A DNA stretch of 64,000 bases from Loxodes magnus. Lineage: Eukaryota; Ciliophora; Karyorelictea; Loxodida; Loxodidae. The notes below the pieces were generated by a model. That model ran no database searches, was not told the origin of the DNA, and saw only the letters and a list, made by a program, of their open reading frames with translations. This document shows positions 1 to 64,000 of the stretch, piece after piece (position 1 is the first letter of the stretch; each line of letters starts with the position of its first letter). The DNA lies in the NCBI GenBank assembly GCA_946699065.1, contig CAMPDV010001221.1:62001-126000 (forward strand). Reading direction: 5' to 3'. A program made the translations under genes and the position numbers.

Positions 1-999
1 TGGACGCAATATTTTCTTAAATGCAACAAGTTAGGCTCAGTTTTTCATTCTTTAAATAATGTCTGCTGATTTAAAAAAATGTTTTTGCTCAACTTCTAAA
101 TATTTAAGTAAAAATTAATTAGATTATTGAAACTTATTAGTGGTTAGATTTCTTACTCTGATTCAATTTGTCGCTCCAGTATTTAATTTTTGCATTATTT
201 ATTCAATTATTTTCAGAACTTAAAGTAACGCACTTTTTATAGAATTTTTGGCTTCACATAGTTTTTAAATGTACTTTTGATATTAACTTACTTGCAAAAA
301 TTTCTAAAGAATTTTAGTTAAAATTTAATGTTGCAAATTTATGGTATAATATTTTATAATTATAACTAATTTTATATTGCTTATAGTACTTTATCTTTAT
401 TTTATATATTATAAAATTCTGATTTAAGTCATGGAATCTTCGTTTTTTTAATATTATTAAGATATCAAATAAAGTAAATTTCAAATATTCTTTTTTAAAC
501 TGAAATCAGCTAAACATAAATTAACTAATTTTCTTTTGTTTAAGTTTTTCTATTAAAATCAATATAGTTTTCATATAACCTTTTCATTAATTATAAATAA
601 GTTTTAAAACAATTTTACATCAAAAATATAACTAAAATTTGTAAAACATTTTCTTTATTAGTAATCTTTTTTCTAATACTTCTTTTATATAATTAGTTTA
701 TTTATTGAATATTTATAACAACTAGAATAAAATTTATTATTTTTTATAATCAAATAATCAATTTATTATATATTTTTTATCATTTTCTTATTTTTATGCT
801 GATTAAAAAATGTAAAATAAATTTTTTTAATTTCTCTTTTCATTTCAATTTTAATACTTAATTTATTATCAATTTTTTTCTCAAGATTTAATTTTAATTT
901 TTTAATTCAAGCTATTATTATATTTCGATATTTTTGCTTATTTTAAATTATTTAGCAGCCGATTTCTCACCTGTAGCTTAAATTAAGTTTTTAAGTTTG
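1..999. other. AT-rich spacer
   Basis: Very AT-rich DNA with no codon texture, GC-rich island or repeat that I can recognise. I see no gene here. Confidence 0.5.
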
Positions 1000-1830
1000 A
1001 TCTCTCCTCCATTTGTTTTAATCCTTGTTGTCTTCTTCCTATAGATCTTGCTAAAATCAGTCTTAGTGTATATTAATTCCGTTTTCTCCTGTAAATTAGT
1101 CCTTATCAATTGCAAAATAATATTTTTCTTTTTTCCCTCGATTCATTATTTTTCCTTAAATTAATAAAATTTTCTTTCACTACTTGTATAAGTGATCTAG
1201 TAAACAACGGAAATAGCATTTCTTTCTGAATCTAGTCAACCTCACTGTTCTTACGTATATCTTTTTTTCTCCTATTCCTTAATTTCCATTTAGCAGTTTT
1301 AGTTAAGTTCCTTTTCCGTTTGTTCGATTTGCTGTTGGCTTGAGATTTAATTTCCAGCTTTGTATTTTAGCTCTATATCTACTGTATCTAAGATTTGGTT
1401 TAACAATTTTGCTTTTACTAATATTTTCATAGAAAAATAATTTCTCTCTCCTATATAGCTATTTTAAGATCAAGTTTTACTTAAAATACCTGTTAGATTT
1501 ACTCCGTCAGTTTAAAATTTTTCTTTCGGAGTTTCTTAGCCTCTTCTTTAAGGTTCAGAACCGCCTTAATGAGCTGTTCCATGCTCATCTGCCCAGAAGA
1601 ATTGAATTCTGTAACCTCTTGGCGTAAGTCTTACTTCGTCTATTTCCTCGGTTTTTCCTCCGAGGTAGGCGTTAATGCATCATGGATTGTTTTCTGCAGC
1701 TTTTTATTCTCCTCTAAGTTCTACTGCGTTTCATTCTCCTTTTTTGGAGCGGAAAAGAGTCCTTTTCTCAAGTTCGACACCTTTTTTTTCTTTAATATAT
1801 ATTTCTTTATGAAAAGATTATTAAAAAAAT
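1000..1830 (-). mobile_element. ORF1-type CCHC element, fossil copy 1
   Basis: Read on the minus strand with TAA/TAG=Gln and TGA=Trp, this gives a basic, glutamine-rich, coiled-coil protein. Its head (RKGLFSAPKK) resembles the KKGF-TTS head of the copies at 29.8 and 39.4 kb. A middle segment (MSMEQLIKAVLNLKEE) matches the coiled coil of those copies. A degenerate zinc knuckle (KKCYFRCLLDHLYK) lies at about 1183-1220, followed by a basic tail motif (SKIYRKK) shared with other copies. The family resembles LINE ORF1 proteins, which bind RNA, but a gag-like origin is not excluded. It is an old copy with several breaks, and no reverse transcriptase lies next to it. Confidence 0.6.
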
Positions 1831-1839
1831 AAATATATA

Positions 1840-2399
1840 CTGAAATATAAACTAATACTTTTTTATAATAAAATAAATTTATACATTTTAATGTAAATTT
1901 TAATGATAATTTTTTTATTATCAAAACCTTTAAATTTATATTGAGGCTTTAAAGCTAAATTTATATATAATTTATAATTAACTTTATTTTAACGTTTTAG
2001 CTTTTTATTATTTTCGCTTTTCATATTTTTCTAATCAGTCATAGGAATTAAATTCTTATTTTTAATAATGCATATTTAAAATCTTATCAATTTTTACTTC
2101 TTAGAGCTAATTGGTTTACTAAACATTTATACTATAATTTATTGATCTATATAAATACAAGAAATTTTTCCTTCAAATATTTTTTCATCTTTTTTAACTT
2201 TTTATTTATCTTATTATATATAATTATTACTACAAACTATTTTGGAAGTTTAGTTTATAAAAAAATTCTTTAATTGTAATATAAACTTTTTGAAATAGAA
2301 TATAATTTTTGTATTTTTAAAATCTTAAAACATATCTGGCTTAATATTTATGCTATTTTTTAAATTATTATTATGATCTCAAACGTAGTATAAAACTCT
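1840..2399. other. AT-rich spacer
   Basis: AT-rich DNA without recognisable coding texture or repeats. It separates the ORF1 fossil from the coding island at 2.4 kb. Confidence 0.45.
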
Positions 2400-2830
2400 C
2401 TAATATTTATTGTAAAATATTTTTTGAGGAGCTTTAGAATATTTCAAACTTATTTTCATCTAGCTTTACATGGAACTTAAATTGTAATATTGCTATTTTA
2501 TATCTTTCTTATTGTTTAACAAGATCTCTTGTCGATTTGTTCCTCTTTGCCAATAAATTTCCTTTATAGTCTTAGATCCATCCTTTGCCAATTTCTTATA
2601 ATTTTTCTTGATTTCTTCTTATTTCCATCTAGTAACTTTCTAATTAATTCGATCTTTCCTTTAATTTCTTCTGTAAATTTATATAATTACTAATCTATTT
2701 GAATTTTTTATAAAGATACTGATTCTATTAGCAATAATGATATAATTATAATTAACTTTTAGTGTTTTATTGTCTAAGATTCTTCTATTTTCTCTCTGTC
2801 AGCTGCTTAAATCTTTTAGCTAAATTATAA
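2400..2830 (-). CDS. Coiled-coil coding island, unknown
   Basis: I do not recognise this protein. The minus strand gives an uninterrupted, strongly charged helical frame containing KLKERSNQLESYQMEIRR and KSTRDLVKQQERYK, typical of a long coiled coil. Gln is written mainly as TAA/TAG. No start codon or end can be fixed. It ends right outside the left arm of inverted repeat IR1, so it may be a gene fragment, an exon, or the body of an ORF1-like element. The frame choice rests on composition only. Confidence 0.4.
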
Positions 2831-2863
2831 AGTAATTTATTTTATTATTTTACTACTGGAATT

Positions 2864-4180
2864 AAGTAATTTCAACATTAATCTAAATATTAATTTTACT
2901 TTAAAATAACATATTTATAATTTATAAATTTTTGCACTTTTAAGTATTTTTAACTACATAAATTCTTTTACTAGAACGGAAAGATTTTTAATAGAAATTA
3001 TATAAAAAATGATACTAAAGGAATAAAACTTTGCTTTTAATTTAGTAAATATAGTAAATCAGTTAAAAGCAACTAAGAAACTATATATTTCAAATTATAG
3101 TCTTAATGTAAATATTTACTTCTGTTATTTCAATAAAAGTTGAGAAATAACTAAAAAGAAAGCAGCTCAAAATTTAGATATAGAATAATAAGTTAAATTA
3201 TATGAACAATTAAATATTAATGCTTATTTCAAGCAGGAAATTTAAATTGAATTTTTAATATGTCTTTGTTAAGAAATTCTTTATCTATAATCTGATATAA
3301 TTATTATTTTTATAGATATGCATTTATTAATACATTTTTTAATTATTTAGCATTCATCTTTCCATTTTATAATATATATATTAATCTATTATTACCATAG
3401 TAAATATAAATTGTAATAATATTCATCTTTTACTTAGTATTTACAATATATAAAATTTTATATTTTATATTTTAAGATAAAAATTATAATTTAAAATACT
3501 AAAAAAGATGAAAAAAATGTATTTGTATTATTAAATTTATAAATTAAATTTTTTTTTTCATAAATAGTTCTAAAAATAATAAGAAAAGTGATCAATTTTA
3601 AGGTAATAAATGTATATTTAATAAAAGTGATTAAGTAATTTTTTTAAATTTCTTATGGTAAAAAAGAAGTAAAATAGAAAAATTTATATATTTTTCGACT
3701 ATAAATTCAGAATCTGAAATTATATTTTAAAAATTTTCAAAGAGCAAATTTTGAACTTATTCTAATAGAAGAAAAATGTAAAATGCTAATAGAGTATTAA
3801 TTGTTTAAAATAACTTGCTCCAAAATATTTTTATATAAACTATACTAGAAATTCTTAACAAAATCAGATATTTTATAAAATAATAAAGTAGATATAATTT
3901 TTAAATGCAATTAAATAAAAATGAATGAGTTAATTTTGAAAATGCATCATTTATGACTGATTATTTATTGAAAATGTATATGGTGTCTAACAGATCACCA
4001 CTTAATAAAAATTTTGGAGTTTAAACCTATTTTTTACGAGCCCTAGAACTCTTGAATTCCCCATTCCTAATTCTCCGTCTTCTTCCGTTATTAATTAAGT
4101 TTAAACCTTCTTGTTCTTTTTGTTCATAAATATTCTTCAATCTATTAACGGACCCTTTTACGTTGAATCAGACCTATCCA
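2864..4180 (+). repeat. Inverted repeat IR1, left arm
   Basis: The reverse complement of this stretch matches 43966-45304 along its length. Both outer ends carry AAGTAATTTCAACATTAA (2864-2881, and its complement ending at 45304). The inner end matches at the coding segment RSD(S/A)T. Similarity by eye is roughly four bases in five, with many small indels, so the arms are old. The unit is about 1.2 kb of AT-rich DNA plus the C-terminal coding part of a small gene. I found no duplication flanking the outer ends. Confidence 0.75.
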
Positions 4181-4470
4181 AATCTACATCAAATTCGAAC
4201 TTTCACACATTATTTTTTCTTACTCACTACTTTTTCAAATATAAAGTTATCAACAATAACTCACTTTTCTCTTCCATTTTTACACCTTTTCAATCACTAA
4301 AAAAACCAAAACTATACCCACTTTTCCTTCTTTCAAAACACCTTTCTTCATTAAATGTATCTTTCTTTTATGAAAAGCACTTTGCAGTGAGGAAATTTCC
4401 CAAAATGTTCAGCAAGCTCCTATTTTATCAGTCCCTTATTTTAATTAAAGGTCATGAATCTTAAAGTAAA
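4025..4470 (-). CDS. Small conserved-tail protein (IR1 left copy)
   Basis: The function is unknown. The minus strand reads as about 150 codons with four TGA codons in Trp-like places. The last 50 or so codons align with the gene at 43697-44143: RSDSTQKG against RSDATKKG, then a shared TGA-encoded Trp, then KNKKVQTQLITEE against KNKKTQTQLITEE, then SRVLGLVK in both. The differences are mostly synonymous or conservative, and one indel is a multiple of three, so this frame is protein-coding. The N-terminal parts differ between the two copies. Related tails occur at 9.9, 14.8 and 58.0 kb. The plus-strand standard-code ORF over this interval is an antisense shadow. Confidence 0.6.
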
Positions 4471-4479
4471 ATACTTAAG

Positions 4480-6010
4480 AAATATTTGATTTTCTTTATA
4501 TAATAAATATTTGTTTTTCTGATTTTATTTTAATTTTCATTATTAATATTCTAATGCATAACATTTTTAATTACTCTAAAACTTATCTGTTCTCTATAAC
4601 TTTTTAATTTCATTTAAATATCAATACATTTCTATAAAATAATTGATTTAATTCTAATTTTTTTTATTTGTTGCTGTTGAAATAAATATTAATTTTCTTA
4701 TCGTAAATAACAGATTTATTGACTGATTTTTGTGCTATTTAATATTAAAATTTTATCAAATATGAAAAGGAAAAAATTATAAAACAGTACGCTCTTTTAT
4801 AAATTAGTAAGGCAATTTTTAGTTTAAAATTAACTAAGAACAAGATATGAAAAACACGATTGAATTGATTAAAATGATAACTACCAGCTGTATATAATTT
4901 TAGTTAGAATAGTTCCATTTTTTTGTTCTCAAAAAGGTTTTATATTAAAATCATAGATATTTCATGTAAATATAGATGAAGAAAATCTTCAAAAAATTGA
5001 TATATTAAATATAAAAATTAAGAATTAGCTAAAGATTTAGCATATTATTAGAAATTTTATAATGGAATTAGCTTAAGTAAAAAAAGGTAATAGAGTAAAA
5101 TATTTAAAAATATTAGTTTATTTTAGTAAAAATCATAAATATAAACTCTATTCTGATTTACAGATGTTCATCTTTTAAATAATGACTTACATTTTATAAA
5201 AATAATTAAGATAGCTAGTAAAAATAAAATTTTTGTATTATTCTCTGATACATAATTTACAAATTTTTAATTAATAAGTATAAAAATAAAAATAGTCATT
5301 AAATCTTAAATTAAGAAATATCAAAAATGAAAAAATCTTATTTAAATAATTTATTTCTAAAAAAGCATTTCTTGATGCTAAATATTAGGATTAGAAAAAT
5401 TTATGCAATTTTGTTATATTATAAATTATATATAGTATAAAAGAAATAAAAAGTTTAGGAAATAGAAAATTTATAAGTTTAAAGAAAAGATATTTTGAAA
5501 TTATTTATAAAGTTAAATTCAATATGCTTAATAAAATAAAAAATAAAAATTAAATTAATTATTTAATTAAGAATAATATAATTATACGAATTTAATTTAA
5601 CTTTTACCAAAATAGTTAATATTTAAATTTTGAAAAAGTTATGCTAAAAAAGTTAGAACAAAAATAAAAACAATAAATATTTAGGTATTTTTACTTAAGA
5701 AATGTAAATTTGAAGATGATAAGATAAACTGACCAAAGTAATTTGAAAAGTGTTATATTTATATTATTTATAATTATAGCTTATAAGAAAAATGCTTGCT
5801 ATTTTTTCTAATCTTAAATATTTTTAAACTTTATACGATTAGAAAATAATCTTTAGTTAAGAAATAAGTTCATAAAAACGCAATTTATTATTTTAATATT
5901 TGAAGTTCTAACCAAAAATAATTGGTAAAGTAATAAAATTTATTGATTAGATAGATTAGAAGTTTAATTAATTAATTTTAACTATAAGTGTTTATGGACA
6001 TCTTTAATTG
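4480..6010. other. AT-rich spacer
   Basis: Long AT-rich stretch. No island with convincing codon texture, no tandem repeat and no RNA gene were seen. Confidence 0.45.
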
Positions 6011-6019
6011 TAAGAATTA

Positions 6020-7150
6020 ATTCTTTCAATCAAAGACATTTTAAAAGTCTTTAAAAAACAAATCATCATTCTCTCTTCTTCAATTTGTTCAACTTGAATT
6101 CTGATCTTCCAATCCCATCTATTACATCCAAGAATTGCACTCTGAAAGATAGAAGTTTTCTGTGAAAAATTTTAATCTAAAGATCTAAATAATCTAATTA
6201 CTTTCTAGGAAATTAATTAATATATATCTAATCGTAAATTATTAATTTCCTAATATCAAGATTCCCAACCTGTTATAAAAATCAGTTCCTTAAGTGTTTA
6301 TAATATATACATATCATTATATGATCAAAAGTGTCATATTCTCCACATTTACAATAAAGATTATCAATAGGATAATGACGGTCTTATAATTCCTTCCGAA
6401 AATTGTAAGACTGGGTTCTCATTTTATAAACGCTGTTAATTTTCTCTTACGTAATGCTTATTAAGCTTTGTATATGTTATTTCTGGAAACTAAGACAAAT
6501 TTCGAAATTATTTAGCAAAAATATTAACTGTAATCATTCTGTTGATTCTTTAAATTGAATCTCTATAAAATCTAGTTTTTATTTAGTTTTTAACATGTGT
6601 ACTAAATATATTTAAATTTCTGTTTATTTTTTCATCCCTTAAATCAATATTATAAAACTGAGCCATCTTCATCACGTCATTATAGTATTAGTAACCTTCA
6701 TTTCAGTTATTTTAAAATATTATTCCTATTGTCTAATTATTTTGTTTCAAACTTTCTTTTCTGATTTTGTAAAAGAATTTGAAAAACCTTAGAGCCATAA
6801 TATGCTTAAAGGGAAGTCAGTTTAAATCTACATAGCATGATTCATTAAAAGATCTTGATTCTGTTTAGAAAGCTTTTCTTGATATGAATCTCATACTTGA
6901 ATCAATTTTATTTAACATTGAAGTAATACCTTTTTAAACAGTTCAAGGTACTAATTCTCCTCCATATTCCGCTTTAGGTAAAGTAAAGAGTCTACAAAGA
7001 TTAGAAGTTCATTAATTAAAAATTAAGGTAAATTATTACTAAAAATTGAGTTTTTATTTCCCTAGAATTCAGTTTACTCCAATCTACCTAGTTAAGCCAT
7101 TAAAGATGGTTGCTAACTGAAAGAAGGGATAATCCTATCTTAACTAATCA
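6020..7150 (-). mobile_element. LINE reverse transcriptase, C-terminal fragment
   Basis: The minus strand encodes the part of a non-LTR retrotransposon ORF2 that follows the polymerase palm. KAEYGGELVPWTVQKG fits the 'YG-E-W' block of LINE thumb regions, and DLNWLPFKHIMALRFFKF follows it. Then comes a cysteine/histidine motif, YCKCGEYDTFDHIMIC, like the C-terminal CCHC motif of site-unspecific LINEs. Two of the Trp residues are TGA. The frame changes between the thumb part and the Cys/His motif. No palm domain is seen upstream, so this is a decayed 3' fragment. The shared hairpin found at the end of the 48-kb LINE is absent here. Confidence 0.7.
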
Positions 7151-7159
7151 CATTTTTCG

Positions 7160-8130
7160 ATAAACAAATAGCAAATTTATAATCAATAATTGATATTAAA
7201 TAACTTCTGAATTAACTTTAAAAATGATTCAGGATAGTAAAATCTTTAAAAAATTAAAACTGAATTATTAACTAAGATTTTTGAAATATTAAAAGATTGG
7301 AATTCCTAAGCAACTATAAATTTGATTTTAAAGGAAACTATGCTTTATTTTTCAAGCTAAGAATTAATGAAGAAATTTACAAATAAATAATATTTTAATA
7401 TTAATCTAGAAGAATCTAATATGTCATAATAATAGTAAAATTATTAATCTAAGAAAATCATTCTAAAAACAATCTCTTAACATCTTAATTAAAATATAAG
7501 TTATGAGTAAAATGCAACGAAGCTAAATGACGTCTTAAACATTTTTCTAACTTTTATAAGCTAAAATATAGAGAAAATATATTTTAAACAACTAGAAATT
7601 AAGTTCTATTCAATAATAGAAATAAAATGTGAAGTTGCACAGTAAGAGTTTCAAAATTACCTAATGAGATAAAATAGTTTGATTAAAATATAAACAGAGA
7701 CATAAAAAATATGCTTATTCTACAAATAAATAGGACACAAATAGGATTCAAATTAAGTTGAAAAATAAAAGTTTAAAATTACTATGAATTTTTAAATTCT
7801 ACATTATTTAAAAAAATTTCAGTGATGTAAATTTACTAAAAGTTTAAGTAGAAATAATTATATATTTTTGTGGTAATATATTAATTTTTATTAAATTAGT
7901 TTTTACAACTATTTTTTCTAAGCATAAAAATACTAATAAAGCATAGTATTGAATAACGAAAGGTAACTATTAAAAATTTATTTTGCTTCTAAAGAATAAA
8001 AAGTTTGAATTTTTTATAGAAATAAGCGAAAATAATTAAAAAGAAGACTTTTAACACAAAAATTATACTTTATATAAAAAATTAAAAATAAAAGAAACAA
8101 AAGACCATTTGAATAAGAAATATTATTATT
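7160..8130. other. AT-rich spacer
   Basis: Mixed AT-rich DNA. Short coding-like scraps occur near 7.1-7.5 kb, but none holds a frame convincingly. Confidence 0.4.
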
Positions 8131-8139
8131 TGTTTATAA

Positions 8140-8720
8140 TTGTTTAACAGCAGTATATTATTGCCATTTAAAATAAGTTTGATAGTTTGTTGCTTTTTGT
8201 TTGTAGATGTTTTGCTGTATTCTTCTCTTTGGTCCAGTTATTTCTTGCTTCTTGTACTCTTAGGTCCATATCTTTTCGTAAATATCTTCATTTTTGCTAT
8301 AATAAAGTTTTCTCTTTTTTTTAGAATCAGTATTTTTATAATTTTGGAATTAAAAATATTTCTTATGCAAATATCATTCGCTGATGCAGTAATAATATTT
8401 TTTCTTTTTCCTCATGTCTAAATTTTTCTGTGGTTATTGTTCTTCAATTTCCATAATGTTTTCTCTTAGGTTTTGTTGACTTGATTAGCTTTTTAACTTT
8501 GGAGGAATTTTTCCATCTAAACAACTTTTTCTTGCATCTTCTAAACTTAGTATTTGTCTGGCTGAACTACTCTCGCTTGTAGTTTCATAAGCGATTTCTC
8601 TTTCCTAATTATTCATTCGCATATCTTAAAATCCATTTTATCTACTCCATCAGCTTATTATTTTTCTTGTGGAGTTCCCGAATAAGTAATATTAAAATCT
8701 AAAAAAGAATGCTAACTTAT
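8140..8720 (-). mobile_element. ORF1-type CCHC element, fossil copy 2
   Basis: The minus strand gives a basic helical protein with a decayed zinc knuckle at about 8367-8405 (KKKYYYCISEWYLHK). In it the Trp codon before the lost His is TGA, the same place as in the 39.4-kb copy (CYICNSTWHLWRKC). A tail of the family type follows (KIFTKRYG). The 93-codon plus-strand ORF is its antisense shadow. It is an old copy with several breaks and no neighbouring reverse transcriptase. Confidence 0.5.
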
Positions 8721-9439
8721 AAAATTAAATTTAATAGCTCTCATTACTTTATTATTCTTGAGAAACTTTGTTAAAAACAAAAAAATAAACAGTTTTTATA
8801 TATTATAACTATAATAAAGGTATAAGATATAATAATAGATTATATTATAAAACAATAAAAAAATACTAAATTTCAAACATTTTAAGACTAAAATGATAAT
8901 CATACTTAAATTGACCAATTTTTTTAATATATTTAATCTGCTAAAAAAATATTTAATTAATAAAGCATTTAATAACATTTCTTTATATTTATAAATTATT
9001 CAAAAATTCAGCTTATTTAATATATAAAAACATATAATAAGCAATAAATACTAAAATATATTATTGCAATTTATAAGAAGAGATAGCTTTTTATAATTCA
9101 TTAATTTCAAATCGGAAAAATATTTTATAATTGATAAAAGGGATATGATAGTATCAAGTAGTATTAGAATTTATTTTATGCTCTAAATTTAAAAATAATA
9201 ATTGATTAAACTTATATCAAATATAGTAAAATTCTTAAATAAATAATATATCTGGAATAGATTGAAAATGTAATAAATATTATCAGTTAAAAATAATGAA
9301 TAACTATTATTTGCAAGTATGAATTAATAGAAATTTTTAATTTAATATGTTATTAAAAAAAAAAATATATTATGTGAGAATAAAATTAAGTTTATATAAC
9401 TAGAAATATTACTAATAGTAAATAAAAAAATTAAATTAT

Positions 9440-10010
9440 AAAATTATAAAATAAATTTTTAAAGAAGGATAGGAAAGGAAATAGAGCAAGAAACAGTCCT
9501 TAACCAACAGTAGAAATTAGTTAAATCAAACAAGAATAAATACAAGCAGAAGTTAATATCATTTTTATAAAAAATACTAGAAGTTTAAACAGAAACAGAG
9601 AACTTATTGAAACAATTACTATTTGAATTAAAAGCGCTTTTCTCTTCATAATTCACACTTTTTCGCAAAATAAAAAAACAGAAAAATTGCTCTCAATTTA
9701 CTCTTTTCCAAACACTATTAATTGCACTTTTTACTAACTTTTACCTTTTTATTTAAATTTATCACTTTCTTTAAACTCGTGAAATGAAACAAACAAGCTT
9801 TTCTTGATTTGATAATACGAAATAATGAGCTAAATGCTCTTTAGTTCAGCTGAAACAATATACAAGAGGAAAGACTTAATCAACAGAAATAGAGCATAAA
9901 GAAGCAAGAAGGATGGGAAAAGGAAAAACTAATAAGCCCGAGTTGTCAATCTCGAAAAAATGAAATTTCTTAATTTTATCGTTAAACAGTATTAAAAGTT
10001 TATATAGATG
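9440..10010 (+). CDS. Conserved-tail family member
   Basis: About 190 codons read in one plus-strand frame: a basic start, a central hydrophobic part, and a basic end finishing in QQARVVNLEKMKF. That ending aligns with the tails at 14.8 kb (GEARVHNLAKIG), 58.0 kb (EKVQVSNFEKIL) and the IR1 genes (SRVLGLVK). At the DNA level the shared block runs over the GCCCGAGTT...AATCTCG stretch near 9937-9954. The function is unknown. The copies lie on one strand at scattered sites, so this may be a dispersed gene family or a repeat carrying its own ORF. Confidence 0.45.
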
Positions 10011-10019
10011 AGTTTAAAT

Positions 10020-11200
10020 TTCTCCAATAAAGAAAAAAAATTGTTTTTATTATTAAAGATGAGTAAAAGAAAACAATTACTTCATTCAACAAGAAAAAAC
10101 ATTTTAATATTATTTAAACAGTTTTAATAAAATGAATTTATTTTTATCATGTCAAAAAATAAATCTAGATAAATAGTAAAATTAAAAATTATTTTTTTAA
10201 TAATTCGAAGAAGCTTTAATATTAAATTTTGATATAAAAATATTTAAAAATGATTAATTTTGTAAATACTAAAATTAGCTAAATAAAAGCAATTAATTTA
10301 AAATTCAAAATTAATTATTTTTTTAATATGGTAATAAAAATTTAGCAATTTAGCAGTAGTTAATTAAATAATGAAAAAATAATTAAAATATAATTAAAAA
10401 ATTATAAAATTATATCAAAAAAAACTTAAAATATTTGTGATAAATATTTTATAAATAAATGATATTTAAAATCACTTAAATATAATAAAGAGTTAAAATA
10501 AAAAATGTAACAATTTTTAGGATAGTTAAATTTAAATTAACGTTAACTAGATCAATATTTTTTATTTAAAAAATATATAGAATTTCTAATATTATAATAG
10601 TACTTTTAAAACTTAAAAAATTTGAATCATAAATTTTCTAAAACTATAAATTGTTAAAGTTTAAATATTTCTATGTTTTTTATGGCTTTCATATTTTACT
10701 GAGAGATGTTGATATAATAATAGTATTCAAAAATATTATAAAATTTTTTGTCACATAAACGGATCTAGCTATATGTAAAATTTTAAATATCTATTTATGA
10801 GGCTTCATTAATAGTAGAGCAAAATTTGCATACGGAAAAAACGAAATTAATAAATATATTTAAAATGATTTTAATTTTCATAAGAAACTTAAAAAGGTTG
10901 TAGTTATAAAGGAATTCCATTTAAAAAAAATTATTTATTGATTGAATATATTTTTCTTTAAAGATGCTTGGCTTTAAGCATTAAAATTTAAAAATACTGA
11001 TTAATGTCTTTTTTCTAATATTAAAATTACTATTCTTAATAATAAATAAAAATGACTATCTTAAATAAATTATTTTTTTATTTCAATAATTCGAAATGAT
11101 TTAGTATTATGGCATATATAGTCTTTTTTGCTTTTTTAATTATGTATAAGCAAAAAATGGAAAATTGCTAGTAAAAAATGGAATAGTTGATTAACCTTTC
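10020..11200. other. AT-rich spacer
   Basis: Very AT-rich DNA, with A-rich and T-rich runs alternating. No gene, tandem repeat or palindrome stands out. Confidence 0.5.
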
Positions 11201-11206
11201 TAGAAA

Positions 11207-11950
11207 CTAAAATAGAAGAGTCAATAGGAAGGCGGCTAAAGAAAAATAAAATAGATGATTACATCTTAATCTATCTCTACTTCTTAAAGTAAAGTGAAAG
11301 TTGGAAAAGAATAAATAGAAGAATATAAAAATGGTCATTAATAAAGATTTTAAAACTAAATAGAACAAATGAAGTATAAAATTTAGAATACCGAAGAAAC
11401 TAATTATAGTCAAATTTGTAAATAAGAGGAATAATGAACAATATTGATTTGCAGAATAATGAATTAACGATTTAAAGATTATAGCTCATATATAATCAAT
11501 TAGCAAATGAAAAATAACAATCAAGATAAACAAACATTACCATTGATAGATCAGTGGAAAAAAAATTCTAAACTTAGATAAAAAATTAGAAATCCCAAAT
11601 TTATAAATTTAAGATCAGAATTTAGATAAATGAATAGAAAAAATACAAAAAAAGATATTTACAAAAAACAAAGATAAGAAATCAAGCAATGCTTATGCTG
11701 TAAATCAGCATTTTATTTATTAAAAAGTGAATTACCCGAAGAAAACCGAATTAAATCTAGCAAAAAAGAACATTAATCTAGATTAAAAAGATATGGATTA
11801 AATCTTCAGGAACCTATAAGAGAATAAAGCTTGCTGGATAAGCTAATAACAAATAGTAATAATCTTCCACTTAATTAAGAAGGTCCCATTATCCATCCTT
11901 GTTTGAGAAAATGGCAGCCGGTACCTGGTTAAAATCACAGAGAAAGATAA
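11207..11950 (+). mobile_element. ORF1-type CCHC element, fossil copy 3
   Basis: The plus strand encodes a Lys/Gln-rich helical protein whose 3' part keeps a decayed knuckle: QCLCCKSAFYLLKSELPEENR aligns residue by residue with RCYICNSTWHLWRKCPQQKR of the 39.4-kb copy. Both Cys of the first pair remain, while the His and last Cys are lost. GC content rises towards the 3' end and then drops sharply at about 11.95 kb, which probably marks the end of the element. It is an old copy with several breaks. Confidence 0.5.
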
Positions 11951-12799
11951 ATAATATTTTACATTTATTTTATAATAATAATAATTCGCAAAAGCTTAAT
12001 AAATATAAAAATAAACTAGGATAACTATATAAATTATACTAGTTGTAGATCAGTAATAAATTTTACTAATTGAATGATTAAGATTTTGCAACAAAGCTTA
12101 TTATATATTTTTATCTTTTCAAATTTTCCAAAAATCAAAAATAATGAAATTCTTAAGTTTTTTCTTCAATATTGAACTAAATATTTTTATATTTTTTTAA
12201 TTTTATTAATTTTTAATTTAAAAGTTTAATAGCATTTTTCATTTTTTTTAATCTAAGCAATTAACTTTGTTATAGAAAAAACTTTTTTGATTTGAATAAT
12301 ATTAATGACTAATTTATTATATAGAATCAAGCATAGGAGATAAAAAGTTCCTAAATAATTAAATAAAAAGTTCCTCTTACATATTAATTCTGCTAGAGTA
12401 TCATTCTATCTTAACTACTTACACATTTTTTATTCAATTTCAATCAATCAAGAATATAAATGCACAAAATTAATTATATTAAACTAAACCTAATCTAACC
12501 TGATAATTTAAAATAAAAAGATTAAGATTTAATTTTTACATTTTAAACTATTAACTTTTTATTTTTTATATTTATAAATAAATCATTGTTTCTTTCACAA
12601 TTTAATAGGATTTTTATCTTTTAAGTTGGAGCAATTTTTTAATTTTTTATAATATTTTATATATAACTTATATCACATTATCTAATAAAATAGAGTCCAA
12701 TAAAATATTAATTGCAGATTTTCTATCCTTTTTTTAAATTATTTAAAGTTACTTTTTTAGATTTAATAAATTTAACTTATTAATTTAATGTTTTTACAC

Positions 12800-13450
12800 A
12801 AAATCTAATTTAGTTTGTGTCTTTTACTAGTAATCTTAATAAATATTTTTTAAATATCTTTCTTATTTTTTCTTATCAGGAATTATTCATTTCTGTAAGT
12901 TGCATTGAAAAAAAATTTATCTTTTCTTCTTCTTATATTTCTTTTTTCTGGCCCGATAAATCTCCAAGTTTTAATTTTTGTGCTTTTCGTTTGTGTCTTT
13001 CACTATTTATAGTAATTCCATGCTTTGAAATTGCTTTCTTCTATAAAGTTTACTATCAGTCGCACAATAAATTTTGCATAAAGATTAATCTACTTTGATT
13101 TCTTGAAACTGTACTTTTTATTAATAAATCGCGGTTTCTTACTAAGTATCCAATTTTCTTGCTGTACCAGTATATCTTAATTCTCTTCAGTTTTTATTAC
13201 AAGTTATAGTTTAAGTTCAATATCCATATTACTTTTTTTTGGAGTTTTATCCTACTAGTGATAAGACAAGATATTTCATTATAAAATTTTTGAATTCTTT
13301 CAAAAGATTTTAATTTTCGAGCTATATTTTTGGTTCTCAAATTGCATTCTAATAAATTTGCTTTAGGATATTTAATCGGATTTTGTCTGAGATTCGAGAA
13401 ATATAGCTTGACTAAGATCTTCCATAAACTATATATAATGTTGCATTTTT
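12800..13450 (-). mobile_element. ORF1-type CCHC element, fossil copy 4
   Basis: The minus strand gives a basic protein with a decayed knuckle near 13.05 kb (LCKIYCATDSKLYRRK), which lines up with the family pattern of two cysteines, four residues, His and a basic L-[WY]-[RK]-[RK] block. A basic tail follows. The plus-strand 93-codon ORF is the antisense shadow. It is an old copy with several breaks, and its edges are approximate. Confidence 0.45.
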
Positions 13451-13459
13451 AGCTGAAAT

Positions 13460-14550
13460 AGCTTTCTTCCTCTTTTTCAAATTTTATTACTTTTCTATTA
13501 ATTTTACATAAATAGTGTAACTTTAATATTTTAATATCTAAATTAATTCCCTGTTTATTAGAAATATGGTAAAACTTAATTATGTTCATTAGCTAAAAAT
13601 TTCTAATATCTTTTTATAGCATTGATTCTATTATTTTTCTATAATTAATTAATTTTTATTTATTTTTTACTTAATAACTTTAAATAAAATATTATAGAAA
13701 TTTAAATCTATTAAAATAATATAATAAATTTTGGAATTAGTTATAAAGCATATTAAAGGTATAACTTTTTTAATAAAAAGATTTACTTTGATAGTATCAT
13801 TTTAAGTTATTAATCTAATTTTATTTCTTTATTTAGTTTTCTAGTATTTTTTATTAAATTCCAGCATCATTTAAACTTTTATTCTTTTCTTCTTTTCTTC
13901 TAAGTTATTATCAGAAAAGTTTTTCTATCAAAGCAAGAATCTATTTATCTGATAAAATTTTGATTGTAATACATTTCGTTTTTAGTCTTTAATAAAATTA
14001 CAAAGTGATGATTGTATTATAAAGATAATAGAATTAAGAACTAGAGAATTATCAACTCTGAGAATATTATTAACTATTAGTAAACTAAATAAGCTAACAT
14101 TCTCTATTTTAAATACTATAATTCTATTAGAAATTAGCATTTTAATATTTGTTGGAAATATTTTGTTATTAAAGAGTTTCTAAAATAAATTTACTAAATT
14201 TACCAATTTAAGTATAATTTTGATTTTTTTAAATAGAAATCACTTTAATGATAGGTTGAGTGAACAATTTATTATATTGAATTTATTTAAGCTATTATAC
14301 CATATTATCAGTAAAAATAATAAATAGATATCATATAATTAGATGGCACAAAAATAAATCCTATAAATGTTATTATTTTATCTGATTAATTATTAGCAAA
14401 AAATTAAATGATGCTAAAATGATACTGACTGATTAGGCTAAGAATTATTAAAATTTTGATGATAGGAAGCTTCATATAAGCAATTAACAGATCTGAAGAC
14501 ATTAAATTTTAATATAAAATAAAAATTTTCACTCTTTTTTTAATTTTCTT
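13460..14550. other. AT-rich spacer
   Basis: AT-rich, with a mildly GC-richer patch at 13.86-14.14 kb that may hold minus-strand coding debris. Nothing is identifiable. Confidence 0.4.
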
Positions 14551-14559
14551 TGATTAAAT

Positions 14560-14880
14560 TAGAAGATTAGAAGTTCATAAATGCTAACCTTCAGGAAGAA
14601 ATTTAAAAGCTAAAATATCTTAACAGAAGCTCACAGAAAAACTGGAAGAGAAAAATCAACAGGATGCAACCAGAATCGAGAACTAAGTATGTCAAATAGA
14701 TTCTTTCCTTAATAGTTAGAAATATAAAATAGTGTCTCAACCCAACTAAAAGGAAGGAAAGCTTGGAGAAGCCCGAGTTCATAATCTCGCCAAAATTGGA
14801 TGTTCCAAAAATTTCTTTTAAATATCAGGGAACATTAATGCTCTTCTTCAGTTTGGCTTTAGATTCCTTTTTTTGGAAAA
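14560..14880 (+). CDS. Conserved-tail family member, coiled coil
   Basis: The plus-strand frame contains KLTEKLEEKNQQDATRIEN, a clear coiled-coil segment, then the family tail GEARVHNLAKIG at about 14770-14800. The shared DNA block here is GCCCGAGTT followed by AATCTCG, as at 9.94 kb. Upstream sequence fades into AT-rich DNA, so the start is unknown and only the 3' part may be present. The function is unknown. Confidence 0.45.
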
Positions 14881-14889
14881 TTTTTTTAA

Positions 14890-17400
14890 GTTAAAAGAAT
14901 AGAAAAAAAGAAAAGAAATATTAATTTATTTTTACCATGTGCTTACATAATGAAAAATATATAGAGAATTTATTGAATAAAAAAATTTAAATTTTATTAG
15001 TCTAATAAAATTGAAATATATATAATGGTAATAGTTAAATAGATAAATAAATATAAATATATTTAATAAGAAATTTATTATCAGTAAATTAAATTATTAT
15101 AGGAACTATAAAATTAAATAATTATAAAATTTAAATCTATTTATTTATTTTTCAATTAATTAAAAGGCAGAAAATAAAAAAGAGATTAATAATCTTTATA
15201 TAATTAAAAAAGTAAAAAATATTATATTAAATTAATTAAAAGCTAAAGAAACTAATCCCTTGTAATTTCAATTTATAAAATTGTTCTTAAAAACTAACTT
15301 TTTGTACCATTTTTAGAATAAAATAGAAAAAATAGTTAATTTAACCAGCTTTAATTTACTAAATAAAAATCTTATTTATTTCATACTTAAGATTTATAAA
15401 TTAAATTACATATTTTTTACGAAAACTATGCTTCTAATGTGAATTTCTGTATTTAAATTAATATAAATTATATAATTTTTTAATTTTAGTAAGTCATTTA
15501 TTTTCTTATTTTAATTATACAATTTTTTTATTCTTATAATAAATTTTATTTCAATCAATTTTATTTCAATCAATTTTATTTCAATCAATTTTAACAAAAT
15601 TTTTTTGATATTTTGTATATATATTTTTAGTTGTTTATGATTTGAAGAATTTAATTAAATTTTTTTATATTCTTTATTTTTTCAAATTAAATCTATTCAA
15701 AATTTTATTAATCCAAAATTAATTTAATAAAGATATAAAATAGATTAAAAATTGCTACTTGCTTCCTATAAAGTATATTGATAATGTTTATTTAAATTAC
15801 TGCTAATAAATCTAAATATATTGTTATTTATGAATGCTTTAATTAAATTATTCGCTATCTAAACTTTTTTTAATACAATTTACATTTTTTCAGCAGTTTG
15901 CTTCCATTTTTATTATTTTTTTAATTATTTGTTTGGTAATTAATTTAAATAATACTTCATAACTATCGCAATAATTGAAATTTCAGAATTAGAAAAAAGG
16001 AAAGATTTTTGTAAGTTCACATTTAATGGTAAAAATACTTGATACACTGGATTAATTATAAATAATACCTTTAACTGAGGTATAAAAGTCTCAATTTTAT
16101 AAATAAATTAACGTTAAATAAATGAAATTAATTCTAAATTAATTAGAAATATATCTCATTCATAATTATATTTAATTAACTATGGATAATTAAATATATA
16201 ATAGTTTAACTATATTAAATCTTTAAAAGGGAGATTTTTAAGTTTATAATACTAACCAATATTTATAAAGTCTCTAGAAATATTACTAGCAAAATGTGAA
16301 TGTAATTTTCATAGTTTAAGTAAAAAATTTGATTCACTATCATCTTAGCAAGAGTAAAAAAGATAAAATTTGACTATAATATATTCAGTATAGATATAAG
16401 TTTTAATAAGACTAAACATTTATTTTCGAATTATCTTAATTGATGCTTTAAATTAATTATAATTTCAAAAGTTTGAATAAAAATATTAAATAATTAAAAT
16501 AAAAAACTCTTTATACTTTAATTTGTTTATTATGCAACTAATATATTTGTAAGCATTTTCTGTTTCTATGATTGAAATAACATTTTTTTCAGTTGATATA
16601 AAACTTATCAAATAAAATAAATAATCATTAACTTAAAAATTAAATTTATTCTTTGAAGCCAAAGAACTAACTATGTTTATGTCTAATTAATTAAATAATT
16701 ATCAAGTAAGATTATTTTTGCTTGGTTTCCTTTAATTAATGATTGCAAGCTTTTTTCTTAGCAAATCATTTTTTGCTTTTAGATAGTTTACCTATATTGT
16801 TTTTATTATAAAAAACTAGATATTAATCTATTTATCTTATCTTATTTGTTCCATCTTTTTAATCAATATATTATAAAAATAATATTTTTATATTTATTTC
16901 TATTTTTAATTTAATTCTTATTATATTTTTCACTTAAATAGTCTTATTTATTTTCGCTTCGAAAAAGAATTTCTAAATAATATACATTAATAAATTGACT
17001 AAAGCTTTAGATTTTTTTTGTTTTAAATAATTTTATTAAATTTGATGTTTCCTCAAATTTCTATCTTATTTATTTTAAATATCAAAAAGTACATTTATTT
17101 TTGATTTATAACTAAAATTTAATTCTAATTTATCATGTTTTTATTATATTTCATATAGTATTAAAATTGTATTGTAATTTCCATCTCAATAATCTTGGTT
17201 CTATTTTTTTAAACATTTTTTTTTCACCTGTTCCTTACCAAATTGCTCCTATAGCTATTTCATTTTTTCATCATTTTGCTCTAAAATTAAATTCTTCTAC
17301 GAAGCAACTTTGATTGAAAATGATATTTTTTAAATCAATTTTTTAAAGTTGTCTTCGAGTAGGGAAGAAGACTTTTTTAATTTTGGTTGTAGGTTAAAAG
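14890..17400. other. Long AT-rich spacer
   Basis: About 2.5 kb of extremely AT-rich DNA with no coding texture until about 17.2 kb, where minus-strand debris next to the LINE begins. The only structured feature is the 15-bp tandem repeat at 15.54 kb. Confidence 0.5.
15544..15593 (+). repeat. 15-bp tandem repeat
   Basis: TTTTATTTCAATCAA is repeated three times in direct tandem with a partial fourth unit. The units are identical, which suggests recent slippage. Confidence 0.85.
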
Positions 17401-18120
17401 TTTAAGTAAGTTATAATTCCTGAAGTTTTTAATCTCTTCGACTAAATCTTGCAGAGTTTTACATTAAGAATAATGTTAATATGTGTCTTATTCCCCGCAA
17501 ATGCAAATTTCAGAGTTTTTTATCCAATAGTGATTTTATTGCAAATATTACCTAATTATTTTTAAAGTCTAAATTTTTGTGTTTTAGGTTCTTACTTCTA
17601 AAGCAGATATATTCACATTTTCAGCGTAATACTCAATTTAAAATATCTAAATACTTCACATGTTGATCAATTTAATAAATTCTTACTATCTTCATCAGAC
17701 GGTAATGTTAAGTCATCTACCTTAATTTTAGAAGCAATTAAACTTCTACAAATTTTAAACAAAAGTTACTTCCAATTAGTTTCCAAATTTCTGATAACAA
17801 TGTCTTTATGGTTATGGCAAGAACGGGACCATGTGAACTTCCTTGAAAAGCTTCATTATTACAATCAAATTTCTCGATAATTTTACGTCTAAAAATAGTT
17901 GTTGTATGTTAGGATGAGAATAAAATTATTGAGACAATTTATCGGAGTAAGCGGTAACTTATAGTTAAGTAAGCGTCCAAGTGGTAAATCCCAGATAATA
18001 GAATCGAAAATTTTATCAAAAGCTTCAAGAGAGATAAAAAGGTGTTTTTCTCTTCCAAATCTTATGTGTAAGTAAATAATTGATTATAAAATCAAATTTG
18101 ATGCATTGTTTTTCTCTTCT

Positions 18121-18134
18121 TTAAAAATCCTTGT
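18121..18134 (+). repeat. Target-site duplication, left copy
   Basis: TTAAAAATCCTTGT, identical to 19026-19039. The two copies bracket the inserted ORF1 element. Confidence 0.85.
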
Positions 18135-19025
18135 AATAAAAAAAATTAAATGGAGTTTTAAAATCTTGTTCCCGGCTTTTTCTTGAGCAAAGAAGAGAAA
18201 AAAGCCCTAGAGAAAAAGCTGGCATAAAAAAAGTATCAAGAGTCTTCTTCTCCCCACTTACAAAACTAATAAAGAATCTAATAACTATAATAAACACCTC
18301 CTAAAGTAATAAAAAGAAAGGAATCTAATATAATAACAGGAAAAGAACTTCATCAAAGATAATTAAAAAGGAAATCAATATTTAACAGTTAGTATTTGAA
18401 ATATACAATCTCTAGGAAGAGATTAAAATGCTTAAGTAGGAAAACTAAGAACTAAGAAACTTATTATCGCTTGGATAAGATAACTTAGAGATTAGAATTA
18501 TTAACTAATAAAGGGAACTCCAAGCATATTGGAAAATTTAAACTGAACATAGATAAGAAGCAACAAGGCTTGGAAATATCGTATAAGAACAAGAGTTGGA
18601 GTTTATTAAGCAAAAGAATATTAGCACAAACATAACTAATTAGATAATTTAGATGGAGATAGAATAAAAAGAGGTTATAAATCGAAAACCAATCAGATAA
18701 GTAAGGAAGAAATGCTACTACTGTAAGAGTAAGTGACGTTTGTACAAGAATTGCTAAAAATTTTAGAATTTCATGAAAAATTTTGGGGTAAAGAATAAGA
18801 AAAATACTAGAGGCTCTATTGCAACTAGCATGGAGATATTTACAGAAGAAAATGATGTGAAGTACCTTTTGAAATATTAAGAACAAGAAATCAAAGAAAC
18901 TGAGAAGACCTTAGTGAAAATAATTTCATTAGATCAAAAATGATGAGAAGTGTTGCTGATAAAACTACTTATTTTAAACGGTGTCCAGATTGGCACAGTT
19001 GAACATTTTAATTTCATTATTATTA
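18135..19025 (+). mobile_element. ORF1-only element nested in the LINE reverse transcriptase
   Basis: An 891-bp plus-strand unit bounded by a perfect 14-bp direct repeat. It holds a coiled-coil/Gln-rich ORF1 and a knuckle variant, CYYCKSKWRLYKNC, in which Trp is TGA and the usual His is Arg. The tail (TSMEIFTEE) resembles the other copies, and the 3' end is a short ATT-rich run. On both sides the opposite-strand LINE sequence continues directly within the polymerase, at the QGFLKKR block. The element therefore inserted into an existing LINE copy and is younger than it. It carries no reverse transcriptase of its own. Confidence 0.8.
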
Positions 19026-19039
19026 TTAAAAATCCTTGT
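19026..19039 (+). repeat. Target-site duplication, right copy
   Basis: TTAAAAATCCTTGT, identical to 18121-18134. Confidence 0.85.
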
Positions 19040-19799
19040 TACAAGAGGTGTATGAGTTTTCTTTCTAATGTATTCATAATTTTTTAAAGTAATTATTTTA
19101 TCAAATAATTTGGGGATAACATTTATAAGTGTGATTCATCTCCAGTTCTATCAATTAATCTCTGATCCTATTTTACAATTAGAAGGATTCTAATTTGTTT
19201 TAGTTAGTTTGGAATTTTGTGCTCTTTTAAGATTATTCATAAATATCTAAAGTATTTTATTAAATTATTATTGGCATATTTGATGAGCTCAGTTTTGATA
19301 GCATCCCCTTCATGCTCTTTATTATTTGCCAATTTCCTGATGATTTTTTTAGTTTCTATTGAGTTTATAAAACTAAATTCTTACTTATAAGTAGTTTTAT
19401 ATTTTCTAAAAAATCAAAATTTTTAAAATTATTTTCAATTTTTAAGTTACAGTTCTTCGATTCTTCTTCATCAATTTTATTATTTTTAATAAAAAAATTG
19501 TCTTCCCAGTTGTTTATAAATAAAAAAAATTCAGAATTCAAATACATTTTGTGTTTACATGGATTTAGGAATTTTCTTGTCTATAAAAACATTTTGAAAT
19601 GATTAGTTCATTTTTTCTATATCTTTTTTGGTTTGTCTTATCTTGTATTTTCAATAATTATATTTATATTTATTAAATTTTCTAGTTTTTTCTAATGCTA
19701 ATTAGATAACTTTCAAGCTTACTTTTCCAATCAAAACTATAGTTTTAATATAAACTATTTGTTCTTATTTAGAAGCATAAAAATTATATAAGATAAATC

Positions 19800-20330
19800 A
19801 ATTAACGTGATAACTGCCTTCAATAGGCTGATCACGGTTGATTAAAAAATTATTGGTAATTATCCCCATATTCTTGAATTTCTTCGTCAAGATCAATTTC
19901 TTCTATTACATACCTTTCGATAGCGATTTAGCCCTTCTTTACGATTGGAATCTTATTCAAATCTCAGTCTTTGCCGAATATTAGTCTGGTTCTTCTCTCT
20001 TATGCATTAGCAATGTCTACCAGATGCTGATCTCCATTGTACAATTTTCTTCTAAATATTTTTCCATTTGCAGGGCAGTAAAGTTTATTCAGTTTGTTCC
20101 AAATTTTCTAATTTTTATTTAAATTGGAATTTTCTGCAGTTTTTATATAAATATCATATTTTAAAGCTGTAGAAACATCTTGAATTACAGTTTTTTGTAT
20201 CGTGCCCTGATTTTTCAAATTTTTTCGCATTTAAATTTTTTTTCCGATTAGAAAAAAATTTGGAATTTTGTTATTCCACAATCATAGGATTATTATAAAG
20301 GAAAAGAAGTTATTACTAATTATTTTCCCT
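19800..20330 (-). mobile_element. ORF1-type tail, or LINE linker, between endonuclease and polymerase
   Basis: The minus strand reads cleanly as KLYCPANGKIFRRKLYNGDQ, then a stretch with RLIFGKDWDLNKIP and ERYVIEEIDLDEEIQEYG, with TGA for Trp. The first block matches the tail after the zinc knuckle of the 53-kb ORF1 copy at both DNA and protein level (YCSPEGKIQKKNIQSGDQ), and more loosely the 30- and 40-kb copies. Either another ORF1 element lies here between the two LINE domains, or the LINE linker and the ORF1 tail are related. No intact knuckle is seen upstream. Confidence 0.4.
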
Positions 20331-20685
20331 ATTATTTTATTTTAGTTTAGCTCCGTTTTTTCCAGCTCTTTGCTAAGTTGAGAGTTTGAGGCTTTGTTAC
20401 TTAATTCGTTTTAAATAATTGATTTTCACTTTATAATTATTGCACAGTAAAAATCAAAGATTCAATCCGTTAATTCAGATCAAATAATGACTATTACATC
20501 TTTTTATTTTCCGTTTCTAGGGAGTATATTTCAATGAGAGAATTTTATTAGTCTATGTTCTCCTAATTATAATATCCTTCAAGATAGTCAGTTTTGTTTA
20601 GATTTTAGCGAACTTTACCCTCTATTTAATGAGCCTTTTTATTTAAAATTAGCAGAATATAATCATAAAAAGAACTTGGATTATA

Positions 20686-20716
20686 GAGTGCGTAGAACCT
20701 CAATGGTGCGCAGCTC
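20686..20716 (-). repeat. GC-rich hairpin motif, copy 1
   Basis: On the minus strand this is GAGCTGCGCACCA, a short loop, then a partner ending CTACGCACTC. It matches the hairpins at 48303-48333 and 59259-59290, including flanking TATAATC. It lies between the endonuclease and polymerase parts of the LINE and stands out as GC-rich in AT-rich surroundings. The inner stem is the most decayed of the three. Confidence 0.65.
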
Positions 20717-21419
20717 TTTATATTAAACTTCCAAAATTTCTTCTTTATTAATTCAAAATTATTTAAGCATCCTTCAAATTTAGTGCTATTTACTTTTTGT
20801 ATAGCTAAATTCCAAACCTAATAAGTCTTGAAATTTACATGTAAATTATTAAAGCTTAAATCATTTATTATTTGAAAATTATATACTTCAATGAAAATTA
20901 ATATTTAAAGGCATTATCTTATAAGTCGTATCTATTGTTACTTCCATAATCTTATAAAAGAGCATTGGAAACTCCCATTAATAGGATAGTTTCCTACTAC
21001 ATTAAGAAAAAGATCTAAGTTTTAATATGATTATTCTTAATTATTATAGGTTTTTCGCCATTTGGAATATAGCATGTTATGAAATGAAAATTGCTATTTT
21101 TACTATTAGAGACTAATCATTTTATTCTTTTAAATATATCTTTATTTACATCGAATCAAAATTTTTTTAAATAAGCAAGCAGATTCCACCATCTCTTTGA
21201 GTTTCATCACAGTTTTTATAATAAGTTCTATATTTTTAATTATATAAGAAAAAGTCTTGATGCTGTTAAATCTTATTGATGTAAAAAAGGCAAGCATTAT
21301 AATATAATATAGCATAACAATTTAGATTAATGTGGCGTAACCTTTATTTGGCTTGTTACGAATAAAAAAGTTTAATGATAAGTAAAAGCGTTTATCTCAT
21401 ACTTACTTCCTCTTCCTTG

Positions 21420-22470
21420 TCATGAGTCTTGATGATTTAAAGATTTTTTTCCGATAGGTAAAATCTCTATCATTTTCTATTGACTTCATTAACTGTTTGT
21501 TAGTCATAGAAAGCTTCTTTGCTTTTTTTGAGTTTTTTCTATAAAGTAAGCCTTCATTTGTTCAGTATATTTAAAAAAAATGTTAGCATAATATTCCTAT
21601 TATTCTCTTTTATTTTTATTAAAATTGATAACGAATTTTTATTTTATGCTCCGGCCGTTTACAATACCATCATATCATCTTTTTATGATAAGGAATCTCT
21701 TCAGTCAAAATATTTTCTACAGTTTTAATATCTTAAGGAAGTTTAGGTTAAAATCTATCTTTATAATCCTAAAAAATTTTTAGAGCTAATGAAAAGCTTT
21801 TTAAGTAAAGCAATATCCATAAATTACTATAAAGCAAGTCTATTTTTATATATTGTAGACTTGGTATGTCTCTGAAACTTCTTTAAGTTATTACTTTCAT
21901 ATGTAATCAGCTAAGGTTTATCTAAACATAATTCTTTATTTTACTTTAATTTCCTTACATTTCAATAAACCTAAAAATTCTTAATGCCTGATCTTACTCT
22001 AGTATTATAGACGTTACTTAAAACTCCTGAACTTAATTAAGTAATTTTCCCTTCGCCTTACCAAGTAATTAATCTAAATCCTATACAGCTAATATGATAA
22101 GAATTTAATTCCTTTATTTCTTAATAACGTAACTAAAAAGAGACATCCTTCCATTATTTAAGTTATATTGGAGGTTATTACTCTATATTCATTGGGTCGT
22201 TGAAATATTAAGTTGCTGGCTTAGAGTTTCTGGATTTATAAATTTCCTTTATGATATACTTTGCTTATGAAAATTTTCCTTAAATTTGCAACAGAGACAG
22301 TCTAGAACTAATTCCTATCGTAAAGTTGATTTTTCAGATTTTAAAATTTCCATAGAGATTACTAAATCATTAGTTCGTTAGAAAAGTTCTCTAATAGCCT
22401 TTCTAATTCTTAATTCCATCGAAGGATATAAAGTTTTTGGCCACATTCTACTAGGAGTTATTAGATTTTG
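21420..22470 (-). CDS. Unknown ORF, divergent from the giant gene
   Basis: The minus strand holds one frame for about 300 codons. It begins near SRMWPKTLYPSMELRIRKA and includes ILKSEKSTLRQELVLDCLCC, a coiled-coil-like part, then SLALKIFQDYKDRFQPKL and IPYHKKMIWWYCKRPEHK. Trp codons include TGA. I do not recognise the family. It lies head-to-head with the giant gene, with only about 50 bp between them, and directly upstream of the LINE endonuclease on the same strand. It could therefore be a host gene or the first ORF of that LINE. The plus-strand 69-codon ORF inside it is a shadow. Confidence 0.45.
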
Positions 22471-22523
22471 TTGAAAGGCTTGCTATTTCTTAAGCATTAT
22501 TCTATATAATATATTTATAATTT

Positions 22524-25500
22524 ATGCATTTTTAAGTACTTAATTATTTATTTGTATTGGAATTAATATTATAATATACTAATTTTTATGTAATTTAACT
22601 TATCTTCTCCTTTGATTCTAATTCATAAATACAAAGTACCTTTTATCCATTTTAAGTTTTAAAGTGGAGTAAGTTTGGAGATTAATTTATTTGATTTCTA
22701 TAGCATACATTATGAATTAAGTAAATGTATCATATTCTTATAATAGTTTTCTATCTATTTTAATTGCTAATGAATTAACATCACAAGTGTATGATTTATT
22801 TTACAAGATAGTGTAATAAATCTATTTTAATGATAGTAATAGATTCTATTTTTATGAATGTTATACTTCATGCATTACTGAACTTTTCACTTTTAAAGTT
22901 GTATTTCAATATTGTCTATTCAATATCGGTGTTTTACAGTCAAACAATATGTTGCATTGGACTGTGCATTCCTTAATTACATTATGTTTCTTTTCGATTT
23001 CTCTTCCCATTTTGTGTTAGTATAATCTAATTAGCAGAAAGAGATGGAACTTTATCATTTCTTGATGAAGTGAGAAAATTAATGGTAAATAGAAACGAGG
23101 TTTAAGGGTGTTTAAGGTAAGATTTGAAAGAAATAGAAGAGAAAAAATATTTTATTGAGAGATGCTTGAAATATAGTATGTGACTATGATGTTGTTTTTT
23201 TTTCATATAACTCATTGAATTAAACTGTCTAGGTAGCTTAGCTTTATTTTAAAGGTTTAAAAATACTGAATCATAGAATCTTACTTTTATTTCTAATGCT
23301 TTGACAATCAAGAATAAGCATTAAATTTTTGTTCAATTTCATATTCATAATTTTTAATCAGTTAAGACTATTAAAGATTTGGGATATTATAAGCTTCTTA
23401 CAATTTTGAATCATTTAATCTATCAAAACTTGAATCAATTTTAGACTGACTAGTTAGAAACTTAATTATATACATATTATGAACTGATATCTATTTTTTC
23501 TACATTTAATAAATCTTAATTTTAAAATAATACCTTTTCCTTAGTTTCTTCTTTACTAGATTGATTTGGTTGCTTTAAATACGATTTAGTTTATTTTTTG
23601 ATATTTATCTTAAATTTCAAGAAAAAATTAAAAATTTAAAAATTTTCACTTTTTTCCCTTTTTTTAATAATCTTGCACTAATTGAAGGAAACCAATTTTT
23701 ATCTTGCTCCTTTTTCTTTTTAAAGTATTGAGATCTTTATCAAAAATAAATTTGGTATCAAAATCTTAAACTTGATTCAAATTAATTTATCACTATTAAT
23801 CCTTGGATCAAAGTTTAATTCCAATCGTAAATAATAGTTCCAATAATTATTTATTAATTCTTAATAATTTTTTTCCTTTTTTCCTTGATTTTATATTGTT
23901 ATTTATATAATTAAAATTTAATCCGTGAAAAGATTGCAAGAGATTCTGAAAATTATAATCTTAAAAATTTATTTAGCGAAAATAGTCATTTTATTACACT
24001 TTTACTATTTTAATTGAAGTATCTAAATCTATAAATAAACTTAAATTTGATTATCTTGTCTTATAATTCATATTTAGTCTTATTATTAAAATCTTTTTTG
24101 AATTCAAAAGTATTTTTCTAACTACTGCTAAAAGTATTATTTTTTATCTAAGTTAAAGTTATTTTATTTCATTAATAAATTGGTTTCCATGAGTCTTATC
24201 ATTTTAAATTTAAAGTTTTAATTCATCAAATAATATTTGAATGTTTTCGTTTTCTTTTAAAGCTCATTTTTATAAATATTTTGAGGATAATAATATCTCC
24301 CAATTTAAAATCAATTTACTCACATGATATTTATATTTTTTACTGTTTATTAATAGTTAAACATAAATCTTAAGTTTGTATACTTATTGAATATCATAAT
24401 TTCTATTTTCAATTGGATTTTAGTTTCTATCCAAAAAATTCCCTTTTTCCTCCTCTTTGCGTTATTAATTATATCTTATTTTTATAAAGATAATTCGTAT
24501 CTTTTTATTTGATATTAAGCGATTTACTTATTTTAAATCTATAAATATGTTTTTAAGTCATTAATTTAAGCTACGGTGGTGTTTTCATATCTAAAGACCT
24601 TCTAAGCATTTTATAGGATTTTAATTATTTTATTTTATTTCTGCTGGTTACAGTTTTTTGTCAAATATAATGAATTAAAGATTTCATTTAGCTCATTAAA
24701 CGTAGTGAATATGATTTATTTTATTGAAGGCTTTCGCATATCTACATATGCTCCATTAAAGTATTTTCTGCTTCTTTATTTTTCATTAAAGAAGAGATGC
24801 TTAAATTTTGAGTTGACAAACTTTTTATTTTCCCCATTTTTTATGAAAAGTCTTATTTAATAAAAATATAAATATCATTCTAATATAAGAAAAATCACTA
24901 TTTTAAAAGATTAGAATCTGATATATAAGAGTCTTATTTTATATGGTTTGTTATATAGCTTTTTGAGAATATTTAACTATTACAATTAACTTTGCAAATT
25001 TAAATATAAAGAAATATGTTAATTTCACTATTTGAATGAGTTGGAAACGAAAAATACCCAAGAGATAGATGAAGAAAGTAAGAAGAGATAGGAGTTAGAG
25101 AGTAGGGATGAGATAGAAATGGCGTTAAAAAAATTTATTAATGTTTTTAATAGAATGAAGCAATTCCTCAAAAGAAGGAGTAAAAAAGTATTAGTTTTAT
25201 AAGAAAATTAAAATGGTATTATTATAAATTATGCTTATTTCACTTTTGACTATTTCAGTTTTCATTATAATAATAAATTAAATGGTTTTAAATACATGAC
25301 ATCTCATTATTGGTAACTAGATTAGTAAAATTCCGTTAAAGACAAGTAAAACACTTTTTGATTCTATGCAGAGTTTTATAATAACTTTAACTAAGAGCTT
25401 ATTCATAGAAATAATCTGGAGCTACGTTTATGTTTTGTACTAGGAGTTATTTTCAAATAATTTAGTCTAACATTTTTTTATTCAGCACTAAACCATTTTA

Positions 25501-28500
25501 TAATAAGCTTCATCACTTAAAAGTAAAGAGTCCTGTGTAAAAATAAGGTATTAAGAAAGTTATAAAGATAGTAAGTTGATTGTAATATTAAATGCAAATA
25601 ATTTTCATAAGCATCTAAGCTTTTAGATAAAGCAAAGGCATAATAAACATATAAGCAGCCAAAGTAATCTATCTATAATAAAAGTTTATAGATTAAATTA
25701 AGCTTAAATTTAAATGATTTCTAATCTATTCATTGTTAGTAAACTTATTTAGGAGTAATAGCTATAGATTTATAATCTTAATCAATAATATTAGTAATAT
25801 AGTTTGCTTAAAACTATATCTTAGTCATTTTATAAGTATTTAACAAAAAGATTAGAAGATAGAAGTTATGAACGATATTAAGTTACAGTAGTTAAGAATT
25901 GCTTGCTACTTTATATTTATTTTCTTAATAAATGCTTAAGCGGATTTTATATATAAGGCTTCTTTATTTAAGTTAAGAAGTATATAATTAAAAAATAAAA
26001 TTAAGCAAATCTTTAGTAATTAAAGGAGATAAGGCTCTTTTAAGAAAGTTCTAATACTTTTGTTAATAATCATATTAATAAATCTTGGCTTTATAAAACT
26101 TACAAGCATTTTGGGATGAAATTTTCTGAATAAAAACTTCTTAATGGAAAGCGAGTTAAAGACAAGCATAAATTATCAAAGTTACTTTTAGTTTAAAATT
26201 ATTCTTTTAAAAGTTGTTTATTGTGTTCTTAAAATAAAGTAGGTTATTAATTAATAGGTTATTCTATTTTATCTATTATATTCTATTTGCTATTTTTAAT
26301 TTTCTCTTTACTCTTTTTATTTTAATACTTATTGATCTTAGTCAGTTAATATTATATTTAGATTTGATAGTTAGTCCTCTATGTTTTTTCTTTAGTTATC
26401 TATTTTTTCTTTTTATTCTTGAATAACTTGCATCCATATATCTTTTATAAACCATTATAATAGATATATTAACCTACTTAATCTTAAATATTTAAATCCT
26501 GCTAATTTAGTTTCTAGTTAAGTAACTGTGCTATAAACTATCTATTTCCTGCTTATTACTCACATTTATCTATAATAATCTCTTCGAGTTAGACATAGTC
26601 ATTTTATTTGCTACTATTAATTATGTACTTTCGATAAGTTAGAATTAATCTTATCTTTTGATCTATCTAATTAGCTTAAAATTTAATTAAAGTACTATTA
26701 GCAAATATGAATAACCTAGGAAATTATTAGCTCACTTGCTTCTAGTATGGTATTTCTAGTAGCAAGCTTTGATTAGTTTATCTGTTATTAAGCTTTACTA
26801 AAAATAGCTATTTTATCTTATAAATGCATAGTTTAATTTAATAATAACTGCTTTTTTATTTTACTCCTATAGGACCCTAATTTTTTCCTATATAAGTATA
26901 TTTTAATGATTGTGAGTTGATATTAGGCAAGTATTACATGCAAGTTAATTATCTCAAGTACATATGATAGATAATTAAAGCTGATGTTCTTTACACAAGT
27001 TCTAGACTTTAATTTCAATTTATTTAAGCTCATGAACAACTTAGTTTATTTAGAGTTATGAAGATTGCAAGCTTAAGCTTTTTCTACTTCCTTCTTAATT
27101 TTTCTACAGTATCATTTTGTTACTATTGTTTCCTCAGCTAGGTATGAGATTTAACTATATTATTAATTTTATTATAGATTAAGTATATTGCTATCTTGAC
27201 TTCATTTCCCTTGTAACATCAGTTAAAAATTTGGTTTTTAAGTTAATAAAACTTCCTAAGTAAAATTTTCTGGAATTGACTAACTTTTTTTAAGGCAATT
27301 AGTATCTTCTACAATTTTATTAGATTTCAGTCTCTTTTTACCAAATTCATTTTTAATTAACTATGAGTCACTTAAATTTGCTGTGCTTACTTACTAAAAT
27401 AATAATCAAATTTTAGATTTTTACTTTCATACCAGTTTCTCTTCTAAAAATATTTAACCCTCTACTCTTATTCTTAGTTTATTTTTTATTTCGTTTGATA
27501 ATAAGGTTTATCCTTTAGTCTTTCTTATAGTTTGCTCATCTTTTCTACCTTGAAATAATATACAGACTTTTTCTCTTCCAGTTTAGGTTTCTGTCACTTT
27601 TATTAAATTAATTTTATTATCTAAAAACAAAATTAGGCTTTGAATAATTAGATTTGTTATTTTTTTAAGATTCTTTTTGATCTTTTTTATTTGTTCCTTT
27701 TGGCTGTATAATAACTTAATTGTAATGATATGCTTGTGTAGCAAAATTATTAAATCTTGAATCAGCTTTCATTAATACTTGATTCCTCTATAATTTTATT
27801 AACTTTAGTAATTTCTTTCCTTCTTAGCTATTTCTTTAACCTTCACTTAATAACCTTCAGTTAATTAATTTTATGAAAGAGTTAGAATTTTTCATTTTTT
27901 CTCTTCTTCTTAAATTAATATTTTTTAAACATGGTTTTTTCCTTCTAGCTGTTGCATTTTTTAGAAGCGTTGTTTGCTTAAAACAATCTAGCTACAGTAA
28001 TGAATTATTTTTGTTTGAGAGTCTATTTTAAAACTAAGTAATTTAAGAAGTTTGATTAAAAAATAAGTCAGCAGACTTAACTTATCCTCCATTTGGGTAA
28101 GACTTGAATTGTATTGTGAATTTGAAATGTTAATAGTTTTTTATGTTTAGGCATAATGATTTGAATAATAGATATTGACTAAAAGTCTTATCTTTATTAA
28201 TAACTAAATTAATTAAATAAATATCTTTAATTTACTTTTTAAGCATTACTATTAAACTAAGATATAATTAGTATCTTTTGATAGTTAGATACTTTCTTAC
28301 TTATTTAAAGTCTTTATTAATACTAAGATTTTTAAACTTTAGTATTATAATTTTTAATTTAAGGTATTTTAGTTATTAGAGGATTTATTATTTCAGAGTT
28401 TAAATTTGTATATTACACTAATACCGCCTAAATTTACTGAGCTCCTTTTATAAATCTAAAATCCTTACTCCTCTGTTCTTATCTTTATTTTTATAAAGTA

Positions 28501-31500
28501 CTGCTTTTACTCCTTTCTCAATCCAGTAAAATCCTAGTTTTTCTAAGTCAACCTAGCCTCTTAGATTTATTTCTGTTTTTTGCTATAAAATCTAAAAAGC
28601 TGAGAGATTTCGAGTTTTGAATCCAATTTCTAAAGAAGAAAGTAATTTAAAACTTAAAAATACTACAGCTTATGAATCTTACTTCTCTAGCCCTTCTAAA
28701 GAACAATATAACTCTTACAAGCTACTCATATGATCAAAATCAAAGCCATTCTACTGTTGAGAAATATATTTAACTCTAAGCTGATTTTTCTTTCTATTAC
28801 TCTCTTTATAAGACCAACAATATGAATTATGTGTATGATTACAGAGCAACAAGTAAATTAATGCTCTCATTTAGCATACTTACTTTAAGAATCTTGCATA
28901 GGGTTTATTATACTATCATTTAAGCTTATTTTTACCTAAGAACTTAAATCTAAGCAAATATAAGTTACACTGCTTATCTTACTATCAAAATACTCTATAT
29001 AATCATATCAAACTTTAGCATAACTAACTATAGCTATATGCTTATTATATCAAAAAGCAAGAGAACCAACATTAATACAGTATTAGCTTACTAAAACTCA
29101 AATAGTACCTATTATTTTTATGCTAAGAAATAAAAGAAATTGTCTATTCTTTAAATGCAAGAGATTGGTATTATTTCAATAAGAGTGAAATTACTAAGAA
29201 TTTTTCATCTTTAATAATCTTAAACTAAAATACTAGTTATTATCATTCTTTCCTATTAGTTATAATGATAAAGCCATTTAAGTATTATGGATATAGTACC
29301 AGTTCTCAATAGCTATTTACTATACTTTTTATCTATGTGCAAAATATTAAAAATGTAATTTTCTAATTCCCAATTTAAAGAGCATCAATAATCGTAAGAT
29401 GCTTGATACTCTTTAGCGTCAGTCTACTCCTTCCTATACATAGTAATATCTTTAACTCTAAATATTAATTTTAAAATAATCTTTCTTCTAAGCTATCTGT
29501 TTCTATATTAGTTATTAGATGTTACTCCTTTGCTATTAGTAGATTATATTATCCATCATACTTAACTTTAAAATATGATTATACTTCTATGGTATCTTTA
29601 ATATCTTAGATATTTGCTAATGAAAGTGAGTATATCGCTAGTATCTCTTTTTGTATTTATTTAATTAATGAATCACTTAGTTTCTACCTAATATAAGCTA
29701 AATGATTTGCTTATTGATAAAGAATCATATTTTTTAAAATATCTAATCTAAAGATATAAAAAAGATAAAAAATATGGTAGAAGGTTTCAAAAAGGGCTTC
29801 TATACCACCTCTTTCTAAGCTAAAAAGGAAGAGAGGAAGCAGGAAACCTAAATTTCTAAACACCACACGTCATCTTCCAAAACCAAACCTTCTTCTTAAA
29901 CCATATAGGAGCAACTCTAAACAACACCCCCCAGACAACCCTAGAAACACTAACATGCAACAATATCGACTGAGGACCTTCCCAAGAAGCAAAAGATTAG
30001 TAACTTTCAGGCCTAGATTAGGACATTCAACCCCTACATGGACCTCGGAGATCTCAATAAAGAACAAATCTTAGGAATGACGAAGGAGGAAATGGCTAAG
30101 CTTATCTTAGCATTAATAGGAAAAAATAAAGACCTGGAAAAACAGATTGAAGAACTAGCTCAAGAATAGCAAGAGCATTTAGAAGATGAGGAAACCCATG
30201 CTCCTAGAAACAAAAACTAAGCTGCCATGAATATTCGAATTGACGAATTCGACAGGCAGTTGGAATAGCTATATGATATGAACGAGAACATGCACATCAA
30301 GTTAGAGAAAATTGAAAACAATATTAACCTTAAAATGGAGAATATCAAGAATGATATCAAGATTTAGACAGCACACTCCGTTCCAATGGAGTTGGAAGAG
30401 GTCTAGAATAAACAAATTGAATTAACTAAAGAAAGATACTTTAAGAAAAAATGCTTTATCTGTGGAAGAATAAACCATCTCTGAAGGAAATGCAGATAAA
30501 GAAAAGAGATACAAAAGAAAATTTGAAACGAACTAACCTAATTCTACCCAACTAGCAGTGGGAATATTTACAGGAAGAAAAGCAATATTCGGAGCAATCC
30601 ACTGCGAAGACTTGAAAGTGACTGGAGGAACAGACCACCAAGAGTTCAAGTACCTATCAGTTGGATAGGGAGTAGGAAACTATTAAGAAAACAATCCCTT
30701 CTCTGAATAACTTTAATTTAATTTAATTTAATCTAATCTAAAGAATGACAAAAGCAAAACTTTTAATTATCTGACTATATCTAATAACTTAGAGAAGCCT
30801 CTAGCTGGATTCAAGTTCTAAAAGGAAAATTTTCAAATAATTATTCTATTTAGGTAGGTTTTTGAAATATTTGACTATCAAGCAAGCATTCATAACATAG
30901 TAATCTCTGTTTGAAGAAGAAAATCGGCAAATCATCCTACCTCTATACAATAAGACACCGTTCTGAGTTTATATAAAGTGAGAACTTAGTTGTTTTAAAC
31001 CAGTAAAATTAATTTTTGAAATATCTGTTTATTAGAACACAAGGATTAAATACAAAACTAAGGTTAACACTTTATTGTAATGATCAAATTGTGTTGTGAA
31101 AGTTTAGATTTATTTGAGTTTTTCTTCAGAAAGTAAATTTTTATAGTTTATTGACACTATAAATTCCTTTTTTTAGTCTCTTTACTTAGACAAAATAGTA
31201 TTAATAGCTTCAATTATTCAATATAGTTAAGATTCACAAATATTTAATCTTAGATAGAGATTTATCATTCACTTTAATATAGAGATATCTTTAAAGATAT
31301 TAATTTTGCTGCTTTTTATTGTATTGTAGTATTAATTTGAATGATCAGAAACTCTTCAATCATCCGTCTTTTTATATTCTTAAATGTTTAAATAATGTTA
31401 CTTATATCTGACTAGAGTAAGTATTAGTTATGATAAAACTGAAATTTAAGCGAAAACTGATTTTATTCTTATCCTAAACCTTTGAATTCTCTAATTTAAA

Positions 31501-31700
31501 CCCTTTTCTTTCTATCTTTTGCTATTATTGATGATGAAATAGAAAGAGCTAGTCTTTATTATCTAACCTTATAGTTTTTTTTATTTATAATCTTATTGCT
31601 AATTATATGACTTAGAGTTACTATCATTAATTAAGATCTGCTACTTTTAAAAACTTACTTTTTACTATTTATTGAATTGCAAAATTAAAAGAAGGAATTT
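22524..31700 (+). CDS. Giant polytopic membrane protein
   Basis: From ATG 22524 (MHFQVLNYLFVLELI) one plus-strand frame reads as protein-like sequence for about 9.2 kb, or about 2,700 codons without the insert. N-terminal third: many hydrophobic segments with charged loops (DGTLSFLDEVRKLMVNRNEV at about 23.04 kb). Middle, about 24.9-26.2 kb: soluble and charged (ETKNTQEIDEESKKRQ, ASKLLDKAKAQQTYKQPK, LQAFWDEIF). Then a long run of Leu/Ile/Phe membrane segments to about 31.6 kb. Gln is often TAA/TAG and Trp is mostly TGA. The layout loosely recalls large ciliate multi-pass proteins of the tiny-macrocyst (TmcB) type, but that is a weak guess. An ORF1 element sits at 29755-30730, and the frame is identical on both sides. 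The 3' end is uncertain; coding continues downstream in a shifted frame. Confidence 0.6.
29741..29754 (+). repeat. Target-site duplication, left copy
   Basis: ATCTAATCTAAAGA, identical to 30731-30744, brackets the ORF1 element inside the giant gene. Confidence 0.85.
29755..30730 (+). mobile_element. ORF1-only CCHC element inserted in the giant gene
   Basis: The best-preserved copy of the family, 976 bp, flanked by a perfect 14-bp direct repeat. ATG at 29774 starts MVEGFKKGFYTTS. The frame (about 310 codons) looks unbroken to a TGA at about 30703 if TAA/TAG=Gln and internal TGA=Trp. Parts: a basic, Gln/Pro/Ser-rich head; coiled coil (MAKLILALIGKNKDLEKQIE); zinc knuckle CFICGRINHLWRKC, spacing C-2-C-4-H-4-C, with its Trp written TGA; and an Arg-rich tail (NIYRKK, RSNPLRRLES). 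The 3' end is a run of ATTTA units. GC content is far above the surroundings. There is no reverse transcriptase. It resembles a LINE ORF1 (nucleic-acid-binding chaperone) rather than a full element. Confidence 0.85.
30731..30744 (+). repeat. Target-site duplication, right copy
   Basis: ATCTAATCTAAAGA, identical to 29741-29754. Confidence 0.85.
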
Positions 31701-33134
31701 AAAAGAGAAACCTAGGAATTCAATCAAATTAGACTTTTAGCTTTTTACGAGCGACAAAGGTTGAAGATTCATTTATAATAGAGATGAACATACATAAGAC
31801 GACTATTATTTAACATTTGAAGAATAAGAAGAAATTAGTGATGATAGGTAAATAAAAGATACAATTAAAAAGGAATAAAAGTAGGAAAATATTAAAGTTT
31901 AAGTTTATAGAAGAGAAATTGTAAGATATAGCTCTAGAAAGCGTCTAGATTAGAAGATTGTTATATAAACAATATTAATATATCAAGATGATACTTATTA
32001 GAAAAGTATCAGATTATATAAGAGGTTATACCTAGACTAAGTTCTAATAAATCGAAAGATTACCTTAATTCTAAGCGCTATTTAAGTTAAACAAACTGTC
32101 AATAGAACTATCCTTTTTAAAGCATTGGAAAATTTACTACTTAAGCTTAATAGTTAAAGGTTTAAAATATTATCAATAATAGAAGAGCAATAAATAACTA
32201 AGACTGGATCAAGCTCGAGTAATCAGCATTTCCTGCAATCATTATAATAACTCTAAGAATATTTACCTTTGTAAGCACTAATGATATCCTAAACTTCTTC
32301 TGTACTATAATTTGGTACTTAAATATTGTAAGTATAATAGAAGGATATAAAGTAAACTGAAGTTAGTTATTTTCTATGAAGTTTTGTAAGAAAGTACTAC
32401 GTTAAGTTGCAAAAATATTTAAAATTTTTATTTGTAAAGTAACTACAAAAGAAACATACAATGAGGCATAAACGTAAGATTCGGATTAAAAAGATATTAA
32501 AGTCGAAGACTAAATCAAAATAAACTGTTATGATTAATTAAGAGATGAAGCTATTTGGAATCTGTAAGTTATTTTTGAAAAGGAAAAAGTGAAACAAAAA
32601 GGAAAATACTCAATAGTCTTTATTAAGAAGAAAGAGAAAAATAAAACAGAACTTTAAATTTCAACCACTCCAGATTATAAACTTTCAGAGAATTTTAATC
32701 TACAGCTTAGATTGTAAAGATATTAAGAGTTATTATTAAAAACATAGTAAATAGGAAAAGAGACAACTTAGATGTCAGAATAACTTGATTTTCAATTATT
32801 AAGAATTGATAAATATCTAATACAAAAACAAAGCTACAAAGCTGAAGAAATATACAAAACTCATTTAAATAATGATAATGAATTTTCAAATTAAGATTTG
32901 TAAATTTAGGAGATCATTAGTGAAATAAAAAACAAATCTTAAATTTCTAAACAATTAATTAATCATTTGAGTATAAACCTTAGTTTTAGTTAAATAGATA
33001 AAATATTCTAATATTAATGAATATCGTAAATAAGTAATCTTGCATCTTACATAATAGAAGATACTTTCTTAGTTCAATTTTAAAAAGATCTTAAAAAAAT
33101 ATTTTGAGATAGTTGTTAAATTAGTAAGCTATGA
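31700..33134 (+). CDS. 3' continuation of the giant gene, or separate gene
   Basis: Coding texture continues after the membrane segments but changes frame. About 31.73-32.38 kb reads best one frame over (YLTFEEQEEISDDRQIKD, SSSSNQHFLQSLQQLQEYL). From about 32.42 kb it returns to the giant gene's frame (TTKETYNEAQTQDSDQKD, CYDQLRDEAIWNLQVIF, KSQISKQLINHLSINLSF). These may be 3' exons with short introns, a soluble C-terminal domain of the giant protein, or a second gene. I could not place splice sites. The last plausible end is the TGA at 33132-33134, just before the convergent gene at 33.17 kb. The domain is not recognised. Confidence 0.45.
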
Positions 33135-33169
33135 GCTGAATTAACTACTAGATTTATTATTTTTAAGTT

Positions 33170-33750
33170 ACTTCTTCCTTTTAAAAGTAAAATGGAAGAA
33201 TTTTCCCTATCTTTTATAGAATTACGTCTTAATTGTTTTTCTTTCTTTCTATTTTTGCTTTAGCTCAGCTGGATAAGTATTTTATCCTTTTCTCTTAATA
33301 CTATACTTTGATTAGCTCTTGTATAGATCTTAGGTTAATTATTTAAGGAACGGAAACCAGATAGTCTAGTCTTAGGTTTTTCTCATCTTCACATATTCTT
33401 TCACGTCCCAATGCTTGTAATTTAGTAATTAGGGCTATGAATTTTATTTAACTAACTTCAGGATACTTCTCTAAAATACTGCTACTAGCTTTTTATAACG
33501 ATATGGCACAAAAAATTTTTCAGCTGAATATAGTCTTCTATTTTTTAAGATTTTCGATAACTAAGCATTTCTGCTTTTACTCTGATTAAATGCTAAGTAT
33601 TAGAATATCAGCTTGTTATTTTAGTTATTTCTTTTCTAATTATTCCATGCTTTCCATCAGTTAATTGAACTTGCCTTTAGTTGAATTATTCCTCCTAAAA
33701 GTCCTTTTACTTTCTTAATTTTCTTTATTTTGCTGATATTTCTCCTTCAT
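33170..33750 (-). CDS. Coiled-coil protein, unknown
   Basis: ATG at 33750 on the minus strand starts MKEKYQQNKENQESKRTF, and about 190 codons follow in one frame. They include STKGKFNQLMESMEQLEKK, ILEKYPEVSQIKFIALITKL and RERICEDEKNLRLDYLV. It is charged and helical, without membrane segments. It converges on the giant gene, with about 40 bp between the inferred ends. The segment with MESMEQLEKK is reminiscent of the ORF1 coiled coil (MSMEQLIKAV at about 1.5 kb), so it might be a member of that family without its knuckle. The function is unknown. Confidence 0.5.
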
Positions 33751-33759
33751 CTTAGACGT

Positions 33760-34590
33760 GAAACATGTAAAAATTAATAAATAGGAATTATTCTTGGCTA
33801 ATTTAGTTCTAATTAATAGCATAATTTAGAAATTACTTTATCTAGCTCCTGTTAAAAAGTTTTATAATGTCTAATATATTTTATTTATCTTACAGAAAGG
33901 CTAAGTTTTTTGAGATTAGATTAAGTAAGTAATATAGTTCAAATTTTATATGATTATTCAGGTAAAAAGAATTAATCTTAAGATCATCAAGGTACTTGCT
34001 TTTAGAAGATACTTCTCCCATTTAAATAAAATCTCTATGTGTTAAATTACTCCATTATATCTTTACTGTTATCCTTAGTTTATTTAGAAATATTAATAAA
34101 TATTTATAATTTTATTCATCTTTACTATATCTTCTGCATTAATTAAAATTATAATTCATAATCTATTTTATCTTTTTATCTAAAAATAGCACATTTGCTT
34201 TATGTGTTTACTACAATTTGAAAAAGCTTTTCATTAAATAAATTTTATATAAGCTTGGTTAGATACCTACTTATATCTATATTTAGTTTATATTATGTTT
34301 CTTAATAAAATTAGAATAATTTAGTTATTACTAATTTTAAAAGCATCTACTGTTTCTTTTCTGTTTGATCTTTTTATTAGTTTCATCTATTTCTAAGTAT
34401 TTATATTTATAAGTAATTTATTCCTTTTAGAGGTTATTTTCTTCCATTTTATGTAATAATTTTAAAAGTAGTTAATTCTTCTATTTAATTTAATTACTAT
34501 TTTCATTCAATTACTTTAATTTAAATTATTTTCTTAAGTTTTTTCTATCCAATCAAATATTAAGTAGCATTTTTATTTTTTACTCAATAA
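33760..34590. other. AT-rich intergenic region
   Basis: Spacer between the coiled-coil gene (which points away) and the start of the TRIM-like gene. It would hold the promoters of both, but I see no motif I can name. Confidence 0.4.
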
Positions 34591-34599
34591 AAAAATTAA

Positions 34600-37047
34600 A
34601 TGCCAGCGGCCAAGTGTGAAGCATGTGAAGAAGATTTCAACTAAGAGCTTAAAAAGCCTAGGCAATTGGACTGTGGATGTATTCTCTGTGAGAAATGCTT
34701 GAAAGGCATTTATAATATTAATAAAAAGTTTAGATGTGAAACTCACAACGTCATAACTGAAAGACCAATTGAGACACTACAAATCCCAGATCTAGTAAGT
34801 CATTAAGTATAGAACCTTATCAATATTTAGGACATTTGCTAGACTCATAGATAGTATTCTTTAACCCTGTATTGTGTATAGGACAGTATAAGAATCTGTG
34901 TACAATGTGAATAAGAATCGCATCAAGGACATGGATGTATTACAACGTAGGAGGCACTCTAACAATTCAAAACTTACATAGAATAAACTTTTGGTGCCAT
35001 CAAGTAGAGGATAGACTAATATATTTCTATTTTGGATCAGCGTTAGTAGAAAATGAATGAAGAATATGTATGTGGTAGAAATAGGATATTTTAGTTGTTA
35101 ATGGGAGTTAAGTAGCAAATTTAATAAGTCTTTAAGGAGATGTTGGATGATTAATAGTTGTAAATAGAGTAGTAGGTGTAGTTATTAAAAGGCACTGCGG
35201 ATTACTGCTAGCAGATAGGAAGTTAGGTTAATGATATTTCGAATGTTTCTTAGGACAGTATCGTTCAATGTGAGGATAAGAGGAGTAAGTTGGATTAGTT
35301 TGAGTAAGACATCTAGAGTAAGTTCTGATAAGTATCATAGTCGAATGATATCTTATGTTAAGAATAGTTCGTTTTCTAAAGTATCTAGAATAGATTTCAA
35401 GTTAAGTTAATGGAGAAGTTTTAGTCAGTCTAAGTTTACTAGAGTTGCATGAGATAAGCTAGTAAGATAAAGCAGTTACAGTAATCAATAAAGTATTTAT
35501 GCCAAGACTTTCAGTAATAGTTCATCTAGTAAGAAAAGCGTGAATAGGAGTATCGCAAGCAAATCTCTTCTTTAGAATAATAGGTTGCATCTTACATAAG
35601 TTAGGTCAATGGTTTGAATACATAGATCATCGGATAGAGTAAGACAATAAAAGACTTAACTGAGGAGTTAGTCAAAGCTAAGTAAAAATCTTCTTAAGTC
35701 CTCTAATAAGCATAGCATGAGTATCAACTTTAGTTGAAGAATAGGGAGGACTAACGTTAAGCCTAATAGCTCAAGTATGCTTAAGACATCTAAGAGCTAC
35801 AACAGCAAAAAGTCAATCTTCAATAAGATCTAACTCTTAGTCAATAATCCTTCAATCAGTTATAAGACTAGTTACATAAATCATCTTAAGAGAATATCAG
35901 ATACTAAGAGTAGACTAATATCTTATTGAAGGAGTAGGAGAGTATGAAGTCTGCATTTATTTAATTGGAAGCAGATAATAAGAATAATACTGACTAGCTT
36001 AGATAAAAGGAATAATAATTATAAGATCTTTCATAGTCATTGGAGGAATATAAGACTTAAGTTCAATAACATAAGGATAATGGTTGGAGTGAGTTGGTGA
36101 GAGAGTCAAGTTTCAAGTATAATTTGGCTAAGAGAGTGAATAATTTTCCACCAAGGATAGCAGTATATAGGAGAGTATTCTTCAATACCAATAAGATCTA
36201 ATCTTACAAGTTGGACAGTATCAATGGCTCCTGTGTTTACAATGTGGTAGCATCAATGACTCCAATATATGGTAATTGATCCTCGACACATTAGATCTCT
36301 GATGAGTTAGTAATCTAGGTGGGTGGTAACTCAACTAAATCACATCTGGATAAGATCTTATAAATAACAATTGGTAGTGATTCAGTGATAAAAGCCTCAG
36401 CTTCTTTGATCTAGCCAAGAAGTATAACTTAAATGGGATATGACAATGACAGATTGTTGTATATATTAGGAGGAAGTGATCCTTAATCAAATTCTGGTTC
36501 ATCTCATGATTATTGAAATTACTACAATTCATTGGAGGTGTACGACATAGTTTTGAATAAGTCTGTGTCATTGTTGAGTAATAAGGATTGTATCACTGGT
36601 AATGGAATATGGGTATCACATGAGAGAGTCTGGATAGTGGGTGGTGCAATATAAAGTTCAGATTTATCTAATAATTTCACTAGATCAAGTTTGGTATCAT
36701 CATATGACGTGATGTTGAGTGTGTATTAGTAGTATGGGATGTAGTTACCTAAGCCGGCATGTTCATTGGCAAGTGTGTGAGTGAATGAGACTGAGTGTGC
36801 TTATATTTGGGACAGGTATAATCATCTTAAGTAAACATGTGTGTTTGACACTAGGTCCATGATAAGGGATGGTAGTTAATATCCTTAATTACCTAACTCT
36901 TTCTGATACAATAGTCAATAAGTGAATAATGTCATATGGATGTGGAGTAGTGATTCTAAGTCATAGGCAAATGTGATATATTATTACGACATAAAAGTTG
37001 GTGCTTTGAAGAATAGAGAGTGGAAATCTATGCAATTGAGTGAGTGA
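34600..37047 (+). CDS. TRIM-like RING/B-box/coiled-coil/kelch protein
   Basis: 815 residues in one frame from ATG 34600 (MPAAKCEACEEDF). RING-like ligands: C6, C9, C25, C27, C30, C33, C46, H49. B-box: C80-x2-H83-x8-C92-x7-C100-x2-C103-x4-H108-x2-H111. Then a long Gln-rich coiled coil (about residues 130-500), and a kelch-type propeller with Gly-Gly strands (VIQVGGNS, LLYILGGSD, VWIVGGAI) and 'yyYD' strands. Such proteins are usually E3 ubiquitin ligases with a substrate-binding propeller; the ligase role is inferred. Gln is mostly TAG/TAA. In-frame TGA occurs at 35326, 36277, 36514, 36778 and 36904, and a further one at 37045. No frameshift accompanies them, and several sit where a propeller expects Trp (HDYWNYYNSLEVYD). 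I end it at TGA 37045-37047; the frame then runs into tandem repeats. No intron is needed. Confidence 0.85.
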
Positions 37048-37082
37048 GTTGAATCCCTTAATGAGGACAGTTACAAGTAATT

Positions 37083-37375
37083 ATATTTAAAGTATATTTT
37101 AAGTATATTATAAAGTTATTAAAGTATATTAGAGTATTATAAAGTATATTAGAGTATATAAAGTATATTAGAGTATTCTAAAGTATATTAGAGTATTATA
37201 AGTATATTAGAGTATTATAAAGTATTATAAGTATATTAAAGTATTATAAAGTATTATAAAGTATTATAAAGTATTATTAGTATTCTAAAGTATATTAGAG
37301 TATTATAAGTATATTAAAGTATTATAAAGTATTATAAGTAAATTAGAGTATTATAAAGTATATAATATAAATTAT
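37083..37375 (+). repeat. AT tandem repeat
   Basis: Degenerate tandem units of the type AAAGTATATTAGAGTATTAT, with shortened forms such as AAAGTATTAT, start directly after the TRIM-like gene. Confidence 0.85.
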
Positions 37376-37383
37376 GGATATAA

Positions 37384-37478
37384 GGTATGTATAGAGTATG
37401 TATAGAGTATGTATAGAGTATGTATAGAGTATGTATAGAGTATGTATAGAGTATGTATAGAGTATGTATGGAATATGA
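37384..37478 (+). repeat. 11-bp tandem repeat
   Basis: AGAGTATGTAT is repeated about eight times almost without change, in register with the AT repeat before it. Confidence 0.9.
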
Positions 37479-37503
37479 ATAGAGTAAGTGAAGAGTGAGT
37501 TAA

Positions 37504-38126
37504 ATGAATTAAGAAATGAAAAAGTAAGAAATGAAAGAAAAGAACAAAAGAACAAAGAAAAGAAAGGAAAAAAGAAAAAGAAAAAGAAAAAGAAAAAGAA
37601 GAAAGAAAGAAAGAAAGAAAAGAAGAAAAAAAGAAAGAAAGAAAGAAAAGAAGAAAGAAAAAGAAAGAAAAGAAAATTAAAAAAGGAAAAAAGAAAAAGA
37701 AAGGGAAGAAAAAAAGAAAAGAAAAAAAAGAAAGAAAGAAAGAAAAGAAGAAAGAAAAGAAAAAGAACAAAGAAAAAGAACAAAGAAAAAGAAAGGGAAG
37801 AAAAAAAGAAAAGAAAGAAAGAAAGAAAAAAAAAAAAGAAAGAAAAAAAAAAAAAAGTAAGAAAAAAAGAATAAAAAAAAGAAAATAAAAAAAAAAAAAA
37901 AAAGAAAGGGAAGAAAAAAAAAAAAGAAGAAAGAAAAAAAAAAGAAAAGAAAAGAAAATAAAAAAAAAGAAGAAAGAAAGAAAAAAAAAAAAAGAAAAAA
38001 AGAAATGAAAAGAAAAGAAAAGAAAAGAGAAAAAAAAAAGGAAAAAAAAAAAAAAAGGAAAGAAAGAAAAAAAAAGGAAAAAAAAAAGTAAGAAAGAAAA
38101 AAAAAAAAGAACAAAGAAAAAGCAAA
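37504..38126 (+). repeat. Near-pure purine tract
   Basis: About 600 bp composed almost only of A and G on the plus strand, in AAAG/GAAA/GAAAA units, with a handful of C or T. The long Lys/Arg and Phe/Ser ORFs read from it are low-complexity artefacts. Purine/pyrimidine mirror tracts of this kind can form triplex DNA. Confidence 0.9.
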
Positions 38127-38372
38127 GGAAAAAAAAATTTATTTTTGTAAGAGAAAAAATGTAAGTAAAAAAGGGAAAAATTTTTAAAGTAAAGAAGAAA
38201 AGAAAAGTAAGCAGGGGAAAGAATAAAAAAAATTGAAAGAAGGGAGAAGGAGTGTGAAATAAATGAGCATGGAGAAAGAAAGAGATAGTGGAGTTAAAGG
38301 GAGTAGATTAGAAGTATAAAAAAGGTGCAAGGAAGTGTAAAGAAGTGGTAGTAAATTCATGAAAAATAAAAA

Positions 38373-38425
38373 AGTCTTTTTTTGCTCAGCGTTTTACACT
38401 ACAAGAGATTTTTTTTGATGGACTA
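38373..38425 (+). repeat. 53-bp dispersed repeat, copy 1
   Basis: Contains TTTTTTTGCTCAGCGTTTTA, then CACTACAAGAG and a T-run ending in GATGGACTA. It is nearly identical to 38807-38860. Confidence 0.85.
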
Positions 38426-38806
38426 GAGGAGGGTTAAAGTGGATAGGGTGTGGGAGGGAATAATGAATAATGGGTAAAAAAAATAATTGTATAGGATATT
38501 TTTTGTAAAAAGGTAAAAAATTTAAGAAAGGGACAAATTTTTTGGTTAAATGAAAATAGAGTTAGGAATAAAAAAATTTGAAATTTATTTTTCTAAAATA
38601 TTTTGTGATTGAGTGAGAATAAAAAATTTTTGAGTGAAAGGAATTTAAAATTTTTTTGATTTTTGAAAACGAGTAAAAAGTAATTTGGTGATAAGAGTAA
38701 GAGGAGGTGAAAGGAAAGATTAATGGAGTGTTTTTGGGATGAATCGGATGTTAGAGGGAATTTTTTTTAAGAAAATGAGAAGTGTTATAAAGTGAAAAAT
38801 GGTGAA

Positions 38807-38860
38807 AGCCTTTTTTTGCTCAGCGTTTTACACTGCAAGAGATTTTTTTTGATGGACTAA
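38807..38860 (+). repeat. 53-bp dispersed repeat, copy 2
   Basis: Nearly identical to 38373-38425 (a few substitutions). It runs straight into the GGACTAAAAAATTTT tandem repeat. Confidence 0.85.
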
Positions 38861-38945
38861 AATTTTGGGTTGGACTAAAAAATTTTGGAATGGACTAAAA
38901 AATTTTGGGTTGGACTAAAAAATTTTGGAACGGACTAAAAAATTT
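38853..38945 (+). repeat. About 20-bp tandem repeat
   Basis: Five units of the form GGTTGGACTAAAAAATTTT or GGAATGGACTAAAAAATTTT, expanded from the last bases of the 53-bp repeat. Confidence 0.9.
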
Positions 38946-39257
38946 TGCAAAATTAAGGAAAAGGGTTAAAACGTAATATTTTTAAATAAAAAATAATAGA
39001 ATCATGAATAATAAAAAAATAATTTAGAAAATAGAATAAAGTAAGCTTCGATATAATAAAAAGATTAAAATATTTATAAATTTAATTATTTAGACTTATT
39101 GATAAGAAAAACTAAGTTAAAGAAGAATTATCTTATAAAATATTTAGAGAAGTAAAAATAATTTGAATATAAGAATAGATAATGATGAAAAGAGATAACT
39201 AACTAAATTAAGTAAAAGAAAACAAAAAAAGAAATATAATTAAGAGAGAAAGGAAAA

Positions 39258-39310
39258 GTGTAGAGTTTTTTTTGGAGATTTACACTATAGAAGAATTTTA
39301 TGATGGACTA
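39258..39310 (+). repeat. 53-bp dispersed repeat, diverged copy 3
   Basis: Same order of blocks as the two upstream copies (T-run, TTTACACTA, AAGA, T-rich, GATGGACTA) but clearly diverged. It lies about 85 bp upstream of the ORF1 element. Confidence 0.6.
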
Positions 39311-39394
39311 ATCTTGGATGATTTGTTTTTACTTGTTTAAAAAATAATAATAAATTTTTTATATAATATAATTTAATACAGTATTTAATATAAA

Positions 39395-40460
39395 ATGGCT
39401 GGCTTCAAGAAGGGCTTTTTTACCACCTCCTCAGAACAGAAGAGAAAACCAGAAGCAAATATTCTCACCACGTCTTCTTCAACTTAACGCTCTTCTTAAT
39501 AAAAATAGCCAGAACATCAAAATAAATTAGAAGAACTAATAAAAAATACTAAATCCTACAAATTAAAATAAAGCGGACTTCTTCCGTCAAAGGACAAGCA
39601 GGAACTGAGACAAAAATTAAGAACAGAAAAGTTGACACAGCTCTCAACGCCTCCATTGAAAAATGAAAAAAGAGACCACTCAACTGAATTGATAAAAATA
39701 ATAACGAAGAAATAAAAAATAAACGAAGAAGGTAAAGTACGATAATTTAATATAGATCCTATTACCTTTGATTTAGACAACATTGAAATAGAACAAATGA
39801 ACTCTGAATAGATGAAACAGCTGATTCATCTACTTATTAGAAACATAAAAAAAACTCGAAGAGGAATTAAACTCCCAGAAGGAAGAGATGCTTACAATAA
39901 GTCAGGATCTGATAAACCATGAAGATGATGACGAAATCCATATGGTAGATCGAAGAGCTAAAGTCGGAGTCTATGAGTCAATTTAAAATTTAGAGAATGA
40001 TATTTGAGTAATGCAAGAGCAAGACGAGAAAAACTGAGTAAAATTAGATTCCAGACTTAAATTAATAGAAGAAAACCTGTAGAAGCCTTTTTAAGAAATT
40101 CCAATGGAAATAGAGAAACAAGAAAAGATATTTCCTAGAGCAAGGAAAAGATGTTACATTTGCAACAGCACTTGACATCTATGGCGAAAATGTCCCCAAT
40201 AAAAAAGAATAAGAATGAATATTCGGAGTAATATTAACTATTAGCAACTGAAATGGCGAGCGACGGAATTCTTCCCATCGGGAAATGGGAAAATCTGGAA
40301 AAAAAAGCAAATTCTTAACTCAGGTTATTAAAAAGAGAGAAGTCCTGGAAAAAGAGCACAAGGAACGAACATGCAGGAAAGGAGATTTTATACATTTAAA
40401 ACTTCATTAAGCCGGAAGGCGAACAGTTATTTTAATTATTTAAAGATTTAATTTTCAATT
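39395..40460 (+). mobile_element. ORF1-type CCHC element, copy 6
   Basis: ATG at 39395 starts MAGFKKGFFTTSSEQKRK, homologous to the 29.8-kb element. It has a coiled coil (NSEQMKQLIHLLIRN; LEEELNSQKEEML), then zinc knuckle CYICNSTWHLWRKCP near 40.15 kb, in which the first Trp is TGA and the second TGG. An Arg/Lys-rich tail (MNIRSNI, SGNGKIWKKK) ends at about 40.44 kb in a TTATTTTAATTATTTA run. It is well preserved, with at least one break. A clear target-site duplication was not found. No reverse transcriptase follows. Confidence 0.8.
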
Positions 40461-40469
40461 TGATCGCAA

Positions 40470-41015
40470 ACATTTTATTTTAAACTAAAGCTTATATTTT
40501 TAAATGAAACTTGCTTTTCAGTAGATATTTCAAATAAACGTATTCCACCTTATATTTTCGAAATTAGTTTTACTTTTTCTTCCAACTTGATTTTAATTTA
40601 ATTTCATGTTATAACTTTCATGAAAGCAACGCATTATATTCTTTTGAAGAAGCAAGACTCTTTATTAAGTTTTAAATAAAAGTTACTATTTAGATAGTAT
40701 TTCAGATTATCTTAAATTAACAATTATAATGATATAAGTCCTGATTTGATTTCTCATTAGAATTAATTTAGTTGATATTATAATAATAAAATTTTTACTT
40801 TTAAGTAGATTTATTTTAAAATACTCAATTTTGAATAGCATTTTAATAAATTTATCAATTAATTTTACTCTTAAAAGTTAAATCTTAAGTTTTATTTTTA
40901 TTAGTTATAATCTATTTTAAACTCACAGTTAACGTGAGACATATATTGGTAATTTCACATTTATGATTTTTCAATTAAAATAAATCTAATTACCTTATTG
41001 TAATTTTATTATATA
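40470..41015. other. AT-rich spacer
   Basis: AT-rich DNA after the ORF1 element. No gene or repeat recognised. Confidence 0.45.
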
Positions 41016-41024
41016 TAATATAAA

Positions 41025-41870
41025 ATGGATGTCGGCTGCGTCAGGAGAACAAGTAGGTAATCTGGTGCAGTGTTTTCTGCATAAAAAATCAACATTATTG
41101 TAAGTAGTAAGAATGGAATTTTTTAATAATAAAAAGCAAATATTTAGTAATTATATTACTTAAAATATAATTATTTTAAAAATGCTATATTTTCTCATAT
41201 TTTAATTATTCTCATCATATAACAAAAGAGGACTAAAATTCCAGAAGATAATTAAGAAGATTCTATATAAATAACAGCAATGCTTACAAGAAAAAGAATG
41301 GATACAGAATAGATCTAAATGAGACTGAGGTGGAATGGTAACAATTTACATTAAAAAAATGGTTGAGGAATTCAACTTTGATAAAAAATATTTAGCTGGA
41401 ATTGAATGAAATTCCAAGGAAGTCAAGCAATTGTTAAACTTTTGTTAATAATAATTATTTAAGTTTTTCATTATGTCCATTAATTAAGGATTTCAAAATT
41501 AATTAATTAATTAATTTTAACCTAAAGAATTTTGGGGACCGAAAACTCCTTTACAGCCAAACGACCCGATGCTCTCTTTTTTAGGAATGTCGGGGATATC
41601 CTGTCGTGTTCCAGATACAGATGTCAGAGAGTTCCATCGCTATGAGCAGCCAGATTTCAAGTTCCTACCAAGAGCGGATAATCTCGAAGACAGTATTTCC
41701 TTCGGAAAGAGACTCTGATCGGAGATTTTCTCAGCAACAAGAAAAGAACTTGCTCCTAGCCATAAAACCAGAAAATTAGTCAAGAAGGCCAATCTCAGCT
41801 CCAACTATCTTTTTAATTATCTAGAATTTCAAGAAGTTTCTAATTTAATGTTAAAACTCAACTTCACATA
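41025..41870 (+). CDS. GC-richer exon cluster, unknown gene
   Basis: Three coding-like blocks separated by AT-rich DNA: ATG 41025 (MDVGCVRRTSRQSGAVFSAQ) followed by GTAAG; about 41.23-41.45 kb (LQEKEWIQNRSKWDWGG, KKMVEEFNFDKKYLAGIEW); and about 41.51-41.87 kb (KEFWGPKTPLQPNDPMLSFL, VREFHRYEQPDFKFLPRADN, SISFGKRLWSEIF). Several Trp are TGA. The last block is the most GC-rich stretch of its neighbourhood. RADNLEDS might be a relic of the ARVVNLEK-type tail of the conserved-tail family. Exons, or germline segments split by AT-rich DNA, are both possible. Family not recognised. Confidence 0.4.
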
Positions 41871-41879
41871 ATCATACTT

Positions 41880-43100
41880 ATATTTTATTGGAAGATTCCT
41901 AAAAGTATAAAAGTTAGAATTTTTAATATTTACAGTATTCTTTTCTAAATTTTTTTATCGAAAAGATTCTTGCTTAGATTTAATTGAAAATTTGTAATTA
42001 AAAGAGAATGAAATATGTTTTAAATCTACAAAGTTCAATGTTTAAACTTTTTAAATACATTAAGTTATGAAATTCTTATTAATTATGCAGTTCTTAATTT
42101 TTTCTTAGATTCAAGCAAATTTTATCCATAAGACTTAGATTCAATATTAACTATTCTGCAATTTTTTATTTATTTATAAGCAATTCTTTCTTCCTCAAAT
42201 TTCATAAAGATCTGCGAAATCAGATACCTGCTTTTGTGATATTTTATTTTTTAGGTTATTTTTATTATACTTAATTTAATTTGATATATTTTTAAATTAA
42301 TTAAGAAGATGATATTTTATTTAATATAATATCACATAGATTTTAAATTTTTTATTTTTAAATATATTTTGGTATTTTAATTAAAAAATTGCAATAAAAT
42401 TTTTATTTCCTATAGCTTTTAATTAAGTTCAAAATTGACGAAATTAAAATATTTTTTTATTCTTAGTCAAAAATTTTTAAACTATCTCCAAGAAATTTAC
42501 TTTATTCTTTCTAATTAAATATTTTACTATCAGTTATAATAAATTAGTTAAAATATTTAACTATATTTTCTATAGTGTTTTAAGTAATTATTTTTAATCT
42601 CATGTGTATCATTTAGTGATGTTTATATGAAGTTTACACTTTTTTATTTTAATTAATAAGAGTTAAAATTAATCAAAAAATTTAATTTTGCTAAATTTTT
42701 ATGAAATTGGCCTTAAATTAGAGTTTTTCTTTCAAAATGAGAATACTAACCGTAAATATGGCTACTTTTTATAAAAATTAGTTCTACTTTGATATGTTTT
42801 TTAGTAATAGCTTGATTAATCATTAAATTACCTTCTACTAAGTCTTAAAATATTTAATATTCTAAACTAAATTAAAAAATAGTTTCCTTATTTAGAAATA
42901 TTGGTTAATGATCGTAATAATTATAATCAAGTAGATAAATAAGCAATTACATTCAATTAAAAACTTTTTAAAAAATTCAACTTTCTTACTCTTATTATGA
43001 ATTGATAAATTTTCATATGATGACATGATCTTGCTTTAATTAAATTAGTTTGGCTATTTAAAAATATCACTTTTTAATTTAAAATTAATACATAATCCTT
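41880..43100. other. AT-rich spacer
   Basis: AT-rich DNA with no convincing coding texture or repeats. Confidence 0.45.
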
Positions 43101-43128
43101 AATTTTATGAGCTATTTATAATTTTTTA

Positions 43129-43359
43129 ATGATTAAAATATATTTCTTTTTATTATTATTATATTTTATCCTATTTTCTAAACTTTTTAAAATTTTATCT
43201 TCAATCCAAATATTATCTAACAATTTATTTAAATCAAAAATAAATAGTCTGCAATATATTGATAGCTTTTATGAAATAGCATTTACTAATAATTACTATG
43301 AGTATTCTCAATATATAAATAGACTTATGAATTATATTATGATAAAATTCCAAAATTAA
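43129..43359 (+). CDS. Small ORF that avoids TAA, TAG and TGA
   Basis: 76 codons under the standard code (MIKIYFFLLLLYFILFSKL start, then SSIQILSNNLFKSKINSLQ). It has a hydrophobic N-terminus like a signal or membrane anchor and a more polar body with CAA for Gln. Stretches this long free of TAA and TAG are rare in such AT-rich DNA, and unlike its neighbours this ORF uses no reassigned codons. It may be chance, a fragment of organelle origin, or a gene with other codon habits. Confidence 0.2.
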   Translation: MIKIYFFLLLLYFILFSKLFKILSSIQILSNNLFKSKINSLQYIDSFYEIAFTNNYYEYSQYINRLMNYIMIKFQN

Positions 43360-43696
43360 TTGTAATTTTTTAGCTATTTTTAAATATCTACAAAAATAAA
43401 AACTCAATAAATCCTAAATATTTCTTAAATTAATATTTTGCTATATTATTATCTAAACTCTATAATTTTAATTAAATAAAATTTACTATTATGTTCATAT
43501 AAATTAAAATTGATAATCTATTTATAGAAAATTTAAAAGAATGTAATAAACATTATTTTACATAATTTTGCAAGTTTGAAAATATTTCCTTTTTGTTTGT
43601 TTTCTTAAAAATTTAGAATTTCATCTTTTAGATAACATAGTCTTTTCAACTTAGATATAATATTTTACTGATAATATTATTTTTTATCAGTAAAAA

Positions 43697-44143
43697 ATGG
43701 TTAAATAGGGAAGAGAATTTTATGTACTATGGAAGTATTAGCAAGAGTAGTTTAGACAAACTAACTTCTATGTGCAAAGGATACAAGATTAGAGTCAACA
43801 CATTAAAAGCATCCTGTAAAGTCAGAGAAGCTAGCAGATCCCATAGAGTAGGTAAATTTCGAAAAGATGGAGATTGAGAAGAATCCTCAACAAGCGAAAA
43901 TAATTGAACCAAAACTCAATATTTAGAAATTATGGTACTATTGCAAAATTAGTAAAAGGAAAAATTAGATCTGATGCAACGAAAAAGGGTCAGTTTACAG
44001 AATGAGGAAGAATTCTGAACTAGAAGAACAAGAAGACTTAGACTTAACTAATAACAGAAGAAGAAGAATTGGGGATGAAAACTTCACGAGTGTTAGGGCT
44101 CGTAAAAACAGGTTCAAACTCCAAAACTTTAATTAATTGGTGA
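43697..44143 (+). CDS. Small conserved-tail protein (IR1 right copy)
   Basis: 149 codons from ATG 43697 (MVKQGREFYVLWKYQQEQF) to the TGA at 44141. The first 90 residues are basic and Gln-rich and do not match the left copy. From RSDATKKG onward it aligns with the minus-strand gene at 4025-4470 through a TGA-encoded Trp, KNKKTQTQLITEE, LGM and SRVLGLVK, after which the frames drift apart. The point where homology starts coincides with the inner edge of IR1, so the inverted repeat carries only the 3' part of this gene plus about 1.2 kb of downstream DNA. The function is unknown. Confidence 0.6.
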
Positions 44144-45304
44144 TCGATTAGATACCATAGACATTTTTTATAATTAATCAGTAATAAATGAAATATTTTC
44201 AAAATAAACTCGTTCATTTTTATTTAATTGCATTTTAAAATACTATCTACTTTTTTATTTGCAAATAATTTATTTTGCTAAGAATTTCTTGCATAATTAT
44301 ATAAAAATCTTTTGGAAAAAGTTATTTTAAATAATTAATACTCAAATAGCATTTTACATTTTTCTTCTATTAGAACAAGTTCAAAACTTTGCTCTTTAAT
44401 ATTTTTTTAAATATATTTTCAGATTCTGCAATTTCTAGTCGAAAAATATGTAATTTTTTCTTCTCTTTTTACCATAAGAAATTTGAAAAAACACTTAATC
44501 ACTAAAATTGAGTATATATTTATTACCTTAAAATTTTCTATTTTATTATTATTTTTAGAACTATTTATGTTAAAATCTTTAGTCAATTTATAAAATTAAT
44601 AATACTAGTAATATAAATAAGGCTTTTTCCATCATTTTTTAGTATTTTAAATTATAATTTTTATCTTTAAAATATAAAATTTTAATAATTTATACATTTC
44701 AAATACTATGTAAAAGATGAAAACTATACCAATTTATATTTACAATAGTAAATATAGATAAATATAAGTTGTAAGATGGAGTATTTATAAATAAAATGAA
44801 TGTAAAATAATTTAAAAGTTTATTAAAACATACATATCTAATAATTATATCAGATAATAGATTAAAACTATTTCTTAACTAAGATATTAAAAAGTTTAAC
44901 GTAAATTCGCTCTACTTGACATAAGCATTAATATTTATTTTTTCATATAGTTTAAATAATTGTTTTATATCTAAATTTCGAACTGCATTCTTTTTAGTTA
45001 TTCGCAACTTTTATTTAAATAATAGAAGTAAATATTATATTAAGACTATAATTTGAAAATATATAATCTTCTTGTTTTTAACTGCTTTACTGAATTTACT
45101 AAATTAAAATAAAATTTTTATTTTTTTAATTCATTTTTTATATAATTTCTACTAAAAGTCTTTCTGTTCTAATTAAAAAATTTATGTAATTATCATAATT
45201 TTACATTTATTAGTTAATAAAATTTAAAAGTTCAAAAGTTTTAGAAATTATAAACACATCATTTTAAAGTAGAATTATCATATATATTAATGTTGAAATT
45301 ACTT
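43966..45304 (-). repeat. Inverted repeat IR1, right arm
   Basis: Reverse-complement partner of 2864-4180. Matching landmarks include TTTAAAATACTAAAAAA near the middle, ACATAAATAGTTCTAAAAAT, the Asp/Lys-rich coding tail, and the outer end TTAATGTTGAAATTACTT. Confidence 0.75.
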
Positions 45305-45309
45305 TGCTA

Positions 45310-46950
45310 TAGTATTAAATAGAAGATGTAGTAAAATTTAATTATTATAAAATCAAGCATAGAAAGTTTATTTCTACTAAAAGCAATATAATTATAAAAA
45401 AAGAATAAAGCAGCATAATACATTTAAAATATATAATAATGCTTTATTATTTAAATTATTGCTACTCTTTTTACTGTAGTTTCACTTAATAAATACATTT
45501 TTTACTTCTAATAATAAAATTTTTAGAAGCGCTATTGAAAAGAGCTTTCCATTTAAAACTTTAGAAATGATATTTTTAAATTTTAAATGCAATCGAAAGA
45601 GAAAAAGAACTAAATCTATTCCTTGTATTTGTATTTTTAAAATCTGATTTTATTCTAGATTCTAAAATTTTCTTTATAATTTATTTCTAAGATTCATTTG
45701 TTTTAGAGTAATTCAAAAAAGAAATAAGACAAGTTTTTCAAATATAATAATTTTCATGCTGACTAATGAAAAAATATCAGAAATAAGAGTATATTAATAA
45801 TAAAATAATAAAATAGCTAAAATTATATATCAAATATGGTTTTACAAACTGCTATTAAGTAAATAAATTTCTTTATATAACTTTAAGAATATGTCTAAGA
45901 CTATTAAAAATAGTAAAATTAAACTATATTTCAAAAAGTTTATTCTATATTTAAAGAGTTATAATTATTATAATCTAAATTTTCAAATTAGTCTGTAGTG
46001 ATATATGTATATATAATAAGCTAAATGAAAAGTAAAATAGATGAGAAAAGATATTTGAAAGCAAAAAGTTATATAATTTTATATAAACTAATATATTTTT
46101 GAAGGAATCACTTTTAAATAAACTTTTTTTAACTAATCAAAATTTTAGTTAAAATTGCTGGTAAATTAATTAACTCTAAGAAGTAAAGATTGATAAGAAT
46201 TAAATAAGCATTATTTAAATTAAAAATTTAATACCTATAACTGATTAGAAAAATATGAATAACGAAAATAATAAAATACTAAAACGCTTAAAAAAAGTTA
46301 ATTTCAATTAGATGTAAATTTAAAATAAAAAATCAATATAAATTTAAGGGTCCTGAAAATAAAAGATTGTAACATAAAAATTGCATTAAAAATGTATAAC
46401 CTTTTTTTATTAGCAAAAGTATTAATTGCTGCTTAAATATTTATTTATTTTTTAAATTATTTTTTCTTAAGAAATATATATTAAAATATTATAATTGCTT
46501 GAATTAAAATAAATGAAAATTAAATTTTGAAAAATAGTTTATATCCAAATAGATATCAAAATGGAAATAAAAAGAGTGTTGAAAAAAAATTTTTTTTTAA
46601 TCATCATAAAAATAAGAAAATTATAGAAAATAGATAAAAAATTGATAAAAAATTGATCTTTGACTATTAAAACAAATAAATTTTATTTTAAATTGCTATA
46701 AATATTTGATAAGTATACTAATTATATTAAGAAGTATTAGACTATAAAAGATAACTAATAAAGAAAATGCTTTATAAATTTAGTTATATTTTTGATGTAA
46801 AAATTTATATTAATACTTATTTAATATTAATGAAAAAAAGTAGAAAAAAACAATATTGACTTTTAATAGAAAATATTAAGAAAAAGAAAATTAGTTAATT
46901 TAATTTTCGCTGATCTAAATTAAAAAAACATTTGAAATTTACTTTCTTAG
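45310..46950. other. AT-rich spacer
   Basis: Extremely AT-rich, with long A and T runs. No gene, RNA or repeat recognised. Confidence 0.5.
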
Positions 46951-46959
46951 ATATCTTAA

Positions 46960-47150
46960 TAATAATAAAGGACTGAAGAATCCAGGGCTTAGATCAGAAT
47001 TTTATACAATCCTGTAAAATAAAGATAAAGTTTTATAATATGCCTAAAACTATCAGTTATAATTATTAAGAATTATACCATAAATCTGAAAAACTAGAAC
47101 AAAAATTCTTTAGAAATATTATTGAGTAATCTAGCATAAAAAGTACAATT
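46960..47150 (+). CDS. Short coding island, unknown
   Basis: A GC-richer patch reading GLKNPGLRSEFYTILQNKDK and LLRIIPQIWKTRTKILQK on the plus strand. It could be the start of the ORF1 fossil 300 bp downstream or a separate fragment. Confidence 0.25.
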
Positions 47151-47479
47151 AAAAAACTATGTGGAGCCAAAAATTCTAAAAAAATTTTGTTACATAGGAT
47201 CAAAAAACTGAGCCTAATTTTTTTAATAACTTTTTAAGCTTAAAATTCCTTCTAAAATGTTTTTACTTCTAAGAATTCGATATCGTCATTCAAAATTGAC
47301 TATCTTGAATTTTTATAAGTTTGGTATTTTTTGTTTATTTGTATTTAAGATAATATTGTGTCGAAATAGTTGAGCAATATAAAAGACGAGTACTTTAAAG
47401 TATTTAATAAAGGCTTACTAGAACAATTTAATTGTATTCTAGGGTAATTTTCTGATAAGGCTTTTTAATAAAGTATATA

Positions 47480-47960
47480 TACCTCAAAAATCACATATCT
47501 ACTATCTATTATCTCAAGGAAGAGATCACCAAGCTGAAGGGATCCTAAGTGGAGTTTCCTGGAGTGACAGTTAATTTCCAACTTCAACTTCAACCTTAAA
47601 TTCATCTGAACAAGATGGAAGTTGAACCTATCGCAATACTCTCCTTTCCTTATTGTAAAAAAACTTAAAGAACAATAGTCAAGACAAAAACGAGTTCTCA
47701 AAAGATGTTAATACTGTAAGTAGACGAATCACCTAATAAGACAGAGTTTAGAGTTCAAAAATTTTAAAGCAAAAAAATCAAGAGAATTATGCGAGAGACT
47801 AAGCAAAATATATTACTCTAATGGTTGATTCTACAGGGAAAAGATATTCAAGAAACTGGCAACGCTAAGAGGAACTTTGCCTTTAACAATAATTTAGATA
47901 GATCTCTCTCAGCTTTTTAGCATAAAATGAGAGGTTAAATTTCATTAATTAATTAAAAAA
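47480..47960 (+). mobile_element. ORF1-type CCHC element, fossil copy 7
   Basis: The plus strand holds a knuckle RCQYCKQTNHLIRQSLE with the family spacing (C-2-C-4-H) and the last Cys replaced by Ser, then a tail with SNGWFYREKIFKK, matching the post-knuckle motif of other copies. Upstream, NKMEVEPIA recalls the PMELEEV and PMEIEKQ segments before the knuckle in the 30- and 40-kb copies. The antisense 78-codon ORF is a shadow. Old, with breaks. Confidence 0.55.
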
Positions 47961-48280
47961 CCAAATTAGCAAAATATTTCCTTTAGTATTATACTAATTA
48001 ATATATCTTTAAGCATGAATATAGAAATTTTAAAATTATAAATTTAAGAAAATAGTAAACTTTTCTAATAATAAACAACATTATAAAATAGCTTCTTTAT
48101 ATTATAAAAATCTAACAATAATAACTATAATTTTTAATACTCTAATTTTAATAATTTGAAATAAAAACTAGCTACAATTTTTCTTAGTGTAAGAAGAAAG
48201 GCTTTGTGCTTATAAAGCAAAATAAATTAATAATTAAAATAGTAAACATTATTTTAATATAAAGGATTTATTACTTCTTA

Positions 48281-49512
48281 TAAAAAAAAAACTTTGATTA
48301 AAGTGCGCGTAGCACCACAATGGTGCGCAGCACTATAAAAAGTCAATTGAATACAAATTCTTACTCCAAGATCCCTTTTGGTAATAAATATTCCTCTATT
48401 ATTTCGTCAATCTCTTGTTATTCTTTTTCTTCCTTCTTCTACAGTATTTCACTATTTATTATTCTTCTTTTTACTATTCCCTCACTATAAGCCTTTTGAA
48501 TTTTATCTTATATTTTCATTTCATTATTATTTCTATATCTTTTTCTTTTTATTAAGTTTTTATATATTCAAATGAATTATCCTTTTCCAGCCCTATAATA
48601 TTTTCCAATTTCTTTCTTTCGATCAATTATTCCTTCTTGATATCCTTTTTTCCTCTGCTTTAAAATTGTACTTATATAGTCTTTTACTATTTAATCTACT
48701 TATATTCTATGTTTTATTTCTTATTTTCTTATAAATTTTTCGAATTTAGCCGTACCTCATACTACATCGAATAATTAAAGTCCTATTCAATTTAATTACA
48801 TTTCTTCTAAATTTCTTATGCACTTTTCTCTTCCATCACTGTATTCTTCACATTCTTCTATTATATGTCTTTCATCTTCTTTTGATTTACTGCACATCGG
48901 GCATTCGCTTTTTTCCACCAAATGTCTTTCTTTCAAGCAATCTTGACTTCCATTGCATCTTACTCTTAGTCTAAAAATATAGCATATTTCATCTTTTCTG
49001 TATTTGTTATATCTTAGATAATTTGCTGGTCCTTTAATATATTCATCAAATCAATACACTCTATATTATCATGTCGTTACCATTTAATCCATTCTCCATC
49101 TGTCTTCCATATTTGTACGATATTCTCATATTTTTTTACTAATGTTTTCTTTCCCTGTTTTATTATTGTTTCCGTCATCTATAAACAGCTCTACATCTTT
49201 GATTTATATCTCTTCTTTTATTAACGTACAATATTATTCAAATATAAAATTCTCTTCTCTATTTATCTCAAACATTATCCCATCCAATGTTTTCCCTTGA
49301 TTACCTATTAGTTTACTTCTTAACCTTAATGTTTTTTATCATAAATAATGTTTAAACTTCATAAATTGCAATTCGTGTTCCAAAATCTCATTTTGCACAC
49401 AAAATGGGGCATCCATTATTGCTCTCAGTGATCTTCTCTATAGAAATTCTAACTATTCCATTGTTTGTTTACCAATAAACTATTCACAATATGGAGCCAT
49501 TTCAGTACCATA
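48281..49512 (-). mobile_element. 5'-truncated LINE inserted in IR2
   Basis: The minus strand starts abruptly in the ORF2 thumb at LYGTEMAPYCEQF and stays in one frame: QLEFLQRRSLRAIMDAPFC, ILEHELQFMKFKHYLW, then the C-terminal Cys/His motif CPMCSKSKEDERHIIEEC. TGA encodes Trp in VTTWQYRVYWFDEY. A 3' untranslated part ends in the GC-rich hairpin at 48303-48333 and an A/T run. Truncation at the 5' end and an imperfect duplication of about ten bases (TTATAA-AAAA) at both ends are typical of target-primed insertion. The uninterrupted IR2 right arm shows the empty site. Confidence 0.85.
48303..48333 (-). repeat. GC-rich hairpin motif, copy 2 (LINE 3' end)
   Basis: GTGC-t-GCG-CACCA, loop TTG, TGGTG-cta-CGC-GCAC on the minus strand: a stem of about 12 pairs with one small bulge on each side. 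It lies at the very 3' end of the truncated LINE, where LINE reverse transcriptases of the stringent type recognise their RNA. Confidence 0.8.
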
Positions 49513-50844
49513 TAATAAAATTTAGAAAAATAAATAAAAATAAATAGTTATGTAAAAAATTTAGGATAGCAAGTATACTTTTTTCTATACAAATAGACTT
49601 TAAATAAGTTACTTAAAATCTATTTTAGTAAATTTTTATAAGGATTTAATAAATTTAATTAACTGCAGTAATTCATATTAGGTTATTGATAGTTAGTTAG
49701 TCGTTAATATACTGTCTTAAAAAAAGCAAATCATAAAAGATTAAAAAATAAATAATGTAGACTTTACTAATTATCAATACTAGATGTGATAGAACTAAAA
49801 GATTAATTTTTTATAAAGTTAACTGTATCAAGATAAATATGTTATAACAATTTGAAATCTATAATTCTATACAAATATAAAATAATTGCTGAAAAAATAC
49901 TAAAGAAGAAACAATTGAAAGAGATATCCTAAAATTAAAATTTATATATTTTTGATAGGAAATTTCTAATAATAGTTAGAAAATAAAACTAATATATACT
50001 TTTCATTTTTTCAAAATTTGAAATAGCGATTTATAAAATTAAATATGAAATTTCATTAGAAGGAGTTAAATAATTTTTAAGAGCAATAACTTTACCTATT
50101 ACAAATAATAAAACAAAATTTTAAGAAATTAGAGCAATTAATCAGATGAAGCAATTTAAGTTATCCAACCAATTTTTCATAGTTTTTAATATTTTATTTA
50201 AATTAATTTATTATTATTTTTTAGAGATTAAGGACAGTCTAACTTTCGCCGTGAGTAATACACTTAACAACCTTTTTACTGATATAACGGGAATATTCTG
50301 CTGATCATTTCTGCAAACAGAGACCACCATAGATACAAAAAAAGTTACTTTAATATGATAAATTTTGTTGATATTAGCCTAAATAATTTATATTTTTAAT
50401 TTTTAATTTATTAAAGATCATAAATCTGTTTTCTAATTTATAATTAGTTGTATTTAATAAAATAAAATGCTTATATTTAAACTGTTTGCTATTGGATTTA
50501 ATTTTATAAAATTTATGCTACTGCATAATTTTTGTAATAATAGTACTTATTTAGAAAGTTAAGTAATTTAAAAAAGTATATATTTGAATATTATTAATAA
50601 GATTATGCTTTAAATTAAATTTCATAAAGCTTTAATAAATAATTTTCTATTTACCATTAAAAATGCTAATTTATTATTTTTGTTAAATATAAGATAAAAT
50701 ATTTAAAACAATAAAATATATAAATCTAAAATTTAAAATGTTGATAATTATAATAACAGTTTTTAAATATTTCTAGTTATAATTAAACAATAATTGCATT
50801 ATATTATTTTTTCGTGGAGATTTTACGTTATAAATAATTAATTA

Positions 50845-51220
50845 ATTATTAACGTGGGTCTGCCATTATAGACTATCCACGGATTAATGCTTTAATAAAA
50901 TAGTCTTGATACTCTTTTCTCCTTGTTTTAATTCACAAATGTGAAAATTTTTTCTCTCTATTCTTGTGATTCTGTCTAAGGCCGGAGTTGAAATTCTTAA
51001 GGAATTCTCATTCTAGTACAGAAGTCAGTCTTGAGTATCTTCTATAGTTAAAAATCTTAGTTTATTTTTGCCTCAGCTATACCTTACTTTCCACCAAGCT
51101 CCTATCCAAGTTGACGGCATAGTGAATAGGAGAGCTTCTGAGGCGCAGACTACAGAATAAAACTCGCTTTTTCTGATATTGATTCTCAAGCTAGAGACTA
51201 GCTTAAGACTCACCGTCCAT
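50845..51220 (-). CDS. Basic protein, unknown
   Basis: From ATG 51220 the minus strand reads MDGESQASLQLENQYQKKRV, then SPIHYAVNLDRSLVESKV, RYSRLTSVLEWEFLKNFN, KKFSHLWIKTRRKEYQDYF and ends near SIMADPR, about 125 codons. Two of the Trp are TGA. GC content is well above the flanks. An AT-rich near-palindrome around TAATTAATTAATTA lies at its 3' end (about 50835-50850). Family not recognised; it lies inside the segment enclosed by IR2. Confidence 0.5.
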
Positions 51221-51229
51221 ATTTTGAAT

Positions 51230-52730
51230 TATATATAGTAATAAGCTTTAAAAAGATAACAGTAATAATTAAAATTCTTTATTTTATAACATTAAATAAA
51301 AATAATAATCCTTTTTATATATAATATTAAATTAAGAAATAAATAAATATTTAATATATTTTAAGAGATTAATTGCAACGCTTATTTATTATTATTTAGC
51401 ATTTTGTTTTATATCTTATTAAGAATGTTGCATCTTTATAAAGTAATTATTGATTATTTAATTTTTAAATATCATCAATAACTTATTTAAATTTTTCTTT
51501 TTCTTATTAATTCCTATTAGAAAATAAAGGTTATAAAGATAATTTTTTAATGATGATAACTTATATTTTAAAGATTATAAGATATTACATTATAAAAATA
51601 AAAATTATAAGAATATATTATTAATAATAAAATATTTAATCTTTTAACAATTGTTCTGTAAAATAAATTCAATAAATAAATGTTACTTCCTTTAATTGAT
51701 TATATTCAACTATCTTTAAGAGTATTTAAGCAAAGAAAGCAAAAAATACTCTATAATATCAAAGAAATTTTAGAAAAAATTAAGATTTAGCAAAAAAATT
51801 GATTCTTAATTCTATATTTTTGCTATTTAAAAAAGTAGTTAGAAATGAATAACTCTAAACTACGCTAAATAAATTACTAAAAATTTTCTAAAATATCTAA
51901 AAGAAATTTTCAATATAAATGAATATTTAAATCAAGGTATTTTAATTGAAAATTATAGATTTTGGAAATAAGTTTAAGTTTAAAAATAATTTTTATTTTA
52001 ATAATTTATTTTTATTTTCACAACATTTAAGAAGTATTTTCATCTTCTTTTAATGTAAAGTATCAAAAAGAAGTAAAAATCAATATTTCTTCTAATAAAA
52101 TTTATATTTAATGTTCGTTAAGAATATTTAAGTTATAAGATTAGTTATGCAATTACATTTAATTTTTATTAATTATTTGAACTGTTCAAACATTTTCACT
52201 ATTTTTTAATTATTTTGAAATTTTAAAATTGCTAGATGATTTCGCATAAAAATTAGAAAAATCTATAAATATTACTATCTAGAAATAGAAAGTTGCTTTA
52301 TTGATAAAAAATCATACTTAAAGATGTTTCAAATTTTATAATATTTATATAAAATTACAAATTAATAGAATAAAATAAACAATGAAAACGATAAGTAAGT
52401 AAGAAAATAAATAATTTATAGCCAATTTGATAAAAACTAATATAATAGGTTTATATATAACTAAAAAAATATTTTTGAGTTAAAATTAATAAAAGTGTAT
52501 ATCTTAATGATATTTAATATCTACATGTGAAAATAATAAAGTTTAGAATAGCGAGAATGAAATTCTATATAATTAGATCGAATTAATATAATTTTAAATA
52601 TTAATTAGTTAAGGTGTATATTTATCAATATAAAAGTAAAAAATTGTCAAAGAAAATAATAAAATTTGAATAAAAATTATTTTAGTTAAGATAATTAAAG
52701 TGATATTTCTATTATTAGGTTTAACACTGA
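51230..52730. other. AT-rich spacer
   Basis: Extremely AT-rich; nothing recognisable. Confidence 0.5.
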
Positions 52731-52739
52731 TATGTTTAT

Positions 52740-53350
52740 AAGTTGTTTTATGAGATGATAGGATTGTTTTATGCGATCATAGAATCATTGCAGTTTTCTT
52801 AAGAGCTCACTTCTTCTGTTGCGTAACAGCTAGCACAATTTTAACATTCTTGATCACAAGAATCTTGCTTCAAACTCATTTTAGCACAAACATTTTTTTT
52901 CTCTTATTTTTTGAGCATTTACTATATCTAATAGTAATTAATCTCCACTCTGTATATTTTTCTTTTAGATCTTTCCTTCTGGAGAGCAATATGTTTTAGT
53001 TATATTATTTTTATATCTTTTAGGTATTTAATTCTTGCTTCTTCTAAAAATATGCCCAATCTTCTAACAGTAGAAACAACTTGTTATACAATTCTTTGAG
53101 TCACAACCTATTTTTTGACATTTTTAGACATTTTTAGACATTTTTTGACGCTTTCAAAGTTTTAGAATTTTTTCCGTTTTGAAAGAGTTTTTGTATTCTG
53201 TTCTTCAATTTCTATAGGATCGTTATTGGGATAGTGATGGAAAACGAGTTATACATAGCTGCTTAGTTTAATAATTTTTTTTTCCAGTTCTTAATTAACT
53301 CGCAATATTGAAGCTTTGCTTTAATTTCAGTTTTTAATCATTTATTTTCA
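52740..53350 (-). mobile_element. ORF1-type CCHC element, fossil copy 8
   Basis: The minus strand gives a basic protein with knuckle CFYCQKIGHIFRRSK (C-2-C-4-H, last Cys lost), followed by the tail YCSPEGKIQKKNIQSGDQ, which matches the 20-kb sequence. Just upstream of the knuckle a small tandem repeat (units like GACATTTTTA, about 53.12-53.15 kb) encodes repeated KCQKCQK. Old, with breaks. Confidence 0.6.
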
Positions 53351-53359
53351 TTTAATATT

Positions 53360-54320
53360 TGTTGTATAGTATAGGTTAGAGAATTGATTTGTTAATTTAA
53401 GTCTTTGAATTTTTGCTAATTTTTTTTATTTTCTTCAAGGAAATAAATTTTAATGAGCAATTTAAATTAGTTGATATACTTTTAAAATTAATTTTTAATA
53501 ACAAAATTTAATAATTATAATTATTTAAACAATATATTCTAATAAAAATAAATATAGGATAAATGAAGAATTTGTAATTATAAAATCGTTAATACTTTCT
53601 TAATTTTTTAAGAAACTTCTAAACTTTTAGCTGAAATTAATCTTGAATCTTAAAAATTATTAAAAGAAAGAAAAGAGATATTTCACTTAGTTTTGAGATA
53701 TTTAAAATTAAAAATTTTAGATTATTTTAGAGTTTTTTTACTTTGAATTGATTTGATTTTTTTATTAAATAAATTTTATTTAAAAAATTTATGTTTTTTG
53801 TTTTTTAAATTAAAATGTTTTTCTTTTGAATCTTTTTAAAATCATATTTACGATATCTTATAATAAGTTAGTAAGTTTTTTATGTTCATCAAATAGACTG
53901 ATTTTCTATCTTTGAGATATATTTTTTACAACTTTATAAAAGAATATATTTACTTATGAAAAAAATTTTCAACAATATATTGTAATTAAAACTAAATTAC
54001 TTGCAATTATAATATTTTTTACCTTTTTAATTTTTTAATTTTTTAATTTTCAAAATTTTTTCTTTCTTATAGCTTTATATTTATTCTTCTATAAATTTTT
54101 TATAAAAAACACTTTTTTTATATTTTCTTTTAACTTTACGTTTTTTAAATATTATTCAATTAAGAGAATTTTATTCCTTTTTTCGTTTCTTGATTTTAGG
54201 TTTGATTTAATTTGTAAATTTGTACATTTGTAAATTTTTACTTTTTATCTTTGTAATGCTACTTAATATTTTTAAAATTATTAAGGAATTTAAGCTTTAC
54301 TAAATTAAAATTAAAGTCAG
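53360..54320. other. AT-rich spacer
   Basis: Very AT-rich with T-runs; nothing recognisable. Confidence 0.45.
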
Positions 54321-54329
54321 CAAAAAGTT

Positions 54330-54580
54330 TAAGTTCAACTCAAAAAACAATTTATTAGGATTTTTATGTGATTTTCAATCCACAAATACAATCCGAGATT
54401 TAAAATGTTCCTTATGTTCTAATTAAATTATCTTCTGAGAGATCCAACTTCTTCCGGTAATAAGTTTTAATATTATTGAGAGTTAACTACTCCCTCCAAC
54501 TTGGATCGAATGCAACAGAAAAATTATTTTCTAAATTTTTCCATAAAGATATAAGGACCCACTTTAGCTCAATATGAAAT
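54330..54580 (-). CDS. Coding island, unknown
   Basis: The minus strand reads GKIQKIIFLLHSIQVGG, LSIILKLITGRSWISQKIIQ and RIVFVDWKSHKNPNKLFFE in one frame, GC-richer than the flanks, with one TGA as Trp. It may be an exon, a germline segment between AT-rich DNA, or debris. Confidence 0.3.
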
Positions 54581-55019
54581 TTTAAAACTTAAATAAATGA
54601 AGTTATATGTTTAATAGAAGAAGTCTTAATATCATAATTTTAATATCTAATTCTTAAAATTTATATTATATTTGGAGATAAAAAAATAGCTAATTCTGTA
54701 AATTTTATATCTTTTACTTAAAGCCAAAATAAATGCTAATTATATTTGTAAAATATTTTAAATTTATGAAGTTTTATCTAATACTTTAGTATGACTAAAA
54801 TAAAAATAGAAAATAATATGAAAAATTAAGATTACTTATTTGCTTTCTCTTAGTATGAAAATCTAAATTTTTTTTTTAATTAACCTGTTAACAAAAGGAA
54901 TAAAAATTAAACATATAAATAGTATTAGATATATAATTTTGTAATTAAAGTAATAAATAGAGCATTGAAAATATATTTAAAAAATTAACTTCTAATCACA
55001 ATCAGAAAATTTATAAAAA

Positions 55020-55230
55020 ATTTATAAGTCATAAAGTAGACCTAGAAGATGCATTATCTAAACTGGAAGATCTAATCTTTCTAAATGGATTTTAATTTCT
55101 GATAGGGTGATGCTAGATATATTGAAATTTTCAAGAGCATACACATTATCAAAATACTGAACTCAAGATTGTTGCTTGGTAGAAAATTCATTAAAAAATT
55201 CGAATAAATTAGTAAGTGACTTAAATAAAT
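55020..55230 (+). CDS. Coding island, unknown
   Basis: The plus strand reads KVDLEDALSKLEDLIFLNG, then WNFQEHTHYQNTELKIVAW, with TGA as Trp. It stops where the DNA becomes AT-rich on both sides. Confidence 0.3.
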
Positions 55231-55239
55231 TTTCAAACA

Positions 55240-55980
55240 ATTTTAACTTATTTAAGTATATGCTAATAAATTAATGGAAATATATAAATAAGAAATTTAT
55301 GAGCATAAGCAAATTTTGTGCATGCTAAAAGATATTATCAAATTTAATTAAATAAATATATATAAAATTTAATTTTGATTTATACTAGATAAAAATTGTT
55401 TATTAATTTTTTCTTTTAATTCAATTTTTATGTCTAATAAAATTTTTATATACGTATATTTTCTATATTTTAGTATTATGAATTTATAATAAATTAGAAT
55501 TTAATTTTTTTTAAATATAATGAATACTTAACAATATGCTAAATACCATTACATTATATTATTTCGGTATTTAATTAAATTAATAAAAATTTAAATATTT
55601 TTTAGATTAAATCTTCTTTTACTTTAATAATTTTTGCTTCTGATTTAATTTCCTATTTTTTCATTTTATAATAAAATAATTTAATAGTAAATAACATTTG
55701 ACAGCTCTTATTAATAAAGAAAATTTAAGATGTATAAAAAAATAATTTTATAATTGTATCCATATTTTCCATTTTGGTATTTTTAGTAGGTCTGCTATAA
55801 TTTTTTAATTATTTGTATCTTAATTATATTTTTATGAAATTTTTTTGTAATGAGAATTCTTTTTAGAAGATGAAGTAGGATGAAATAAGATGCATGAGAA
55901 AATTAAAATTTTGTAAAAGCTTTTTTATATTAAAATTTTTTTAAAACAATTTTGAAAATTCTTCAGTTTTTAGTTCATTT
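55240..55980. other. AT-rich spacer
   Basis: AT-rich DNA between two coding islands; nothing else seen. Confidence 0.45.
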
Positions 55981-55989
55981 TTTATTTTT

Positions 55990-56200
55990 AAGATTAAAGT
56001 ATCATCGAGTAAGAAATTTTAGTATTTGTAATCCATAAAACGACTTATTACATCTAATTTCCTCTTTTTAATCTTATTTTCTCACTTCCGAGAAAAATCC
56101 TCGTAAAAAGTTGGATATCATTCTCCTAAAATAGATTAATATTATTTTGTATCTTCTGACGCATTACCTTCTAAACTGACTAATGTTGTTAAAAAAAAGG
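55990..56200 (-). CDS. Coding island, unknown
   Basis: The minus strand reads VMRQKIQNNINLFQENDIQL, FTRIFLGSEKIRLKRGN and QVVLWITNTKISYSMIL in one frame. It is on the same strand as the island at 54.33-54.58 kb and may be an upstream exon of the same gene. Confidence 0.3.
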
Positions 56201-56209
56201 CAATTAAAA

Positions 56210-57180
56210 AAATAAAATAAGATAATATTCTAGTTTCTTTTTAATATAAAAAGAAAATCCTAATTCAATGGTAAATTTTATTTAATAGATATAATTTATT
56301 TTCATTATTATTTTTAGCTATATTAATAAAATAATTATTTTCGTTTCTTATTTTTAGATCTAAAGGAGCAATAATGCTACTTTGATTTTATTTGAGATTT
56401 AAAATTTAATATTTCTAGTTTTTAGAACAAATATTTATTAATTTTGGATATTATTTTTCTTTGAGTTTTAGAAAGTTAATTTGAAGTGCAAATGATACTT
56501 CTTTAAATTAAATATGTTTATTAGCTTATCAATAATAAAATTTGGTTAACTCAATAATATCATATTTCATTTTCTGTTTGCAACGAAATCTATCTTTATA
56601 TTTTTTTCAAGTTTTTTTAATATTTTTTTCATGTTGAATAAAATTAATTTTAATATTCTTATAACAGATTAAACCATTTTTAAATAAATTGGTTGCTATT
56701 TTTTTAAGAATTTTTTATTTCAAATGAAAGTTAAAAACAATTAGTTAAAAAGATCGTATATATCCTTTTTTATTAAGAAACATACAGATAATATAAAATA
56801 GATAAATAATTAAAATAATAATTAAGTTATATATTTCTAATTAAAAACTTGTTTTCTAAATATTAAACTTGACAACTTTTTTTTAAATTCTAATAAATTT
56901 TAAATATTTTTTATAAAAATATAATTTTTCTAGTTATTTACATATAATATTGATATTTTTAAATTTTATCATTAAGGTTTTTAAGATTAATTAATAAATT
57001 AGCTGCTGAATTTTTTAAGAATATACAGATTAAACTTTTAATTAAGATATTAGTTTTGCAATTAAAATATTTTCTTATTTCTTATAATAAAATTAAAAAA
57101 TTTAATTTAATTTCTTAAATATATCTTTGTCTTTTAGTTTTTTTAATATATCTAATTATTATGTTAGCTAGGCCTTAATT
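56210..57180. other. AT-rich spacer
   Basis: AT-rich DNA, nothing recognisable. Confidence 0.45.
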
Positions 57181-57192
57181 TCTAAGTATTAG

Positions 57193-57350
57193 ATGAGAAA
57201 AAAGCAATTTATAAGGATCTACGACTTGGAAACGCAAGATGAATAGATGAATATAACATTGAAAATTTCTGATAAGGAAAATTTTGTAAACTCTAATATG
57301 TGATAAACCAAACAAGTATGACACTACAATAATAAATTATGTAATTATTG
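57193..57350 (+). CDS. Coding island, unknown
   Basis: ATG at 57193: MRKKQFIRIYDLETQDEQ, then ITLKISDKENFVNSNMW, with TGA as Trp. It is short and fades into AT-rich DNA. Confidence 0.3.
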
Positions 57351-57879
57351 CTATAAATAAAAAAATTATTTTATAATTAAATCTAATTTTAGTTGTTCAG
57401 ATAATTTAATTATATTATTATATTCTCATTTTTTTTTTAATTTTTTTAAATTAACATATCAGAAAAGAGAAAAATCAAAAGTTAATTTGAGTTATATCAA
57501 TTTTTTTTGAATGAAAATTTTAAAAAAATAGTAATACTTTAAAAAACATTAAATTAAAGTAATATAAATATTCTTTAAATTTTTAACCAAAAAATGAAAT
57601 AGTTTATTCATTACCTACTTAAAAAAATGTAAATTATATTTATTAAAAAGATTTTAATTTGATAAATACTAAAATAAAATTACAGAAATATTTAAAAACT
57701 ATAGCAATAATTAAATAACGTTATTAAAGTTATTGCGTAATAATTCTAAAAGCAAAAATAAATATTTATATTTTAAAATAAAATACCAATAATAAAAACA
57801 TAAACTATATCTAATTTTATTAATTTTAATAATTTAGAATATTTAAGAAGATAATAATCATATTATAAATTTTTATTGT

Positions 57880-58130
57880 GCAGAAGCAAAGGAATAAAGG
57901 GACTCAAGAGTAAAAGGGAAGAAATAAGAAGAAGCATGATTGAGTCGAACATGTTGAAACTATAGCAAGGAAATTTTAAAATCAAGAAAGAAGCGATAAC
58001 GGCCAAGACAGGTAAAAAGAGGAAAAGAAATCTGAAAAAGTCCAGGTTTCAAATTTCGAAAAAATATTATGTCTTAAACATTTTTATTCAACTGCAGAAA
58101 GCTGAAAACATTGTCTTCCGAAATAAGCTG
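57880..58130 (+). CDS. Conserved-tail family member
   Basis: The plus strand reads KQRNKGTQEQKGRNKKKHDW and RSDNGQDRQKEEKKSEK, then the family tail VQVSNFEKILCLKHF. The DNA block (GTCCAGGTTTCAAATTTCG) is homologous to those at 9.94 and 14.77 kb but more diverged. It is basic and Lys/Gln-rich; function unknown. Confidence 0.4.
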
Positions 58131-58845
58131 ATATACCTCATAATGGAAAATTTTATTTTAATAGCATATTATTATTATAAATTTTATTATGAATATAAAA
58201 AATTTTAATACCAATAAAATGAAATATCTTAATTTAATTAAAATTAAAAAAAAGTTAATTTTGCAATAATAAAATGTCTTTAGATTATTTTATCAGAAAG
58301 ATTTAAAATAATATAAAAATAAAAGAGCAAATATTTAAAAATTTTAACTTAAGATATTTAATTTATTCAAATTGAGTGTTTTTCAATAAAAATAAACAAA
58401 GATGAAAATAGATAATATTGCTAATTAATATATTCGTAATAAATATTTTTTGTTATCAAACTTTTAATAATTTAATAATTAAAAAATAAAAAAATAAAAA
58501 AAAACTTAGGAAATAATAATATCATTAATTATAAAAGTTATTTATTATAAACATTTATTTATATATAAAAAAATGAATTAAATTTATGAATAAATTTAGT
58601 AAATATCTAATTTAATTTTTTACTTATATAAATCTTAATTTAATTATATAGACATAATTATGTTTAGTAAAAACTAAAATTTTATTGAAAAATATAGTCG
58701 TTTTCAACTAAAAAGATTCAAAGAAAGAATTTAGACTAGTTATTCACAAAAAGATTATTAAAATATAAATTATTTAATTAGTATCAATTTATTAAATTTT
58801 TCTTTAAAACCGCCATAGTTGTTTGAAGGTGAACAACAAGGTCAT

Positions 58846-59130
58846 CTTCATCAGAGGTTGGGGAAGTTAAGTACCCATAATCGACTTTATGTCTTCCTCT
58901 GCTTTGGTTTGACCTCAAGACATAAGATTCTTAGGCCTTCGGCACTGGCTTAGTTTAAATTTAATTTAATTCTGGAACGAAAAAGAAATAATATTGCGAG
59001 CTTCATCAGAAGTGGGGAATTTAAGTACCCATAATTGACACATGTCATCCTCTGCTTTGGTGATGCAATGAGACACAATCCTGCCATGTCCTTGGACCTC
59101 CAGCAAGTATTAAAGATTACGAGTATTCTA
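58846..59130 (+). repeat. Two tandem units, period 155 bp
   Basis: CTTCATCAGAGG at 58846 recurs as CTTCATCAGAAG at 59001. After each come the same blocks, GTACCCATAAT then CCTCTGCTTTGG. The units are GC-rich and differ by small indels that are not multiples of three, so they are more likely structural or RNA-like than coding. Confidence 0.7.
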
Positions 59131-59137
59131 AAATTAT

Positions 59138-59250
59138 ATCAGTATTGAACATTTTTATCAGTACTGAATAATTATACCAGTATTGAACAAGTTTTATCAG
59201 TATCTGATAATTTTATCAGTAAGAAACATTCTTGTCAGTATGAAACATTT
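59138..59250 (+). repeat. 19-bp tandem repeat
   Basis: Six degenerate units of the type ATCAGTATTGAACATTTTT, placed between the 155-bp repeat and the hairpin. Confidence 0.8.
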
Positions 59251-59258
59251 TTTTTAAA

Positions 59259-59290
59259 GAGCTGCGCACCAACGAGAGTGCTACGCGCTC
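59259..59290 (+). repeat. GC-rich hairpin motif, copy 3
   Basis: GAGC-t-GCG-CAC...GTG-cta-CGC-GCTC on the plus strand. The outer stem pair is GAGC/GCTC here against GTGC/GCAC at 48.3 kb, so both sides changed together. TATAATCAAA follows, as at the other copies. Confidence 0.75.
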
Positions 59291-59299
59291 TATAATCAA

Positions 59300-62260
59300 A
59301 TTTATTTATTTATTTAAAACTAATTATTTCATTGGAATTTAATATAAGAGCAATCAAGGTATTATAAAAATAGAGATTATCAATCTAAATATTTATAATT
59401 ATAACAATAAAACATCTTTATAAATTTTACTGTCTCTGAAATAAAATATATCACGCTTTAAAAAGTTTAGTTGAAAAAATGTTCATTCTATTATTTACAA
59501 ATTAATAGAATAAAAACTTAGCTTTTCTTTTAATAAAAAAGAGCCAAAATCTTTAATTTTAAATTTTTTAATTAAAAAGAAATATAAATTGACTAAAGTT
59601 TGGATTTGTAAATTAATAAAGGATTTTACATATTAATAAAGTTAAATTTTTAATGAAAATTTTAAGATAAAAATAAGTTTAGATAATTAAAAAAGAATAT
59701 TTTTGTATAAACTTAAGTATAATTAAGAATGAAAAAAGAATCTGCTTAAATTTGTAAAGTTATTCAATAAATTGTTTTATATAAATATTAAATTAAAAAT
59801 TGATTTAATTTTTTATCGTAAAAGAATTACTTCTGACTTTTGAAATGGATTAAATAAAGAAAATTCAAATAAATTATTAATATAAAACGACGATAAAATT
59901 AATTAATAGAAAAAATTGTGATAAAAATTATGTAGCAGAAATTAAAAAATACTAAAAAAATCGAAAACTAAAGATTTTGATAAAATTACAAATAAAATAT
60001 AGAAGTTAATTTAAAATATAATATCTAATTAATTATTTGAAAGCTAAATATATTTTTAGTTTAAATACACTTAAAATTTTTTGAATATAATTGTAAAATT
60101 ATTTTCTTAAAAGCTTTATTATAAATGAAATTATTATAAGAGATGAAATATAAAAATAATAAACATTTTTGATAATAACAATTTTTACCAAATAATGCAA
60201 AAAATTTATTGGTTATTTAATAAATTTTTAGAGAATTTTCTTATAACCTTAACTAATAAATTATATTTTAATAAATTTGTTTTCAGTTTACAAATTAAGA
60301 AATTGTAGACTGAAAATTTTTATTTAAGATACTTTTATAAAAATAAATTTTTTACTTTCAACAAATTTAATAATATAACAGTAAAATTATTAAAATAAAA
60401 TCTAATCTTAAATTGCAATAACTCCCATTAGTAAAAATTATAAATAAATTTCTATTAATGTATATAAGTATTTAGACTCTAAAAATATATTGTAACGTTT
60501 CTAATTTCCGTTACAACAATTTTAAATGAAATTTTAATTACTCAAATAAAAATAAAAAGTCAATTAATTTTAATATCATTGTATAATATAAAGAAACTAA
60601 AAACTGGTTTAGAAATACATCTATAAATTGATAAAAAATACTAAAAAGACAAAACGTAAAGGATTAAAAAATATGATCAATTTGATTTGAAAAAAGTGAA
60701 AATTTAAGATTAATAAAAGCTAGCAAATAGATTGCATTTTAAGAGAAAAAATCGAAATAATATTACTAAATTATATTTATTGATACCTTATATAGGAATA
60801 TTTATTACAAAAATCTGTGCCTCATATTATTAAATAGTATCTTTAAGATTGATGAAATAAATTTCGAATTAAAGCAATTAAAATCAAAAATGCTTGATAT
60901 GATGCTTTAAGATGAAAGTAAATTCCCTTTCCATCGAATATTTCATCGTATCATATAAGCATTTTTAATTTTTTACTTAAAATCTAGTAGTTTCGTAATT
61001 ATTAGAATATTTGACATTTAACTTCGCTTATCCAATTTATAAATTAATTTATATAAAATTATTTATACCATAATTTTTTCAGATATTAAAATCAGAAAAT
61101 AATCACTCTAATCAAATTCTTTATTGTGTTATTATCTTATTATTAAATTTTTATTTTTAAATTTATATAAAAAATTATTTTCATTTATATTATCATCTTC
61201 TACTCTCTTAAAGTCTTAACACGTTTTGTTTTTTTTCTTTAATTTATCAATCAATTTATATCCAAAATGAAAATATTATTTTCTTAATTATTTCTTTTTT
61301 ATATTATTTACTATAATTATATTATCTTTAAATTAAATATCAAGCAACTCATCTTATATATCATTAAATAATATCTTAATCAATAATTTTAAATATATAT
61401 TTTTACTTATATTTCTTTGCAAATATGTAAAATTAAAACTGATGAAATTTTTTAATTTAGTACAAATAAATTAAATTAATAAATTCAAAGCTTAATTATT
61501 TATTTATATATCTAATTGCTTTTTTGAGTTAAAAAAATTAATCCTTTTTAAAATTATTTTGTCTTATCTTTTCTATTTTTAGACAAATATTTTGGTTTCT
61601 ATTAATGAAATTTCCTAATAATTTTTAAATTCTATTTAGCTTTATTTAAATTATATACTTCTTAGATAATTATCAGAATTTATATAAAAATTCATTTAAA
61701 ATATAAATTATTTACTTTTACTATATTTTTATTCATAATATATTATTGATTCACTTAAAGATAAATAATAATTTATAATCTTCTATTATTACCTCTTTTT
61801 AATATTAATTTGTAAATAAAATAATTCATTATAATTTAGATTTTTTTGAAATCATTCCGAATAAGACTTGATTAGTTCATATAAATTTGAAACATATGCT
61901 TTTTTATTAATTAAAATTTTCTAATAGTATATCATTACAAAAAAATTATGCGACAACATAAATTTTATAAAGTTAAGCTTAAAGTAAATAATTTAAAAAT
62001 CTAAATTATATTTAATTAAACCAAAATAATTATAATTAGAAATCTATTTTACTATCGCTAATAAATTTAAAAAATTGAAAATCTTAACAATTTAGTTTAT
62101 TTAGAATTTTTTATTTTTAATGTTTTAAGTTTAAAAATTATTATAATTTTTAAATCTAAATTTATAAAATTAATTTGTAATTGATTAAAAAATTTAGAAA
62201 ATCTCTTTTTCTAACAGTAAATTTATTTATTTTAACATATAATTAAAAGAAAAACAGGAG
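59300..62260. other. Long AT-rich spacer
   Basis: Three kilobases of extremely AT-rich DNA. Nothing recognisable. Confidence 0.5.
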
Positions 62261-62399
62261 TAAAATTTTGAACTATTAATTATACCTCCGATCCTTAGGA
62301 AGAACCTTAATTAGATCTAATATCTTGAAGGGAACGCATCTGGAAATTAGTAAGTTTTAGTAGGGGCTTTAAATCTATGATCATAGATTATGCATTCAA

Positions 62400-63417
62400 T
62401 ACACATGGTGGTCTCTGTTTGCAGAAATGATCAGCAGAATATTCCCGTTATATCAGTAAAAAGGTTGTTAAGTGTATTATTCACGAAGAAAGTTAGACTG
62501 TCCTTAATCTCTAAAAAATAATAATAAATTAATTTAAATAAAATATTAAAAACTATGAAAAATTGGTTGGATAACTTAAATTGCTTCATCTGATTAATTG
62601 CTCTAATTTCTTAAAATTTTGCTTATTTGTAATAGGTAAAGTTATTGCTTTTAAAAATTATTTAACTCCTTCTAATGAAATTTCATATTTAATTTTATAA
62701 ATCGCTATTTCAAATTTTGAAAAACTGAAAAGTATAGATTAATTTACTTTCGTAACTATTATTAGAAATTTCCTATCAAAAATATATAATTTTAATTTAG
62801 GAATTTTCTTTTCAATTACTTCTTCTTTATTATTTTTTCAGCAATAGTTTTATATTTGTATATATTTATAGTTTTCGAATTGTTATAAACATATTTATCT
62901 TGATTCAGTTAACTTTATAAAAAATATTATTTTAGTTCTATCACATCTAGGATTGATAATTAGTAAAGTCTACATTATTTATTTTTTAATCTTTTATGAT
63001 TTGCTTTTTTAAGACAGTATATTAACAACTAACTAATTATCAATAACTTAATATGAATTACTGCAGTTAATTATTTTTATGTAATTCTTATAAAAATTTA
63101 TTAAAATAGATTTTAAGTAACTTATTTAAAGTCTATTTGTATAGAAAAAAGTATATTTGTTAATCTAAATTTATTACATAACTATTTATTTTATTTATTT
63201 TTCTAAATTTTATTATAATAAGTAATAAATCCTTTATATTAAAAAATAATGTTTACTATTTTAATTATTAATTTGTTTGCTTTATAAACTCCTAACCTTT
63301 CTTCTTACACTAAGAAAATATTTAAGCTAGTTTTTATTTCAAATTATTAAAATTAGAGTATTAAAATTTAAGTTATTACTGTTTGAATTTTATAATATAA
63401 AGAAGCTATTTTATAAT
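62400..63417 (-). repeat. Inverted repeat IR2, right arm
   Basis: Uninterrupted partner of 48080-50325. The inner, GC-richer end can be read on the plus strand as THGGLCLQKWSAEYSRYISK with TGA as Trp, and upstream to about 62.27 kb as protein-like sequence, but other frames are also possible. The outer end is GCTATTTTATAAT. Confidence 0.85.
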
Positions 63418-63419
63418 TC

Positions 63420-64000
63420 GCATTTTTCTAAATTTATCTTCATTAGTACTGTATATAAGATTTCATCAATTTTATTAATCAAAGTTTATATATTTGTTTA
63501 AGAATTTGAGATTAATATTAAACTATCTGCTCATATTAATTTTTAATGATAATTATTCTATATTTTGTATCTCAAATTTTCAAATTTATTTAAGTATCTT
63601 AATACTTGATCGTAATAAATTAAAGCTAATATAGATCATGAGGAGTTCCTAAAAATATTCTATTTTTATATTAAATTTTTCTTGCTATTTATCCATCTAA
63701 ATTAAAATGCAATTAAATAGTTGCCTATATCTTTTTTTGATCTAAATTAAGTAATAAGGCATGTTAATTCTCTGTAATTATATGAATAAAAGTTAATTAT
63801 TTATAATGTCAAGCATTTTCTCTATATCTATAAGAGTCAAATAAAATAGTATTTTTTCAAATTACTTCAAGTAAAAATCTATTGATTTATTATATTTATC
63901 ATATGTTTTAAGATGTTTACTTTTTTAAATCTTCTTAATTTTTTAGATAATAATTGGTTTATTTAAATTGATTATTATAAATAGTTAGTCATTAATTAAT
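63420..64000. other. AT-rich end of window
   Basis: AT-rich DNA outside IR2; nothing recognisable. Confidence 0.45.

What the first reader, a model, noticed from the sequence alone, without database searches (positions are those of the whole stretch)
34600..37047. TGA is a sense codon, most likely Trp, alongside TAA/TAG=Gln
The TRIM-like gene keeps one frame for about 2.4 kb yet contains five internal TGA codons plus one at the presumed end, without any frameshift. Independently, zinc knuckles in the ORF1 family show TGA and TGG exchanging at one Trp position (HL-TGA-RKC at 30.48 kb, HL-TGG-RKC at 40.17 kb), and a TGA is conserved in the two IR1 genes. Together these argue for a code without a dedicated stop, as in karyorelicts or Condylostoma.
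Basis: partly seen in the sequence, partly recalled or inferred. Interest (0 to 1): 0.8.

Follow-up and report, generated by a model that had tools for sequence, protein, structure and literature searches.

The report
UGA read as tryptophan in Loxodes

Summary
In detail: one open frame, 34600-37047, with TGA at 35326, 36277, 36514, 36778, 36904 and 37045. The window's assembly is 705,730,643 bases, matching the 706 Mbp macronuclear assembly of the karyorelict ciliate Loxodes magnus, whose published code (NCBI table 27) has UGA as Trp or stop by context (PMC11441545) and UAA/UAG as Gln. I tested this in the same genome. In 40 pieces of dynein heavy chains, 40 of 57 in-frame TGAs lie in columns whose commonest other residue is Trp, and 7 more in a Trp/His tie. 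The tRNA-Trp genes found carry CCA; 3 of 5 read have a 4-bp anticodon stem; an exact UCA pattern found none. The TRIM-kelch gene belongs to a family of at least 55 loci; 40 clean copies all keep two or more internal TGAs in frame and end at a TGA at the same place. Its paralogues alone do not prove Trp: one TGA/TGG exchange, but Arg, Tyr, Cys, Phe, Ser or Thr elsewhere. The zinc-knuckle and inverted-repeat arguments are weak. Verdict: correct, already known. A by-product, a hypervariable TRIM-kelch family, may be more interesting.

The parts
34600..37047 (+). TRIM-kelch coding sequence: RING, B-box, Gln-rich coiled coil, kelch-like domain, ending at TGA 37045-37047
   Evidence: neighbouring and genome-wide copies
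35326..35328 (+). in-frame TGA, codon 243 (coiled coil); CGA (Arg) in 18 of 20 copies read, TGA in this copy and one other
36277..36279 (+). in-frame TGA, codon 560 (kelch); TGA in 35 of 40 clean copies, else Phe 3, Cys 1, Thr 1
36514..36516 (+). in-frame TGA, codon 639 (kelch); TGA in 10 of 40, Tyr 26, Cys 4
36778..36780 (+). in-frame TGA, codon 727 (kelch); TGA in 39 of 40, TGG in 1
36904..36906 (+). in-frame TGA, codon 769 (kelch); TGA in 40 of 40
37045..37047 (+). TGA codon 816, read as the stop: all 40 clean copies have their first in-frame TGA after codon 769 at this place (in 8 of 40 small indels put a neighbouring TGA of the local run in frame); no TAA/TAG/TGA in the 25 codons before it; frame relative to the sequence after it differs in 13 of 40
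37048..37486 (+). AT-rich sequence after the stop (15.2% GC over 37048-37370, against 32-36% in the coding part), tandem repeats from 37106
29702..30493 (+). gag-like ORF1 remnant with zinc knuckle CFICGRINHL-TGA-RKC at 30452
39182..40193 (+). second ORF1-like remnant; zinc knuckle CYICNST-TGA-HLWRKC at 40152, in another frame than its first part

Best explanation
The window is macronuclear DNA of Loxodes magnus, which uses the karyorelict code: UAA and UAG are Gln, UGA is Trp inside genes and the stop near the mRNA end. In this gene the five upstream TGAs are read as Trp and TGA 37045 ends the protein. Most likely a tRNA-Trp with anticodon CCA and a shortened (4-bp) anticodon stem reads UGA throughout the gene, and release factor eRF1 wins only when the poly(A) tail and its binding protein are close. 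Shown here: sense use of TGA, Trp identity in dynein genes, the 4-bp-stem tRNA genes, absence of TAA/TAG/TGA just before the stop, loss of frame after it. Inferred from published work: that this tRNA does the reading, and the poly(A)/PABP switch.
For: Assembly size 705.73 Mb against 706 Mbp for the L. magnus MAC, with table 27 stated for Loxodes. Dynein C-terminal domains: 40 of 57 TGAs in columns whose commonest other residue is Trp (7 of 305 well-filled columns are such), 7 more in a Trp/His tie; codon inference, scored on 54 of the 57, gives Trp 163.9 against -60.6 for the next, and the same method is right for 51 of 62 other codons. Two of the three TGAs of L105 face Trp in solved DNAH1 and DNAH6. 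tRNA-Trp: 286 pattern places (control 2+2), every place in the capped list CCA, 3 of 5 read with 27:43 unpaired, exact UCA pattern 0. Kelch family: 40 of 40 clean copies keep at least 2 internal TGAs over codons 519-815. Stop: 0 of 1000 codons are TAA/TAG/TGA in the last 25 of 40 copies, against 793 of 11000 upstream.
Against: No expression data were at hand. In the kelch family alone, codon inference on clean copies gave Tyr, not Trp, for TGA (it was right for only 28 of 47 codons there). Ten of 57 dynein TGAs lie in columns where Trp is not the commonest residue or nothing else is aligned. In the dynein set with both TAA and TAG masked, log-odds preferred Glu over Gln for both, although Gln was the commonest single residue opposite them; in the kelch set the masked test gave Ser and Lys. 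Two of the 5 tRNA-Trp genes read have a normal 5-bp stem. The genome carries no name in the tools; its identity rests on size and code.
Confidence: 0.96

Rival explanations
1. Tetrahymena-type code (UGA only stop); the TRIM-kelch gene is a pseudogene with six nonsense codons.
For: The region is full of repeats and broken retroelement-like pieces; codon 243 looks like a recent CGA to TGA change; two of 42 kelch copies are frameshifted.
Against: 40 of 40 clean copies carry in-frame TGAs without frameshift over codons 519-815; TGAs sit at Trp positions of dyneins; the neighbouring copy keeps the frame over 218 substitutions.
Confidence: 0.02
2. TGA is sense but means another residue (Cys, Arg or selenocysteine).
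For: Residues opposite the gene's TGAs include Arg (codon 243), Cys and Tyr (639).
Against: Dynein columns give Trp by a wide margin; tRNA-Trp genes have the stem reported to read UGA. Selenocysteine would need a SECIS element in each gene (recalled); I did not search for one.
Confidence: 0.01
3. Condylostoma-type code, in which UAA and UAG also act as stops at gene ends.
For: TAA lies 33 nt after TGA 37045 in the same frame, so a TAA stop at 37078 is not excluded by the window sequence alone.
Against: All 40 clean copies have an in-frame TGA at this place, and in 13 of 40 the frame relative to the following sequence is shifted by 2, 4 or 5 nt; Loxodes is published as UGA-only.
Confidence: 0.04

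Closest known systems
Karyorelict nuclear code, NCBI table 27 (Loxodes magnus, PMC11441545; Parduczia sp., PMC4967479)
   Same: UAA/UAG Gln, UGA Trp or stop by context; TGA and TAA missing before the true stop; GC drop after it
   Different: Nothing found that differs
Condylostoma magnum code (NCBI table 28, number recalled)
   Same: UGA = Trp, no dedicated stop codon, Trp tRNA with CCA anticodon and 4-bp stem
   Different: There all three codons are also stops; here only TGA is seen at the gene end
Blastocrithidia nonstop code (table number 31 recalled)
   Same: UGA = Trp through a 4-bp-stem tRNA-Trp(CCA)
   Different: There UAR is Glu and UAA the stop; here UAR is published as Gln and UGA is the stop
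Tetrahymena/Paramecium code (NCBI table 6)
   Same: UAA/UAG = Gln, UGA stop
   Different: UGA is not a sense codon there

Membership tests
Karyorelict code (NCBI table 27) | UGA inside genes = Trp | tested here: met
   dynein columns
Karyorelict code (NCBI table 27) | UAA and UAG = Gln | tested here: inconclusive
   Kelch copies exchange TAA with CAA (codon 760) and TAG with CAG (codon 789) at columns otherwise invariant; log-odds with TAR masked gave Glu first in dyneins, although Gln was the commonest residue, and Ser or Lys in the kelch set. Published as Gln
Karyorelict code (NCBI table 27) | UGA is the stop at gene ends, with TGA and TAA depleted for about 20 codons before it | tested here: met
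   In-frame TGA at this place in 40 of 40 copies, 0 of 1000 codons TAA/TAG/TGA in the last 25; frame shifted after it in 13 of 40. Tested in this family only
Karyorelict code (NCBI table 27) | organism is a karyorelict | tested here: inconclusive
   assembly size matches the L. magnus MAC; no rRNA comparison made
UGA reading by tRNA-Trp(CCA) with 4-bp anticodon stem | pair 27:43 not formed, anticodon CCA, no UCA tRNA-Trp | tested here: met
   3 of 5 genes read (contigs C67, C148); 2 of 5 (C110) have 5 pairs; exact UCA pattern 0, though a UCA tRNA of other shape could be missed
Condylostoma code (NCBI table 28) | UAA and UAG also terminate | tested here: inconclusive
   no sign in this gene family; other genes not tested
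Tetrahymena code (NCBI table 6) | UGA never sense | tested here: not met
TRIM (RING, B-box, coiled coil) with kelch tail | RING, B-box and kelch domains | tested here: inconclusive
   B-box over Pfam's cut-off; RING and kelch below it in the window protein; kelch families match 7 of 12 members at E up to 0.1; coiled coil judged by eye

The most novel reading that the evidence does not exclude
The gene belongs to a repertoire of at least 55 TRIM-kelch loci in one ciliate genome whose kelch domains share a nearly fixed frame but differ at about 20 hypervariable codons, including a loop of varying length and residues. It could be a diversified recognition system, with variable propeller faces joined to a ubiquitin-ligase head and spread by gene conversion, in which UGA is one of the codons admitted at variable sites (557, 695, 722).
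Probability: 0.3. Interest if true: 0.6.

Novelty: already known. Interest (0 to 1): 0.17.

Why it matters
The code itself is published, so the finding mainly shows that a reader of raw sequence can recover it. Two details add something: the Trp reading holds in conserved dyneins, and this genome holds tRNA-Trp(CCA) genes with both 4-bp and 5-bp anticodon stems, which would let the division of labour between UGA and UGG reading be tested. The hypervariable TRIM-kelch family would matter more if it proves to be a recognition repertoire.

Tried and rejected

Rejected: the zinc-knuckle exchange and the IR1 TGA as evidence for Trp. Codon inference on 22 kelch copies first gave Trp, but the extra TGA/TGG columns 671, 678 and 808 came from two frameshifted copies (L052, L053); after dropping them and adding 20 more copies the same inference gave Tyr. 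I therefore rely on dyneins for residue identity. On re-check, 'TGA at codon 816 in 40 of 40' proved to be a statement about the protein alignment: in 8 of 40 copies small indels make a neighbouring TGA the in-frame one.

Rows dropped: 2 of 42 kelch copies (frameshifted). Of the 55 TRIM-kelch loci I read the kelch part of 42, the window's own included; codon 243 was read in 20. Of 46 dynein matches I fetched 40 (28 loci); the six weakest were left.

Full report
What is there. The protein begins with RING-like and B-box fingers, continues with a Gln-rich coiled coil (by eye) and ends in a kelch-like domain. Five of the six TGAs and all seven TGGs lie from codon 490 on.

Where it comes from. The window is bases 62001-126000 of contig C1221 in an assembly of 705,730,643 bases and 7843 contigs. 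The published L. magnus macronuclear assembly is 706 Mbp (micronuclear 848 Mbp), rich in LINE-like retroelements and repeats, and its coding sequences average 33.5% GC against 18.6% in 3' UTRs (PMC11441545: abstract, passages and section 11 seen). The gene shows 32-36% GC and 15.2% over the 323 bases after the stop. The same paper states that Loxodes uses table 27: UGA is the only stop and also Trp when far enough from the poly(A) tail, with TGA and TAA, not TAG, depleted for about 20 codons before the stop. An earlier transcriptome survey gives UAR = Gln and UGA = stop for Loxodes (PMC6935857, passages). Identification as L. magnus is an inference from size and code; no rRNA comparison was made.

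Is the frame maintained through the TGAs? A second copy lies at C1221:53750-56239, inside a segmental duplication. Over 2445 aligned bases up to the stop there are 218 substitutions and two small gaps 11 bases apart that sum to 3 nt; the 5' flank has 65 substitutions and eight gaps of 1, 2 or 4 nt in 2128 bases. dN/dS is 0.54 (NG86, TGA codons left out). Genome-wide, one search gives 80 matches which I group into 55 loci (30 near full length or long, 19 and 6 in two subfamilies with a more distant N-terminal half); four pairs have equal scores and stop counts and may be the same sequence twice, and the tool calls its counts lower bounds. I read the kelch part of 42 of them; two are frameshifted and were dropped. 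All 40 others keep the frame over codons 519-815 with 2 to 5 internal TGAs each (4, 24, 10 and 2 copies with 2, 3, 4 and 5).

Does TGA mean Trp? The gene's own family cannot settle it. Codon 727 is TGA in 39 and TGG in 1 of 40; 769 is TGA in 40 of 40; 560 is TGA 35, Phe 3, Cys 1, Thr 1; 639 is Tyr 26, TGA 10, Cys 4; 557, 695 and 722 are variable sites with TGA in 3, 1 and 2 copies; six TGG columns (671, 678, 737, 780, 782, 808) are TGG in 40 of 40. Codon 243 is Arg (CGA) in 18 of 20 copies. An automatic inference on these 40 copies gave Tyr and was right for only 28 of 47 other codons. I therefore went to dynein heavy chains in the same genome: 46 matches to the Dynein_C domain, 40 fetched from 28 loci. 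They hold 57 TGAs and 135 TGGs; 27 of 40 pieces have at least one TGA. Five columns (Trp 18/TGA 10, 22/3, 21/6, 12/13, 18/8) hold 40 of the TGAs, one column tied between Trp and His holds 7, and 10 are scattered. The inference, scored on 54 of the 57 (columns with at least five other letters), gives Trp 163.9 against -60.6 for the next residue, and is right for 51 of 62 other codons. In L105, TGA codons 118 and 156 face Trp in the solved DNAH1 and DNAH6 chains; the third, codon 224, does not.

What reads it? A pattern for tRNA-Trp with either CCA or UCA anticodon finds 286 places with up to two mismatches (control 2+2); every place in the capped list is CCA. ARAGORN calls the five that I read tRNA-Trp(cca). 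In three (contigs C67 and C148, which hold tandem arrays) bases 27 and 43 are A-C or T-C, leaving a 4-bp anticodon stem; the two on C110 have five pairs. An exact UCA version of the pattern finds nothing; a UCA tRNA of other shape could be missed. A 4-bp-stem tRNA-Trp(CCA) is reported to read UGA in Blastocrithidia and Condylostoma and to be present in Loxodes (PMC13092985, passages; PMC12005148, passages; the underlying Kachale 2023 and Swart 2024 papers were not seen).

Where does it stop? In all 40 copies the first in-frame TGA after codon 769 lies at this place; in 32 the ending is like the window's or the shorter MQV-TGA, and in 8 small indels put a neighbouring TGA in frame (MQLDVN-, MQLDVSE- or MQLDAIE-TGA). 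None of the 1000 codons that precede it by 1 to 25 is TAA, TAG or TGA, against 793 of 11000 further upstream (copies are related, so this is not 1000 independent trials). Counted from the TGA to a conserved landmark downstream, 27 copies have 18 nt and 13 have 13, 16, 20 or 22 nt, so the frame is not kept after it. The distance-to-poly(A) model is taken from PMC4967479 (passages) and was not tested here.

The knuckle at 40152 has a TGA of its own before the His, opposite Asn in the 30452 copy. The inverted-repeat arms show no codon signal.

Side result. Over 297 kelch columns of 40 copies, 136 codons are invariant, 50 vary only synonymously and 111 change residue; 20 columns have five or more residues, in small clusters, and codons 763-767 form a loop of changing length. 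pN/pS is 1.59 in those 20 columns and 0.45 in the rest; the columns were chosen for their variability, so the first figure is biased upward. The coding part of the neighbouring copies differs by 8.9%, their 5' flank by 3.05%. This fits diversifying selection with gene conversion, but recognition is a guess. The word kelch does not occur in the main text of PMC11441545, and the listings shown for searches on hypervariable/TRIM/kelch with ciliate or Loxodes (10 of 155, 4 of 4 and 8 of 70 papers) named no paper on such a family.

Noticed in passing
34600-37047 and at least 54 other loci of the genome: Large TRIM-kelch family with a fixed frame and about 20 hypervariable kelch codons; the two copies on contig C1221 differ more in the coding part (8.9%) than in the 5' flank (3.05%).
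   Followed up: partly
G000 contigs C67, C148, C110 (L096-L100): tRNA-Trp(CCA) genes in tandem arrays (C67, C148) with 4-bp anticodon stems in the three read, beside two genes on C110 with 5-bp stems.
   Followed up: partly
window 32459-37966, 53076-58799, 59504-64000: Segmental duplications within contig C1221: the first recurs about 43 kb upstream at 91% identity, the other two about 113 kb upstream at 97% and 95%.
   Followed up: partly
window 200-4100 with 44040-47200; 49500-50400 with 62350-63230: Two long imperfect inverted repeats; the first shows no codon periodicity, the second little (21/28/32 substitutions by phase).
   Followed up: partly
window 37514-38137: About 600-nt A/G-rich tract with strong GC skew after the TRIM-kelch gene.
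   Followed up: no
window 58810-59103 (-); L018-L022: A repeat of this stretch also lies in the tandem units on contig C78 that carry tRNA-Ala(TGC) and tRNA-Lys(TTT); ARAGORN found no tRNA in the window.
   Followed up: no
window 18713, 30452, 40152: Three diverged retroelement-like CCHC zinc knuckles (His replaced by Arg in the first); no Pfam match in the two regions scanned.
   Followed up: no
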